Positions 1 through 48,907 of a stretch of DNA of 48,907 bases are shown piece by piece (positions within the stretch are counted from its first letter, which is position 1; each line of letters opens with the position of its first letter). The DNA is from Prevotella sp. (GTDB lineage Bacteria; Bacteroidota; Bacteroidia; Bacteroidales; Bacteroidaceae), in assembly GCA_017556145.1 (NCBI GenBank), contig JAFZCU010000174.1:1-48907 (forward strand), in the 5' to 3' direction. A program made the position numbers and the translations under genes. The notes beneath the pieces were generated by a model. It was not told the origin of the DNA, did not search any database, and saw nothing but the letters and a program-made list of their open reading frames with translations.

Positions 1-912
1 ATTGAGCACCTCATCACCCTTAACCAGACCATGGCTATTCTGCAGCTCCAGGATGTCTTTGATTTGTCCGGCAAACACCAAGTGGTCGCCACCCATGACG
101 AATTCGTTTTCATTGATCGGCACGGAGACGTTGTCGAAGTGATGCATTCTGACGAGCCGTCCACCCTTCACGTTGAGCAGTCCGGCATCACCCAACGTCT
201 CGCCGATATACTTATTGTTCGACGGCACCAGCATCTCGACGGTGTACTCTGCCGTGTCCTCCGAATCTGATTCAGGAGCCTTTCGGTCGGGCAGCAGTCG
301 GCGCATAGCAATGATGGAGAGCACACCGATGCACAGGCAGAACAGTCCGGGAATCGTCGTAGCCAGCACGTTCATGGATATTCCCGTATGGTCGGCATAG
401 AGTCCGGAGATAATCAGGTTCGGTGGCGTGCCGATCAACGTACACACACCACCCATGCCTGAGGCATAGCTCAATGGTATCAGCAGTTTGGAGGGTGATA
501 CACCTAGTTTCTTCGACCACATCTTGACGATACCAACAAAGAGGGCCACCACCGTGGTGTTGCTGAGGAACGAACTGAGGCCAGCCACCGGCAGCATCAG
601 ACGGAAAACGGCCTTGGTGTACGTCTTAGGTTGCCCTAACAGATGTTTCACAATCCACTGCAGCACGCCGGTATACGTCAGACCAGCCACAACTACAAAC
701 AATACGCCAATGACAATCACCGATGTGCTGCTGAAGCCCGAGAAGGCCTCTTTGGCATCAAGCACCCCTGTGACGAAGAGGATGCCGATGGCGCCCAAAA
801 ACACCAGGTCGGCGCGCAGTTTCGTAAACAACAACACGGTGAACATCGACAGCACCGTGACAATAGTAATCCATGCATGCAGGCTAAAGCCTAAGAACTC
901 AATCGTTTCCAT
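1..912 (-). CDS. SLC13/DASS-family sodium:anion symporter, N-terminal part
   Basis: The reverse strand is open from ATG at 912 to the window edge (304 codons, 3' end missing). The protein starts METIEFLGFSLHAW and is a polytopic inner-membrane transporter of the divalent anion:Na+ symporter superfamily (dicarboxylate, sulfate or citrate). Two family signatures are visible: LSSFLSNTTVVALF, with the Ser-Asn-Thr ion-binding motif, and IGTPPNLIISGLY. After the first membrane block there is a soluble stretch (EYTVEMLVPSNNKYIGETL...GDHLVFAG) typical of a TrkA-C/RCK_C domain. This arrangement is usual in bacterial SLC13 members with cytosolic regulatory domains. The substrate cannot be told from sequence. 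The start is supported by a promoter element about 30 nt upstream. Confidence 0.85.
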   Translation of the reverse strand, partial: METIEFLGFSLHAWITIVTVLSMFTVLLFTKLRADLVFLGAIGILFVTGVLDAKEAFSGFSSTSVIVIGVLFVVVAGLTYTGVLQWIVKHLLGQPKTYTKAVFRLMLPVAGLSSFLSNTTVVALFVGIVKMWSKKLGVSPSKLLIPLSYASGMGGVCTLIGTPPNLIISGLYADHTGISMNVLATTIPGLFCLCIGVLSIIAMRRLLPDRKAPESDSEDTAEYTVEMLVPSNNKYIGETLGDAGLLNVKGGRLVRMHHFDNVSVPINENEFVMGGDHLVFAGQIKDILELQNSHGLVKGDEVLN

Positions 913-924
913 TATTAAGGTGAA

Positions 925-1319
925 TTATTCAATCTGGCTGCAAAGATAAATAAAATCTCCCGTGGCATGTGTCAGGTTTTCGTTGGCGAATTTCTCGTTC
1001 AGCCCGCCCGGATTCACCATCACACGCACCTCTGGCTTGTCGATGTCGGCCATGAGGTTTGTACGAATTCAATGCCAACACCGATACGCTCGGCTATCTT
1101 CTGTGCCATCTCAATGCCGAAGCCCCAGTAGTTACCGTCGTCCTCGCGGTATGAGAGAGGTCGATAGTCGCCCGTGGTGCCTACCAGCAACTTGCCTCGC
1201 TCAGTGATGCGCTCAATGGTGGGCTGCACCGCCGAGGGATTGTCATCATTCGACGTGCATGATGCAAACGATGCTGTGCCGCATAGTATCAGGATGGCGG
1301 CGAGTATCCATAATTTCAT
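925..1319 (-). pseudogene. Periplasmic solute-binding lipoprotein (cyclohexadienyl dehydratase/SBP_bac_3-like), internally deleted
   Basis: The start chosen is ATG 1319, because it gives a lipoprotein signal MKLWILAAILILCGTASFASC; an upstream in-frame ATG at 1403 only adds a non-signal leader. The mature part (RGKLLVGTTGDYRPLSYRE, then GFGIEMAQKIAERIGVGIEF and QTSWP) matches the N-terminal lobe of family-3 solute-binding proteins, closest in motif to PheC-type cyclohexadienyl dehydratases. Right after QTSWP the frame changes. The other frame reads DIDKPEVRVMVNPGGLNEKF, which is the second-lobe motif normally located about 100 residues later. The gene has therefore lost its middle and its C-terminus and cannot make a working protein. 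It lies downstream of the ATPase gene on the same strand. Confidence 0.7.
941..948 (-). promoter_or_regulatory. Bacteroidota -7 element for the SLC13 gene
   Basis: Read on the reverse strand this is TATCTTTG, a match to the Bacteroidota sigma-factor -7 consensus TAnnTTTG, 29 nt before the ATG at 912. No clear TTTG -33 box is seen at 19-21 nt upstream. The element lies inside the fused tail of the upstream pseudogene. Confidence 0.5.
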
Positions 1320-1424
1320 CAGATTGACCTGCGGTCGACATTTCTTACACTCAGCAAAGCTCAAACCAGTTTGGCATTGCTCTCTCTTAATCGAAATTTT
1401 CATTTTCTAACTACCTTTTTGAGT

Positions 1425-1448
1425 GCCCTCGATGACGATGCCGAGGGC
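1425..1448. repeat. 7-bp inverted repeat (hairpin) between ATPase gene and pseudogene
   Basis: GCCCTCG (1425-1431) and CGAGGGC (1442-1448) form a perfect GC-rich stem around a 10-nt loop, just after the ATPase stop. On the ATPase strand the hairpin is followed by mixed sequence and a short A run, not a T run, so it is not a canonical intrinsic terminator in that direction. Confidence 0.45.
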
Positions 1449-1461
1449 GAGTTACATTATG

Positions 1462-2592
1462 TTACAAAAAACGCTGCCTAAACCAAAGGGAGAAAACAGG
1501 GTCTGTAATATAGAGTTGGCGCATTTCTGAATAGATGAGATCACGTTCGATAAGGGCATCACGAAGACGCACCATATTGGATGGGCTGCCCAAATCAAAC
1601 TGACTACGCACCTTCTTTTCGTTGTAGCCGGAGTGTATGCCAGTAACAATGGCACGCAGTAGATTCATTTGATAGCCAGAAAGAGGTTCTATCTGTTGCA
1701 TATAAAGAGCCTCGTTGGTACTTATCAGTTCCTTGATGGCTAATGGAAGCAATTCATCCTTTGCAGATTCCCCTAGAGGTGTATGGTTTAGAACAATGGA
1801 AGCCAGATGCTGAACGTACGACGGATATAGGTCAACTGACTCACAGATTTTCGTAACCAACTCTTCAGAGATATGTCTGCCTGCGCTCTCAAAATGGCTA
1901 ACGATGTAGCCTGTCCAGTCAGATATTGGAATCTTCTGCAACCACAGCAAGTCGCCAAACTGATAGAACGGCATGCTGCGATTTAGGAAAATCTTGCTCA
2001 TCATGTGCCGTTTACTGCCGAAAAGACAATAGGACGTATAGTGATGATGTTGCCAGATAGAACGCAACCTAGCCTGAACAGTTTTTGTGTTCTCAAACTC
2101 ACCCACCTGCTGAAACTCATCAATGCATACAACAATGTGACAGTCTTTGCGTTTGGCTATTACCTCAACCATATTCAGTATTTCTTCTGGACTATGGGTT
2201 TCAGGAGTGATGCCAAGAGACACGCTAATATCTGATGTCGGATCTATTGGGAAGTGGATTCTAGGTGTGAGTCGTGCAAGAAAATCTTTGGCTTCATCCA
2301 TCCATAATTGAACTTTGGTGGCCGTCTGTTTTAGAACTGCCGCAGCCATGACATTATAGAAATCATATTCGCTCTTACATCCGAAGATGTCCAATCGAAC
2401 AGTAATGATATTGCTTCCTTCCAACTGTCGGCAGACATGATCCACCAAAGATGTCTTACCCCAACGACGAGGTGATATGAGAATAGAGTTGATACCATTC
2501 TCAAAATTCTGTTTCAGTCGACGGGTTTCTTCCACACGCCCTGTGAAATTGTAGTCTGTTACAGCTACTCCATAGACAAAACTCTTCTCCAT
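1462..2592 (-). CDS. AAA-type ATPase of the ATPase_2 (archaeal-type, STAND-like) family with C-terminal winged helix
   Basis: 376 residues, cytoplasmic. A Walker A motif variant is seen at residues 40-50 (SPRRWGKTSLV, Lys46) and Walker B at 153-159 (IVVCIDE). The N-terminus FTGRVEETRRLKQNF is the usual family lead-in. The last 70 residues form a likely winged-helix region ending in DPVFSLWFRQRFL, which is the conserved end of many Bacteroidota members. Such proteins are common single genes in accessory regions and their cellular role is mostly unknown. The gene has its own promoter (2622-2653), which overlaps two tandem palindromes that could be an operator. No membrane segments or nuclease domain are visible. 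Confidence 0.85.
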   Translation of the reverse strand: MEKSFVYGVAVTDYNFTGRVEETRRLKQNFENGINSILISPRRWGKTSLVDHVCRQLEGSNIITVRLDIFGCKSEYDFYNVMAAAVLKQTATKVQLWMDEAKDFLARLTPRIHFPIDPTSDISVSLGITPETHSPEEILNMVEVIAKRKDCHIVVCIDEFQQVGEFENTKTVQARLRSIWQHHHYTSYCLFGSKRHMMSKIFLNRSMPFYQFGDLLWLQKIPISDWTGYIVSHFESAGRHISEELVTKICESVDLYPSYVQHLASIVLNHTPLGESAKDELLPLAIKELISTNEALYMQQIEPLSGYQMNLLRAIVTGIHSGYNEKKVRSQFDLGSPSNMVRLRDALIERDLIYSEMRQLYITDPVFSLWFRQRFL

Positions 2593-2621
2593 AACGTGTT
2601 GTATTTGTAAGCTTTTGCGGA

Positions 2622-2653
2622 CAAAGGTAGCAAAAAAAACACAACTTCACAAA
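2622..2653 (-). promoter_or_regulatory. Promoter of the ATPase gene
   Basis: On the reverse strand TTTG (2653-2650), a 20-nt spacer and TACCTTTG (2629-2622) fit the Bacteroidota -33/-7 promoter exactly. The -7 box ends 30 nt before the ATG at 2592. Confidence 0.7.
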
Positions 2654-2675
2654 CTTGTGAATCACAAACTTGTGA
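2647..2675. promoter_or_regulatory. Two tandem 14-bp near-palindromes, candidate operator
   Basis: TCACAAACTTGTGA occurs at 2647-2660 and again at 2662-2675. Each copy is a palindrome apart from its centre (reverse complement TCACAAGTTTGTGA). The first copy covers the -33 box of the ATPase promoter, where a bound dimeric repressor would block transcription. The regulator is not known. Confidence 0.5.
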
Positions 2676-2713
2676 ATTTTAAGAATTATTATATCATCAT
2701 GTCAATTCAGAAT

Positions 2714-2773
2714 AGTTTTTGGGACAGGTACTTGAGTGTGGCTCCTCATACCCAGGTGCCTGTCCCAAAGACT
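2714..2773. repeat. REP-like palindrome, 18-bp stem with 24-nt loop
   Basis: The arm at 2714-2731 (core TTTGGGACAGG) pairs with 2756-2773 (core CCTGTCCCAAA), 16 of 18 positions complementary and the other two able to form G-U pairs. The centre GGGACAGG/CCTGTCCC resembles extragenic palindromes of Bacteroidota. It stands in a region without genes. Confidence 0.6.
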
Positions 2774-2817
2774 ATAACTAGGCTGTCTTTTACGAGAGAG
2801 GACTCCGATAATGGGTA

Positions 2818-3063
2818 TTAGTTGGCAGTGCGGGTGACGTTGAAAATCTTGAAGCTTACGCCGAGACTCTTGTTGCCGAGGTTGGCGGTTTTCGTCTCGC
2901 TGCCGCTCTTGAGTTTCATCTTCTATATCTGTTTGAAAAATCAGGGAAGAAACTCCTTTCCTTCCCTGACTCCTGAGACCTTTTCACGCCTTTCTTCTCC
3001 ACTAAGCCTCAGGGCCAAGGTCTCGGACTTCTGCTTATCCGTGACATCCTTACTTCGCACCAT
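2818..3063 (-). pseudogene. Unidentified reverse-strand coding remnant (two short ORFs in one frame)
   Basis: A 40-codon ORF from ATG 3063 (MVRSKDVTDKQKSETLALRL...) and a 33-codon ORF from ATG 2919 (MKLKSGSETKTANLGNKSLG...) lie in the same frame, separated by two stops within about 20 nt. Composition looks protein-like but I recognise no family. They may be remains of one gene with stop mutations, or chance ORFs. The surrounding 2593-3434 stretch otherwise holds only a promoter, an operator candidate and inverted repeats. Confidence 0.2.
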
Positions 3064-3172
3064 TGTACGTTTAGTTTACTCACAGGTCCAGAAGACCGTC
3101 TCACCCGGTTCACTATACAGTTTCCCAAATAACTTGCATAACAGGAAAACAAGTAATCCTTTACATACTTTC

Positions 3173-3386
3173 GGGCTAAATGTGGATTATTTTCTTGGAT
3201 TTAGCCCAAAAGTTTGCAGAAAGGACTTGTTATAAAGCCTAGAAATGATTAGTGAGATATAAGAGAAGATGCAGATAATGCAGACTTTGGGGCTAAAAGT
3301 GGATAAAAATATCAGATTTAGCCCAAAAGTTTGCATTTTTCTTTGTAGATTCGCTAATTACAAAGAAAAATTCCAAAAAGTTTGCA
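3173..3386. repeat. Two GGGCTAAA hairpin repeats plus three AAAAGTTTGCA boxes upstream of the kinase gene
   Basis: Two units of about 46-48 bp have the same plan: GGGCTAAA, a short spacer, TTTAGCCC, then AAAAGTTTGCA. Unit 1 is 3173-3218 and unit 2 is 3290-3337. A third AAAAGTTTGCA (3376-3386) has no hairpin and includes the -33 box of the next promoter (TTTG 3381-3384). The spacing suggests promoter duplication or a regulatory array. Confidence 0.6.
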
Positions 3387-3412
3387 AATCTGCCCAAAAG
3401 TACCTATCTTTG
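3381..3412 (+). promoter_or_regulatory. Promoter of the kinase-like gene
   Basis: TTTG (3381-3384), a 20-nt spacer and TATCTTTG (3405-3412) match the Bacteroidota promoter consensus. Transcription would start close to 3420, about 20 nt before the first ATG codons at 3435 and 3442. Confidence 0.7.
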
Positions 3413-3434
3413 CGCACAGAAACAAACTGAAAGG

Positions 3435-4112
3435 ATGAGCAATGACAAAACTCAACGACTATCACCTCAGGGTGACACAGGAGAAAATGAAGTCGGTGGC
3501 CTATTGGCTGCAGCATCCGATTTCGCACGAAGCGTGCTTGAGTCAGTTCAAGCGCTTGCGGGAACAGCGTCTTGCAAGGGAGTCCAAATTGCAAGACTAA
3601 AAGACTGGGCCATTACCAACCATTGTTGGATAGACAGGACAACCCTTGGTACATACTCTGACCGTGGATCAGAAAACGAAGTCTACGCTTCGCTGGACAG
3701 CAAATATGTTTATAAGTTGAATGACTTCCGTTATTCCGACGATAATCTGACACCTTTCTTTGAACGTATCCATATCCACAACCAGCTGTTCTGCGATTGT
3801 GGCTATACACTCATTGGTTTTGCAGAAAACTGCGACGGCAAGGTCTGTGCCGTTTTACGCCAACCCTTCATCGTGGCCCAGCGCGAAGCAACTCAGCAGG
3901 AAATCGATGAGGAACTGGAACGCCTTGGCTTCCACAAAGAACAGGAAGGCTACTTTACTAATAGCGACTATGACATCTTCGACGCTGTCCCCAATAATGT
4001 ATTGATGGGCGATGATGGCCACCTCTTTTTTATCGACACCATCATCTTCAAATCAGACACCGGCGGCCTCGAAACCTACAATAGTCTGTCGCCGAGGGCA
4101 AGCAAGCCGTAA
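3435..4112 (+). CDS. Polyvalent-protein-type kinase (Kinase-PolyVal-like), probably frameshifted near its 5' end
   Basis: The open frame is 225 codons. From about residue 52 it resembles the kinase domain seen in phage 'polyvalent' proteins and in many Bacteroidota accessory genes: RGSENEVYASLDSKYVYKLN (glycine loop and lysine strand), YSDDNLTPFFERI, then the catalytic/metal-binding part PNNVLMGDDGHLFFIDTII. It would be a small cytoplasmic protein kinase of unknown target. The first 50 codons in this frame look unlike protein, while an overlapping frame (3442-3600) reads as a plausible N-terminus. A single base missing from the A run at 3586-3588 would join the two frames. The gene may thus be inactive, or the base may be a sequencing or phase-variation difference. 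Confidence 0.6.
   Translation: MSNDKTQRLSPQGDTGENEVGGLLAAASDFARSVLESVQALAGTASCKGVQIARLKDWAITNHCWIDRTTLGTYSDRGSENEVYASLDSKYVYKLNDFRYSDDNLTPFFERIHIHNQLFCDCGYTLIGFAENCDGKVCAVLRQPFIVAQREATQQEIDEELERLGFHKEQEGYFTNSDYDIFDAVPNNVLMGDDGHLFFIDTIIFKSDTGGLETYNSLSPRASKP
3442..3600 (+). CDS. 52-codon ORF, likely displaced N-terminus of the kinase-like protein
   Basis: ATG 3442 opens MTKLNDYHLRVTQEKMKSVA, followed by YWLQHPISHEACLSQFKRLR and a basic helix, then stops at 3600. It overlaps the first third of the kinase reading frame in another phase. The helical, charged composition is more protein-like than the kinase frame here, and it lies right after the promoter. Adding one A at 3586-3588 would continue it as ...RESK-IARLKDWAITNH. 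It could also be a separate small protein translationally coupled to the kinase. Confidence 0.45.
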   Translation: MTKLNDYHLRVTQEKMKSVAYWLQHPISHEACLSQFKRLREQRLARESKLQD

Positions 4113-4120
4113 ACTCGAGT

Positions 4121-4434
4121 TCATTTGTAATAGCCGATGCGGACATAGTGGCGGGGTGGGGCGAAGGGAGTCCAGGAGATGTTGCGAGTTTTTTACCCCG
4201 CCCACCTTGCGATTGACGGCCTCATTACGGAAGCCCGAATTGATGATGATGTGTCCGACGATAACCCTTGCTGGTTCCAGCAGCAAATGACAGCCGTAGG
4301 TCAGATTCGCCACGACCTGCATCGTAGGGAGGTTCTCTGGAGAGATTAATGCCTCGCAGAAATCGCAGAACTGCTGCAGGGCAGCAATAATCTGTGAGAT
4401 CTGTGTGACATTATTATTCTTGAGATTTGCGTGA
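4121..4434 (-). pseudogene. Peptidase M15 (phage endolysin/cell-wall peptidase type) remnant
   Basis: Reverse-strand reading from about 4434 gives NLPTMQVVANLTYGCHLLLE, then HIIINSGFRNEAVNRKVGGV and KNSQHL, which is the core of family M15_3 zinc peptidases (SGYR...N...VGG..SQH). Directly after SQHL the phase changes. The next frame reads ISWTPFAPPRHYVRIGYYK and a stop at 4121, similar to a C-terminal end. The stretch holding the second metal ligands is missing. The start is also unclear. I infer a dead lysis or amidase-type gene. It overlaps slightly with the end of the small membrane protein gene upstream. Confidence 0.6.
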
Positions 4435-4632
4435 CATGTTCTTGATGATTCGAATATACTGGTCGAAGCCGAAGATCGAGCCGGCGAGCAGGAACGACTG
4501 CGCCACATAATAGAGCAGCCCTGCCGCCACGTCGTCGATCTTGACCACCTGGTAAATCACCAGCGCGATACTGCTCACAATGAGCAGCACCGCACAGGCG
4601 TACTGAGAGATTTTGAAGCCTTTGTTTTCCAT
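4414..4632 (-). CDS. Small two-helix membrane protein (holin-like position)
   Basis: 72 residues starting MENKGFKISQYACAVLLIVS. Two hydrophobic segments (about 10-30 and 37-55) are joined by a short polar turn (KIDDVAAG) and followed by a basic tail ending MSRKSQE. It lies upstream of an M15 peptidase remnant on the same strand, an order that recalls a holin-endolysin pair or the small-protein/amidase part of the Bacteroidota DUF3987 cassette. No family is recognised, and a holin role is only an inference from position and topology. Confidence 0.6.
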   Translation of the reverse strand: MENKGFKISQYACAVLLIVSSIALVIYQVVKIDDVAAGLLYYVAQSFLLAGSIFGFDQYIRIIKNMSRKSQE

Positions 4633-4651
4633 GGCGTTCGTAAGTCTTACA

Positions 4652-4789
4652 TCAGCGTTGCTTCGCCAGCTGCACCGAGGAGTGCGGCAATGATGTAACT
4701 CCTGCGCCGATGGCTATGCCTTCAAGGTCTACCTCGAACTCCTCAAAGCACTCTTGGACCTGGTAGGGAAATAAATAGTGAGCAGTCAT
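4652..4789 (-). CDS. Possible 45-residue protein of unknown function
   Basis: ATG at 4789 opens a complete frame MTAHYLFPYQVQECFEEFEV... ending LAKQR at the stop 4652, 19 nt before the membrane-protein gene on the same strand. The sequence is acidic in the middle with a hydrophobic Gly-Ala stretch. Its position suggests it is the first gene of that small reverse-strand unit. No homologous family is recognised, and it may be a fragment of a longer gene. Confidence 0.35.
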   Translation of the reverse strand: MTAHYLFPYQVQECFEEFEVDLEGIAIGAGVTSLPHSSVQLAKQR

Positions 4790-4797
4790 CACGACAT

Positions 4798-4950
4798 GAG
4801 CGTTCCAGTTCCAATTGTTCCAATTAAAATATGAAGGGCTAAACCCCTTTATAAACTATATAACTAATTGATATATAGATAGTTATATATTATTATAAGG
4901 AATATTGGGACGTCAAAAAATAAACTGGAACAACTGGAACTGGAACGCTC
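4798..4950. repeat. 28-nt inverted repeat around an AT-rich core with inner hairpins
   Basis: The arm 4798-4825 (starts GAGCGTTCCAGTTCC) matches the reverse complement of 4923-4950 at 26 of 28 positions. Inside lie a perfect 10-bp stem, TATATAACTA (4857-4866) with TAGTTATATA (4880-4889), and a short AGGGGTTTAGCCC-type palindrome near 4835-4848. The element separates the reverse-strand small genes from the forward DUF3987 remnant. It probably contains the promoters of both and may be a protein-binding or replication-related site. Confidence 0.75.
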
Positions 4951-4985
4951 TGTCATTAATAATTTATCTAATAAACTGATTTACA

Positions 4986-5722
4986 ATGAAATACGACATT
5001 TCAAACCCCTCTGCCCCTAAGATGCCAGCACTTGGCCGTGGGACAGAATGTATCAAAATCCTGCTCTCGCAGACCTCAAAAGACATGCACGAACCCATGG
5101 TTCCGATGTTTTTCCCCGTCCTTGGCGCACACATCAGTGGCACGGAATTTCAGTACCCGGACTTCAGTTGGAAGGAGCCAACAGGCATGATGACCAACCT
5201 TGTGGCCCATTCTGGCGATAACAAGGGCCAATTCAAGGATCTCGCTAACGCCGTCTGCCGCGATTTCATTCAGCATGACAAAGCCGAAGAAGACAAACTC
5301 CTGGAATGGCAGAAGAAGAAACAGACCGAGCCTGACAACAGGAATAAGACGGCCCGCCCGGATGTATTCTTCCGTTTCCCGCCATCGAACACCACCAACC
5401 CCGCCTTTATCCAGAACGCCTTGGCGCTCGAAGCACAGGGTGGTCTCACGCAGTACTTCAACCTGCCTGAAGTGGAGATGGCCGCATGGTCTTCTCCTAT
5501 AAGCCTCGTGGCAACCTCGTGAAGGGAGCTATGCCTCGTTTCCGCTTCCCGCAGGGCTCGCAATGCTGCATCTACAACCTGCCTGTGCTGAATCTCCTGA
5601 AGCCAGACGAACGCCTCTTCCTCCAGTTGCAGCAGCTCCTTCCCAATCTGATGCACCATCATCTGCCCCCCGGCTGCAAGGACTTCAGCGACTATTATCT
5701 CTCGAAATGCGCCCCCCAATAA
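4986..5722 (+). pseudogene. DUF3987 (primase-helicase-like, VirE-associated) gene, internally deleted
   Basis: ATG 4986 opens MKYDISNPSAPKMPALGRG, and the next 160 residues contain the N-terminal motifs of DUF3987 proteins (KEPTGMMTNLVAHSGDNKGQ, a Walker-A-like region, ARPDVFFRFPPSNTTNPAF, YFNLPEVEMA). Full members are about 500 residues or more. Right after PEVEMA the frame is lost. In the +1 frame GRMVFSYKPRG follows, a motif that belongs more than 80 residues further on in intact proteins. The remaining tail to the stop at 5722 does not match the family. I infer a large deletion at a short GGCCGCATGG homology and a second rearrangement. The product would not be functional. Confidence 0.7.
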
Positions 5723-5901
5723 AGCCCCTCCACTATGACACTAAACCCCCTCTGGTATCATACTAAAGCACCTTTAGTGTCGGGGTAAATGAAACTCACC
5801 GAGTCCCCAGTGAGTTCATTCTGAGTGAGCGAGGGCTCATTGAGAACCATCCCTCCTGAGTTTGAAAAGAATGTTAAATATCACTTTTTGGTATATTTTG
5901 T
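5723..5901. other. Intergenic stretch with a 9-bp inverted repeat
   Basis: GACACTAAA (5737-5745) and TTTAGTGTC (5773-5781) form a perfect stem with a 27-nt loop. Downstream the hexamer AGTGAG occurs twice (5812-5836) amid related sequence. No T run follows, so a terminator is not supported. I see no gene here. Confidence 0.4.
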
Positions 5902-5917
5902 TTCATACTTGTGCGTT
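5902..5917. repeat. Left 16-bp inverted repeat flanking the recombinase gene
   Basis: TTCATACTTGTGCGTT, 18 nt beyond the recombinase stop codon. Its exact reverse complement lies at 7001-7016, on the other side of the gene. Confidence 0.75.
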
Positions 5918-5935
5918 AAGTACGATTTGATTTCA

Positions 5936-6850
5936 TTAAAAATGGCTATTCAGATTGTGTAGTTGCTTTTCGAGATTATCCATGTCCGCATCCAGCTTCT
6001 GCATGGTAATTTTGGCGTAAATCTGCGTGGTCGTGATGTTGGTATGTCCCAGAATCCGACTCACGCTCTCTATAGGCATCCCTTTGGTGATTGCCAGAAC
6101 GGCAAAGCTGTGCCGGGCACAGTGCATCGTGATATGCTTTGTCACCCCTATCTCCTGCATGACTTTCAGGATGCGCTTCGCCATCATCCGGTATTCCATC
6201 GAGGCGAACACGTTTTTCTCGCCTGGCTTCTGGTAGCGGCGGAGAATGCGAAGCGGAATATCAAGCAACCTGACCTGATAGGCTACTTTCGTCTTGTGCC
6301 GTTGTGAGACGATCCATGTGGCGCCGTTAATCTCCTTGACGTCAGACGAACTCAGTTTCTTCAGGTCGATATACGACAATCCTGTAAAGGCTGCGAAAAC
6401 GAAGACATCACGCGCGTAGCTCAGTTGCGGTTTGTCGAAATGGTGGGTGATGAGCCGTTCAAGTTCCTCCTCCGTCAGGTATTCCCTGGGGCGGATGTTC
6501 TTGGCAATGTGGAAGCCGGCAAATGGATTCCACGAGAGGACACCTCGCCAACAGGCTCTGGTAACAACGCCCTTGAGCTGTTGACAGGTGAGCCAGACCG
6601 TTCCGCCACGCAGGCCTTTGTCAGCACTCAGGTAGATACTGAAATCGTGGATAAACTGCGGCGTAAGACGCTCCATCGGTATATCCTCCACCCCATATCG
6701 CTCTCTGAGGAATCTTGCTACGTAATCCCTCCCCATTTTCATGGCCTTGAAGGTATTTTCCGAGCAATCCTTTCCGATACGGTTTTGAAGACGATTCAAG
6801 TCTTCGCTAAAAACCGTTAATAATGTGTTTACATGCTGTTCCATGTTCAT
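5936..6850 (-). CDS. Tyrosine recombinase/integrase (IntDOT-like)
   Basis: 304 residues: an N-terminal core-binding (SAM-like) domain (about 1-115) and a C-terminal catalytic domain. The HxxR box is HCARHSFAVL (Arg246), the second His box is LGHTNITTTQ, and the nucleophile is Tyr278 in QIYAKI. The usual first catalytic Arg is replaced by Ser159 in TGLSYIDL, a known feature of the CTnDOT integrase and many Bacteroidota recombinases. There is no N-terminal arm-binding domain, so the protein is shorter than mobile-element integrases of about 400 residues. This is more like an invertase or resolvase-type Xer relative. The gene points away from susC and is bracketed by exact 16-bp inverted repeats at 5902 and 7001, which suggests that it inverts its own segment. 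Confidence 0.9.
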   Translation of the reverse strand: MNMEQHVNTLLTVFSEDLNRLQNRIGKDCSENTFKAMKMGRDYVARFLRERYGVEDIPMERLTPQFIHDFSIYLSADKGLRGGTVWLTCQQLKGVVTRACWRGVLSWNPFAGFHIAKNIRPREYLTEEELERLITHHFDKPQLSYARDVFVFAAFTGLSYIDLKKLSSSDVKEINGATWIVSQRHKTKVAYQVRLLDIPLRILRRYQKPGEKNVFASMEYRMMAKRILKVMQEIGVTKHITMHCARHSFAVLAITKGMPIESVSRILGHTNITTTQIYAKITMQKLDADMDNLEKQLHNLNSHF

Positions 6851-7000
6851 GACTATTTAGATTACCATTATTCCACCCCAATCTCTAAATAATATAGAGA
6901 CGTACAGCGTCTACGCGCGTACTTTATTAATTATTAAGGGCCGTGATGAAATGTGGTAATTTTGCATATTTACATTTTCACGGCATAAAGATACTTATTA

Positions 7001-7016
7001 AACGCACAAGTATGAA
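7001..7016. repeat. Right 16-bp inverted repeat flanking the recombinase gene
   Basis: AACGCACAAGTATGAA, the exact reverse complement of 5902-5917. It lies 150 nt upstream of the recombinase start and immediately before the duplicated susC leader. Just inside it, TATCTTTA on the reverse strand (6993-6986) is a weak -7 candidate for the recombinase. TAATTTTG (6957-6964) is a possible rightward -7 element. Confidence 0.75.
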
Positions 7017-7341
7017 TTTTAGTAAACCAAATTGCAATTTTTAACTCTTTCTAACTAAATTTAGTGTGCCACTATGAGGCGATAGGTTTACAGCGCATAA
7101 TGCCGCATCTTTATGGAATGGATAGCTTTTTTAACGTATTATCCTTTTTGTGTTGTTACATTTGCCGGAAATGTTACATGTTACAAAGTGCTTGTTACAA
7201 AAGACAAAGCGCGGGTGTTAATTTTATAATAACTTTGCAGCCGAATATGTGTACCCAAGCCGTAATGAATCCGACTTACATAGTGCACTTGGCGAATTTC
7301 AGTAAACCAATATAATATTTTAACATTTTCTAACTAATTAA
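7014..7341 (+). repeat. Imperfect duplication of the susC 5' leader
   Basis: Copy 1 (7014-7061) and copy 2 (7294-7341) share GAATTT, AGTAAACCAA, an AT-rich stretch, TTAAC and TTTCTAACTAA in the same order. Copy 2 directly precedes the susC start; copy 1 begins inside the right inverted repeat. About 230 bp carrying the likely susC promoter separates them. Confidence 0.5.
7155..7237 (+). promoter_or_regulatory. susC operon promoter with upstream GTTACA repeats
   Basis: TAACTTTG at 7230-7237 matches the -7 consensus, leaving a leader of about 110 nt before the susC ATG. The -33 position (near 7206) is AAAG and not TTTG, as expected for an activator-dependent promoter. Upstream, GTTACA occurs four times (7155, 7173, 7180, 7194), suitable for a polysaccharide-sensing activator such as a hybrid two-component regulator. 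No such regulator gene is in the window. Confidence 0.5.
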
Positions 7342-7354
7342 AATTAATTAAAGT

Positions 7355-10300
7355 ATGTGGAATTTTAAATCACAAAAGCTCTCGGCTTTGTTGTTTCTGT
7401 TCCTGCTCTGTTTGTTCCCCATGGGAGCAATGGCTCAGGGCGTCGTAAAGGGAACGGTAAATGATGAGGCTGGTGAACCGGTCATCGGTGCCACCATCAA
7501 AGTACAGGGTACCAACGAAGGTGCGATTACCGATTTCAACGGTAACTTTAGTATTCAGGCTGCCAGCAATGCAACCCTGAGAATTACGTATGTCGGCTAC
7601 GAGTCCCAGGACGTCAACGTCAATGGACGTAGCAACATCAACATCGTACTGAAGGAAGACAACACGACGCTGAACGACGTTGTGGTCATCGGTTACGGTA
7701 CGATGAAGAAGAAGCTGGTGACAGGTGCTACTGTTCAGGTGAAGGGTGATGACATCGCCAAGCTGAACACCACCAATGCACTCGAGGCCATGCAGAGCCA
7801 GACTCCTGGTGTGCAGATCACCCAGAGTTCTTCTCAGCCTGGTAAGGGCTACAAGGTTTACATCCGTGGTATCGGTACCACAGGTAATGCCACACCGCTC
7901 TATGTTATCGACGGTGTAGCTGGTGGTAGCCTTGACGGTATCAACCCGAACGATATCGAGAGCATCGACGTGCTGAAGGATGCTGCTTCGGCTGCCATCT
8001 ACGGTGCACGTGCTGCTAACGGTGTGATCCTGGTTACAACCAAGCAGGGTAAGGCTGGTAAGGTGGAACTCACCTACAATGGCGCCATGGGTTGGTCAAA
8101 CGCCTACAAGCGTCCGCAGCTGCTCAATGCCAAGCAGTACATGACCATCATTGATGAGTACACCTTCAACACTTCTGGTCAGAAGATGGATTGGGCCGGC
8201 TATGTTCCTGCCGACATTCTGAACAAGGTTGCTAATGGTTGGGAAGGCACTGACTGGTGGGGCGCATTTGAGAATAAGAATGCCGTACAGCAGAATCATT
8301 CTGTAACCCTGACCGGTGGTACAGACCGCAGTAAGTTCGCTATGTCTTACACCTATACTGGTAATGAAGGTATCATGGGTGCTGACAGAGCTTCTTACTA
8401 CAAGCGTCACACCGTCCGCCTCAACAGCGACCACGTGCTCCTGAAAGCCAAGGACTTCGATGCCATCACCATCGGTGAGAACATCTCAATCGGTTACAGC
8501 AAGAATCACGACCTGGCTGAGGGCGGTATGTACTGGAGCTATATCCACAGCCTGCTGCAGACTTGTCCGCTTGTTCCACAGTACGCTGACAATGGCGACA
8601 TCTATTATTATCAGGACTTTGAAGGAGACAGCCCAGTTAAATATGGTAAGGGCTGGAACGCTTCTTTGTTCAGCAACCCATGGGAGAACCTCGAAAAGGG
8701 TGGTTTCGGTTCTATGGCAGAGAGCCGCAGCATCAATACCGCCGCTACTGCTTTCCTGATCATTCAGCCTATCAAGGGTCTGAGACTCCGTTCTCAGTTC
8801 AACTATAATTGGAATTCTGGTGGCTATCGCAGCTATGGTGAGCCGGTATCTTCTGGTTATGGTAATGCCACATCTCCTGTATATAATGTAAGCCAGAACG
8901 CTTGGTTGAGTACAGGTTGGTCAGTTGAAAATACCCTGACTTATGATCTTCCTATTTTCTCTGGTCATAAGATCAGCGCTATGGTCGGTCAGACTTTCCA
9001 GAGCAGCGCTTGGAGCTTTAACGTTGGCGGAGATAACAAGGTTAACTATGGCGAGCAGCTCGCAACACTGAAGGGTTGGGATTCTGCATGGCTGTCTAAT
9101 TTCAGCACAGACCTCGGCAATGCCCATCTGAATGGTAAGCCCAATGATGAGGAATATCTCGCTTCTTGGTTCGGCCGTCTGACTTGGGACTACAACGAGA
9201 AGTATATGGCTACCGTTACCATGCGTTACGATGGTTCAAGTATTTTCACGGATGGTAAACGTTGGGGTGTCTTCCCATCTGTATCTGCAGGTTGGGTAAT
9301 CAGCAATGAGCCATTCATGTCAAGCACCAACAGCTGGATGGACTTCTTGAAGATCCGCGCATCTTGGGGTCAGAACGGTAACTGTTCTATCGATAAGTAT
9401 CAGTATCTGGCTACCATCGCTCTGTCAGGCGACGCTGGCGACAGCGGTTACAAGTTCGGTTCAGACATGGCTACCTCTGTTGCTGCTAAACCAAACGTAG
9501 GTGCTTATGCAAACATCGTACCGAATCCTGACCTGACTTGGGAAACTTCTGAGCAGCTCGACTTAGGTTTCGACGCCCGTTTCCTCAACAACCGTTTAGG
9601 CTTGAACTTCGACTGGTATAAGAAGACCACGAAGGACTGGCTGATCTCAGGTAACCTGCTTGCTGTATATGGTACCAATCCTGCTGCCATCAATGGTGGT
9701 GATGTGGAGAACACTGGTATTGAGATCGCCCTTACTTGGAACGACAAGATCGGTAGGGACCTCAGCTACAACATCGGCGTGAACTTTGCTACCAATAAGA
9801 ATAAGGTAACCCGTATCGCTAACGACAACCACTATATCAATGGTGATAGCGGTGTGCTCTCACAGGGTACTGAGTACTGCTACCGTGCTGAGGAAGGCTA
9901 TCCTATCGGTTACTTCTATGGCATGTCTTACAGCGGTATCTGGCAGAATCAGGAGCAGATTGACGCTGCCCGTAAAGCCGGCAAGGCTGTTCTTGACAAC
10001 GCACAGCCTGGTGACTGCATCTGGGATGACTGGAATGGTGATGGTGTGCTCACCTATGCAGAAGGTGAAGATTGTGACCGTCATGAGATCGGTAATCCTA
10101 ACCCCGATATCATGCTGGGTGTTAACCTCGGCTTGAGCTACAAGGGCTTCGACTTCGCTATCAACGGTGCCGGTGCATTCGGTCAGCAGATCATGCGTTC
10201 ATACCGTTCATTCAGTGACGCTCCTTATCAGAACTATGATACCACGATCCTGAACCGTTGGGTTGGTGAAGGTTCTACAAACGAGCAGCCACGCATTTCA

Positions 10301-10597
10301 AGTACTGGTAGTGAGAATACCAACTGGGTATCTACCCGTTATATGGAGGATGCAGACTACTTCAAGATCAAGACTGTAACCCTCGGTTACGACTTCAAGA
10401 ACATCTGGAAGGGTTGCCCATTCCAGCAGCTCCGCTTCTATGTTCAGGCTCAGAACCTCTACACCTTCACCGGTTACACCGGCCTCGATCCTGAGGTAGG
10501 TAACAATGCAGGTGGTCGTGGTTGGGCTTCTGGTATCGACCTGGGTCTCTACCCGCCGTCTCGTACATATTTGGTAGGTGCAAGTATTAAATTCTAA
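7355..10597 (+). CDS. susC: SusC-family TonB-dependent outer-membrane transporter
   Basis: 1080 residues, imports oligosaccharides across the outer membrane with its SusD partner using TonB energy. A signal peptide (about 1-27, ending GAMAQG) is followed by the carboxypeptidase-D-like domain (GVVKGTVNDEAGEPVIGATI..., about 29-110), the TonB-box region NDVVVIGYGTM, the plug domain (ALEAMQSQTPGVQI...YVIDGVAGG...DAASAAIYGARAANGV) and a long barrel ending in the aromatic residue of GASIKF. It is full length. It is first in an operon with susD (15 nt gap) and a surface lipoprotein. Given the surrounding enzymes the cargo is probably decorated xylo-oligosaccharides. Confidence 0.97.
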   Translation: MWNFKSQKLSALLFLFLLCLFPMGAMAQGVVKGTVNDEAGEPVIGATIKVQGTNEGAITDFNGNFSIQAASNATLRITYVGYESQDVNVNGRSNINIVLKEDNTTLNDVVVIGYGTMKKKLVTGATVQVKGDDIAKLNTTNALEAMQSQTPGVQITQSSSQPGKGYKVYIRGIGTTGNATPLYVIDGVAGGSLDGINPNDIESIDVLKDAASAAIYGARAANGVILVTTKQGKAGKVELTYNGAMGWSNAYKRPQLLNAKQYMTIIDEYTFNTSGQKMDWAGYVPADILNKVANGWEGTDWWGAFENKNAVQQNHSVTLTGGTDRSKFAMSYTYTGNEGIMGADRASYYKRHTVRLNSDHVLLKAKDFDAITIGENISIGYSKNHDLAEGGMYWSYIHSLLQTCPLVPQYADNGDIYYYQDFEGDSPVKYGKGWNASLFSNPWENLEKGGFGSMAESRSINTAATAFLIIQPIKGLRLRSQFNYNWNSGGYRSYGEPVSSGYGNATSPVYNVSQNAWLSTGWSVENTLTYDLPIFSGHKISAMVGQTFQSSAWSFNVGGDNKVNYGEQLATLKGWDSAWLSNFSTDLGNAHLNGKPNDEEYLASWFGRLTWDYNEKYMATVTMRYDGSSIFTDGKRWGVFPSVSAGWVISNEPFMSSTNSWMDFLKIRASWGQNGNCSIDKYQYLATIALSGDAGDSGYKFGSDMATSVAAKPNVGAYANIVPNPDLTWETSEQLDLGFDARFLNNRLGLNFDWYKKTTKDWLISGNLLAVYGTNPAAINGGDVENTGIEIALTWNDKIGRDLSYNIGVNFATNKNKVTRIANDNHYINGDSGVLSQGTEYCYRAEEGYPIGYFYGMSYSGIWQNQEQIDAARKAGKAVLDNAQPGDCIWDDWNGDGVLTYAEGEDCDRHEIGNPNPDIMLGVNLGLSYKGFDFAINGAGAFGQQIMRSYRSFSDAPYQNYDTTILNRWVGEGSTNEQPRISSTGSENTNWVSTRYMEDADYFKIKTVTLGYDFKNIWKGCPFQQLRFYVQAQNLYTFTGYTGLDPEVGNNAGGRGWASGIDLGLYPPSRTYLVGASIKF

Positions 10598-10612
10598 TTC
10601 GACAAATAAGTT

Positions 10613-12559
10613 ATGAAGAAATATATTTTATCATCGTTAGCTGTTTTGTCAGCAGCTACTATGTTCACATCCTGTAACGATATGCTGGACACTGATCCGC
10701 GTGTTACAGAGTTGACTGCTGCTACATTCCCTGGCAAGCCTGGAGATGTAGAGGCATTGAATGCAGCTACCTATAGTATCATGAATACGCTGGGTGGCGG
10801 CGACCAAAGTGGTATCTTGAATAATCCTTTCTACTGGTGGTCACTCATGTCTGACGACTGCTACGGAAGTGGCGGTCTGCAGGACAATGTGGCTAAGTCG
10901 CTGCATCATTTCACAACTGCAAGTGCTAACCAGTATGAGCAGGATTTCATCCTTCTCTATGGTGGTATCTCACGTGCCAACAACCAGATTGAGACCATCG
11001 ACAATGTTCAGTGGACCGAGGCTCAGAAGGCTCAGCGCAATCAGCTGCTCGGTGAGGGTTATTTCATGCGTGGTTTCTATACGCTCCTTCTTACCCAGAT
11101 GTACGGCGATGTACCCCTGATTACCTCTACCGTTATTACTGACGAGATGCTGGAGCAGGTAAGTGCTGAGGAAGTTATCTACCCGCAGATTCTTTCAGAC
11201 TTCGTTTCTGCCAAGAATCTCATGAAGCCGGAGAGAGCTAACGGTTCAGGTCATGCTGACAAGTATGCTGCCGAGGCTTTCATTGCACGCGCCTATATGT
11301 TCTGGGCAGGCTTCTACAAGGGTGTCGGTGAGTTGGCTACTGGTGATGCAACGATCGAACTTGTAGAACAGGAGGGTTGCACCGAGGGTTCTCTTAATAA
11401 AGCTAAAGTTACAGATTATCTTAGGGACATCGTAGCTAATGGTGGTTACAAGCTCTGTGAGGACTTCCGTTCACTCTGGCAGTATTCTAACAGTCTGCTT
11501 TGGGATGAGGCTCACGATGGTCCAGATGGTGGCAATGCTGAAGGCACTCATGCATATGCTTTCATCGCTGACATGAAGCGAGAGAATTGCTTTGACCAGC
11601 CTGGTATGGGTAACGGTAACACCGAGGAAATCTTCCAGATTCAGTTCATGAACGCTTCTAACTGGAACATTAGTGGTACATACAACAATGCGCGTATGTA
11701 TTCAAACTACCTCTCTTGCTTCTGGGGCCTTCGTAACGGTGCTACCAATGACAATGGTCGTCGCGACAAGACATATCCGTTCAACCAGGGTTGGGGTCAG
11801 GGTACACCTTCCTGCAATCTTTGGGATGACTGGACAGATGCTGAGAGAAATGGTGGTACGAATTCTTATACTGACATTCGTAAGCTCGCTTCTCTGATCG
11901 ACCTTGATAATGAGCTCGAGGGCTATACCTACGAGAAGGACGACAACGAGGAGTCTGGCTATGCTGTCAAGAAGTATGCTGATGTAAACCTTGATGCTTG
12001 CGCTAAGGACAACAATTCTTGGTGGTCAATGTGCGATGGCTATACTGGCAGTTCGCTTGCTAATGAGCAGCAGGGTGACCACTTCGAGGATTACTACCTG
12101 ATGCGTTATGCTGACGTGCTGCTGATGTTGACCGAGCTTACTGGTGATGCTCAGTACATGAACCTGGTTCAGCGTCGTGCTGGTGTTCCTGAGACAGGTT
12201 ACTCTTTGGCAAACGTTCAGAACGAGCGTCGCTGGGAGTTCGCATTGGAAGGTCTGCGTTTCAACGATATGCGTCGTTGGTCGGGTAAAGACAATCACAG
12301 CGAGAACTCATACGCCGCTAAGGCTCTTCAGGCTCAGAACGGTAAGATGATTGTATGCTATGGTCAGAAGGGTTCTAAGGTTCCTATGAAGCACATGACC
12401 ATTGATAATAATGGATGGGCTAAGCGTTATGCTGATACCAAAGGTTTCTTGCCGAAGCCTCAGCGTCAGATTACTTTGATGACTGGTAAGTTGAAGCAGA
12501 ATCCTGGATGGGATGAGAACGCTTCTCCTGCAGAGTACACATATAAAGTTCTTTATTAA
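10613..12559 (+). CDS. susD: SusD/RagB-family outer-membrane glycan-binding lipoprotein
   Basis: 648 residues. The signal peptide ends in a lipobox (MFTSC, Cys21), so the protein is lipid-anchored. N-terminal NDMLDTDPR and the helical TPR-like fold signatures (RGFYTLLLTQMYGDVPLIT, then AEAFIARAYMFWAG and FEDYYLMRYADVLLMLTE) are typical. The C-terminal part contains NERRWEFALEGLRFNDMRRW, which is strongly conserved in the family. It forms the lid of the SusC transporter and binds the glycan. It lies 15 nt after susC and is about 100 residues longer than the archetype SusD, as in many complex-glycan loci. Confidence 0.96.
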   Translation: MKKYILSSLAVLSAATMFTSCNDMLDTDPRVTELTAATFPGKPGDVEALNAATYSIMNTLGGGDQSGILNNPFYWWSLMSDDCYGSGGLQDNVAKSLHHFTTASANQYEQDFILLYGGISRANNQIETIDNVQWTEAQKAQRNQLLGEGYFMRGFYTLLLTQMYGDVPLITSTVITDEMLEQVSAEEVIYPQILSDFVSAKNLMKPERANGSGHADKYAAEAFIARAYMFWAGFYKGVGELATGDATIELVEQEGCTEGSLNKAKVTDYLRDIVANGGYKLCEDFRSLWQYSNSLLWDEAHDGPDGGNAEGTHAYAFIADMKRENCFDQPGMGNGNTEEIFQIQFMNASNWNISGTYNNARMYSNYLSCFWGLRNGATNDNGRRDKTYPFNQGWGQGTPSCNLWDDWTDAERNGGTNSYTDIRKLASLIDLDNELEGYTYEKDDNEESGYAVKKYADVNLDACAKDNNSWWSMCDGYTGSSLANEQQGDHFEDYYLMRYADVLLMLTELTGDAQYMNLVQRRAGVPETGYSLANVQNERRWEFALEGLRFNDMRRWSGKDNHSENSYAAKALQAQNGKMIVCYGQKGSKVPMKHMTIDNNGWAKRYADTKGFLPKPQRQITLMTGKLKQNPGWDENASPAEYTYKVLY

Positions 12560-12578
12560 TTTATAATAAGTAAATAAG

Positions 12579-13331
12579 ATGAAAAAAATATTATTTTTGC
12601 TCGTTGCCGCAGTTTGCTCTTTTGCTGCTTGCGATCCTATTCATGAGGATATCAGCAATAACAGTAAAATTACTGCTGACGAGCTCAAGGCAAAGACCAC
12701 TATCTCCGTTGATCAGGCCAATGGTCAGAATGGTAATGTTATTACCTGTCAGACCTCAGCAGCAGTCAATGCTGTGTGGAACATTGGTGGCAAGGAATTT
12801 ATTGGTAATTTTGCAAAGAAGAAAATGAAGCTCGGTGAGCATAAGGTAATTCTGACTGCTCTTTGTGCCGATGGTACCGTGCTGAAGGATAGCGCTATTA
12901 TCAATTGTCAGGTAATCACCGACCCACTTGAGAAGATTTATATCTATGGCGATCCCAAAAAGGAACAAGAACCAGCAGTTCTCGGCCCTGGTGATGCTGC
13001 TGCAGGACGCTTCAGTGATAATGAAGGTAAGTTCTTCCCATACATTTCTGATGATGTTTACTTTGGTAAAAAGACGCTTATCTTTGAAATTATTGCTGCA
13101 GAAGAGGGTAAATTCATTTGGGGTGACGATTTTGGCTGTACTTGCCGCGTAATGAACGGTTGGTGGAGCACTGCTTATGAGGATAACTACCCTCTATCTG
13201 TAGGTTTGTGGGAACTTCCCATCACTGATCAGATGGCTGCTGAGTGCGCTAGGGGTGGTGAAGGCCGTGACTTAGACATCTTGATGACACGTGGTTCTGT
13301 AACTATCAAGTCCGTATACTACGAGGAATAA
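12579..13331 (+). CDS. Surface glycan-binding lipoprotein (SusE/F position)
   Basis: 250 residues. The signal peptide ends FAAC (Cys18) followed by Asp-Pro. The mature protein begins with an Ig/PKD-like region (ITADELKAKTTISVDQANG, then CQTSAAVNAVWNIGGK) and a C-terminal beta-rich domain rich in Trp and Tyr (FIWGDDFGCTCRVMNGWW), residues often used to stack on sugars. It is third in the susCD operon, 19 nt after susD, and is followed by a strong terminator. The position and anchoring fit a surface glycan-binding protein. The sequence does not match a carbohydrate-binding family I can name. Confidence 0.8.
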   Translation: MKKILFLLVAAVCSFAACDPIHEDISNNSKITADELKAKTTISVDQANGQNGNVITCQTSAAVNAVWNIGGKEFIGNFAKKKMKLGEHKVILTALCADGTVLKDSAIINCQVITDPLEKIYIYGDPKKEQEPAVLGPGDAAAGRFSDNEGKFFPYISDDVYFGKKTLIFEIIAAEEGKFIWGDDFGCTCRVMNGWWSTAYEDNYPLSVGLWELPITDQMAAECARGGEGRDLDILMTRGSVTIKSVYYEE

Positions 13332-13355
13332 TCATTCCTAATAGGTATAATTAAT

Positions 13356-13390
13356 AAAGAGGGCATATCATTTTGATGTGCCCTCTTTTT
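13356..13390 (+). terminator. Intrinsic terminator of the susCD operon
   Basis: AGAGGGCATATCA pairs with TGATGTGCCCTCT around a 4-nt TTTT loop, directly followed by a T run (13386-13390). It lies 25 nt after the lipoprotein stop. Confidence 0.85.
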
Positions 13391-13419
13391 ATGTGGTTAT
13401 TAAGTTTTTCAGGAAAAAG

Positions 13420-13451
13420 TTTGGGGATTCTAAATATTGTTACTACCTTTG
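13420..13451 (+). promoter_or_regulatory. Promoter of the DUF6057/haem-motif operon
   Basis: TTTG (13420-13423), a 20-nt spacer and TACCTTTG (13444-13451) form a consensus Bacteroidota promoter. The ATG at 13475 lies 23 nt downstream. This shows that the longer upstream-extended frame (from 13373) is not the real start. Confidence 0.8.
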
Positions 13452-13474
13452 CAGCGAAAAGAAGCACAACAAAT

Positions 13475-15244
13475 ATGAATAAAACAAACAAAGTATCGGA
13501 TGCCATTCTATATGGAAGTCTGCTGACTTTTATTTTGTTTGTCGTATATATCCTATACATCAATCAGGATGTGTTCTATACAGCACACGACCGTTCCGAA
13601 TTCATTTTCGGAGCACCCTTCTTCCATACGCTCATGTCAAAACCCTTTGGTCTGATGCGTTATGTAGGAGCCTGGCTCACGCAGCTGTTCTGTGAGCCTG
13701 CCGTAGGTTCCGGAGTGATGGTGGCTATCTGGGGTCTCATATTCTTGGTGGGAACCAAAGCATTCCGGTTACAGCCCAGTGCCTCGGCGCTGATGCTTCT
13801 GCCTGTAGCCTGTCTGCTCACGTCGGTAGTCGATCAGGGCTATTGGATCTATATCTCCACCATCAGAGGTTATTGGTTCTCGCAGTCTGTAGGTTATCTG
13901 GTCATGTTGCTGCTATTGTGGGCTGCTCGTTACACCCCACGCAAATGGCATATCGTCTGGTATGTGTTCGCCGTTTGTATCTATCCGGTGCTGGGATGGT
14001 TTGCTTTGCTTTTCGTGCTCTGTTTAGCGCTGACAGAGAAACCCACTTGGCGGGAGCTTGTGGGTATCATCCTGCTCCTTTTTACCGCCAGCATCTGGCA
14101 TACGCAGGTGTATTCGAATCTGAGATTCAACGATGTGGTACTGGCAGGCCTGCCTCGTTTCGAGACACCCACGGATACCATCAAGCACCTCTCCATCCCG
14201 TTCTTGGTGCTTGGTATTGTTTCATTGCTCATCCCATTTGGTAAGAAGTTAGCGGATACTCCTCTTACCTCATACCTCTTACCTCTTATCTCTTCTATTG
14301 CAGGCATCGTCTTCACCTCGTCATATATGTTCCAAGACCAGAACTACATCGACGAAATGCGCATGGTGCGCTATGCTTCTGATAACAACTGGAAGGAAGT
14401 TCTTCTGCTGGCAGAAGATAATAAGAAGCCAACCAGTACAATAGTCTTTCTTAAGAATGTTGCGCTGATGAATGAAGGTGGCCTACTCGACCGTTCGTTT
14501 AAGAATGGTAACATCGGTTTTCCTATTTACAATCCTGATACGCTCCATGTCTCTTTCTTGGAAATAGCATCCCCTTTGGTCTATTACAACTACGGCATGA
14601 TGAATGAATCCATCCGTCTGAATTTCGAACTTGCTGTTCATTACGGTTTCTCACCCTTCTACTTGAAGACGCTTACTCGCTGCGCCTTGGCCGTAGGAGA
14701 TAAAAAACTGGTAGAACGCTATACTACCATATTACATCATCGTCCGTTTTACAGTGACTGGCAACCGGCTCCTGTCACAGAAAAGATTAAGGAATTGCAA
14801 AAGTGCTATCCCGATGAACTCACAGGCGTTGAGAATAGCGATAGTTATATTGTCAACAATGTCAGCCTCTGGTATGAATCCGACAGTAAAGTGGTTTCAG
14901 AACAGGCATTGTTCTATGCCATGTTACGTTGTGATTCCCGCCGCTTCTGGCCTTCGTTGCGCAATTATGTAAAGTCGCACATGGATGAGCAATTTCCTCT
15001 GCATGCTCAGGAGGCTTATATCTTGTTTATGGATAAGGCCCCGGAAGAAAAACGTGTGATGATTCCCGTTGAGGAGACAGTTTTCAATCGCTATAAACAG
15101 TTTTTAAATGTTATGGCAAAACTGGTAAAGCCAGGAAAGACTCTTGGACAGGTTGCTGAAGAAATGGCTGAAGAATGGAGAGATACTTATTGGTATTATT
15201 TCTTTTTCGGAAGACAATATTCTGGTGCAGTTGGCCCCCAATAA
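13475..15244 (+). CDS. DUF6057-like polytopic membrane protein with C-terminal helical-repeat domain (copy 1)
   Basis: The start MNKTNKVSDAILYGSLL at 13475 is chosen because the promoter lies just upstream; 589 residues. The first 290 residues carry about nine hydrophobic segments (for example LLTFILFVVYILYI, VMVAIWGLIFLVG, SVGYLVMLLLLWAA, IAGIVFTSSYMF). The remaining soluble half contains TPR-like helices (MRMVRYASDNNWKEVLLLAE, SIRLNFELAVHYGFSPFYL). The function is unknown. It is similar in layout to the product of 16784-18190, so the pair probably arose by duplication. A fivefold 7-bp tandem repeat at 14262-14296 lies in a membrane segment. The next gene is a haem-motif propeller lipoprotein 20 nt downstream. 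Confidence 0.8.
   Translation: MNKTNKVSDAILYGSLLTFILFVVYILYINQDVFYTAHDRSEFIFGAPFFHTLMSKPFGLMRYVGAWLTQLFCEPAVGSGVMVAIWGLIFLVGTKAFRLQPSASALMLLPVACLLTSVVDQGYWIYISTIRGYWFSQSVGYLVMLLLLWAARYTPRKWHIVWYVFAVCIYPVLGWFALLFVLCLALTEKPTWRELVGIILLLFTASIWHTQVYSNLRFNDVVLAGLPRFETPTDTIKHLSIPFLVLGIVSLLIPFGKKLADTPLTSYLLPLISSIAGIVFTSSYMFQDQNYIDEMRMVRYASDNNWKEVLLLAEDNKKPTSTIVFLKNVALMNEGGLLDRSFKNGNIGFPIYNPDTLHVSFLEIASPLVYYNYGMMNESIRLNFELAVHYGFSPFYLKTLTRCALAVGDKKLVERYTTILHHRPFYSDWQPAPVTEKIKELQKCYPDELTGVENSDSYIVNNVSLWYESDSKVVSEQALFYAMLRCDSRRFWPSLRNYVKSHMDEQFPLHAQEAYILFMDKAPEEKRVMIPVEETVFNRYKQFLNVMAKLVKPGKTLGQVAEEMAEEWRDTYWYYFFFGRQYSGAVGPQ
14262..14296 (+). repeat. 7-bp tandem repeat (about five units) inside the first DUF6057-like gene
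   Basis: Units CTCTTAC, CTCATAC, CTCTTAC, CTCTTAT, CTCTTCT follow without gaps. Because 7 is not a multiple of 3, gain or loss of one unit would shift the frame. Confidence 0.6.
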
Positions 15245-15264
15245 CGAAATAGCTACAAGAAATA

Positions 15265-16776
15265 ATGAAAAGAATGATCCATACCTATACGCTGCTTTTG
15301 GCTATTGCCTTGCTACTCATAACATCGTGTGTGAGCCACCCCGATGTACCTTCTTCGGCCAAGGAAACCAAATGCCTACCAGCCATCTTTCCCGATTATT
15401 GCGATATCACAGTGCCTTGCAATATTGCACCACTTAACTTCATGCTTCCTGCTGATGAGTACGAAGCATGTGTGGCACGTCTCATTACGCCCATTGGCCA
15501 GCAGCAGACCTATGGTAATGGCGTAAAGGTTCAAATTCCTGAGGAGGAATGGCATGCCATGCTCGATGCCTCGAAGGGTAAAAGCATCAAGGTTGAGGTC
15601 TGGGGGAAGAAAGAGGGTGAATGGTTATCGTTCAGTCCCTTTGAAATACATGTAGCCAAAGAACCAATCGATGACTATCTGTCGTACCGTCTCATTGAAC
15701 CGTCGTATATCCGATATGACTATATGGAGATAGCCCAGCGTAACCTCACGTCTTTTGAAGAGACACAGATATTCAATAACAGGGTTACTTGCGACGATGC
15801 CAAAGGCCAGTGCATCAACTGTCATAGTTATCAGAACTACAAGACAGACAACATGCTCTTTCACGTGCGCGTCACCCGTGGTGGTACAGTTATTGTGAAT
15901 GATGGTAAAATATCAAAGGTGGATTTGAAGCGTGACTATACCATCTCTTCAGGCGTCTATCCATCATGGCATCCTACCGCTAAACTCATAGCTTTCTCGA
16001 CCAACCAGACACACCAAAGTTTCCATACAGCAAATCCTAATAAAACTGAGGTCTATGATCTTGCCAGCGACCTGATTCTCTACGATATTGCCACCGATTC
16101 GGTAAGCGTCATCAGCAACGATTCCACGCTGTTGGAGGTGTATCCTACTTGGTCGCCCGATGGCAAATACCTCTATTACTGCAAGTCTGTTCCTTTGCCC
16201 GAGGAGATGCAGGGGCAGGACATCAGAACCACCTATGCGAAAATACAGTATAACCTCTATCGTCGTTCGTTTGATTTGGCGTCGCACGGTTTTGGAGAAG
16301 AGGAACTCGTCTATGACGCTGCCTCAGCAGACAAGAGTGTTTCCCTGCCACGTATCAGTCCCGATGGGCGTAATCTGCTGTTTGCCCTTGGACAGTATGG
16401 TTGTTTTCATATCTGGCACCATGATGCCGACATTGTCTGTATTCCATTGGACCGATTTGATGGCACAGCCCTCACCGCAGAAACTTCTTCTGTCATTGAT
16501 CTCACCCATCTCAATAGCGTTGGCTATCCCGATAGTTACCCTTCATGGTCGAGCAACGGCCATTGGATGATGTGTGCCAGCCGACGTGAAGATGGTAATT
16601 ACAGCCGTGTCTATTTTGCCTATTTCAACAATGGGAAAGTAGAAAAAGCTTTCTTGTTGCCGCAGGAAGACCCCGAACTGCATATCAGTCTTCTGAAGAG
16701 CTATAATCGTCCGGAGTTCATGGTGGAACCCGTCAAGATCAGTGTTGAAGAGTTCAGTAAGGTGTTTGACAAATAA
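15265..16776 (+). CDS. Beta-propeller (PD40/TolB-like) lipoprotein with a CxxCH haem-attachment motif (copy 1)
   Basis: 503 residues. The signal peptide ends LLITSC (Cys22), giving an envelope lipoprotein. An N-terminal domain (about 35-170) is followed by GQCINCHSY (Cys183, Cys186, His187), the pattern for covalent c-type haem. The rest is a propeller with repeated PD40 blades: VYPSWHPTAKLIAFST, VYPTWSPDGKYLYYC, LPRISPDGRNLLFAL, SYPSWSSNGHWMMCAS. The role is unknown: electron transfer, sensing or a structural haem are all possible. It is paired with DUF6057-like proteins on both sides and has a paralogue at 18187-19674. The CxxCH could instead bind another ligand if the cell lacks cytochrome c maturation. 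Confidence 0.8.
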   Translation: MKRMIHTYTLLLAIALLLITSCVSHPDVPSSAKETKCLPAIFPDYCDITVPCNIAPLNFMLPADEYEACVARLITPIGQQQTYGNGVKVQIPEEEWHAMLDASKGKSIKVEVWGKKEGEWLSFSPFEIHVAKEPIDDYLSYRLIEPSYIRYDYMEIAQRNLTSFEETQIFNNRVTCDDAKGQCINCHSYQNYKTDNMLFHVRVTRGGTVIVNDGKISKVDLKRDYTISSGVYPSWHPTAKLIAFSTNQTHQSFHTANPNKTEVYDLASDLILYDIATDSVSVISNDSTLLEVYPTWSPDGKYLYYCKSVPLPEEMQGQDIRTTYAKIQYNLYRRSFDLASHGFGEEELVYDAASADKSVSLPRISPDGRNLLFALGQYGCFHIWHHDADIVCIPLDRFDGTALTAETSSVIDLTHLNSVGYPDSYPSWSSNGHWMMCASRREDGNYSRVYFAYFNNGKVEKAFLLPQEDPELHISLLKSYNRPEFMVEPVKISVEEFSKVFDK

Positions 16777-16783
16777 GTTGTAG

Positions 16784-18190
16784 ATGAAGGATATACGTCT
16801 GTTATGTACGCTTCTTTTCGGTGTGGCGGTTCTCCTCTTCTTCGGACTGGCCTATCCGCATCATCTGCATTATCAGGAGCAATTCCAGCTTTTCCTTTTC
16901 GATAGCACCTATGTGTGGGAGGTTGTTAAGCTGCCAGGGGGTGTTGCCGATTTGCTGGGACGTTTCTGCACGCAGTTTTTCCTGTTTGCTTGGATAGGAG
17001 CGTTGATTATCGCGCTGCTGCTCTCGGCGGTGCAACTTCTGACGCTCCGCCTGGTCAGCGCACAGGGGGTCAGGAACGATGTGACATCTGAGATATCACA
17101 CGCGTTCCTGACCCCCTGTGCGCTGAGTTTTGTGCCTTCGTTCCTGCTTTGGCTCTTCTTGCTCGATGAGCATGCGTTGCTGGGTGGTGTCTGGGCTGTT
17201 CTACTTACTCAGATCGCTTTATGGGGACTTATCCGGTTGCCAGACGGATGGTTGCGCCGCATTTTGATGATTGTCGCCTTTATGGCACTCTATTGGGTAG
17301 CCTTCGGTGGTAGCCATTATTATCGTTACCCGACAGTATTCCCCACGCTGCTCTATGTCGCATGGCTGCTTGCTGTCGCCCTCCCCTTCGTGGTTCGTGT
17401 CTTACACAAGTGGGCCGCTGCTTCGAGACGTCCTGTTGTAACGTTTGCCTCCTTTGCACTGGTAGCCCTCGTGATGGGTAGTCTCGTCTGGAAGAACGCT
17501 AATTTCAAAGCCGAGAAGGTGATGGCGTATGACTTTATGGCCTGTCACCAGCAATGGAACCGCATACTGGAGACCGTCAGCAAAGAGAAGCCTAACAACC
17601 AGATCGGTGTGACGGTGCAGAATCTTGCCCTGGCGATGCATGGCCAGCTCGCCGACCACCTGTTCGATTTTAACCAGAACGGAATTTCCGGTCTTCTGCC
17701 CGATGTCCAGAGCGATGCTACCAGTCCGATGCCTACAGCCGAGGCATTCTATCAGCTGGGTATGATTAATGTTGCCCAGCGAACGGTATTTGAGGCACAG
17801 GAAGCCATTCTTGACTTCCAAAAGAGTGGCCGATGCTACAAACGACTGGCACAGACCAACCTGATCAACGGCAACTACGAAGTGGCTCGCAAATACCTCA
17901 TGGCACTGCAAAAGACTCTTTTCTATCGTGACTGGGCCAACGAGACGCTACCGTTGTTGGGAAATGAAAAGGCGATAGCCAACCATCCAGAATATGGACG
18001 CTTACGCCAATGGGCCTACAAAGAAGACTTCTACTTCAGTGACCATGTGACCCCTGAGATGCTCGAAAGTCTCTTCTGGGGCAATACGGACAATCGCCTG
18101 GCCTTTGAATATCTGAAGGCCTACTATATGTTGACGAATGATCGCGAAGGCTATGCCAAATTATTACTTCAAACCTCTGCTAAGCAATGA
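16784..18190 (+). CDS. DUF6057-like polytopic membrane protein with C-terminal helical-repeat domain (copy 2)
   Basis: 468 residues, starting MKDIRLLCTLLFGVAVLLFF 7 nt after the preceding lipoprotein gene. About nine hydrophobic segments fill the first 240 residues and a soluble TPR-like part follows (AEAFYQLGMINVAQRTVFEA, YKRLAQTNLINGNYEVARKY). It resembles the product of 13475-15244 in topology and in motifs such as PFYSDW/LFYRDW within the repeat domain. A perfect 24-bp palindrome (17055-17126) is built into the coding sequence between two membrane segments. Its stop overlaps the start of the next gene (ATGA), indicating translational coupling to the second haem-motif lipoprotein. Function unknown. 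Confidence 0.8.
   Translation: MKDIRLLCTLLFGVAVLLFFGLAYPHHLHYQEQFQLFLFDSTYVWEVVKLPGGVADLLGRFCTQFFLFAWIGALIIALLLSAVQLLTLRLVSAQGVRNDVTSEISHAFLTPCALSFVPSFLLWLFLLDEHALLGGVWAVLLTQIALWGLIRLPDGWLRRILMIVAFMALYWVAFGGSHYYRYPTVFPTLLYVAWLLAVALPFVVRVLHKWAAASRRPVVTFASFALVALVMGSLVWKNANFKAEKVMAYDFMACHQQWNRILETVSKEKPNNQIGVTVQNLALAMHGQLADHLFDFNQNGISGLLPDVQSDATSPMPTAEAFYQLGMINVAQRTVFEAQEAILDFQKSGRCYKRLAQTNLINGNYEVARKYLMALQKTLFYRDWANETLPLLGNEKAIANHPEYGRLRQWAYKEDFYFSDHVTPEMLESLFWGNTDNRLAFEYLKAYYMLTNDREGYAKLLLQTSAKQ
17055..17126. repeat. Perfect 24-bp inverted repeat with 24-nt loop inside a coding sequence
   Basis: 17055-17078 (core AGGGGGTCAGGAACG) is the exact reverse complement of 17103-17126. The loop contains a further GTGA...TCAC pair. 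The centre GGGTCAGG/CCTGACCC resembles the GGGACAGG/CCTGTCCC palindrome at 2714-2773, which has the same loop length. In frame it encodes a polar loop between membrane helices. Confidence 0.85.
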
Positions 18191-19674
18191 AACGGAATAC
18201 GATTTTACCTTTTTACCTTTTTACCTTTTTACTTTTCCTCGCTGCCTGTACGGAAATGGTCAGCGATGCAAGGCAGGAGAACGTTCAACCTCAGATATAC
18301 CCCGACTATCTCGGTGTCACCATACCCGTGAATATTGCCTCTCTCTGCTTCAGCATGGCGGATGAGACGGTACAGTGTATCGATGCCGTCATCACAGACA
18401 GTCATGGACACAACCTGCACAGCCAGGGCGAAGAATCAGTTGATTTCGACCTTGACGACTGGCATATACTGCTCTCGCAGAATCGTGGCGACTCCCTCAG
18501 TGTAACCGTTTCAGCCAAGTATGACGATGGTTGGCATACCTATCGTCCTTTCTCCATCTACGTGAGTCCTGACAGCATCGACTACGGTATCTGCTATCGT
18601 TTGATCGAGCCAGGCTACGAGGTGTGGAGTAAAATGGGCATTTACGAACGCGATCTCTCCTCGTTCGATGAGCGTCCGCTGATTGAGAATACGCAGTTCG
18701 AGGGTTGTGTCAACTGTCATAGCTTCAACCGTGGCAACCCTGCCGATATGAGCCTTCATATCCGTGGCCCGCATGGTGCCACACTGCTGCGTCATGACGA
18801 TAGTCCGCTTATCGCCTACAACACCAAGACCGATCAGACGCTCGGCCTGTGTGTCTATCCCTACTGGCATCCTTCAGGACACTACATTGCCTATTCCACT
18901 AACACTACGAGGCAGTTGTTCCACAGTGCCGACAGCAGTCGCATCGAGGTCTTCGATGAAGCTTCCGACCTCCAGGTCTACGACGTTGAAAAGAATGAGT
19001 TGCTGCTTTCGCCCCTGCTTAAGCAGGACTCCATCTACGAGACTTTTCCCGTCTTTTCTGCCGATGGCCGTTCGCTCTATTTCTGTTCGGCCAGCGCCCT
19101 CCCAGAAGGCAGTCTTAAGCTCGATTCGATCCACTATAACCTCTGCCGCATTGATTTCGATCCCGCAACGGGCACCTTCGGCAACCGTATAGACACCATT
19201 GTCGATGCAGCGTCTCAACACAAGTCAGTATCTTTCCCACGGCCCTCATACGATGGGCGTTTCCTTTGCTACACGCTCTCCGATTACGGACAGTTCAGCA
19301 TCTGGCATCACGAGGCCGACCTCTGGCTGCTCGATCTTGCTACAGGAGAGAGCCGTCCTATGACGGAGGCTAACTCCGAAGATACCGAGTCGTTCCACAA
19401 CTGGAGCACCAACTCGCGCTGGCTCGTATTGAGTTCCCGTCGCGATGACGGTCTCTTCACACGGCCCTATTTCTGTCACGTCGATGCCGATGGCACAGTC
19501 AGTAAGGCCTTCATGCTGCCGCAACGCAATCCGCGCCGTTTCTACCGCGAACGTTTCTTTTCTTTCAATGTGCCCGAATTCATCATCTGTCCAACCCGTT
19601 TCGACGTTCACAAGGCCAGCCGTATCATCCGCGATGAATCCCGCAAGAACTTTGGTGTCCGTAAATATGACTAA
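18187..19674 (+). CDS. Beta-propeller (PD40/TolB-like) lipoprotein with a CxxCH haem-attachment motif (copy 2)
   Basis: 495 residues, overlapping the previous stop by 4 nt. The signal peptide ends FLAAC (Cys21). The haem-type motif is EGCVNCHSF (Cys174, Cys177, His178), followed by SLHIRGPHGATLLRHDD and propeller blades VYPYWHPSGHYIAYST, TFPVFSADGRSLYFCS, SFPRPSYDGRFLCYTL, SFHNWSTNSRWLVLSS. The order of domains and many motifs (QIYPDYLGVTIPVNIASL versus AIFPDYCDITVPCNIAPL; SIWHHEADL versus HIWHHDADI) match the paralogue at 15265-16776. Three perfect 8-bp repeats lie in the signal peptide coding region and could switch the gene by slippage. A terminator follows 38 nt downstream. Confidence 0.82.
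   Translation: MKRNTILPFYLFTFLLFLAACTEMVSDARQENVQPQIYPDYLGVTIPVNIASLCFSMADETVQCIDAVITDSHGHNLHSQGEESVDFDLDDWHILLSQNRGDSLSVTVSAKYDDGWHTYRPFSIYVSPDSIDYGICYRLIEPGYEVWSKMGIYERDLSSFDERPLIENTQFEGCVNCHSFNRGNPADMSLHIRGPHGATLLRHDDSPLIAYNTKTDQTLGLCVYPYWHPSGHYIAYSTNTTRQLFHSADSSRIEVFDEASDLQVYDVEKNELLLSPLLKQDSIYETFPVFSADGRSLYFCSASALPEGSLKLDSIHYNLCRIDFDPATGTFGNRIDTIVDAASQHKSVSFPRPSYDGRFLCYTLSDYGQFSIWHHEADLWLLDLATGESRPMTEANSEDTESFHNWSTNSRWLVLSSRRDDGLFTRPYFCHVDADGTVSKAFMLPQRNPRRFYRERFFSFNVPEFIICPTRFDVHKASRIIRDESRKNFGVRKYD
18209..18232 (+). repeat. 8-bp tandem repeat (CTTTTTAC) x3 in a signal-peptide coding region
   Basis: Three perfect CTTTTTAC units, preceded by a partial one (ATTTTAC), encode the hydrophobic core of the lipoprotein signal. 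A change of one unit would shift the frame, as in classic slipped-strand phase-variable genes. Confidence 0.75.
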
Positions 19675-19710
19675 GATAAGATAAACTGATGTTACATCTT
19701 CGAAAGAATA

Positions 19711-19746
19711 TGAGACATATACCAATAGATATGTCTCTTTTTTTTT
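19711..19746 (+). terminator. Intrinsic terminator of the DUF6057/haem-motif operon
   Basis: GAGACATAT (19712-19720) pairs with ATATGTCTC (19729-19737) and is followed by nine T residues. It ends one nucleotide before the -7 element of the GH3 gene. Confidence 0.85.
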
Positions 19747-19747
19747 C

Positions 19748-19755
19748 TACCTTTG
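19748..19755 (+). promoter_or_regulatory. -7 element of the GH3-esterase-GH43 operon
   Basis: TACCTTTG, followed by CAGCG, 28 nt before the GH3 ATG. The -33 region falls in the upstream terminator hairpin and lacks TTTG, which suggests activator dependence. Confidence 0.6.
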
Positions 19756-19783
19756 CAGCGGAATCAATTAAAAAACTAAATAA

Positions 19784-22378
19784 ATGAATCATCGCTTATT
19801 ATCAATTGTTTTGTTGTTCTGTGCTGGCCAATTCGTGTCGGCACAGACACTTCCGTATCAGAATCCCAATCTGAGTGCCAAGGAGCGTGCCAAGGATTTG
19901 TGTTCACGGCTGACGTTGGAAGAGAAAGCCAAGCTGATGCTGGATGAGAGTCCGGCCATCCCCCGTTTAGGCATCAAGAAGTTCTTCTGGTGGAGTGAAG
20001 CCCTGCATGGTGCTGCCAACATGGGCAATGTCACCGTGTTCCCTGAGCCGATTGCCATGGCTTCGTCGTTTAATCCCGATTTGCTGTACAAGGTGTTCGA
20101 TGCTGCCAGTACGGAGTTCCGTGCCCAGTATAATGAGCGCATGTATCGAGGTTCGGGCGAGGATGAGAAGTTCCATAGCCTCTCTGTCTGGACACCGAAT
20201 GTCAACATTTTCCGTGACCCGCGATGGGGCAGGGGACAGGAGACTTACGGCGAGGATCCCTATCTGACCTCTGTCATGGGTGTTCAGGTGGTGAAGGGCC
20301 TGCAGGGACCTGAGGATGCGAAGTACCGTAAGCTCTGGGCCTGTGCCAAGCACTATGCCGTTCACAGCGGTCCTGAGTACACGCGTCACAGTGCCAATCT
20401 CACCAACGTCTCGCCGCGTGATATGTGGGAGACTTATATGCCTGCCTTCAAGACCCTGGTGCAGGATGCCAAGGTGCGTGAGGTGATGTGTGCCTACCAG
20501 CGTTTGGACGATGATCCCTGTTGTGGCTCGCAGCGTCTGTTGCAGACCATCCTCCGCGACGAGTGGGGATTTGAGTACCTCGTTGTCAGCGACTGTGGCG
20601 CTGTATCCGATTTCTACGAGTCGCATAAGTCTTCATCCGACCCCGTCCATGCCTCTGCCAAGGCTGCGATAGCCGGTACGGATGTGGAGTGCGGCTATGG
20701 CTATGCCTACCGCAGCATCCCAGAGGCCGTGAAGCGCGGTTTTATCACCGAGGCAGAAGTCGATAAGCATGTCATCCGTTTGCTCGAAGGCCGTTTCGAT
20801 CTGGGGGAGATGGATGATCCTTCATTGGTGGAATGGTCGAAGATCCCGTATTCCATCATGGACTCCAAGCAGCATCGTCAGATTGCCCTCGATATGGCGC
20901 GCCAGACCATCGTGCTGCTGCAGAACAAAGGCAATATCCTGCCCTTGCAGAAGAACAAGGAGAAGATAGCCGTGATTGGTCCCAATGCCGATAATGAACC
21001 CCTGATGTGGGGTAACTATAACGGAACACCGAATCATACCATCACCATCCTCGATGGCATCAAGGCTAAGCAGAAGAAACTCTTCTATCATGCCGGTTGC
21101 GATCTGACCTACGATAAAGTGATGGAGAGCCTGATGGCATCGCAGTGCAGTTTCGAGGGTAAGAAAGGTATGAAGGGTACGTTCTGGAACAATCGCCGGA
21201 TGGAGGGCAAGCCCGTTACCACCCAGTATTATATCCAGCCCATCGCCGTCACTACCTTTGGTATGCATAACTTTGCCCCTGGTGTACAGCTTGAGGACTT
21301 CTCGGCCAAGTATGAGACCGTCTTCACGCCCAAAGAGTCTGGCGAATATGTGGTGAATGTCGATGGCTGTGGTCAGTTTGAGCTCTACATCGATGGGGAA
21401 CGTAAATTCCGTCACCGCATCTGGCGCACCACGCCCAACCGTGTGGCCATTCAGGCAGAGAAGGGCAAGAGCTACAATATCGAGGTGCGTTTCTCGCATG
21501 TCCATACCTATAATGCCAATCTGAAGATCAATGTGGCCAAGGAACTGCCCATCGATTACCAGCTGATCATCAGCCAGTTGAAAGGCATCGACAAGGTCAT
21601 CTTCGTGGGTGGCATCTCTTCTGCCCTCGAAGGTGAGGAAATGCCTGTCGATATCGATGGCTTCAAGGGTGGCGACCGTACCCATATTGAACTGCCCAAG
21701 GTGCAGCGTGATTTCCTTAAGGCCCTGAAAGAGGCTGGCAAGCAGGTGATCTTCGTGAATTGTTCTGGCTCTGCCATTGCATTGCTGCCAGAGACGGAAA
21801 CCTGCGATGCCATCGTACAGGCCTGGTATCCTGGCCAGGAGGGTGGAACAGCTGTGGCTGATGTGCTCTTTGGCGACTATACCCCCTGTGGCAAGCTGCC
21901 TGTGACGTTCTATAAGAGCAGCAGCCAGTTGCCCGACTACGAGGACTATTCGATGAAGGGACGTACCTATCGTTATTTCAACGATGCCCTCTTCCCCTTC
22001 GGCTATGGCCTTTCGTATACACAGTTTGAGATAGGCGAGCCCACTTTAATTGAAACAACCGTTCCGAATGCTGGAATCAATATTGCTGTTCCTGTCAAGA
22101 ACATCGGTCAGCGTGACGGTACGGAGATCCTCCAGGTCTATATCCGCAACTTGCAGGATCCTGACGGCCCGTTGAAGAGCCTCCGTGCTTTCAAGCGTGT
22201 GGATGTGAAGGCTGGCCAGACGGTTAATGCCAAACTGACGTTTGATAGTAAGGCCTTTGAATTCTGGGATTCGGAAACCAACACCATGCGTGTGAAAAAT
22301 GGTAATTACGAGATTCTCATTGGCAACAGTTCGTTGGATAAGGACCTGAAGAAAAAAACCATGGAAGTCAATTTATAA
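19784..22378 (+). CDS. GH3 family beta-xylosidase/beta-glucosidase with PA14 insertion
   Basis: 864 residues with a signal peptide (about 1-20, ending VSAQ). The GH3 N-terminal barrel shows WWSEALHGAANMG, SVWTPNVNIFRDPRWGRGQE, AKHYAVHSGPE and the nucleophile Asp270 in VVSDCGAV. The C-terminal sandwich begins near LLQNKGNILPL and is split by a PA14-like insert (about 450-605: FTPKESGEYVVNVDGCGQFELYIDG). A fibronectin-III-like domain closes the protein (QRDGTEILQVYIRN). The EALHG motif and the lineup with xylan esterases favour beta-xylosidase over beta-glucosidase activity. It is the first gene of an operon with a CE6-CE1 esterase and a GH43. It acts in the periplasm or at the cell surface on short xylo-oligosaccharides. 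Confidence 0.93.
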   Translation: MNHRLLSIVLLFCAGQFVSAQTLPYQNPNLSAKERAKDLCSRLTLEEKAKLMLDESPAIPRLGIKKFFWWSEALHGAANMGNVTVFPEPIAMASSFNPDLLYKVFDAASTEFRAQYNERMYRGSGEDEKFHSLSVWTPNVNIFRDPRWGRGQETYGEDPYLTSVMGVQVVKGLQGPEDAKYRKLWACAKHYAVHSGPEYTRHSANLTNVSPRDMWETYMPAFKTLVQDAKVREVMCAYQRLDDDPCCGSQRLLQTILRDEWGFEYLVVSDCGAVSDFYESHKSSSDPVHASAKAAIAGTDVECGYGYAYRSIPEAVKRGFITEAEVDKHVIRLLEGRFDLGEMDDPSLVEWSKIPYSIMDSKQHRQIALDMARQTIVLLQNKGNILPLQKNKEKIAVIGPNADNEPLMWGNYNGTPNHTITILDGIKAKQKKLFYHAGCDLTYDKVMESLMASQCSFEGKKGMKGTFWNNRRMEGKPVTTQYYIQPIAVTTFGMHNFAPGVQLEDFSAKYETVFTPKESGEYVVNVDGCGQFELYIDGERKFRHRIWRTTPNRVAIQAEKGKSYNIEVRFSHVHTYNANLKINVAKELPIDYQLIISQLKGIDKVIFVGGISSALEGEEMPVDIDGFKGGDRTHIELPKVQRDFLKALKEAGKQVIFVNCSGSAIALLPETETCDAIVQAWYPGQEGGTAVADVLFGDYTPCGKLPVTFYKSSSQLPDYEDYSMKGRTYRYFNDALFPFGYGLSYTQFEIGEPTLIETTVPNAGINIAVPVKNIGQRDGTEILQVYIRNLQDPDGPLKSLRAFKRVDVKAGQTVNAKLTFDSKAFEFWDSETNTMRVKNGNYEILIGNSSLDKDLKKKTMEVNL

Positions 22379-22384
22379 CAATAA

Positions 22385-24427
<2,043 letters not shown>

Positions 24428-24433
24428 ACGACT

Positions 24434-26056
24434 ATGTTATTCAAGAAAAGACTGATGCTGCTGGCTTCCATGGCGCTTTTCGCAATGAGCCTGTCAGCAG
24501 CCGAGGGTGACAGCGCGAAGATCCAGAACCCCATGTTGTGGGCGGATGTGCCTGATCCCGACATCATCCGTGTGGGCGACACCTTCTATCTGGTGTCTAC
24601 CACCATGCACCTGATGCCTGGCGCTCCTGTCATGGCCTCGAAGGATCTGAAGAACTGGGAGACGGTCGGCTATATCTTCGATAAGCTCACGGATTCTCCT
24701 AAGTACGACATGCAGGAGGGAACGGTCTATGGCCGTGGCCAGTGGGCTACCTCGCTGAAGTATCATAAGGGTAAGTTCTATGCCTTGCTCGCTCCCAATG
24801 AGCAGGGTAAGATGGGCGATACCTATATCTTCTCTGCTGAGAAGGCCGAAGGGCCTTGGAAAATTGTCTCGCGTATGCGTCATTTCCACGACTGCTCACT
24901 GTTCTTCGACGATGACGACCGCGTCTATGTCATCTACGGCACTGGCGAGATGATGGAGTTGAAGAAGGACCTGAGCGATGTCATCGAGGGCACCTACAAG
25001 CATATCTTCCAGCGTGAGGCTGATGAGACGGGACTCCTGGAGGGTTCGCGTGTCATCAAGCATAATGGCAAGTATTACCTGCTGATGATTTCGCAGGCCT
25101 ATGGTCCTGGCCGTCACCGTCGTGAGGTGTGCTATCGTGCCGACGATATCCATGGTCCTTACGAGAAGAATGTGATTCTGCAGAGCGAATTCGGCGGCTT
25201 CTCCTACGTGGGACAGGGCACCATCGTCGACACCCAGGAGGGCGACTGGTATGGCATCATCTTCCAGGATCGTGGTGGCGTCGGCCGTGTGCTCACCGTC
25301 TCTCCGGTCCGTTGGATCGACGGCTGGCCGCAGATTGGCGATGAAGACGGCAAGGTGCCTGACACCGTGCGTCCTTATAAGAGCGGACAACCCGTGAAGA
25401 GCATTATCTGCAGCGATGATTTCAGTGGCTCTAAGTTGGGCCTCCACTGGCAGTGGAACCATAATCCCGTCGACAATGCCTGGAGTCTCACAGAGCGTCC
25501 CGGCTTCCTGCGCCTGAAAACCAGTCGTGTGGTAGAGAACATCTATCTGGCTCCCAACACGATTACCCAGCGCATGCAGGGTCCTACGTGTACAGCCTCT
25601 GTATTGATAGACTACACGAATATGAAAGACGGCGACTGTGCCGGTTTTGCAACCTTCAATCAGGATACGGGTGCACTGATCATTAAGCGCGTTGGTAAGA
25701 ACTTCTTCCTGCAGATGGAAGAGTCGTCTTCACAACTCTCTGATCGTGAGAAGGCAGTTACCAAGGTCGAGGAGAAGATGATCGAGGGTGTTACACTGTC
25801 GAAGATCTCCCCCAAGTCCAAGAAGATCTGGCTGCGTATCGATGGCGACTTCCGTCCAGGTCCGCGTGGTGGCCGCGACGCCGCCAACTTCTACTACAGT
25901 CTCGATGGTGAGGAATGGACCAAGATCGGCACTACCGACTATCGTATGCGCTTTGATTGGCGTCGTTTCTTCATGGGTTCGAAGTATGCCATCTTCAACT
26001 ATGCCACGAAGAAGGCAGGCGGCTATATCGATGTCGATGAATTCAAATTCCAGTAA
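24434..26056 (+). CDS. GH43 (subfamily 12-like) beta-xylosidase/alpha-L-arabinofuranosidase with C-terminal beta-sandwich
   Basis: 540 residues with a signal peptide ending LSAAEG. The five-bladed propeller is seen from NPMLWADVPDPDIIRVGDTF, where Asp41 is the expected general base. HDCSLFFDDDDRVYVIYGT carries the pKa-modulating Asp, and LLEGSRVIKHNGKYYLL carries the general acid Glu203. The C-terminal 200 residues (SDDFSGSKLGLHWQWNHNP, then GFLRLKTS and FFMGSKYAIFNYA) are the beta-sandwich typical of GH43 subfamilies 10-12. The product likely releases xylose or arabinose from arabinoxylan oligosaccharides. It ends the operon begun at 19784 and is followed by a strong terminator. It is related to the C-terminal half of the GH115-GH43 fusion at 41067. 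Confidence 0.92.
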   Translation: MLFKKRLMLLASMALFAMSLSAAEGDSAKIQNPMLWADVPDPDIIRVGDTFYLVSTTMHLMPGAPVMASKDLKNWETVGYIFDKLTDSPKYDMQEGTVYGRGQWATSLKYHKGKFYALLAPNEQGKMGDTYIFSAEKAEGPWKIVSRMRHFHDCSLFFDDDDRVYVIYGTGEMMELKKDLSDVIEGTYKHIFQREADETGLLEGSRVIKHNGKYYLLMISQAYGPGRHRREVCYRADDIHGPYEKNVILQSEFGGFSYVGQGTIVDTQEGDWYGIIFQDRGGVGRVLTVSPVRWIDGWPQIGDEDGKVPDTVRPYKSGQPVKSIICSDDFSGSKLGLHWQWNHNPVDNAWSLTERPGFLRLKTSRVVENIYLAPNTITQRMQGPTCTASVLIDYTNMKDGDCAGFATFNQDTGALIIKRVGKNFFLQMEESSSQLSDREKAVTKVEEKMIEGVTLSKISPKSKKIWLRIDGDFRPGPRGGRDAANFYYSLDGEEWTKIGTTDYRMRFDWRRFFMGSKYAIFNYATKKAGGYIDVDEFKFQ

Positions 26057-26076
26057 ACGGAGCTAATCATGATAAG

Positions 26077-26120
26077 AAATCGTTCATTGCAACAAATTTA
26101 CATGCAATGAACGATTTTTT
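26077..26120 (+). terminator. Intrinsic terminator after the GH43 gene
   Basis: AAATCGTTCATTGC (26077-26090) and GCAATGAACGATTT (26104-26117) form a perfect 14-bp stem with a 13-nt loop, ending in six T residues. Confidence 0.9.
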
Positions 26121-26188
26121 GTTAGCGAGTGCAACTTTATGCCTCCGAATGACGTCTAACAGATAGAAACTTTTAAAAGATAACGATT

Positions 26189-26506
26189 ATGATACTATCA
26201 ACAACCCCACAGATTGAAGGTCGCCCCATTCGCGAGTACAAGGGCGTAGTGACAGGTGAAGCTATTATTGGTGCCAACATGTTCAAGGATCTTTTTGCTG
26301 GCGTCCGCGACATCGTAGGTGGTCGTGCCGGCAGCTACGAGAAGGTTCTGATTGAAGCAAAGGACACTGCCATGCTGGAGATGATGCAACGTGCCCAGGC
26401 ACTTGGAGCCAATGCCGTAGTAGGTATTGACATCGACTACGAGACCGTCGGTGGCAATGGTTCTATGCTCATGGTGGCCACCAGCGGTACAGCCGTAGTC
26501 ATCTGA
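26189..26506 (+). CDS. YbjQ/UPF0145 (DUF74) family heavy-metal-binding-like protein
   Basis: 105 residues, cytoplasmic. It shows the family pattern [14 protein letters not shown]...[20 protein letters not shown], followed by [15 protein letters not shown] and [18 protein letters not shown]. Such proteins form pentamers and have been linked to metal binding, but the function is not settled. It is followed one nucleotide later by the NapH-like gene, so the two are probably cotranscribed. No consensus promoter is evident in the short gap after the terminator. Confidence 0.9.
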
Positions 26507-26507
26507 T

Positions 26508-27329
26508 ATGAAGAAGTATCGTACTGCCATCATCCTGTTTCTGGTGTTCGAAGTCATTGCCGTTTGGCTTTGGCTGTCGACTGGAAACCTGTTCTTCCTG
26601 CTCAATTTCTCCTATATAGGCATCTCCATTGGTCTTGGAGGCGTATTAATGGCAGCAGGCTGGAAATATGGTCGCGAACTGACTCAGTTCCTGGTCGGTT
26701 TATATATGCTGGTATTCCTCGGCCTGATCTGCAGGGAGAATATGCAGATTGAGGGATTCTGGTTCTACTTGGCATCAGGCATCTTCGGCGGTGCCACGCT
26801 CCACTATCTCATCGCCAAGATCTTCGGTCCGTTGTTCTTCGGCAGGGGTTGGTGCGGCTATGCCTGTTGGACGGCTATGATCCTCGACCTGTTGCCCTAT
26901 AAAACGCCTAAAAGCGGCAGGCGCAAGTTGGGATTCATCCGCTACATCATGTTTGCACTTTCGCTGGCCATTGTGGCGGGTTTGTTCCTGATGGGTGAAG
27001 CCAATCACGCCACCATGTTTACGCTCTTTGTGGCTGGAAACGTGTTCTACTATGTCGTGGGTATCACGCTGGCTTTACTTTTCAAGGATAATCGCGCATT
27101 CTGCAAGTATATCTGTCCGATAACGGTATTCCTCAAACCGATGAGCTACTACTCGCGGCTACGTATCCGCTGCGATGAGAGCAAGTGTATCAAATGCGGC
27201 AAGTGCCTTAAAGTGTGCCCGATGGATGTAGAGGTTTGTAACGACTCCCGCCATCGCAAGAACGCCACAGAGTGTATTTTGTGCCAAAGCTGTACGAAGG
27301 CCTGTCCTGTCAAGGCATTATCCCTATGA
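26508..27329 (+). CDS. NapH/CcoG-like membrane ferredoxin with two 4Fe-4S clusters
   Basis: 273 residues. Five or so membrane helices (AIILFLVFEVIAVWLWLS, FSYIGISIGLGGVLMA, FLVGLYMLVFLGLI, MFALSLAIVAGLFLM, FYYVVGITLALLF) surround two family motifs, GRGWCGYACW and FCKYICPITVFLKP. The cytoplasmic tail has two cluster motifs, CIKCGKCLKVCP and CILCQSCTKACP. Homologues pass electrons between quinol or flavin partners and periplasmic or metalloenzyme acceptors. The local partner is unknown. It is interesting beside the CxxCH lipoproteins encoded 7 kb upstream, but no direct link is shown. Confidence 0.88.
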   Translation: MKKYRTAIILFLVFEVIAVWLWLSTGNLFFLLNFSYIGISIGLGGVLMAAGWKYGRELTQFLVGLYMLVFLGLICRENMQIEGFWFYLASGIFGGATLHYLIAKIFGPLFFGRGWCGYACWTAMILDLLPYKTPKSGRRKLGFIRYIMFALSLAIVAGLFLMGEANHATMFTLFVAGNVFYYVVGITLALLFKDNRAFCKYICPITVFLKPMSYYSRLRIRCDESKCIKCGKCLKVCPMDVEVCNDSRHRKNATECILCQSCTKACPVKALSL

Positions 27330-27357
27330 AACAACTAAAACAAAAGACAGGAATAAG

Positions 27358-28569
27358 ATGAGGCGTTTGTTTTTGATGGCGATTTTTTTTGCGATGACCA
27401 TTCAGACTAAGCAAGGTGCAGCCAGTGCGAGGTCGATAATGGGCTCAGAACAGATTCTGCTTATCTTTCAAAATGAGAGCAGTCGGCAACGTCAGGAGGT
27501 GGTAGAGGTTGACTTGCAGACCATATGCCAACAATTGGGCATCAGTACAAATGAGCCGCTGGTGGTAGAAAACCGTGCCGGACAGGAGGTGGGCTACCAG
27601 AAGACCTACGATGGGAAATTGCTCTTGTATGTATCACTGCACCCAAATGCAAAGGCTGTCTATACGGTCTGCAAAGGTAAACCTGCAGAAGCCAGGTCGT
27701 ATGTCTATGGAAAGATGTACGCCATTCGTAAGGACGATATTGCCTGGGAGAACGACTTGGGCATCTATCGTGTCTATGGACCTGCACTCCAGAAGAGTGG
27801 GGAGCGTTCGTTTGGCATCGATGTCTGGGTGAAGAATACGCCAGCGTTGGTGGTTGAAGACCGCTACCTGAAGGATTACGAAGGCAATCTCTTGGAAGAT
27901 TCTCTCCGAAAGGCCGGCCACACGGCCCAGCTTGGAGAAATCGACAGGCTGACCTCCTTCCATCTGGATCATGGCAATGGGATGGATGCCTATGGTGTTG
28001 GGGCTTCGTTAGGTTGTGGCGCACCTGCCTTGATGAAAAACGGGCAGCTGATATTCCCATATTGTTATCAGGCCTATCAGATACACGATAACGGTCCGTT
28101 ACGATTCACCGTAGAACTGACCTATGCCCCCAATGGCGACGGTATCATAGAGCATCGCATCATCAGTCTGGACAGAGGTTCGCACTTTAACCGTATCACC
28201 GTATGGTATGATGGCATAAAGCAGCCAGTGGCGCTTGCCTCCGGCGTTGTACTGCATGGCGACGACAATCTGGTGTTGGGTAAAAACTATGTTCAGTATG
28301 CCGATCCTACTGACAATCCAAAGCTACACCAGTCGCAAATCTATGTGGCCACCCTATATCCTGAGGGCGTTGAAAAGACTTGTCTGCTCGAAGGTGGACT
28401 GAACCATGGCTTAGGTATCATAAGTCATTATCAGGGCGCTCCTTATACCTATTATTTCGGTTCGGCTTGGAGCCTGTATGATATCCGTTCGCAAACTCAA
28501 TGGCAGATAGTAATTGATGAATTCTTGGCTAACCTAAAACAACCACTTACTTATAATATCACAAAATGA
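27358..28569 (+). CDS. DUF4861 family secreted protein
   Basis: 403 residues with a probable signal peptide (MRRLFLMAIFFAMTIQTKQG). The sequence contains ITLE-type strands (VVEVDLQTICQQLGISTNEP), then GIYRVYGPALQKSGERSFGI DVWVK and a conserved YGVGASLGCGAPALM...YCYQAYQIHDNGPLRFTVE block, consistent with DUF4861, a family often encoded near unsaturated-uronide or glucuronide hydrolases. Catalytic activity is unproven. The gene overlaps the following DUF2264 gene by 4 nt (ATGA), so the two are coupled and probably act on the same sugar. Confidence 0.7.
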   Translation: MRRLFLMAIFFAMTIQTKQGAASARSIMGSEQILLIFQNESSRQRQEVVEVDLQTICQQLGISTNEPLVVENRAGQEVGYQKTYDGKLLLYVSLHPNAKAVYTVCKGKPAEARSYVYGKMYAIRKDDIAWENDLGIYRVYGPALQKSGERSFGIDVWVKNTPALVVEDRYLKDYEGNLLEDSLRKAGHTAQLGEIDRLTSFHLDHGNGMDAYGVGASLGCGAPALMKNGQLIFPYCYQAYQIHDNGPLRFTVELTYAPNGDGIIEHRIISLDRGSHFNRITVWYDGIKQPVALASGVVLHGDDNLVLGKNYVQYADPTDNPKLHQSQIYVATLYPEGVEKTCLLEGGLNHGLGIISHYQGAPYTYYFGSAWSLYDIRSQTQWQIVIDEFLANLKQPLTYNITK

Positions 28570-29828
28570 TGAGGAAGTTATTCTTACTGATGGCGACCCT
28601 TGCGTTGCTCATGCCATTACAAGCGGCAAAAATAGTAAAACGACAACAGACCGATCGTGAGTATTGGTGCTCGCTGGCCTATAAAATGGCACAGCCAGTG
28701 TTGGAGAATATGGCAAAAGGTGAACTTCAGAAGAATATGAAGACTGAGTTCTCGCCTTCGTTCGACAACCGTGACCGAAGTGTGGTCTATATGGAGACCT
28801 TCGGACGCCTGATGGCCGGTATTGCCCCTTGGCTGACGCTGCCTGATGACGAGACGGCAGAGGGCCTGCAGCGCAGACAACTCCGAGAGTGGGCATTGAC
28901 AGCCTATAAGAACGCCGTAGATCCGAGTTCACCCGATTATCTCTGTTGGGGCAAGTCGGGTCAGAATCTAGTGGATGCAGCCTATATTGCGGAGTCGTTC
29001 CTGCGTGCCTGGGATACCCTTTGGATGCCGCTCGACGATGTGACTAAACAGCGTTATATCAAGGAATTCCAGAATCTACGCAAGATAGATCCGCCATACA
29101 CCAACTGGTTCCTCTTCTCGTCGACCATCGAAAGTCTGTTGGCAAAGGCTAAGGCTCCCTTTGATGAGTTCCGCGTGAATACCGCCTGCCGAAAGGTCGA
29201 AGAATGGTATGTGGGCGATGGCTGGTATGCAGATGGTCCTGAGTTTGCCTTCGACTATTATTCGAGTTACGTCTTTCATGCGATGTATCTTGAAACCCTT
29301 CAGGCGATGATCGATGCCAGATACAACTCCCGTCTGGACTATCAGAAGTACTATGACCGTGCCCTGAAACGCGCCCAAAAGTTCGCCATCATCCTCGAAC
29401 GGTTCATCTCGCCCGAGGGCACCTTCCCAGTCATCGGACGCTCCACACCCTATCGTCTGGCCGCCTTGCAACCCTTGGCTCTGATGGCGTGGTATCAGAA
29501 ACTGCCTTCTGACCTAAGCAACGGGCAAGTCCGGGCTGCGCTCACCAAGGTGATGCATCGTATGTTCGACGTCCAGCAGAATTTCAATGAGGGTGGATTC
29601 CTAACGATTGGTTTCTGTGGCTCGCAGCCCGAGACGGCTGATTGGTACACCAACAACGGCTCGCTCTACATGACCAGTCTGGCCTTCATGCCCTTAGGTC
29701 TGCCTGCTTCCCATCCCTTCTGGACAGATGCCCCACAACCTTGGACACAGGTGAAAGCCTGGGGAGGTCTGCCCTTCCCCAAAGATCACCGCTGGGCTGA
29801 TGATATCCAGACCCGCGACAAGTGGTAG
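28566..29828 (+). CDS. DUF2264 family (alpha/alpha)-barrel protein, possible GH154-type glucuronidase
   Basis: 420 residues with a signal peptide ending LQAAK. The family pattern is clear: VVYMETFGRLMAGIAPWL, QNLVDAAYIAESFLRAW, NWFLFSSTIES, DGWYADGPEFAFDYYSSYVF, SPEGTFPVIGRSTPYRLAAL and NEGGFLTIGFCG. The fold is expected to be an (alpha/alpha) toroid. Some relatives have been placed in a beta-glucuronidase family; I recall this as GH154 but cannot verify it here. With DUF4861 it could attack uronic acid side chains. Translation is coupled to the upstream gene. Confidence 0.75.
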   Translation: MMRKLFLLMATLALLMPLQAAKIVKRQQTDREYWCSLAYKMAQPVLENMAKGELQKNMKTEFSPSFDNRDRSVVYMETFGRLMAGIAPWLTLPDDETAEGLQRRQLREWALTAYKNAVDPSSPDYLCWGKSGQNLVDAAYIAESFLRAWDTLWMPLDDVTKQRYIKEFQNLRKIDPPYTNWFLFSSTIESLLAKAKAPFDEFRVNTACRKVEEWYVGDGWYADGPEFAFDYYSSYVFHAMYLETLQAMIDARYNSRLDYQKYYDRALKRAQKFAIILERFISPEGTFPVIGRSTPYRLAALQPLALMAWYQKLPSDLSNGQVRAALTKVMHRMFDVQQNFNEGGFLTIGFCGSQPETADWYTNNGSLYMTSLAFMPLGLPASHPFWTDAPQPWTQVKAWGGLPFPKDHRWADDIQTRDKW

Positions 29829-29838
29829 GGTTTTTTCG

Positions 29839-29846
29839 TAACTTTG
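29839..29846 (+). promoter_or_regulatory. -7 element before the HU-like remnant
   Basis: TAACTTTG, 22 nt before the ATG at 29868, directly after a T6 run that follows the DUF2264 stop. No TTTG is found at the -33 spacing. Confidence 0.45.
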
Positions 29847-29867
29847 CAAAAACAAAATAAAAAAGGT

Positions 29868-30002
29868 ATGCCAAAGAAGAAAAGCGGATTTCCATACGAA
29901 GTACATCCGACACCGGTAAAGGTCAAAATTGGTTACTTTAAAAAGCGTTTGAATTCGAGTATAGTCGTTTGGTTGTTTGGGTATAGGCGAATAGTTATTT
30001 GA
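29868..30002 (+). pseudogene. HU-like DNA-binding protein, N-terminal remnant
   Basis: ATG 29868 opens MPKKKSGFPYEVHPTPVK, the characteristic start of the HU-related (HU-HIG/HU-CCDC81-type) DNA-binding proteins that accompany VirE/DUF3987 cassettes in Bacteroidota. After about 18-20 residues the similarity stops and unrelated sequence leads to a TGA at 30002. Intact members have 120 residues or more. The promoter is still present, so a truncated peptide might be made. Confidence 0.5.
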
Positions 30003-30050
30003 GTATAGGCAATCGGTTGTTAGAACAGCACTTATACTCTTGATATAGGC
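29957..30050 (+). repeat. Short GTATAGGC-type direct repeats
   Basis: Related octamers GAGTATAG (29957), GGGTATAGG (29979), GAGTATAGGC (30001) and GATATAGGC (30042) recur at about 21-22 and then 41 nt spacing. They lie across the junction where the HU-like gene loses similarity. The stretch 30003-30172 shows no gene. Confidence 0.4.
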
Positions 30051-30172
30051 AGCTTTCACCACGTTTGAAGGGTAGTTTCCCCGAGTTTATACTTGATCTC
30101 TTTGATAAAGCTGCTGAAAGGCGGCCAAAACTATTTTAGGATTGAAAATACTTGCAGAAACCTTTGGATTAG

Positions 30173-30469
30173 GAGGCGGCAGACCGCATCGCCAACATTG
30201 CGCTCCGCTCGCGGCTGATGATACAACAGGGCAGTTCTCGTCTTCTGTTGGAGGACGCAGAACGTCTGCCATACCTCATCTTCTCCGCCACCTTTGGTAA
30301 GATGGGCCTCAACAAGCCCATCTCCTTTACGGGCCTGCTGATGCTTAACATCCCATGTCCCCAGGGCATCCAACAGGTGAGCGAGATGCGGCGACGTGTG
30401 AGTCAGATTCCATACACCGTGCTGGCCTTCGCTGGTGTGAGTGGCGTGACGTTGAAAGTCAGGGAATAG
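30173..30469 (+). pseudogene. VirE_N/BT4734-like domain remnant
   Basis: An open frame of 98 codons, preceded by a stop and without a good start (first ATG at 30218). It reads AADRIANIALRSRLMIQQGS, ISFTGLLMLNIPCPQG, VSEMRRRVSQIPYTVLAFAG and VSGVTLKV. The pattern S-F-T-G-L...I..PYT-L...SG...KV fits the BT4734-like N-terminal domain of VirE-associated proteins, whose usual D-F-D motif is changed here. Full proteins are several hundred residues. Together with the HU-like start and the DUF3987 remnant at 4986, it suggests decayed copies of the same cassette on both sides of the locus. Confidence 0.45.
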
Positions 30470-30494
30470 TTAGGGGTATACTAAGGGCGTAGTT

Positions 30495-30566
30495 TTAAAC
30501 AAACATAGCCCCTTATACTCTTCTGTAATTTAGCATCTTAAATATAAAGGGGCATAGAGGGCTATG
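30495..30566. repeat. Imperfect inverted repeat CATAGCCC...GGGCTATG
   Basis: ACATAGCCCCTTATA near 30503-30517 faces TATAAAGGGGCATAG and GGGCTATG (30543-30566). The pairing is imperfect but extensive and GC-rich in an otherwise AT-rich gap. It may terminate transcription of the remnant or belong to a mobile element edge. Confidence 0.4.
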
Positions 30567-30596
30567 TTCTTTATAATGTTGATATATGTATGAGTT

Positions 30597-30723
30597 GTTC
30601 AGATAGTCTTTTCGACTCGTTCAGATAGTTCCTTCAGTTCGTCCAAATAATCCCTATATAGGTATGGAGATTATCCGAACAACTCGTTCAGACTATTTGA
30701 GCACCCTGTAGGGACTATTTGAA
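30597..30723. repeat. Array of degenerate 12-nt GTTCAGATAGTC-like motifs in both orientations
   Basis: GTTCAGATAGTC (30597), GTTCAGATAGTT (30619), GTCCAAATAATC (30641), the inverted GATTATCCGAAC (30669-30680), GTTCAGACTATTTGA (30686) and GGGACTATTTGAA (30711) follow each other within 127 bp. No gene is present. The spacing is irregular and no spacer conservation is seen, so it is not a CRISPR. Confidence 0.55.
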
Positions 30724-30768
30724 TAAACCAAAACGCTTTGACTATTGTTTCATCCAAAAAATGGCCAC

Positions 30769-31584
30769 TTAGCTTGCATGTTTCACGATGTAGTCGAACC
30801 AGCGGGTGGGCAGGATGGTGTGCATCCAGACCATAGGCTTGGCCATGAAACCGATGAGGTAGCGAGTCTTGGGGCGACGGGCATTGACGGCCTTCGAGAT
30901 CGCCTTAGAGATAACCATCGGGTCGCTCATCATGTTACCGCTGTACTGCTTGCGCATACCCTCGGCGGTCTTGGTGGCCTGAGCCTCGTAGGCACCGCCC
31001 TTGGCCGACTCCTTCAGGTGGTCGGCAGCGATGAAGCCCCATTCGGTCTTGATGCCACCCGGCTCGATGAGTGAAACGTTGATGCCGAAGTCGCTGACCT
31101 CCATGCGCAGGGCGTCGCTGAAGGCTTCGACAGCATATTTTGTGGCGTGATACCAGGCACCGAAGTAGGTGGTCAGGCGTCCACCCATCGACGATACATT
31201 AATAATAGTGCCGTTATGCTGCTGGCGCATGTAGGGCAGCACCTTCTTCGTGAGGATGGCCAGACCGAAGACGTTGACCTCGAACTGACGGCGTGCCTCG
31301 TCGATGCTCACATCCTCGACGGCTCCGTATGAGCCATAGCCGGCATTGTTCACCAGCACGTCGATACGCTTCTCTGCGGCGATGACCTGTTCAACGGCCT
31401 CGTTGACTGATTCCTCGCTGGTCACGTCCATCTTGATAGGAGTGACACCATACTGCTTCAGCTCCTCCATTTTCTCTACTCGGCGAGCTGCGCCATAAAC
31501 CTTGTGGCCCTGCTCGGCCAGACTCTTTGCGGTGGTGAAACCGATACCGCTGCTTGCTCCTGTGATAAGAATAACCTTTTTCAT
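30769..31584 (-). CDS. Short-chain dehydrogenase/reductase
   Basis: 271 residues, cytoplasmic. The Rossmann motif TGASSGIG lies at residues 8-15, the NAG motif in LVNNAGYG and the catalytic Ser and Tyr-x-x-x-Lys in INVSSMGG and YHATK. This is the classical SDR type using NAD(P). The C-terminal extension (PMVWMHTILPTRWFDYIV) is hydrophobic. The substrate is unknown. It is transcribed divergently from the AraC-family regulator, with matching promoter elements and a shared repeat, so it is probably the regulator's target. Confidence 0.93.
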   Translation of the reverse strand: MKKVILITGASSGIGFTTAKSLAEQGHKVYGAARRVEKMEELKQYGVTPIKMDVTSEESVNEAVEQVIAAEKRIDVLVNNAGYGSYGAVEDVSIDEARRQFEVNVFGLAILTKKVLPYMRQQHNGTIINVSSMGGRLTTYFGAWYHATKYAVEAFSDALRMEVSDFGINVSLIEPGGIKTEWGFIAADHLKESAKGGAYEAQATKTAEGMRKQYSGNMMSDPMVISKAISKAVNARRPKTRYLIGFMAKPMVWMHTILPTRWFDYIVKHAS

Positions 31585-31632
31585 TTTACAATTTGACTAT
31601 TTACAGATTTGACTTTTTTCGATTTGACGGTG

Positions 31633-31640
31633 CAAAGATA
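31633..31640 (-). promoter_or_regulatory. -7 element of the dehydrogenase gene
   Basis: Reverse-strand TATCTTTG, about 48 nt before the ATG at 31584. The -33 box is not TTTG at standard spacing; instead TTTGGAACAC lies 27 nt upstream. Confidence 0.55.
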
Positions 31641-31652
31641 CGGCAGAAAAAT

Positions 31653-31747
31653 GATACTTCGGTGTTCCAAAACACAATAAGAGTGGTGTATTTCCGTTGT
31701 ATATAGAAAAGAAACATTCTTGGAAGGATTTGGAACACTAAAATACG
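31653..31747. promoter_or_regulatory. Divergent operator: TTTGGAACAC repeats in inverted orientation
   Basis: TTTGGAACACTAAAATACG (forward, 31729-31747) and TTTGGAACACCGAAGTATC (reverse strand, 31671-31653) are identical at 14 of 19 positions. Each starts 27 nt before its own TAnnTTTG box. That symmetric placement fits binding sites for the AraC-family protein encoded at 31773, activating both genes. Confidence 0.6.
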
Positions 31748-31759
31748 ATGGGTTATGGC

Positions 31760-31767
31760 TACCTTTG
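31760..31767 (+). promoter_or_regulatory. -7 element of the AraC-family gene
   Basis: TACCTTTG followed by CAGCG, only 5 nt before ATG 31773. If used, the mRNA would be nearly leaderless or translation would begin at a later codon. Confidence 0.5.
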
Positions 31768-31772
31768 CAGCG

Positions 31773-32636
31773 ATGGAAGAAATTAAGTTTGATTATATCG
31801 ACGACGACGTGCTGATGCTCACGGAGTTTGGCGAGTTGGTGAAGTTGGAAACACAGGAGCTTGACCGCTACCTGGTGCTGGCCTGTAACAAAGGTAGACT
31901 GATGGTGGATGTGAATGGCGAGACCATTCAGATGCAGGGTGTGGAAGCACTGATTCTGCCTCCGAAGACGCGACTGAGCAACTATATGGCAAGTCCTGAT
32001 CTGAGCTGCGACTTTGTAGGTATCTCCAGCCCATTGGTCAAGCGTCTGCTGGGCAGTCATATCGAAGAGTGGAACCGCAGCATCTATGTGAACCGCACTA
32101 ACCATATCGTGGCAGACGAGGATGTTCAGCGACAGTTTGCCTACTATCGTGGCATTATTAATTTCAAGATGCAGCAACACGAGCGACGTTTCCACCACGA
32201 GGTGGTTCATGCCATTCTGCAAGCCATCCTGCTTGACTACCTGGAGAAGATGCTGGCTGATGTGCCCGTCATAGAGACGGAGGACATCACCAACCAGAAG
32301 TCGGCCCTCTTCAAGCGGTTCCTCGAACTGCTTACTACCCGCCATGTGAAGCACCAGCTGGTAGATACCTACGCTCAGGAACTCTGCGTGTCGCCCAACT
32401 ATCTGACTAAGGTTACGCGTGAAGTGAGCGGCAAGACCGCCCTCGAATGGATTCGCGAATATACAGAGGCCGATGTCCGCTATTATCTGTTGAACACCGA
32501 CCTGTCAGTAAAAGAAATAGCCGAAGAACTCGGTTTCCCCAACCTCTCGTTCTTCGGCAAGTTCTGTCGCCGCGCCTTCGGAAAGTCACCCAATGACTTC
32601 CGAAAACAAATGAAAACAGATGTTTTCTTCCGTTAG
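31773..32636 (+). CDS. AraC-family transcriptional regulator
   Basis: 287 residues from ATG 31773 (MEEIKFDYIDDDVLMLTEFG). An in-frame ATG at 31755 would add six residues but overlaps the -7 element. The N-terminal half is a cupin-like sensor region (LVLACNKGRLMVDVNGETIQ, EALILPPKTRLSNYM). The C-terminal 100 residues hold two helix-turn-helix motifs: DTYAQELCVSPNYLTKVTRE and SVKEIAEELGFPNLSFFGKF, followed by CRRAFGKSPNDFRKQ, the AraC signature. It probably controls itself and the divergent dehydrogenase through the repeats at 31653-31747. A role in the glycan locus is possible but not shown. Confidence 0.92.
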   Translation: MEEIKFDYIDDDVLMLTEFGELVKLETQELDRYLVLACNKGRLMVDVNGETIQMQGVEALILPPKTRLSNYMASPDLSCDFVGISSPLVKRLLGSHIEEWNRSIYVNRTNHIVADEDVQRQFAYYRGIINFKMQQHERRFHHEVVHAILQAILLDYLEKMLADVPVIETEDITNQKSALFKRFLELLTTRHVKHQLVDTYAQELCVSPNYLTKVTREVSGKTALEWIREYTEADVRYYLLNTDLSVKEIAEELGFPNLSFFGKFCRRAFGKSPNDFRKQMKTDVFFR

Positions 32637-32645
32637 CCAGTCGTA

Positions 32646-38340
<5,695 letters not shown>

Positions 38341-38349
38341 ATGATGATT

Positions 38350-41052
38350 TTATTTGATAATTATCTTCTTACCATTCTTAATATAAATACCAGGACGGAG
38401 TGAGTTCTTCGTGAGCGAAGCGTCTCCTGATGTCGCCGAGCGGCTAGTGTTATAGCGATGGCCATTCAAGTCGTAGATGACAGTGGATTTCGTGCCGTCG
38501 GCATTGACAATGCTGATGCCATCGACAACGTTTTCTCCCTTGGCGAAGACGGGCAGCAGAGTCACGATGTCATCGGGCATGGTGAAGGTTAGTCGTGAGT
38601 TACCGTTGGAAAGCGTCTCAAGACTGATATTAGTTCCCATGGTGAAGTTTACTCCGTTGATGACGCGCAGTTCCTTCAGTCCGTAGCCGCTGTTGGCCTC
38701 GATGCTAAGCGTGACGGTTTGCCCTTCTACAGCCTCAGTGACATCAGCGGTCACTGAGCCGTAGTTGGCCTTGCGCACGAATATCTGATACTTCTCGGAC
38801 TCCACGTCGGCAGGGGTGTAGATGATCTGGTCAATGTACATGGAGATGCCACCAGTGTTGGTGAGCAGCAGGTTATTCTTGCCTGCTTTCAGGGTGGTGG
38901 TGAAGGTGGCTTTACGCCAGTCGTTTTTAGCCGTCTTCTCGATGTCGAGCTGGGTAGCGGAGCCGTTGACAGTGACTTTCATCTTTCCAGCCTTCGCGGA
39001 ATTGCTGTAGCGCACGGAGATGCGGTATTCGCCCTCCTCGCCATCACGGAGTGTGAGCTGGTGGCGCAGGGTGCCGCTGGTGCTGGTATCCATATCGACG
39101 AAGCCGTTGCCGGCAAACTCGACGATGTCGGGGAAATAGTTCACATAGGGATTCACGAGCTTGATTTCCTTCACGCTCTTATAGTCCATGTTCTCGGCCT
39201 CGATGATGATTTCACCATGATAGAGGGGAGCCTCCCCTAGCCCCTCCAACTGGAGTGGAGCCTTTGCTGGCGCCTCTTTTCGGTCTGTAGCACTGCCTGC
39301 GCAGTTAACGGTGATGTAAACGCCGCCCTTGTGTTTCACAGTCAAGGTGTAGGTGGATATTTCGGCATCCCACTGGGCGGTGGCACTACCCGTAGCCAGC
39401 AGGCCTTTCTTCATGGTATACGAAGGTTCGGCTGTGGCACCTTTGACGACAATGGTCTCGGCTACAACAGTTGTGGTGTCAGTGCGGAAGTTGTTCAGGT
39501 AGAAGTCGATATGGTCGGCATACTCACGCACGATACCACTGCCGAGCATCCCAAGGGTCAATGTCAGCGAGTCACAGGTGTTGTAGAGAAGAGGAACTTT
39601 GCCCGTAGCTGTCCGCTTGCTGTTGAGATAGGTGTAGGGCATATAGGTGACGAGTTGGTTCTGCACGCGTGAGACAAAGAGATCGCCCTCTGACAGCACG
39701 GGGTATTGTTCGTTGAATACCTTCTGTTTCTTTGCAAAGGTGCTCCAGTTCGACTTTGCCGTAGCACGGTTCAGCTTCACGGGGATGGTCTTGGCCAGCG
39801 AGTCGTACAACTCTACGCAAAGAGGAATGGTGCGATAGCGGCCCGTGCTCTTGAAGTAGCAGTTGTTATTCATCCACTGTCCGTCGCCCTTGTTCGTAGG
39901 ATCATTCTGCTTGTAGAGTCCGTCGAAGAGCGTGCCCCATGTGGCGTACTTATCCTCGTCGCTGCCCGACGTGGTGTTGGCAATGATGGCGATGCGGGTG
40001 CTGTCGATCACTTCCTTGCGCGTAGGAATATATAAGGTACCGTCAATCACCTTGCGCCACATATCAATCCACGCACCTCGGAACCCCTCATAAGTAGTCC
40101 AGTTGCGACGTGTATAGCCGTCGACGGTGCTCTTGTTACTCTCTTTGAAACATTCGTCGGGAATAGTCTCAGGTCCATCCCACACGGCACCACCATTCAC
40201 ACCACACTGCTCCATCGTGGTGCCGATGCCGGCGGCAATGGGATACTTCGCTTTGTTCTGACCAACGGCTTGGTCCATCGCACCACACCAGCCGCAGCGG
40301 TCGTAGCGCACACCGTAGTTCTTAGCTAGTCCGCTGATAAAGGGCGAAAATGTCGTGCTCTCTGCATTGTAGAAACACCAGGGTTGGGTGTACTTATACA
40401 ACCAGAGGATGGCCTCAGGATATGCGCGACAGGCTTTCAGCAGATTGCTGTTGCGCTTCATCATGCCGACAGGACTCAGACCATGGCTCCAGATGTTGCC
40501 GCAGAACGAAATGGTAAGGAAGCCACCGTACTCATGTGACATCTTTACCAGATTGGCAAACAGCGCTATCTGTCCTGTCTGCGTAGCTGAGCCCATGTCC
40601 GCATCGTCGAAGCCCCAGAATTGCTCGGCGAAATTCCAGCCGAGGAAGTTGGGATAGCGTTTGAAGAAATACTCAAACGTCTCCAGGTCGGTGGTCTGCA
40701 AGTGCGTGCGACCGCCCGAAGCTGGCTGACAGGTGAACCACATACCATTCTGCTGGCACACCGAGGCCCATGACTTATACGTCCTCACAGCCGAGCGTGG
40801 CATCTTATAGACATTTTTCTCCTTGTCGTATTGGCATGACAGACTCAGGTTCATGCATACCCACGGCTTAATGTCGTCGGGCACCAAGTCGATAATCTTC
40901 TGCGGATCGGCTGCATTCCAAACATCGATGTGGATCATCCACAGCGGGTGCTCGTTGTCAATGGGACGGCGTGACTGAGCCCCTATAGGGCTAATGAAAA
41001 AATGTAAAAATGAAAGAATAAAAAAGAAGGAGACAATCTGTAATCGTTTCAT
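38350..41052 (-). CDS. GH98 family endo-acting enzyme with CBM6/35-like module and C-terminal sorting domain
   Basis: 900 residues with a signal peptide (about 1-25, ending PIGAQS). The GH98 catalytic domain is seen from PIDNEHPLWMIHIDVWNAAD and QKIIDLVPDDIKPWVCMNLS, through WFTCQPASGGRTH and FLGWNFAEQFWGFDD, where the acidic residues are likely catalytic. A CBM6/35-like beta-sandwich follows (about 610-745, IIIEAENMDYKSVKE...). A repeat-type Ig domain comes next, then a C-terminal tail DLNGHRY...LRPGIYIKNGKKIII, resembling Bacteroidota secretion-sorting ends. GH98 includes blood-group endo-galactosidases and endo-xylanases that cut highly branched corn xylan. The neighbours favour the xylanase role. 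It lies 14 nt after the GH115-GH43 gene. Confidence 0.88.
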   Translation of the reverse strand: MKRLQIVSFFFILSFLHFFISPIGAQSRRPIDNEHPLWMIHIDVWNAADPQKIIDLVPDDIKPWVCMNLSLSCQYDKEKNVYKMPRSAVRTYKSWASVCQQNGMWFTCQPASGGRTHLQTTDLETFEYFFKRYPNFLGWNFAEQFWGFDDADMGSATQTGQIALFANLVKMSHEYGGFLTISFCGNIWSHGLSPVGMMKRNSNLLKACRAYPEAILWLYKYTQPWCFYNAESTTFSPFISGLAKNYGVRYDRCGWCGAMDQAVGQNKAKYPIAAGIGTTMEQCGVNGGAVWDGPETIPDECFKESNKSTVDGYTRRNWTTYEGFRGAWIDMWRKVIDGTLYIPTRKEVIDSTRIAIIANTTSGSDEDKYATWGTLFDGLYKQNDPTNKGDGQWMNNNCYFKSTGRYRTIPLCVELYDSLAKTIPVKLNRATAKSNWSTFAKKQKVFNEQYPVLSEGDLFVSRVQNQLVTYMPYTYLNSKRTATGKVPLLYNTCDSLTLTLGMLGSGIVREYADHIDFYLNNFRTDTTTVVAETIVVKGATAEPSYTMKKGLLATGSATAQWDAEISTYTLTVKHKGGVYITVNCAGSATDRKEAPAKAPLQLEGLGEAPLYHGEIIIEAENMDYKSVKEIKLVNPYVNYFPDIVEFAGNGFVDMDTSTSGTLRHQLTLRDGEEGEYRISVRYSNSAKAGKMKVTVNGSATQLDIEKTAKNDWRKATFTTTLKAGKNNLLLTNTGGISMYIDQIIYTPADVESEKYQIFVRKANYGSVTADVTEAVEGQTVTLSIEANSGYGLKELRVINGVNFTMGTNISLETLSNGNSRLTFTMPDDIVTLLPVFAKGENVVDGISIVNADGTKSTVIYDLNGHRYNTSRSATSGDASLTKNSLRPGIYIKNGKKIIIK
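39223..39260. repeat. GC-rich dispersed-type palindrome inside the GH98 gene
   Basis: GAGGGGAGCCTCCCCTAGCC continuing with CCTCCAACTGGAGTGGAG matches the same CTCCCC/GGGGAG repeat class as 34457-34482. In frame it encodes PLQLEGLGEAPL in the linker before the CBM6/35-like module. Confidence 0.5.
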
Positions 41053-41066
41053 GTCAACACAAGCTT

Positions 41067-44000
41067 TTAGTTATTAACGTGGAACCAATCGAAGTCTACG
41101 ATGCCACCCGTCTTTTTCGTGGCGAAATTGAAGAGCATGAAACGCTGTCCGCAGAAGTCGGGCATATCGTAGTGCATCTGAAGCGTGTCGCCGATGGACT
41201 GCCACTGCTTGCCGTCGAGGCTATAGAAGAAGGTGGCCTTGTCGGTGCGGTCGCGGAAATCGTGATCCACACGGAGCCACACCTTTGACTGTGCGAGGGG
41301 ACGGGTCTCGATATCCATTCCTGCTGCGTCTTTTTGGTCTTTGGCACGATGCATCACGAGCTGTATCTGCCCGTTCTCCTTCTTCACGCCTACAAAGCCA
41401 TAGCGACGTTGGAAAGATGCCAGACCGGCCCAATCACCGTTTTTCATTTTCGAGACATCCAACAGCGTTTGTCCTGAACAAGTGGGACCGAAAGTGCGCT
41501 GGGTGAGTGAGTTGCGGGCATCGCGTATGTTATGTGCCACCGAAGTGGTCTTCAGTCGCAGCCATCCTTTACGCTCGGTCAAGCTCCAACCGCTGTTGTC
41601 GGGGATATGATTCCACTGCCAACAGAGTTTCAAACCTGGTTTCCAAGAACCGAAACGACTCTTGCTCTTCTTCGGCTTCCACACATTGAACTCATCGCTC
41701 TGCACGATATTCATTCCTTTGGATGCAGGCAGATTGACACAATAGGGTGTGGTCATGTTGCGCCCTGCGGGCAATTTGTCGGTGGTTCCATTACCCACGA
41801 CTGGCCATCCGTCTGTGCTCCACGTCATGGGCAACCAGATGGGCATACGGCCCACAGAACCGTAGTCCTTGAAGAGAAAACACCACCATTGTCCCTCGGG
41901 GGTCTGGACAATGCCGCCCTGACCAATGCCGTTGGTCTGCATCACCACATTACCCTGTTCATCAACCATCTCGCCTCCAAACACCATGTGGCTTTCCCAC
42001 TGACCACTCTTTAGGTCCTTGGTACGCCACACGATCTCCTGACGCTGTCCGTCGCAGCCCTGAATCATGAAGATATAATAGTAGTCGCCAATCTTGTAGC
42101 CATGATAGCCCTCGGCACGCAGTCCGCGGGCAGGTTTCTCAAGGTTGGCGTAGTCGAGCACTTTTTCGCGTGGGCTGACAGTCACATTCCAGTCCTTGTC
42201 AACAGAAATCTCACGTAGGTACATCGCATTGTCGGAGAAGGTGTCGGCAGGATGCAGTACGTATTTCTTCATGCCTGAGCCAGTGTCCTCGAAAAGCAAG
42301 CCAGGGTCATAACACTTGTCGGTAGTTGAACAATGCCACTTGCCGTGCTCGATATCATCGGTCACGTAGAAGTAAGTCTTGCCCGTCGTGTTGCAGGTCA
42401 TGATCATGTAGAACATCTTCTCATAGGGGTCATAGCGCAGGTTAGCCGCCCACGAACCTTGCGAGTAGTCGCTCTGTCCGTTCAAAAGACGGAACTTATC
42501 GCCCGCATCAATCTCGTCATAAGCATAGTTGATAATCTCCCAGTTCACCAAGTCTTTCGACTTCATGATGCCGCAGCCTGGCGAAAAATGCATCGTGGTG
42601 GAGACCATATAGTAGGTATCTTCCACGCGAATGATGTCGAGGTCGGGCACATCGGCGAAGATCATGGGATTTTCAAACTGTGGCGACTGTGCCTTCACGC
42701 TCAGCGCGGCACTTCCGAAATAGCTGTAATGGTTGTTATCGGGATTGACCACAATCTGCTCGACGACGATTTCGGGGTCAATCATGACGATTTTTAGCGT
42801 GTGCTTGCCATCAGTAATACCCTCAAAGGTGGCATCAAGCCAACGGAGATTATCAAACACTTCATCACGACGGGGCAGCTGACGGCCTTGCCAGAAACCG
42901 CTCAGAGCCAAACGACTGCGTTGTGGCAGTGGTTTTAAGACCTTGGAACGAGCAAGGTTCTGAGGATTATACTCCGAGAAGGTATCAACGATGCCACGAC
43001 GGGCGTCGATGGTCTGCATAGGCAGGTCGTCAATTTGAATACCAATACGGAGTCCACGGGCAGGATAGATGTCCTGCGTGGGCAATATTCCTATCGCAAT
43101 CTTACCCTCAGAGGTTAAGTCTATATCATATTCCAGCGTCGCACCGCTGTTCTGGGTGAGAACATTGCTACTTCCCATGCAACCCTTGCCGCGTCCAAGG
43201 TCGGGTAGGAACATCCAAGTAGCATTGTTTCCGCCTGTCTTACGAGAGAACTGGTAGGCAGGGATGGAATATTCTTTGGTAGCAGGTTGGTCTTGCAGGG
43301 CATAGTCCACGTTGAAGTCCAGTGAGCCTTGACGAGGATCCTCAATCGGAGCTTTCTCCTTGAAGCCTTCTCGAATGGCTTGACGAGAGAGCAGCATGGG
43401 GTTGATATTGTCCTTAGGCATATACCACTGCGTATAGCCGATGTGCTTATCCTGCATCATCTTGCTCCACTTTCCATTGGCAATTTTGTGATAATAGTCG
43501 CTGAGTTGTTGGTCACGAGCCATTAGCTGGTCGATGAGATTGGAATTGCCACGGGTGGCAGCATTGTAAATCTGAGCCACACCTGCACTGGCCATCACGG
43601 GGTAATATACCAACTGGTAGTAGGCATCCTGTGCCTCTGCGGGAATCTTCATTCGCAGTGCCTCGGCACGGGCAGCGAGCGAGAGCCACAGGCTATCAGT
43701 ATAAGCCATCTCCTCCTTGTTGAATATACCCGGCACCTGTGATTCGGCCTTGCGCCACAGGTTGTATTTTGTGTATTTGGCCATGAGGTCAGCTGCTTCC
43801 TTTGCATGCTCTGCACCAAAAGCATTCGCCGCAAAGCCTTCCAGCCAAGCCTGCTCATCGCCCGCCTTCACGACTTCAGGATTCCACGCATAGTGCATGA
43901 TGAAGTCGATGGGCACCTCTTTGGGTTTCAAGTCGCCCACGTTGATGATCCAGATGCGGTCGATGCCTGTCTGATAGGCCAGGTTCAACTGTTCGCGCAG

Positions 44001-45302
44001 TTTGGGGATGGTTGTCGTGTTCACCCAGCGGTCGTTCCAGGGACCACCGTTCATATCGATATGATAGTAGAGGCCAAGTCCGCCCTTGCGTTTGCGTTCG
44101 AAATCCCGACCGATGCGTCGGATATAGCCCCAGTTGTTGTCGCAGAGCAGCAACGTCACATCGTCGGGCACGGTGAAACCCGCATCATAATAGCGCTGCA
44201 CCTCCGTAAAAATGGCCCAAAGCTGCGGCACAGCATCCTCGCGTCCATACACTTTCTTTATAATAGAACGCTGACCCTTGATGACTTCAGTAAGCGTCTT
44301 CATATTATCCTCGTCATCGCCCTTGCCCATTGCCACGTCGCCGTCGCCGCGCATACCGATGGTCACAAGGTTGTCGTATGCCTTGTTGCGCTGCATGCCA
44401 TCAAGAAAGAACTGGTCCAGTCGCTCCTTGTTAACACTATAGTCCCATGGGCCAATCTCTTCCTTGCGGGTTACATACTCACGGTGTGCCCGCATCATCG
44501 GTTCGTGGTGCGAAGTACCCATCACAATGCCGTATTCATCGGCCAGACGCGGACTCTCAGGATCATCCTCATTGAAGCGGCTTCCCCACATCGCAGGCCA
44601 CAGATAGTTGGCTTTCAGACGCAGCAGCAGTTCGAACATGTGAGCGTACACCTTTGAGTTGATACCGCCAAAATGCTCTGTGGCCCAATCGCCGAACGAC
44701 GGCCACTCGTCGTTGATAAAGATTCCGCGATATTTCACCTTTGGTGAAGGCTGTACAAACCGGCCATCCTTCCAATAGATCTCATCCTGATGCTTCACGG
44801 GCACATCGGCCCACCAATACCAAGGCGACACACCGATGCGCTGCGAAATCTCGTAAATACCATAGATTGTACCACGCTTATCGCTTCCAGCCACCACAAG
44901 GTCTCCATCAACTATGTCGATAACAAACGATTCCCACTGGCCCTTTACCTTGCTCACATTGAGTTTCTTCTGCTTTACCAGTTTGTCAATCATGCGGCTT
45001 TTCCCAATCGTTCCTACAAAGATACGAGAATAATTATCCATTATCAATTTCCCATTCTTGCGTCCCTTCGGTAGCAAGCGAGCAGAGCTCGAGTGAACCA
45101 TTGTAAGTTCTGCAGCTGTACCGCAGACCTTGCCCACATCATCGCCCAGATCATTGGCTGCGCGAATCACGCCTTTCCAATCTTGCTCGTCAACTACAAT
45201 TGCCGCCGTTTTACCATCTTTGGCAATACAAAATGTTCCTTGTGCAATCGTATTCATCACCATGATGAACAGCGCCATGCTTACTGTCAGAATCCGTTTC
45301 AT
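41067..45302 (-). CDS. GH115-GH43 fusion: xylan alpha-glucuronidase plus GH43_12-like arabinofuranosidase/xylosidase
   Basis: 1411 residues from ATG 45302 (MKRILTVSMALFIMVMNTIA, a signal peptide). An upstream ATG at 45395 would cross the promoter and terminator and is rejected; ATG 45311 is a second option. Residues about 25-840 are GH115: FVGTIGKSRMIDKL, YGIYEISQRIGVSPWYWWAD, YRGIFINDEWPSFGDWATEH, LLLRLKANYLWPAMWGS, IGMRGDGDVAM, YYHIDMNGGPWNDRWVN. GH115 enzymes remove (4-O-methyl)glucuronic acid from xylan, including internal residues. From about 875 a complete GH43 follows: NPMIFADVPDLDIIRVEDTY (general base Asp kept), YDPGLLFED, RGLRAEGYHGYKI (general acid region), and a beta-sandwich ending in DFDWFHVNN. 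It is first in the reverse operon and has its own promoter. Confidence 0.92.
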   Translation of the reverse strand: MKRILTVSMALFIMVMNTIAQGTFCIAKDGKTAAIVVDEQDWKGVIRAANDLGDDVGKVCGTAAELTMVHSSSARLLPKGRKNGKLIMDNYSRIFVGTIGKSRMIDKLVKQKKLNVSKVKGQWESFVIDIVDGDLVVAGSDKRGTIYGIYEISQRIGVSPWYWWADVPVKHQDEIYWKDGRFVQPSPKVKYRGIFINDEWPSFGDWATEHFGGINSKVYAHMFELLLRLKANYLWPAMWGSRFNEDDPESPRLADEYGIVMGTSHHEPMMRAHREYVTRKEEIGPWDYSVNKERLDQFFLDGMQRNKAYDNLVTIGMRGDGDVAMGKGDDEDNMKTLTEVIKGQRSIIKKVYGREDAVPQLWAIFTEVQRYYDAGFTVPDDVTLLLCDNNWGYIRRIGRDFERKRKGGLGLYYHIDMNGGPWNDRWVNTTTIPKLREQLNLAYQTGIDRIWIINVGDLKPKEVPIDFIMHYAWNPEVVKAGDEQAWLEGFAANAFGAEHAKEAADLMAKYTKYNLWRKAESQVPGIFNKEEMAYTDSLWLSLAARAEALRMKIPAEAQDAYYQLVYYPVMASAGVAQIYNAATRGNSNLIDQLMARDQQLSDYYHKIANGKWSKMMQDKHIGYTQWYMPKDNINPMLLSRQAIREGFKEKAPIEDPRQGSLDFNVDYALQDQPATKEYSIPAYQFSRKTGGNNATWMFLPDLGRGKGCMGSSNVLTQNSGATLEYDIDLTSEGKIAIGILPTQDIYPARGLRIGIQIDDLPMQTIDARRGIVDTFSEYNPQNLARSKVLKPLPQRSRLALSGFWQGRQLPRRDEVFDNLRWLDATFEGITDGKHTLKIVMIDPEIVVEQIVVNPDNNHYSYFGSAALSVKAQSPQFENPMIFADVPDLDIIRVEDTYYMVSTTMHFSPGCGIMKSKDLVNWEIINYAYDEIDAGDKFRLLNGQSDYSQGSWAANLRYDPYEKMFYMIMTCNTTGKTYFYVTDDIEHGKWHCSTTDKCYDPGLLFEDTGSGMKKYVLHPADTFSDNAMYLREISVDKDWNVTVSPREKVLDYANLEKPARGLRAEGYHGYKIGDYYYIFMIQGCDGQRQEIVWRTKDLKSGQWESHMVFGGEMVDEQGNVVMQTNGIGQGGIVQTPEGQWWCFLFKDYGSVGRMPIWLPMTWSTDGWPVVGNGTTDKLPAGRNMTTPYCVNLPASKGMNIVQSDEFNVWKPKKSKSRFGSWKPGLKLCWQWNHIPDNSGWSLTERKGWLRLKTTSVAHNIRDARNSLTQRTFGPTCSGQTLLDVSKMKNGDWAGLASFQRRYGFVGVKKENGQIQLVMHRAKDQKDAAGMDIETRPLAQSKVWLRVDHDFRDRTDKATFFYSLDGKQWQSIGDTLQMHYDMPDFCGQRFMLFNFATKKTGGIVDFDWFHVNN

Positions 45303-45327
45303 ACTATGCATTTTTGTTTCACGGTTG

Positions 45328-45335
45328 CAAAGGTA
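45328..45335 (-). promoter_or_regulatory. -7 element of the GH115-GH98-GH59-GH2 operon
   Basis: Reverse-strand TACCTTTG (45335-45328) followed by CAACC, 25 nt before ATG 45302. The expected -33 region lies in the terminator hairpin of the upstream gene. Confidence 0.65.
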
Positions 45336-45336
45336 C

Positions 45337-45380
45337 AATAAAAAACATGCAACGACCATAGAATTTCGTTGCATGTTCTT
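45337..45380 (-). terminator. Intrinsic terminator of the large surface-protein gene
   Basis: On the reverse strand AACATGCAAC (45377-45368) pairs with GTTGCATGTT (45353-45344) and continues as TTTT. It lies 29 nt after the stop at 45406 and overlaps the next promoter. Confidence 0.8.
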
Positions 45381-45405
45381 TGAAAAATGTTTCAAACAGA
45401 TGTGA

Positions 45406-48400
45406 TTACTTCACAATCACCTTTTCTGTCTGGATAGAGCCATCGCTCATCACCTTCTTGACAATCGTGATGCCCTTCTGGGCTTTGCTCAGACGACGAC
45501 CGTTGACGTCAAAGAGCTGGATAGCACGAACTTTAGCGACAAGTGTACCATCGAGTGTCTCGATACCAGTGTTGATATCCTCAAGAGCCTTAGCATAGTC
45601 GAACCCTGTGGCTGCAGAAACCAGAGTCAACTCAAGGTCGTTGAGTGCGAACCATGTGTTCTGACCACTGCTCCTGACACCAATGACAGCCTTACCGTCA
45701 ATAATGGTAATCTCTTGGCTGGTAATGCGGTTGCTTTCTGTGGCACCCCAAGACATACCGTTTGACTTGACAGGTGTCTGGTTGTCGTATTCGCCCTCGG
45801 CAGTAGCGGAGGTGTTCACAAATACAAACTCCTGCGGGAAGATCTTCTCTCGGGCATCAGCCAGTTGCAGTGCGGTCTTTTCCTCTTCGGTAGCCTCATC
45901 AGGCGTGTCCTCAGGCAGCGTCCCGAAGCCCTTGAAGTCGCTGTCACCACGACGTTCACCCATAAAGGCTGTCAGCTGATAAACACCTGCTGGCAGGTCA
46001 GTAATTGTCTGCGTGAAGGTGACATTCCCCTGACTTGTAATAGCCTCGTCGGCAGGAACTTCGTCAGTTGCAAGGTGCGTACCGCCACCATTCGTGTACC
46101 AGAGATCACCGAGGGCACCCTCACCCAGATTGGTCAGTGTCCAACCGGGAGCGGCATTCACATCTTGCTTGCTGGCCTTGGTAACATAGATATTCGGATT
46201 CTTGACGAATACACTGAAATCGTATGTCATATCATCAGCAAACATCGTGTTGTAATTAGCATAGAACGCCTTGGTTGTGTGAATTTTCAGCGCCTCAGCA
46301 ACAGAGTCGTCATCGCCAAGTGCCTTGCCGGCTTCGATAAGCAGGGCATCGTCTTCACTAACACCCATAGCCTTCAGATTTTCAATACCGCGACGGATAC
46401 GCTCGTTGAGAGCTGCATAACCAGTCGTATTATTCTGAGAGGCACCTTCAGTAAACATACCTGCCAAGGTAATGGCCTTATTCATTTCGTCAATACCGGC
46501 CTTCAATGCATTGTCGTTGGTAATGAGTTTCGGCGCAACAACTTCGGTTTCGACATCATCAACAATTTCAGTCCTGACATCAGCATACTTGTCGAAGATG
46601 GCCTTTACCTCAGCATAGGCAGCTGTAGCAGCAAACTTAGAGTCGGCCTTCGGCAATTTGGCATAAAGCTGAGCAGGCAGTGCGTCGAAGTCGTCACACA
46701 ACTTCTTATGAGCCGTCACCGCATCGGCAGCATCCTTCAGAGCCGCAGTAGCAGCAGCAAATTCAGAAGGCTGGCAAAGCGTCTCGGTAGTATATTTCGT
46801 GACAAGGTTGTCGAGTGCTGTGAATGCCTCGCCTGCATAACGCTCTGTTGCATTGTTGTCGCGAACAGCTGTGGCATCGTCCAATGCCTGTTTCAGGCCC
46901 TGCGTCATTTCGATACCCATCACGTTGGGAATGTACTGCACCTTGATATTACCAATGGCCAGACCATCTTCCCATCCGTTAGGATTACCCTCCAGATTAC
47001 AGGGGAAGAACTTCAGAATATAGTTACCGGGGGTCTGAACGGTGAATTCCATATCCAAATGCGTGCACTCTCCCTTGTCATAGTACACTTCGGTAGCCTT
47101 CAGCGCCTCAGCAATGACCTCTTCGGTTTCTTCAGACACCACCTGAACCTTCAGGGCACGCTCTCCCGTACGGTCCCAACGTGCAAAGTCTGCCATCAAG
47201 TGGTATGTCTTAGCTTCAAGCGTCAGTTTCTGGTCGTTCATACCATAGTAGGCGTAACCCATGTTGCCTTCATTACCGCGTGAACATACGTACAACACAT
47301 GCGTTGCAAAGCTATTAGATGTTTCAATAACACGGCAGCCGCCCCATGTGCCACCTATACCCGAACGCGGTTCACCATCATTGTCAACAATCCAGGCAGC
47401 GGGAACAGAGCCATTGCCACCCTCAGCAAAGCCGTCGGTCATCAGGGTCTCAACTGTCTCATCGCTTTCTACAGTACCGAAACTATACTTGAGGGTTTCC
47501 TCACCAACTTCTCCAAAGAAGTCCTGCTCGGCCTTGATATTGGTAAGCTTAATCTCATGGATGCCTGGTGTCAGATCACCACCAGTACGTGTCAAAGTGA
47601 ATTCCTTTGCGAATCCCTCAGCAGGAGCAATCGTCATAGCCTTACCGTCGAAAGCAGCTTTCATCTCAGCTGCATTCACATTGCCAGAGAACTGCACTTT
47701 GAACTCTGTCATGCCGACAGGCAGGTTAATAGAACCCTTCTCAGGAACAGCAGCCACCACAGTCGGCAACTTGGCCTGATTGGTATACTCATTGCCAAGT
47801 TCGGCTTCATACTGGGCCTCTACATCTATGACATCAGGTACGACAATACCGTCAAAGCGACCTCCCTCGAATATCAGCTGTTGTGCAGCGTCGGCTGGGT
47901 TAAAGAACGAAGCCTTTACAACATCCGTTTCTTCTGCGGCGTCATTCACATCATCTATAAACAAGAACACACGCGCATCATTATTATACATGTATGCTTC
48001 AACAGAGATCAGTTTAACCTCTTTGCCGTTAACCGCAACCTTTCCGCACTCATTGGGAAGGATGAGACGTTCTTTGTCGCCAAGGATTTTTTTCAGGTTA
48101 GTGTTAGAGCCAAGATTGATGCTTACCACATCAGCCTCAAATCCGGCAGTAATGCCATCCGACGGATCATAAACCTTGCCAGAGCCCTTCACAGAGCCTT
48201 CCAATTCAACGTTACCGAATCTAAGCGATGAAGCACCCCAGCCCACCTTGATACAGTTCACGTGGAAGTATTCCAAGTCGAGTGCCTCGACGTCAAGCTC
48301 AGCTGTACCGTCGTCGCCGATGGTTACACGCTGTTCTGGCACGGCATGTCCGTGAGGGTCAGAATCACCCTCTTCAGGTGCTTGGCGGTTGTAGAGCACA

Positions 48401-48907
48401 CGGAAGGTCAGTCCCTTCTCTCCCGTAAAATACATCTTCTTGGTTCCTGTCAGGTCTGCATACCATTGCCAGATAACGTGAGTGTTACCATAGATCACCT
48501 CACCGCCACTGACATTCTTGAAGTAGCCTACTTCACACCCAAACTCCTCACCAGAAGCCCAGTCTCTGTCCTCTTCTTCTGTAATTTCTACGGCATCTGT
48601 GCCAGCTGTCGTCCATGCCTTAAACATCTCTGCCTCCAGTTCTACACGGCCATTATCGCTGATGAGACTCAACTTGTCGACCGTTACATCCTGCCAGTTA
48701 GCACCCTTGATGGCATGCAGATGGGCATAGCCTTTGTCGGCAACCAACTGTTTCAGATCGACAGTTAATACATTGCCCTCGAGTTTGAAGTATTTGCCCG
48801 ACCATGTTCCTTCGCCACCTTTAGGATATTCTATCAGGTGCGAGTTGGCTTCGTCGGCATTCCACTGGCCATCATTCTGATCACGGTTCAGCATGGGTCG
48901 TGGTGTA
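45406..48907 (-). CDS. Large secreted multi-domain protein of unknown function with C-terminal sorting signal, 5' end missing
   Basis: The frame is open to the window edge. At least 1166 residues are encoded; the first ATG inside is at 48894 and is not necessarily the start. The protein is acidic. Visible parts: beta-rich N-terminal modules (LTVDLKQLVADKGYAHLHAI, DVEALDLEYFHVNCIKVGWG), an Ig-like domain near residue 395 (GSINLPVGMTEFKVQFSGNV), and a beta-sandwich resembling a carbohydrate-binding module (GTWGGCRVIETSNSF...). An alpha-helical region with FIVAR-like repeats follows (LKQALDDATAVRDNNATERY, then TAALKDAADAVTAHKKL). A second sandwich and an end IQLFDVNGRRLSKAQKGITI...VIVK, like type IX secretion tails of Prevotella, close the protein. 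No catalytic motif is recognised. A surface glycan-binding or adhesin role is inferred from architecture and location next to the xylanase operon. Confidence 0.75.
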   Translation of the reverse strand, partial: TPRPMLNRDQNDGQWNADEANSHLIEYPKGGEGTWSGKYFKLEGNVLTVDLKQLVADKGYAHLHAIKGANWQDVTVDKLSLISDNGRVELEAEMFKAWTTAGTDAVEITEEEDRDWASGEEFGCEVGYFKNVSGGEVIYGNTHVIWQWYADLTGTKKMYFTGEKGLTFRVLYNRQAPEEGDSDPHGHAVPEQRVTIGDDGTAELDVEALDLEYFHVNCIKVGWGASSLRFGNVELEGSVKGSGKVYDPSDGITAGFEADVVSINLGSNTNLKKILGDKERLILPNECGKVAVNGKEVKLISVEAYMYNNDARVFLFIDDVNDAAEETDVVKASFFNPADAAQQLIFEGGRFDGIVVPDVIDVEAQYEAELGNEYTNQAKLPTVVAAVPEKGSINLPVGMTEFKVQFSGNVNAAEMKAAFDGKAMTIAPAEGFAKEFTLTRTGGDLTPGIHEIKLTNIKAEQDFFGEVGEETLKYSFGTVESDETVETLMTDGFAEGGNGSVPAAWIVDNDGEPRSGIGGTWGGCRVIETSNSFATHVLYVCSRGNEGNMGYAYYGMNDQKLTLEAKTYHLMADFARWDRTGERALKVQVVSEETEEVIAEALKATEVYYDKGECTHLDMEFTVQTPGNYILKFFPCNLEGNPNGWEDGLAIGNIKVQYIPNVMGIEMTQGLKQALDDATAVRDNNATERYAGEAFTALDNLVTKYTTETLCQPSEFAAATAALKDAADAVTAHKKLCDDFDALPAQLYAKLPKADSKFAATAAYAEVKAIFDKYADVRTEIVDDVETEVVAPKLITNDNALKAGIDEMNKAITLAGMFTEGASQNNTTGYAALNERIRRGIENLKAMGVSEDDALLIEAGKALGDDDSVAEALKIHTTKAFYANYNTMFADDMTYDFSVFVKNPNIYVTKASKQDVNAAPGWTLTNLGEGALGDLWYTNGGGTHLATDEVPADEAITSQGNVTFTQTITDLPAGVYQLTAFMGERRGDSDFKGFGTLPEDTPDEATEEEKTALQLADAREKIFPQEFVFVNTSATAEGEYDNQTPVKSNGMSWGATESNRITSQEITIIDGKAVIGVRSSGQNTWFALNDLELTLVSAATGFDYAKALEDINTGIETLDGTLVAKVRAIQLFDVNGRRLSKAQKGITIVKKVMSDGSIQTEKVIVK

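Follow-up and report, generated by a model that had tools for sequence, protein, structure and literature searches.

Why would a fermenting rumen bacterium carry a c-type haem next to a sugar importer? This question is raised by a locus of Prevotella sp. in which four open reading frames (ORFs) on the + strand lie in a row at 13475–19674 and encode a membrane protein and a CxxCH-bearing lipoprotein, twice over (M1, L1, M2 and L2). The window is the whole stretch analysed, 48,907 nucleotides of contig JAFZCU010000174.1. In the best reading, to which we assign a probability of about 0.45, M and L would form an envelope complex of two proteins in which each lipoprotein carries one c-type haem.

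Layout and inheritance of the M-L pairs

The gene order, as originally predicted, is confirmed by the ORFs and by Pfam scores. M1 (13475..15244) and M2 (16784..18190; 468 aa) belong to DUF6057 (PF19529) at 232.4 and 433.8 bits, against a gathering cut-off of 29.8, with M2 matching in two stretches, and the two proteins share 23% identity over 226 columns. L1 (15265..16776) and L2 (18187..19674) belong to PD40 (PF07676; 52.1 and 27.2 bits, cut-off 20.9) and are 36% identical over 478 columns. M1 is counted from its ATG at 13475; the automatic ORF call begins at a TTG at 13373. Gaps of 20 and 7 bases separate M1 from L1 and L1 from M2, and M2 overlaps L2 by 4 bases.

A Bacteroidota-type promoter, TTTG-N20-TACCTTTG, matches exactly at 13420..13451 on the + strand. 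An E. coli-type promoter scan found none at 13420. Four sites of the Bacteroidota pattern occur in the window versus 0.49 expected, and among 80 regions examined it precedes M1 in 22 (window counted in; shuffled mean 0.15), the exact form being absent in 58 of 80. On the upstream side, an intrinsic terminator hairpin with a 3' T run (13356..13388, +; -22.6 kcal/mol, z -7.9) closes the unit of SusC, SusD and an SGBP-like lipoprotein (7355..13331, +; assigned by SusC/SusD families), and a hairpin with nine T (19712..19746, +; -10.9 kcal/mol, z -3.5) closes the M1–L2 unit. These signals bear out the proposed four-gene operon with its own promoter and terminator. The SusC-SusD-SGBP genes are conserved upstream neighbours, with the SGBP gene standing before M1 at 75 of the 80 related loci.

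The label of a tandem duplication stands for the M-L-M-L arrangement and fails for a recent local event: L1 and L2 fall into separate, old and deep branches of the L tree, so recent duplication at the window is rejected. Local duplication does happen in another family, in genome G445 (locus L163), where an M-L-M-L run has two L genes that are sisters in the tree. We read the four genes, at somewhat less than even odds, as one envelope module of two proteins, present in two copies that stem from separate old branches.

Among 247 Bacteroidales genomes, M and L occur together in 26, L alone in 1 and M alone in 1 (raw genome counts), and the suspected co-occurrence of the two families is thereby supported. 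For L, 30 genomes were matched, and three with the propeller only (G340, G425, G434) were dropped, leaving 27; for M, 29 of 247 were matched at E 1e-5, 27 of them over the cut-off. A phylum survey at 1e-20 matched 5 of 247 genomes, three with full-length L, the window's genome included.

In the adjacency count, 6 of 68 L places (propeller only) were excluded, and 6 second fragments and 3 sub-cut-off rows were taken from the M rows. At most six L and five M candidates per genome were scored, and the adjacency counts are lower bounds because copies were missed; for example, direct reading was needed to find the M beside L173 and L175 and the L next to the first M at L148. L lacks an adjacent M at 9 of 62 places, and in 7 of 57 frames in a gene-order reading of 60 loci, where automatic frame choice missed the L of locus L184. 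Of these seven, three (L195, L196, L199) are at a contig end or partial, and L165 has a fragment of M nearby. Lone M genes exist at L187, L203 and L204. The idea that the motif is lost together with M is not upheld: both are missing at L186 and for the remote L at L026, but at locus L079 M2 remains after loss of the motif, and at L169 and L178 the motif persists with no M next to it. In general, M and L, mostly as adjacent genes, are passed on together in Prevotella of the rumen and in some further Bacteroidales, often close to genes for sugar uptake; this suggests an envelope complex that has yet to be studied.

The conserved motif and probable haem attachment

The motifs are CINCH in L1 (residues 183–187; 15811..15825, +) and CVNCH in L2 (residues 174–178; 18706..18720, +). 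CxxCH is found in 80 of 80 L1 orthologues, in 67 of 69 L2-class ORFs and in 219 of 221 non-identical L homologues. Rows with more than 25% propeller gaps were excluded from this 221-row alignment, including the remote L of L026, whose missing motif region makes it a third exception. Among 26 non-overlapping window ORFs of at least 150 aa, only L1 and L2 contain CxxCH, one motif each, and the motif occurs in 3 of 512 other ORFs of at least 300 aa in related loci. A chance motif is rejected by this retention and rarity, and the claim of selection on the motif holds, since far from being lost in most homologues it is nearly always kept.

Near-invariant positions in L are CxNCH, a His 13 residues after the motif (His200 of L1, 15862..15864, +; His in 218 of 221 rows), one Arg and many polar residues of the propeller. 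An invariant Asn is unusual for a plain haem motif, and the Asn of CxNCH (220 of 221) equals Cys in its invariance. The lipobox position, residue 22 of L1, is a Cys in 98.4% of 191 L representatives, from which we infer export as a lipoprotein; a crude count of lipobox plus surface signal (105 of 173 pass) was left unused, many failures arising where the pattern chose a later Cys. L thus has the mark of a c-type cytochrome, CxxCH in a protein that is probably exported.

The window's genome contains nrfA, ResB (ccsB) and PF01578 (ccsA) genes in a row, so a host without maturation genes, which would have told against haem, is rejected. Where a cell has Ccs, a CxxCH chain that is exported would be likely to receive haem. 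Maturation genes are also commoner in L-bearing genomes. Two L-bearing genomes, G561 and G612 (both 99% complete), give no match to PF01578, none over the cut-off to PF05140 and none to CcsBA in full; of the 10 L genes that they carry, the 8 that were read all keep CxNCH. In these two, and in G666 and G657, which likewise keep the motif without detectable CcsA/CcsB, a di-haem oxidoreductase with two CxxCH motifs (DHOR) is retained next to a CcsBA remnant, so that missing detectable Ccs may not mean missing haem attachment. A covalent c-type haem on L is predicted from sequence as probable, and only probable because G561 and G612 keep CxNCH, though they keep DHOR too.

The same observations bear on a rather doubtful alternative, in which CxNCH and the following His would form a metal (e.g. 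zinc) or disulfide site stiffening blade 1, and the M-L pair would serve structure or docking with no redox function. It draws on the motif in genomes without detectable CcsA/CcsB, on the invariant Asn and on the structure model: L1 combines an N-terminal domain with a TolB-like propeller, in which the motif lies in a low-confidence strand of blade 1 (blocks pLDDT 53 and 70), not in a cytochrome c helix, and neither L1 nor L2 matches a cytochrome c Pfam family up to E 1, as a class I domain would. However, it is opposed by the DHOR kept in all four genomes, by the distribution of the maturation genes and by the expected fate of an exported CxxCH chain.

Relation to known systems and to the membrane partner

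Searched against sequences of solved structures, the L profile hit propellers of TolB, peptidase and further types, at E 1e-5 at best. Cytochrome cd1 nitrite reductase (NirS), in which an eight-bladed propeller binds haem d1 and the cytochrome c domain is separate, combines a propeller with a c haem like L, and Foldseek reports E of about 1e-7 to 4e-6, but the TM-score to the L model is only about 0.3. Closer in layout are Bacteroidota C[GA]NCH-PD40-TPR proteins of 575–753 aa, with the motif before the propeller and a similar N-terminal segment; they differ from L in holding the TPR in one chain (L100, L101, L103 and L133 over the cut-off, L134 below). In hydrazine synthase alpha (PDB 5c2v), the propeller is followed by a middle domain with one haem and a C-terminal domain with another, whereas each L has one motif, inside modelled blade 1.

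TolB itself scores poorly: L1 and L2 reach 30.1 and 25.6 bits versus the TIGR02800 cut-off of 343.15, and unlike TolB they are lipoproteins with CxxCH, partnered by DUF6057. We therefore consider unlikely a private Tol-Pal-type, uptake-energising link, in which L would be a TolB-like adaptor from inner-membrane M to outer-membrane SusCD and CxxCH secondary; pairs also lie away from SusCD, with SusC labelled in 9 of 19 further regions, and one pair of the same genome is flanked by genes for riboflavin synthesis and for an aminotransferase.

DUF6057 is a family of unknown function with no mention in the literature searched. The AlphaFold2 model of M1 (pLDDT 82.8) and hydropathy indicate about 8 membrane helices (8 by hydropathy) followed by TPR-like helices, and the predicted membrane partner with a helical-repeat C-terminus is thus supported. 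The model has weak likeness to GT-C glycosyltransferases, every Z being below 8, within the chance-arrangement range; it has no Foldseek match at E 0.001, and the M profile found nothing credible among sequences of solved structures. GT-C glycosyltransferases conserve an acidic residue in their first outer loop, and eukaryotic TMTC enzymes are such glycosyltransferases with a TPR domain. In the membrane half of 130 M representatives, many from Prevotella, the best acidic columns reach 73% (residue 32) and 71% (residue 120), and none reaches 75%. By analogy, M could be an active GT-C glycosyltransferase with TPR, acting on glycans or proteins of the envelope, with L as its acceptor or its regulator; given the low Z, the Foldseek result and the acidic columns, and a conserved CxxCH that it leaves unexplained, we hold this improbable.

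Equally improbable is a new class of envelope complex, in which a GT-C-fold membrane scaffold with helical repeats would hold a TolB-like propeller with a single c haem, and heterotypic pairs would redox-gate or report SusCD-type uptake in anaerobic bacteria of the gut; the lineage of G561 and G612 would then attach haem to L and DHOR without CcsA/CcsB, by a route in which the central CcsBA segment that they keep may take part. A role of M in membrane redox chemistry through haem b or cysteines is unlikely because the best His and Cys columns of its membrane half are at 40% and 41%, and the original idea of electron transfer through M gains no support from the His columns.

That the haem propeller cleaves plant glycan oxidatively or by redox, one of the first proposals for this locus, is very improbable: xylan-type genes lie downstream (GH43 and esterase by Pfam, GH3 named by eye) and many propeller polar residues are near-invariant, but a close copy of the GH3 gene is found in only 3 of 80 related loci, which leaves a tie to the xylan enzymes unsupported, the conserved neighbours being upstream, the units have separate terminators, other pairs in the same genome adjoin a C10 peptidase or CotH gene, and the host is presumably a fermentative anaerobe.

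Proposed role and meaning

In the haem-bearing complex that we prefer, CcsB/CcsA would attach one c-type haem to each L, and His200 may be the second axial ligand. L would stand on the periplasmic side and dock where M ends in its TPR-like helices, and together the two would be an accessory to the adjoining SusCD-type uptake system, with two heterotypic pairs here. The haem might be a redox relay or sensor, or a structural clamp; our guess is that sensing or a low-demand electron relay is likelier than glycan cleavage. Against this reading stand CxNCH in G561 and G612, where CcsA/CcsB were not detected, the lack of a cytochrome family match, the motif in a strand, the lone L and M genes and the topology of M, in which 8 helices and an inside N-terminus would put the TPR end in the cytoplasm, beyond the reach of L.

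No description of the M-L pair was found in the literature searched on DUF6057, PD40 and haem propellers, including passages of PMC12758564 and PMC10434189. A family without assigned function thus gains a conserved haem-motif partner, and the prediction is directly testable. If haem is absent, the case would show a limit of CxxCH as a sign of haem in Bacteroidota; if it is present, a propeller blade would be an unusual place for a c haem.

The M-L-M-L unit and its relatives

The window forms one contig of a draft assembly with 83% completeness and 5% contamination; its relatives are rumen Prevotella. Four genes on the forward strand follow one another, namely M1 (13475-15244), L1 (15265-16776), M2 (16784-18190) and L2 (18187-19674), with DUF6057 matches in both M ORFs and PD40 matches in both L ORFs above the Pfam cut-offs. 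A promoter pattern of the Bacteroidota type lies ahead of M1 (13420-13451), and terminators border the unit upstream (13356-13388, strong) and downstream (19712-19746), which bears out the original prediction of one unit with its own promoter and terminator. This promoter pattern was found upstream in 22 of 80 regions, window included, versus a shuffled mean of 0.15. M2 of the window is without a membrane-half stretch found in longer M2 orthologues, and full-length M2 ORFs span 451 to 590 aa. Elsewhere in the window, a 4Fe-4S ferredoxin-type protein (26508-27329) is close to glycan genes, and five large ORFs of 900-1442 aa follow one another on the reverse strand (32646-48894).

We retained 80 named relatives out of 178, in which L1 identity is 75-83%. 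In the related loci, gaps of at most 60 bases are found between M1 and L1 (78 of 78), L1 and M2 (55 of 67) and M2 and L2 (59 of 60). M2-L2 comes after M1-L1 in most of the 80; it is flipped as one unit in L043, lies about 4.3 kb away in L030 and L031, and in L039, L042 and L044 a divergent lipoprotein (47-48% identity) replaces the second lipoprotein. Downstream of L1, L037 (9753-15823) and L038 (9753-13542) carry five and three similar frames (about 350-415 aa, signal-like starts), and M2-L2 was not found at these places. The SGBP-like gene of the SusC-SusD unit lies upstream of M1 in 75 loci; among the other five (L003, L019, L040, L042 and L061), the contig of all except L061 ends inside or slightly upstream of M1. 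Within the 8 kb or less fetched downstream, only 3 of 80 loci (L008, L016 and L049) have a close GH3 copy (at least 80% identity), and therefore the module is tied more to uptake genes than to xylan enzymes. In L049, GH3 residues 1-166 (17010-17509) are identical to the window GH3 and are preceded by an additional, divergent M-L pair.

The unit had been described as a tandem duplication. L1 and L2 share 36% identity, M1 and M2 23% across 226 columns. The M-L-M-L order stands, while a recent duplication does not: in a maximum-likelihood tree of 80 L rows, rooted by midpoint only, L1 clusters with the three other L genes of the window's genome. L2 clusters with L genes in second position from two further families (L147 of genome G298 and L148 of G472), the split being supported at 94/91. 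L147 and L148 also have M-L-M-L downstream of SusCD. In these lineages the arrangement is a heterotypic tandem from two old branches. A homotypic tandem exists in G445 (L163), in which the two L genes are sisters. In L147 (5366-5956) and L148 (4509-5105), a DUF4369 protein separates M-L-M-L from the SusCD unit, and a frame resembling it precedes M in L218.

Pairing of M and L across Bacteroidales

Co-occurrence of the two families, which the original prediction had proposed to check, was surveyed in an even sample of the order Bacteroidales (247 genomes). L is found in 27 and M above cut-off in 27, with 26 genomes common to both; the unmatched genomes are G399, with a partial L, and G034 (61% complete), with M at a contig end. 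From the listed coordinates, which give lower bounds as few candidates were scored per genome, a same-strand M lies within 700 bases of L in at least 53 of 62 L places (upstream in at least 46, downstream in at least 7), and 7 of 61 M places are without an adjacent L. Reading the frames in 60 loci of the order gave L with M in 50 of 57 and M with L in 51 of 57.

The window's genome contains three further M-L pairs. The L091 pair is flanked by a CotH protein and a protein with a CBM, the L092 pair by an aminotransferase gene and a gene of ribAB type, and the L093 pair comes after SusC and a C10 peptidase with a Spi inhibitor domain. Among further regions from other families, SusC is labelled in 9 of the 19 read. 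With such varied neighbours, the M-L pair is a movable accessory that frequently, though not invariably, lies next to SusCD.

The CxNCH motif and haem maturation genes

Loss of CxxCH in most homologues would have spoken against the predicted haem site, and the opposite was found. The motif is kept in all 80 L1 orthologues, 67 of 69 L2-class ORFs and 219 of 221 non-identical rows of fetched L sequences covering the propeller (189 of 191 once thinned at 90% identity). Of 512 other ORFs of at least 300 aa in the related loci, 3 carry it. In the 221 rows, Asn185 is kept in 220, His200 in 218 and Arg202 in all. The exceptions for the motif are an L2 orthologue in L079 (10839-12251; 79% identical, M2 retained) whose CxxCH segment coincides exactly with a short in-frame gap, a diverged lone L on a very long branch in L186 (3062-4459), and the remote L of L026 in which the motif region is missing, the latter two having no adjacent M. 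C[GA]NCH occurs at the same place in five more distant propeller proteins (575-753 aa), four of which have a C-terminal TPR domain above cut-off; the sequence of a sixth, L135, covers the later part only.

In favour of haem, the search for cytochrome c maturation genes found consecutive nrfA, ResB and CcsA genes in the window's genome (L094), with additional ResB or CcsA matches. PF01578 is present in all 27 L-bearing genomes of the Bacteroidales sample and in 170 of the remaining 220 (p 0.002); for L-bearing versus other genomes within the genus, the counts are 118 of 124 versus 63 of 75 (p 0.011). The M-L module brings no Ccs genes of its own. In a Bacteroides thetaiotaomicron study (PMC10434189), iron depletion is reported to raise a cluster of CcsA, thiol oxidoreductase and peptidase M75 more than 100-fold and to lower the nrf-ccs cluster 30- to 36-fold; Ccs genes there are thus bundled with other clients.

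Against haem, PF01578 was not found in six L-bearing genomes of the genus. One of them, G523, has ResB and nrfA and is hence Ccs-positive. In G561 and G612 (both 99% complete), G666 (92%), G593 (87%) and G657 (85%), neither PF05140 above cut-off nor a full CcsBA match was found. CxNCH is present in all nine L genes read there (eight of the ten of G561 and G612, one of the two of G657); in G561 and in G612, a single L gene carries Tyr instead of His200. These two genomes are closely related, with 82-97% identity between their L proteins, and so amount to little more than one case. In G561, G612, G666 and G657, a di-haem oxidoreductase (DHOR) that keeps two CxxCH motifs adjoins a frame matching only central CcsBA, about positions 220-455 (L231, 2796-5116; L232, 2742-5062; L234, 2848-5185; L235, 839-3105). 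An imelysin gene lies upstream of the oxidoreductase in L231. The window's own genome shows a similar arrangement on contig C125 (L233) and has Ccs genes elsewhere. A di-haem protein without its maturation enzyme suggests an unrecognised attachment route, an assembly gap, or haem loss in both the oxidoreductase and the L family. Covalent haem on L is probable in our estimate, at roughly 65%.

Possible working of the M-L pair

The propeller, CxxCH and DUF6057 are of known kinds. DUF6057 is named in no paper, and no haem propeller in such a setting was found, in the literature searched, within which the M-L pairing, the motif place and the heterotypic tandem appear undescribed.

The rival readings overlap partly with the favoured one given below. 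That CxNCH forms a metal or disulfide site is the strongest of them, though unlikely; that M-L is a Tol-like link is more doubtful still, and M as an active glycosyltransferase is quite improbable.

The demonstrated part is the co-occurrence of M and L, their adjacency in most cases, the modelled propeller and the near-invariant CxNCH-His-Arg. On the favoured reading, CcsB/CcsA would attach haem to L, L would dock periplasmically on the repeats of M, and the pair would serve the nearby uptake system; redox sensing or relay is a guess at the role.
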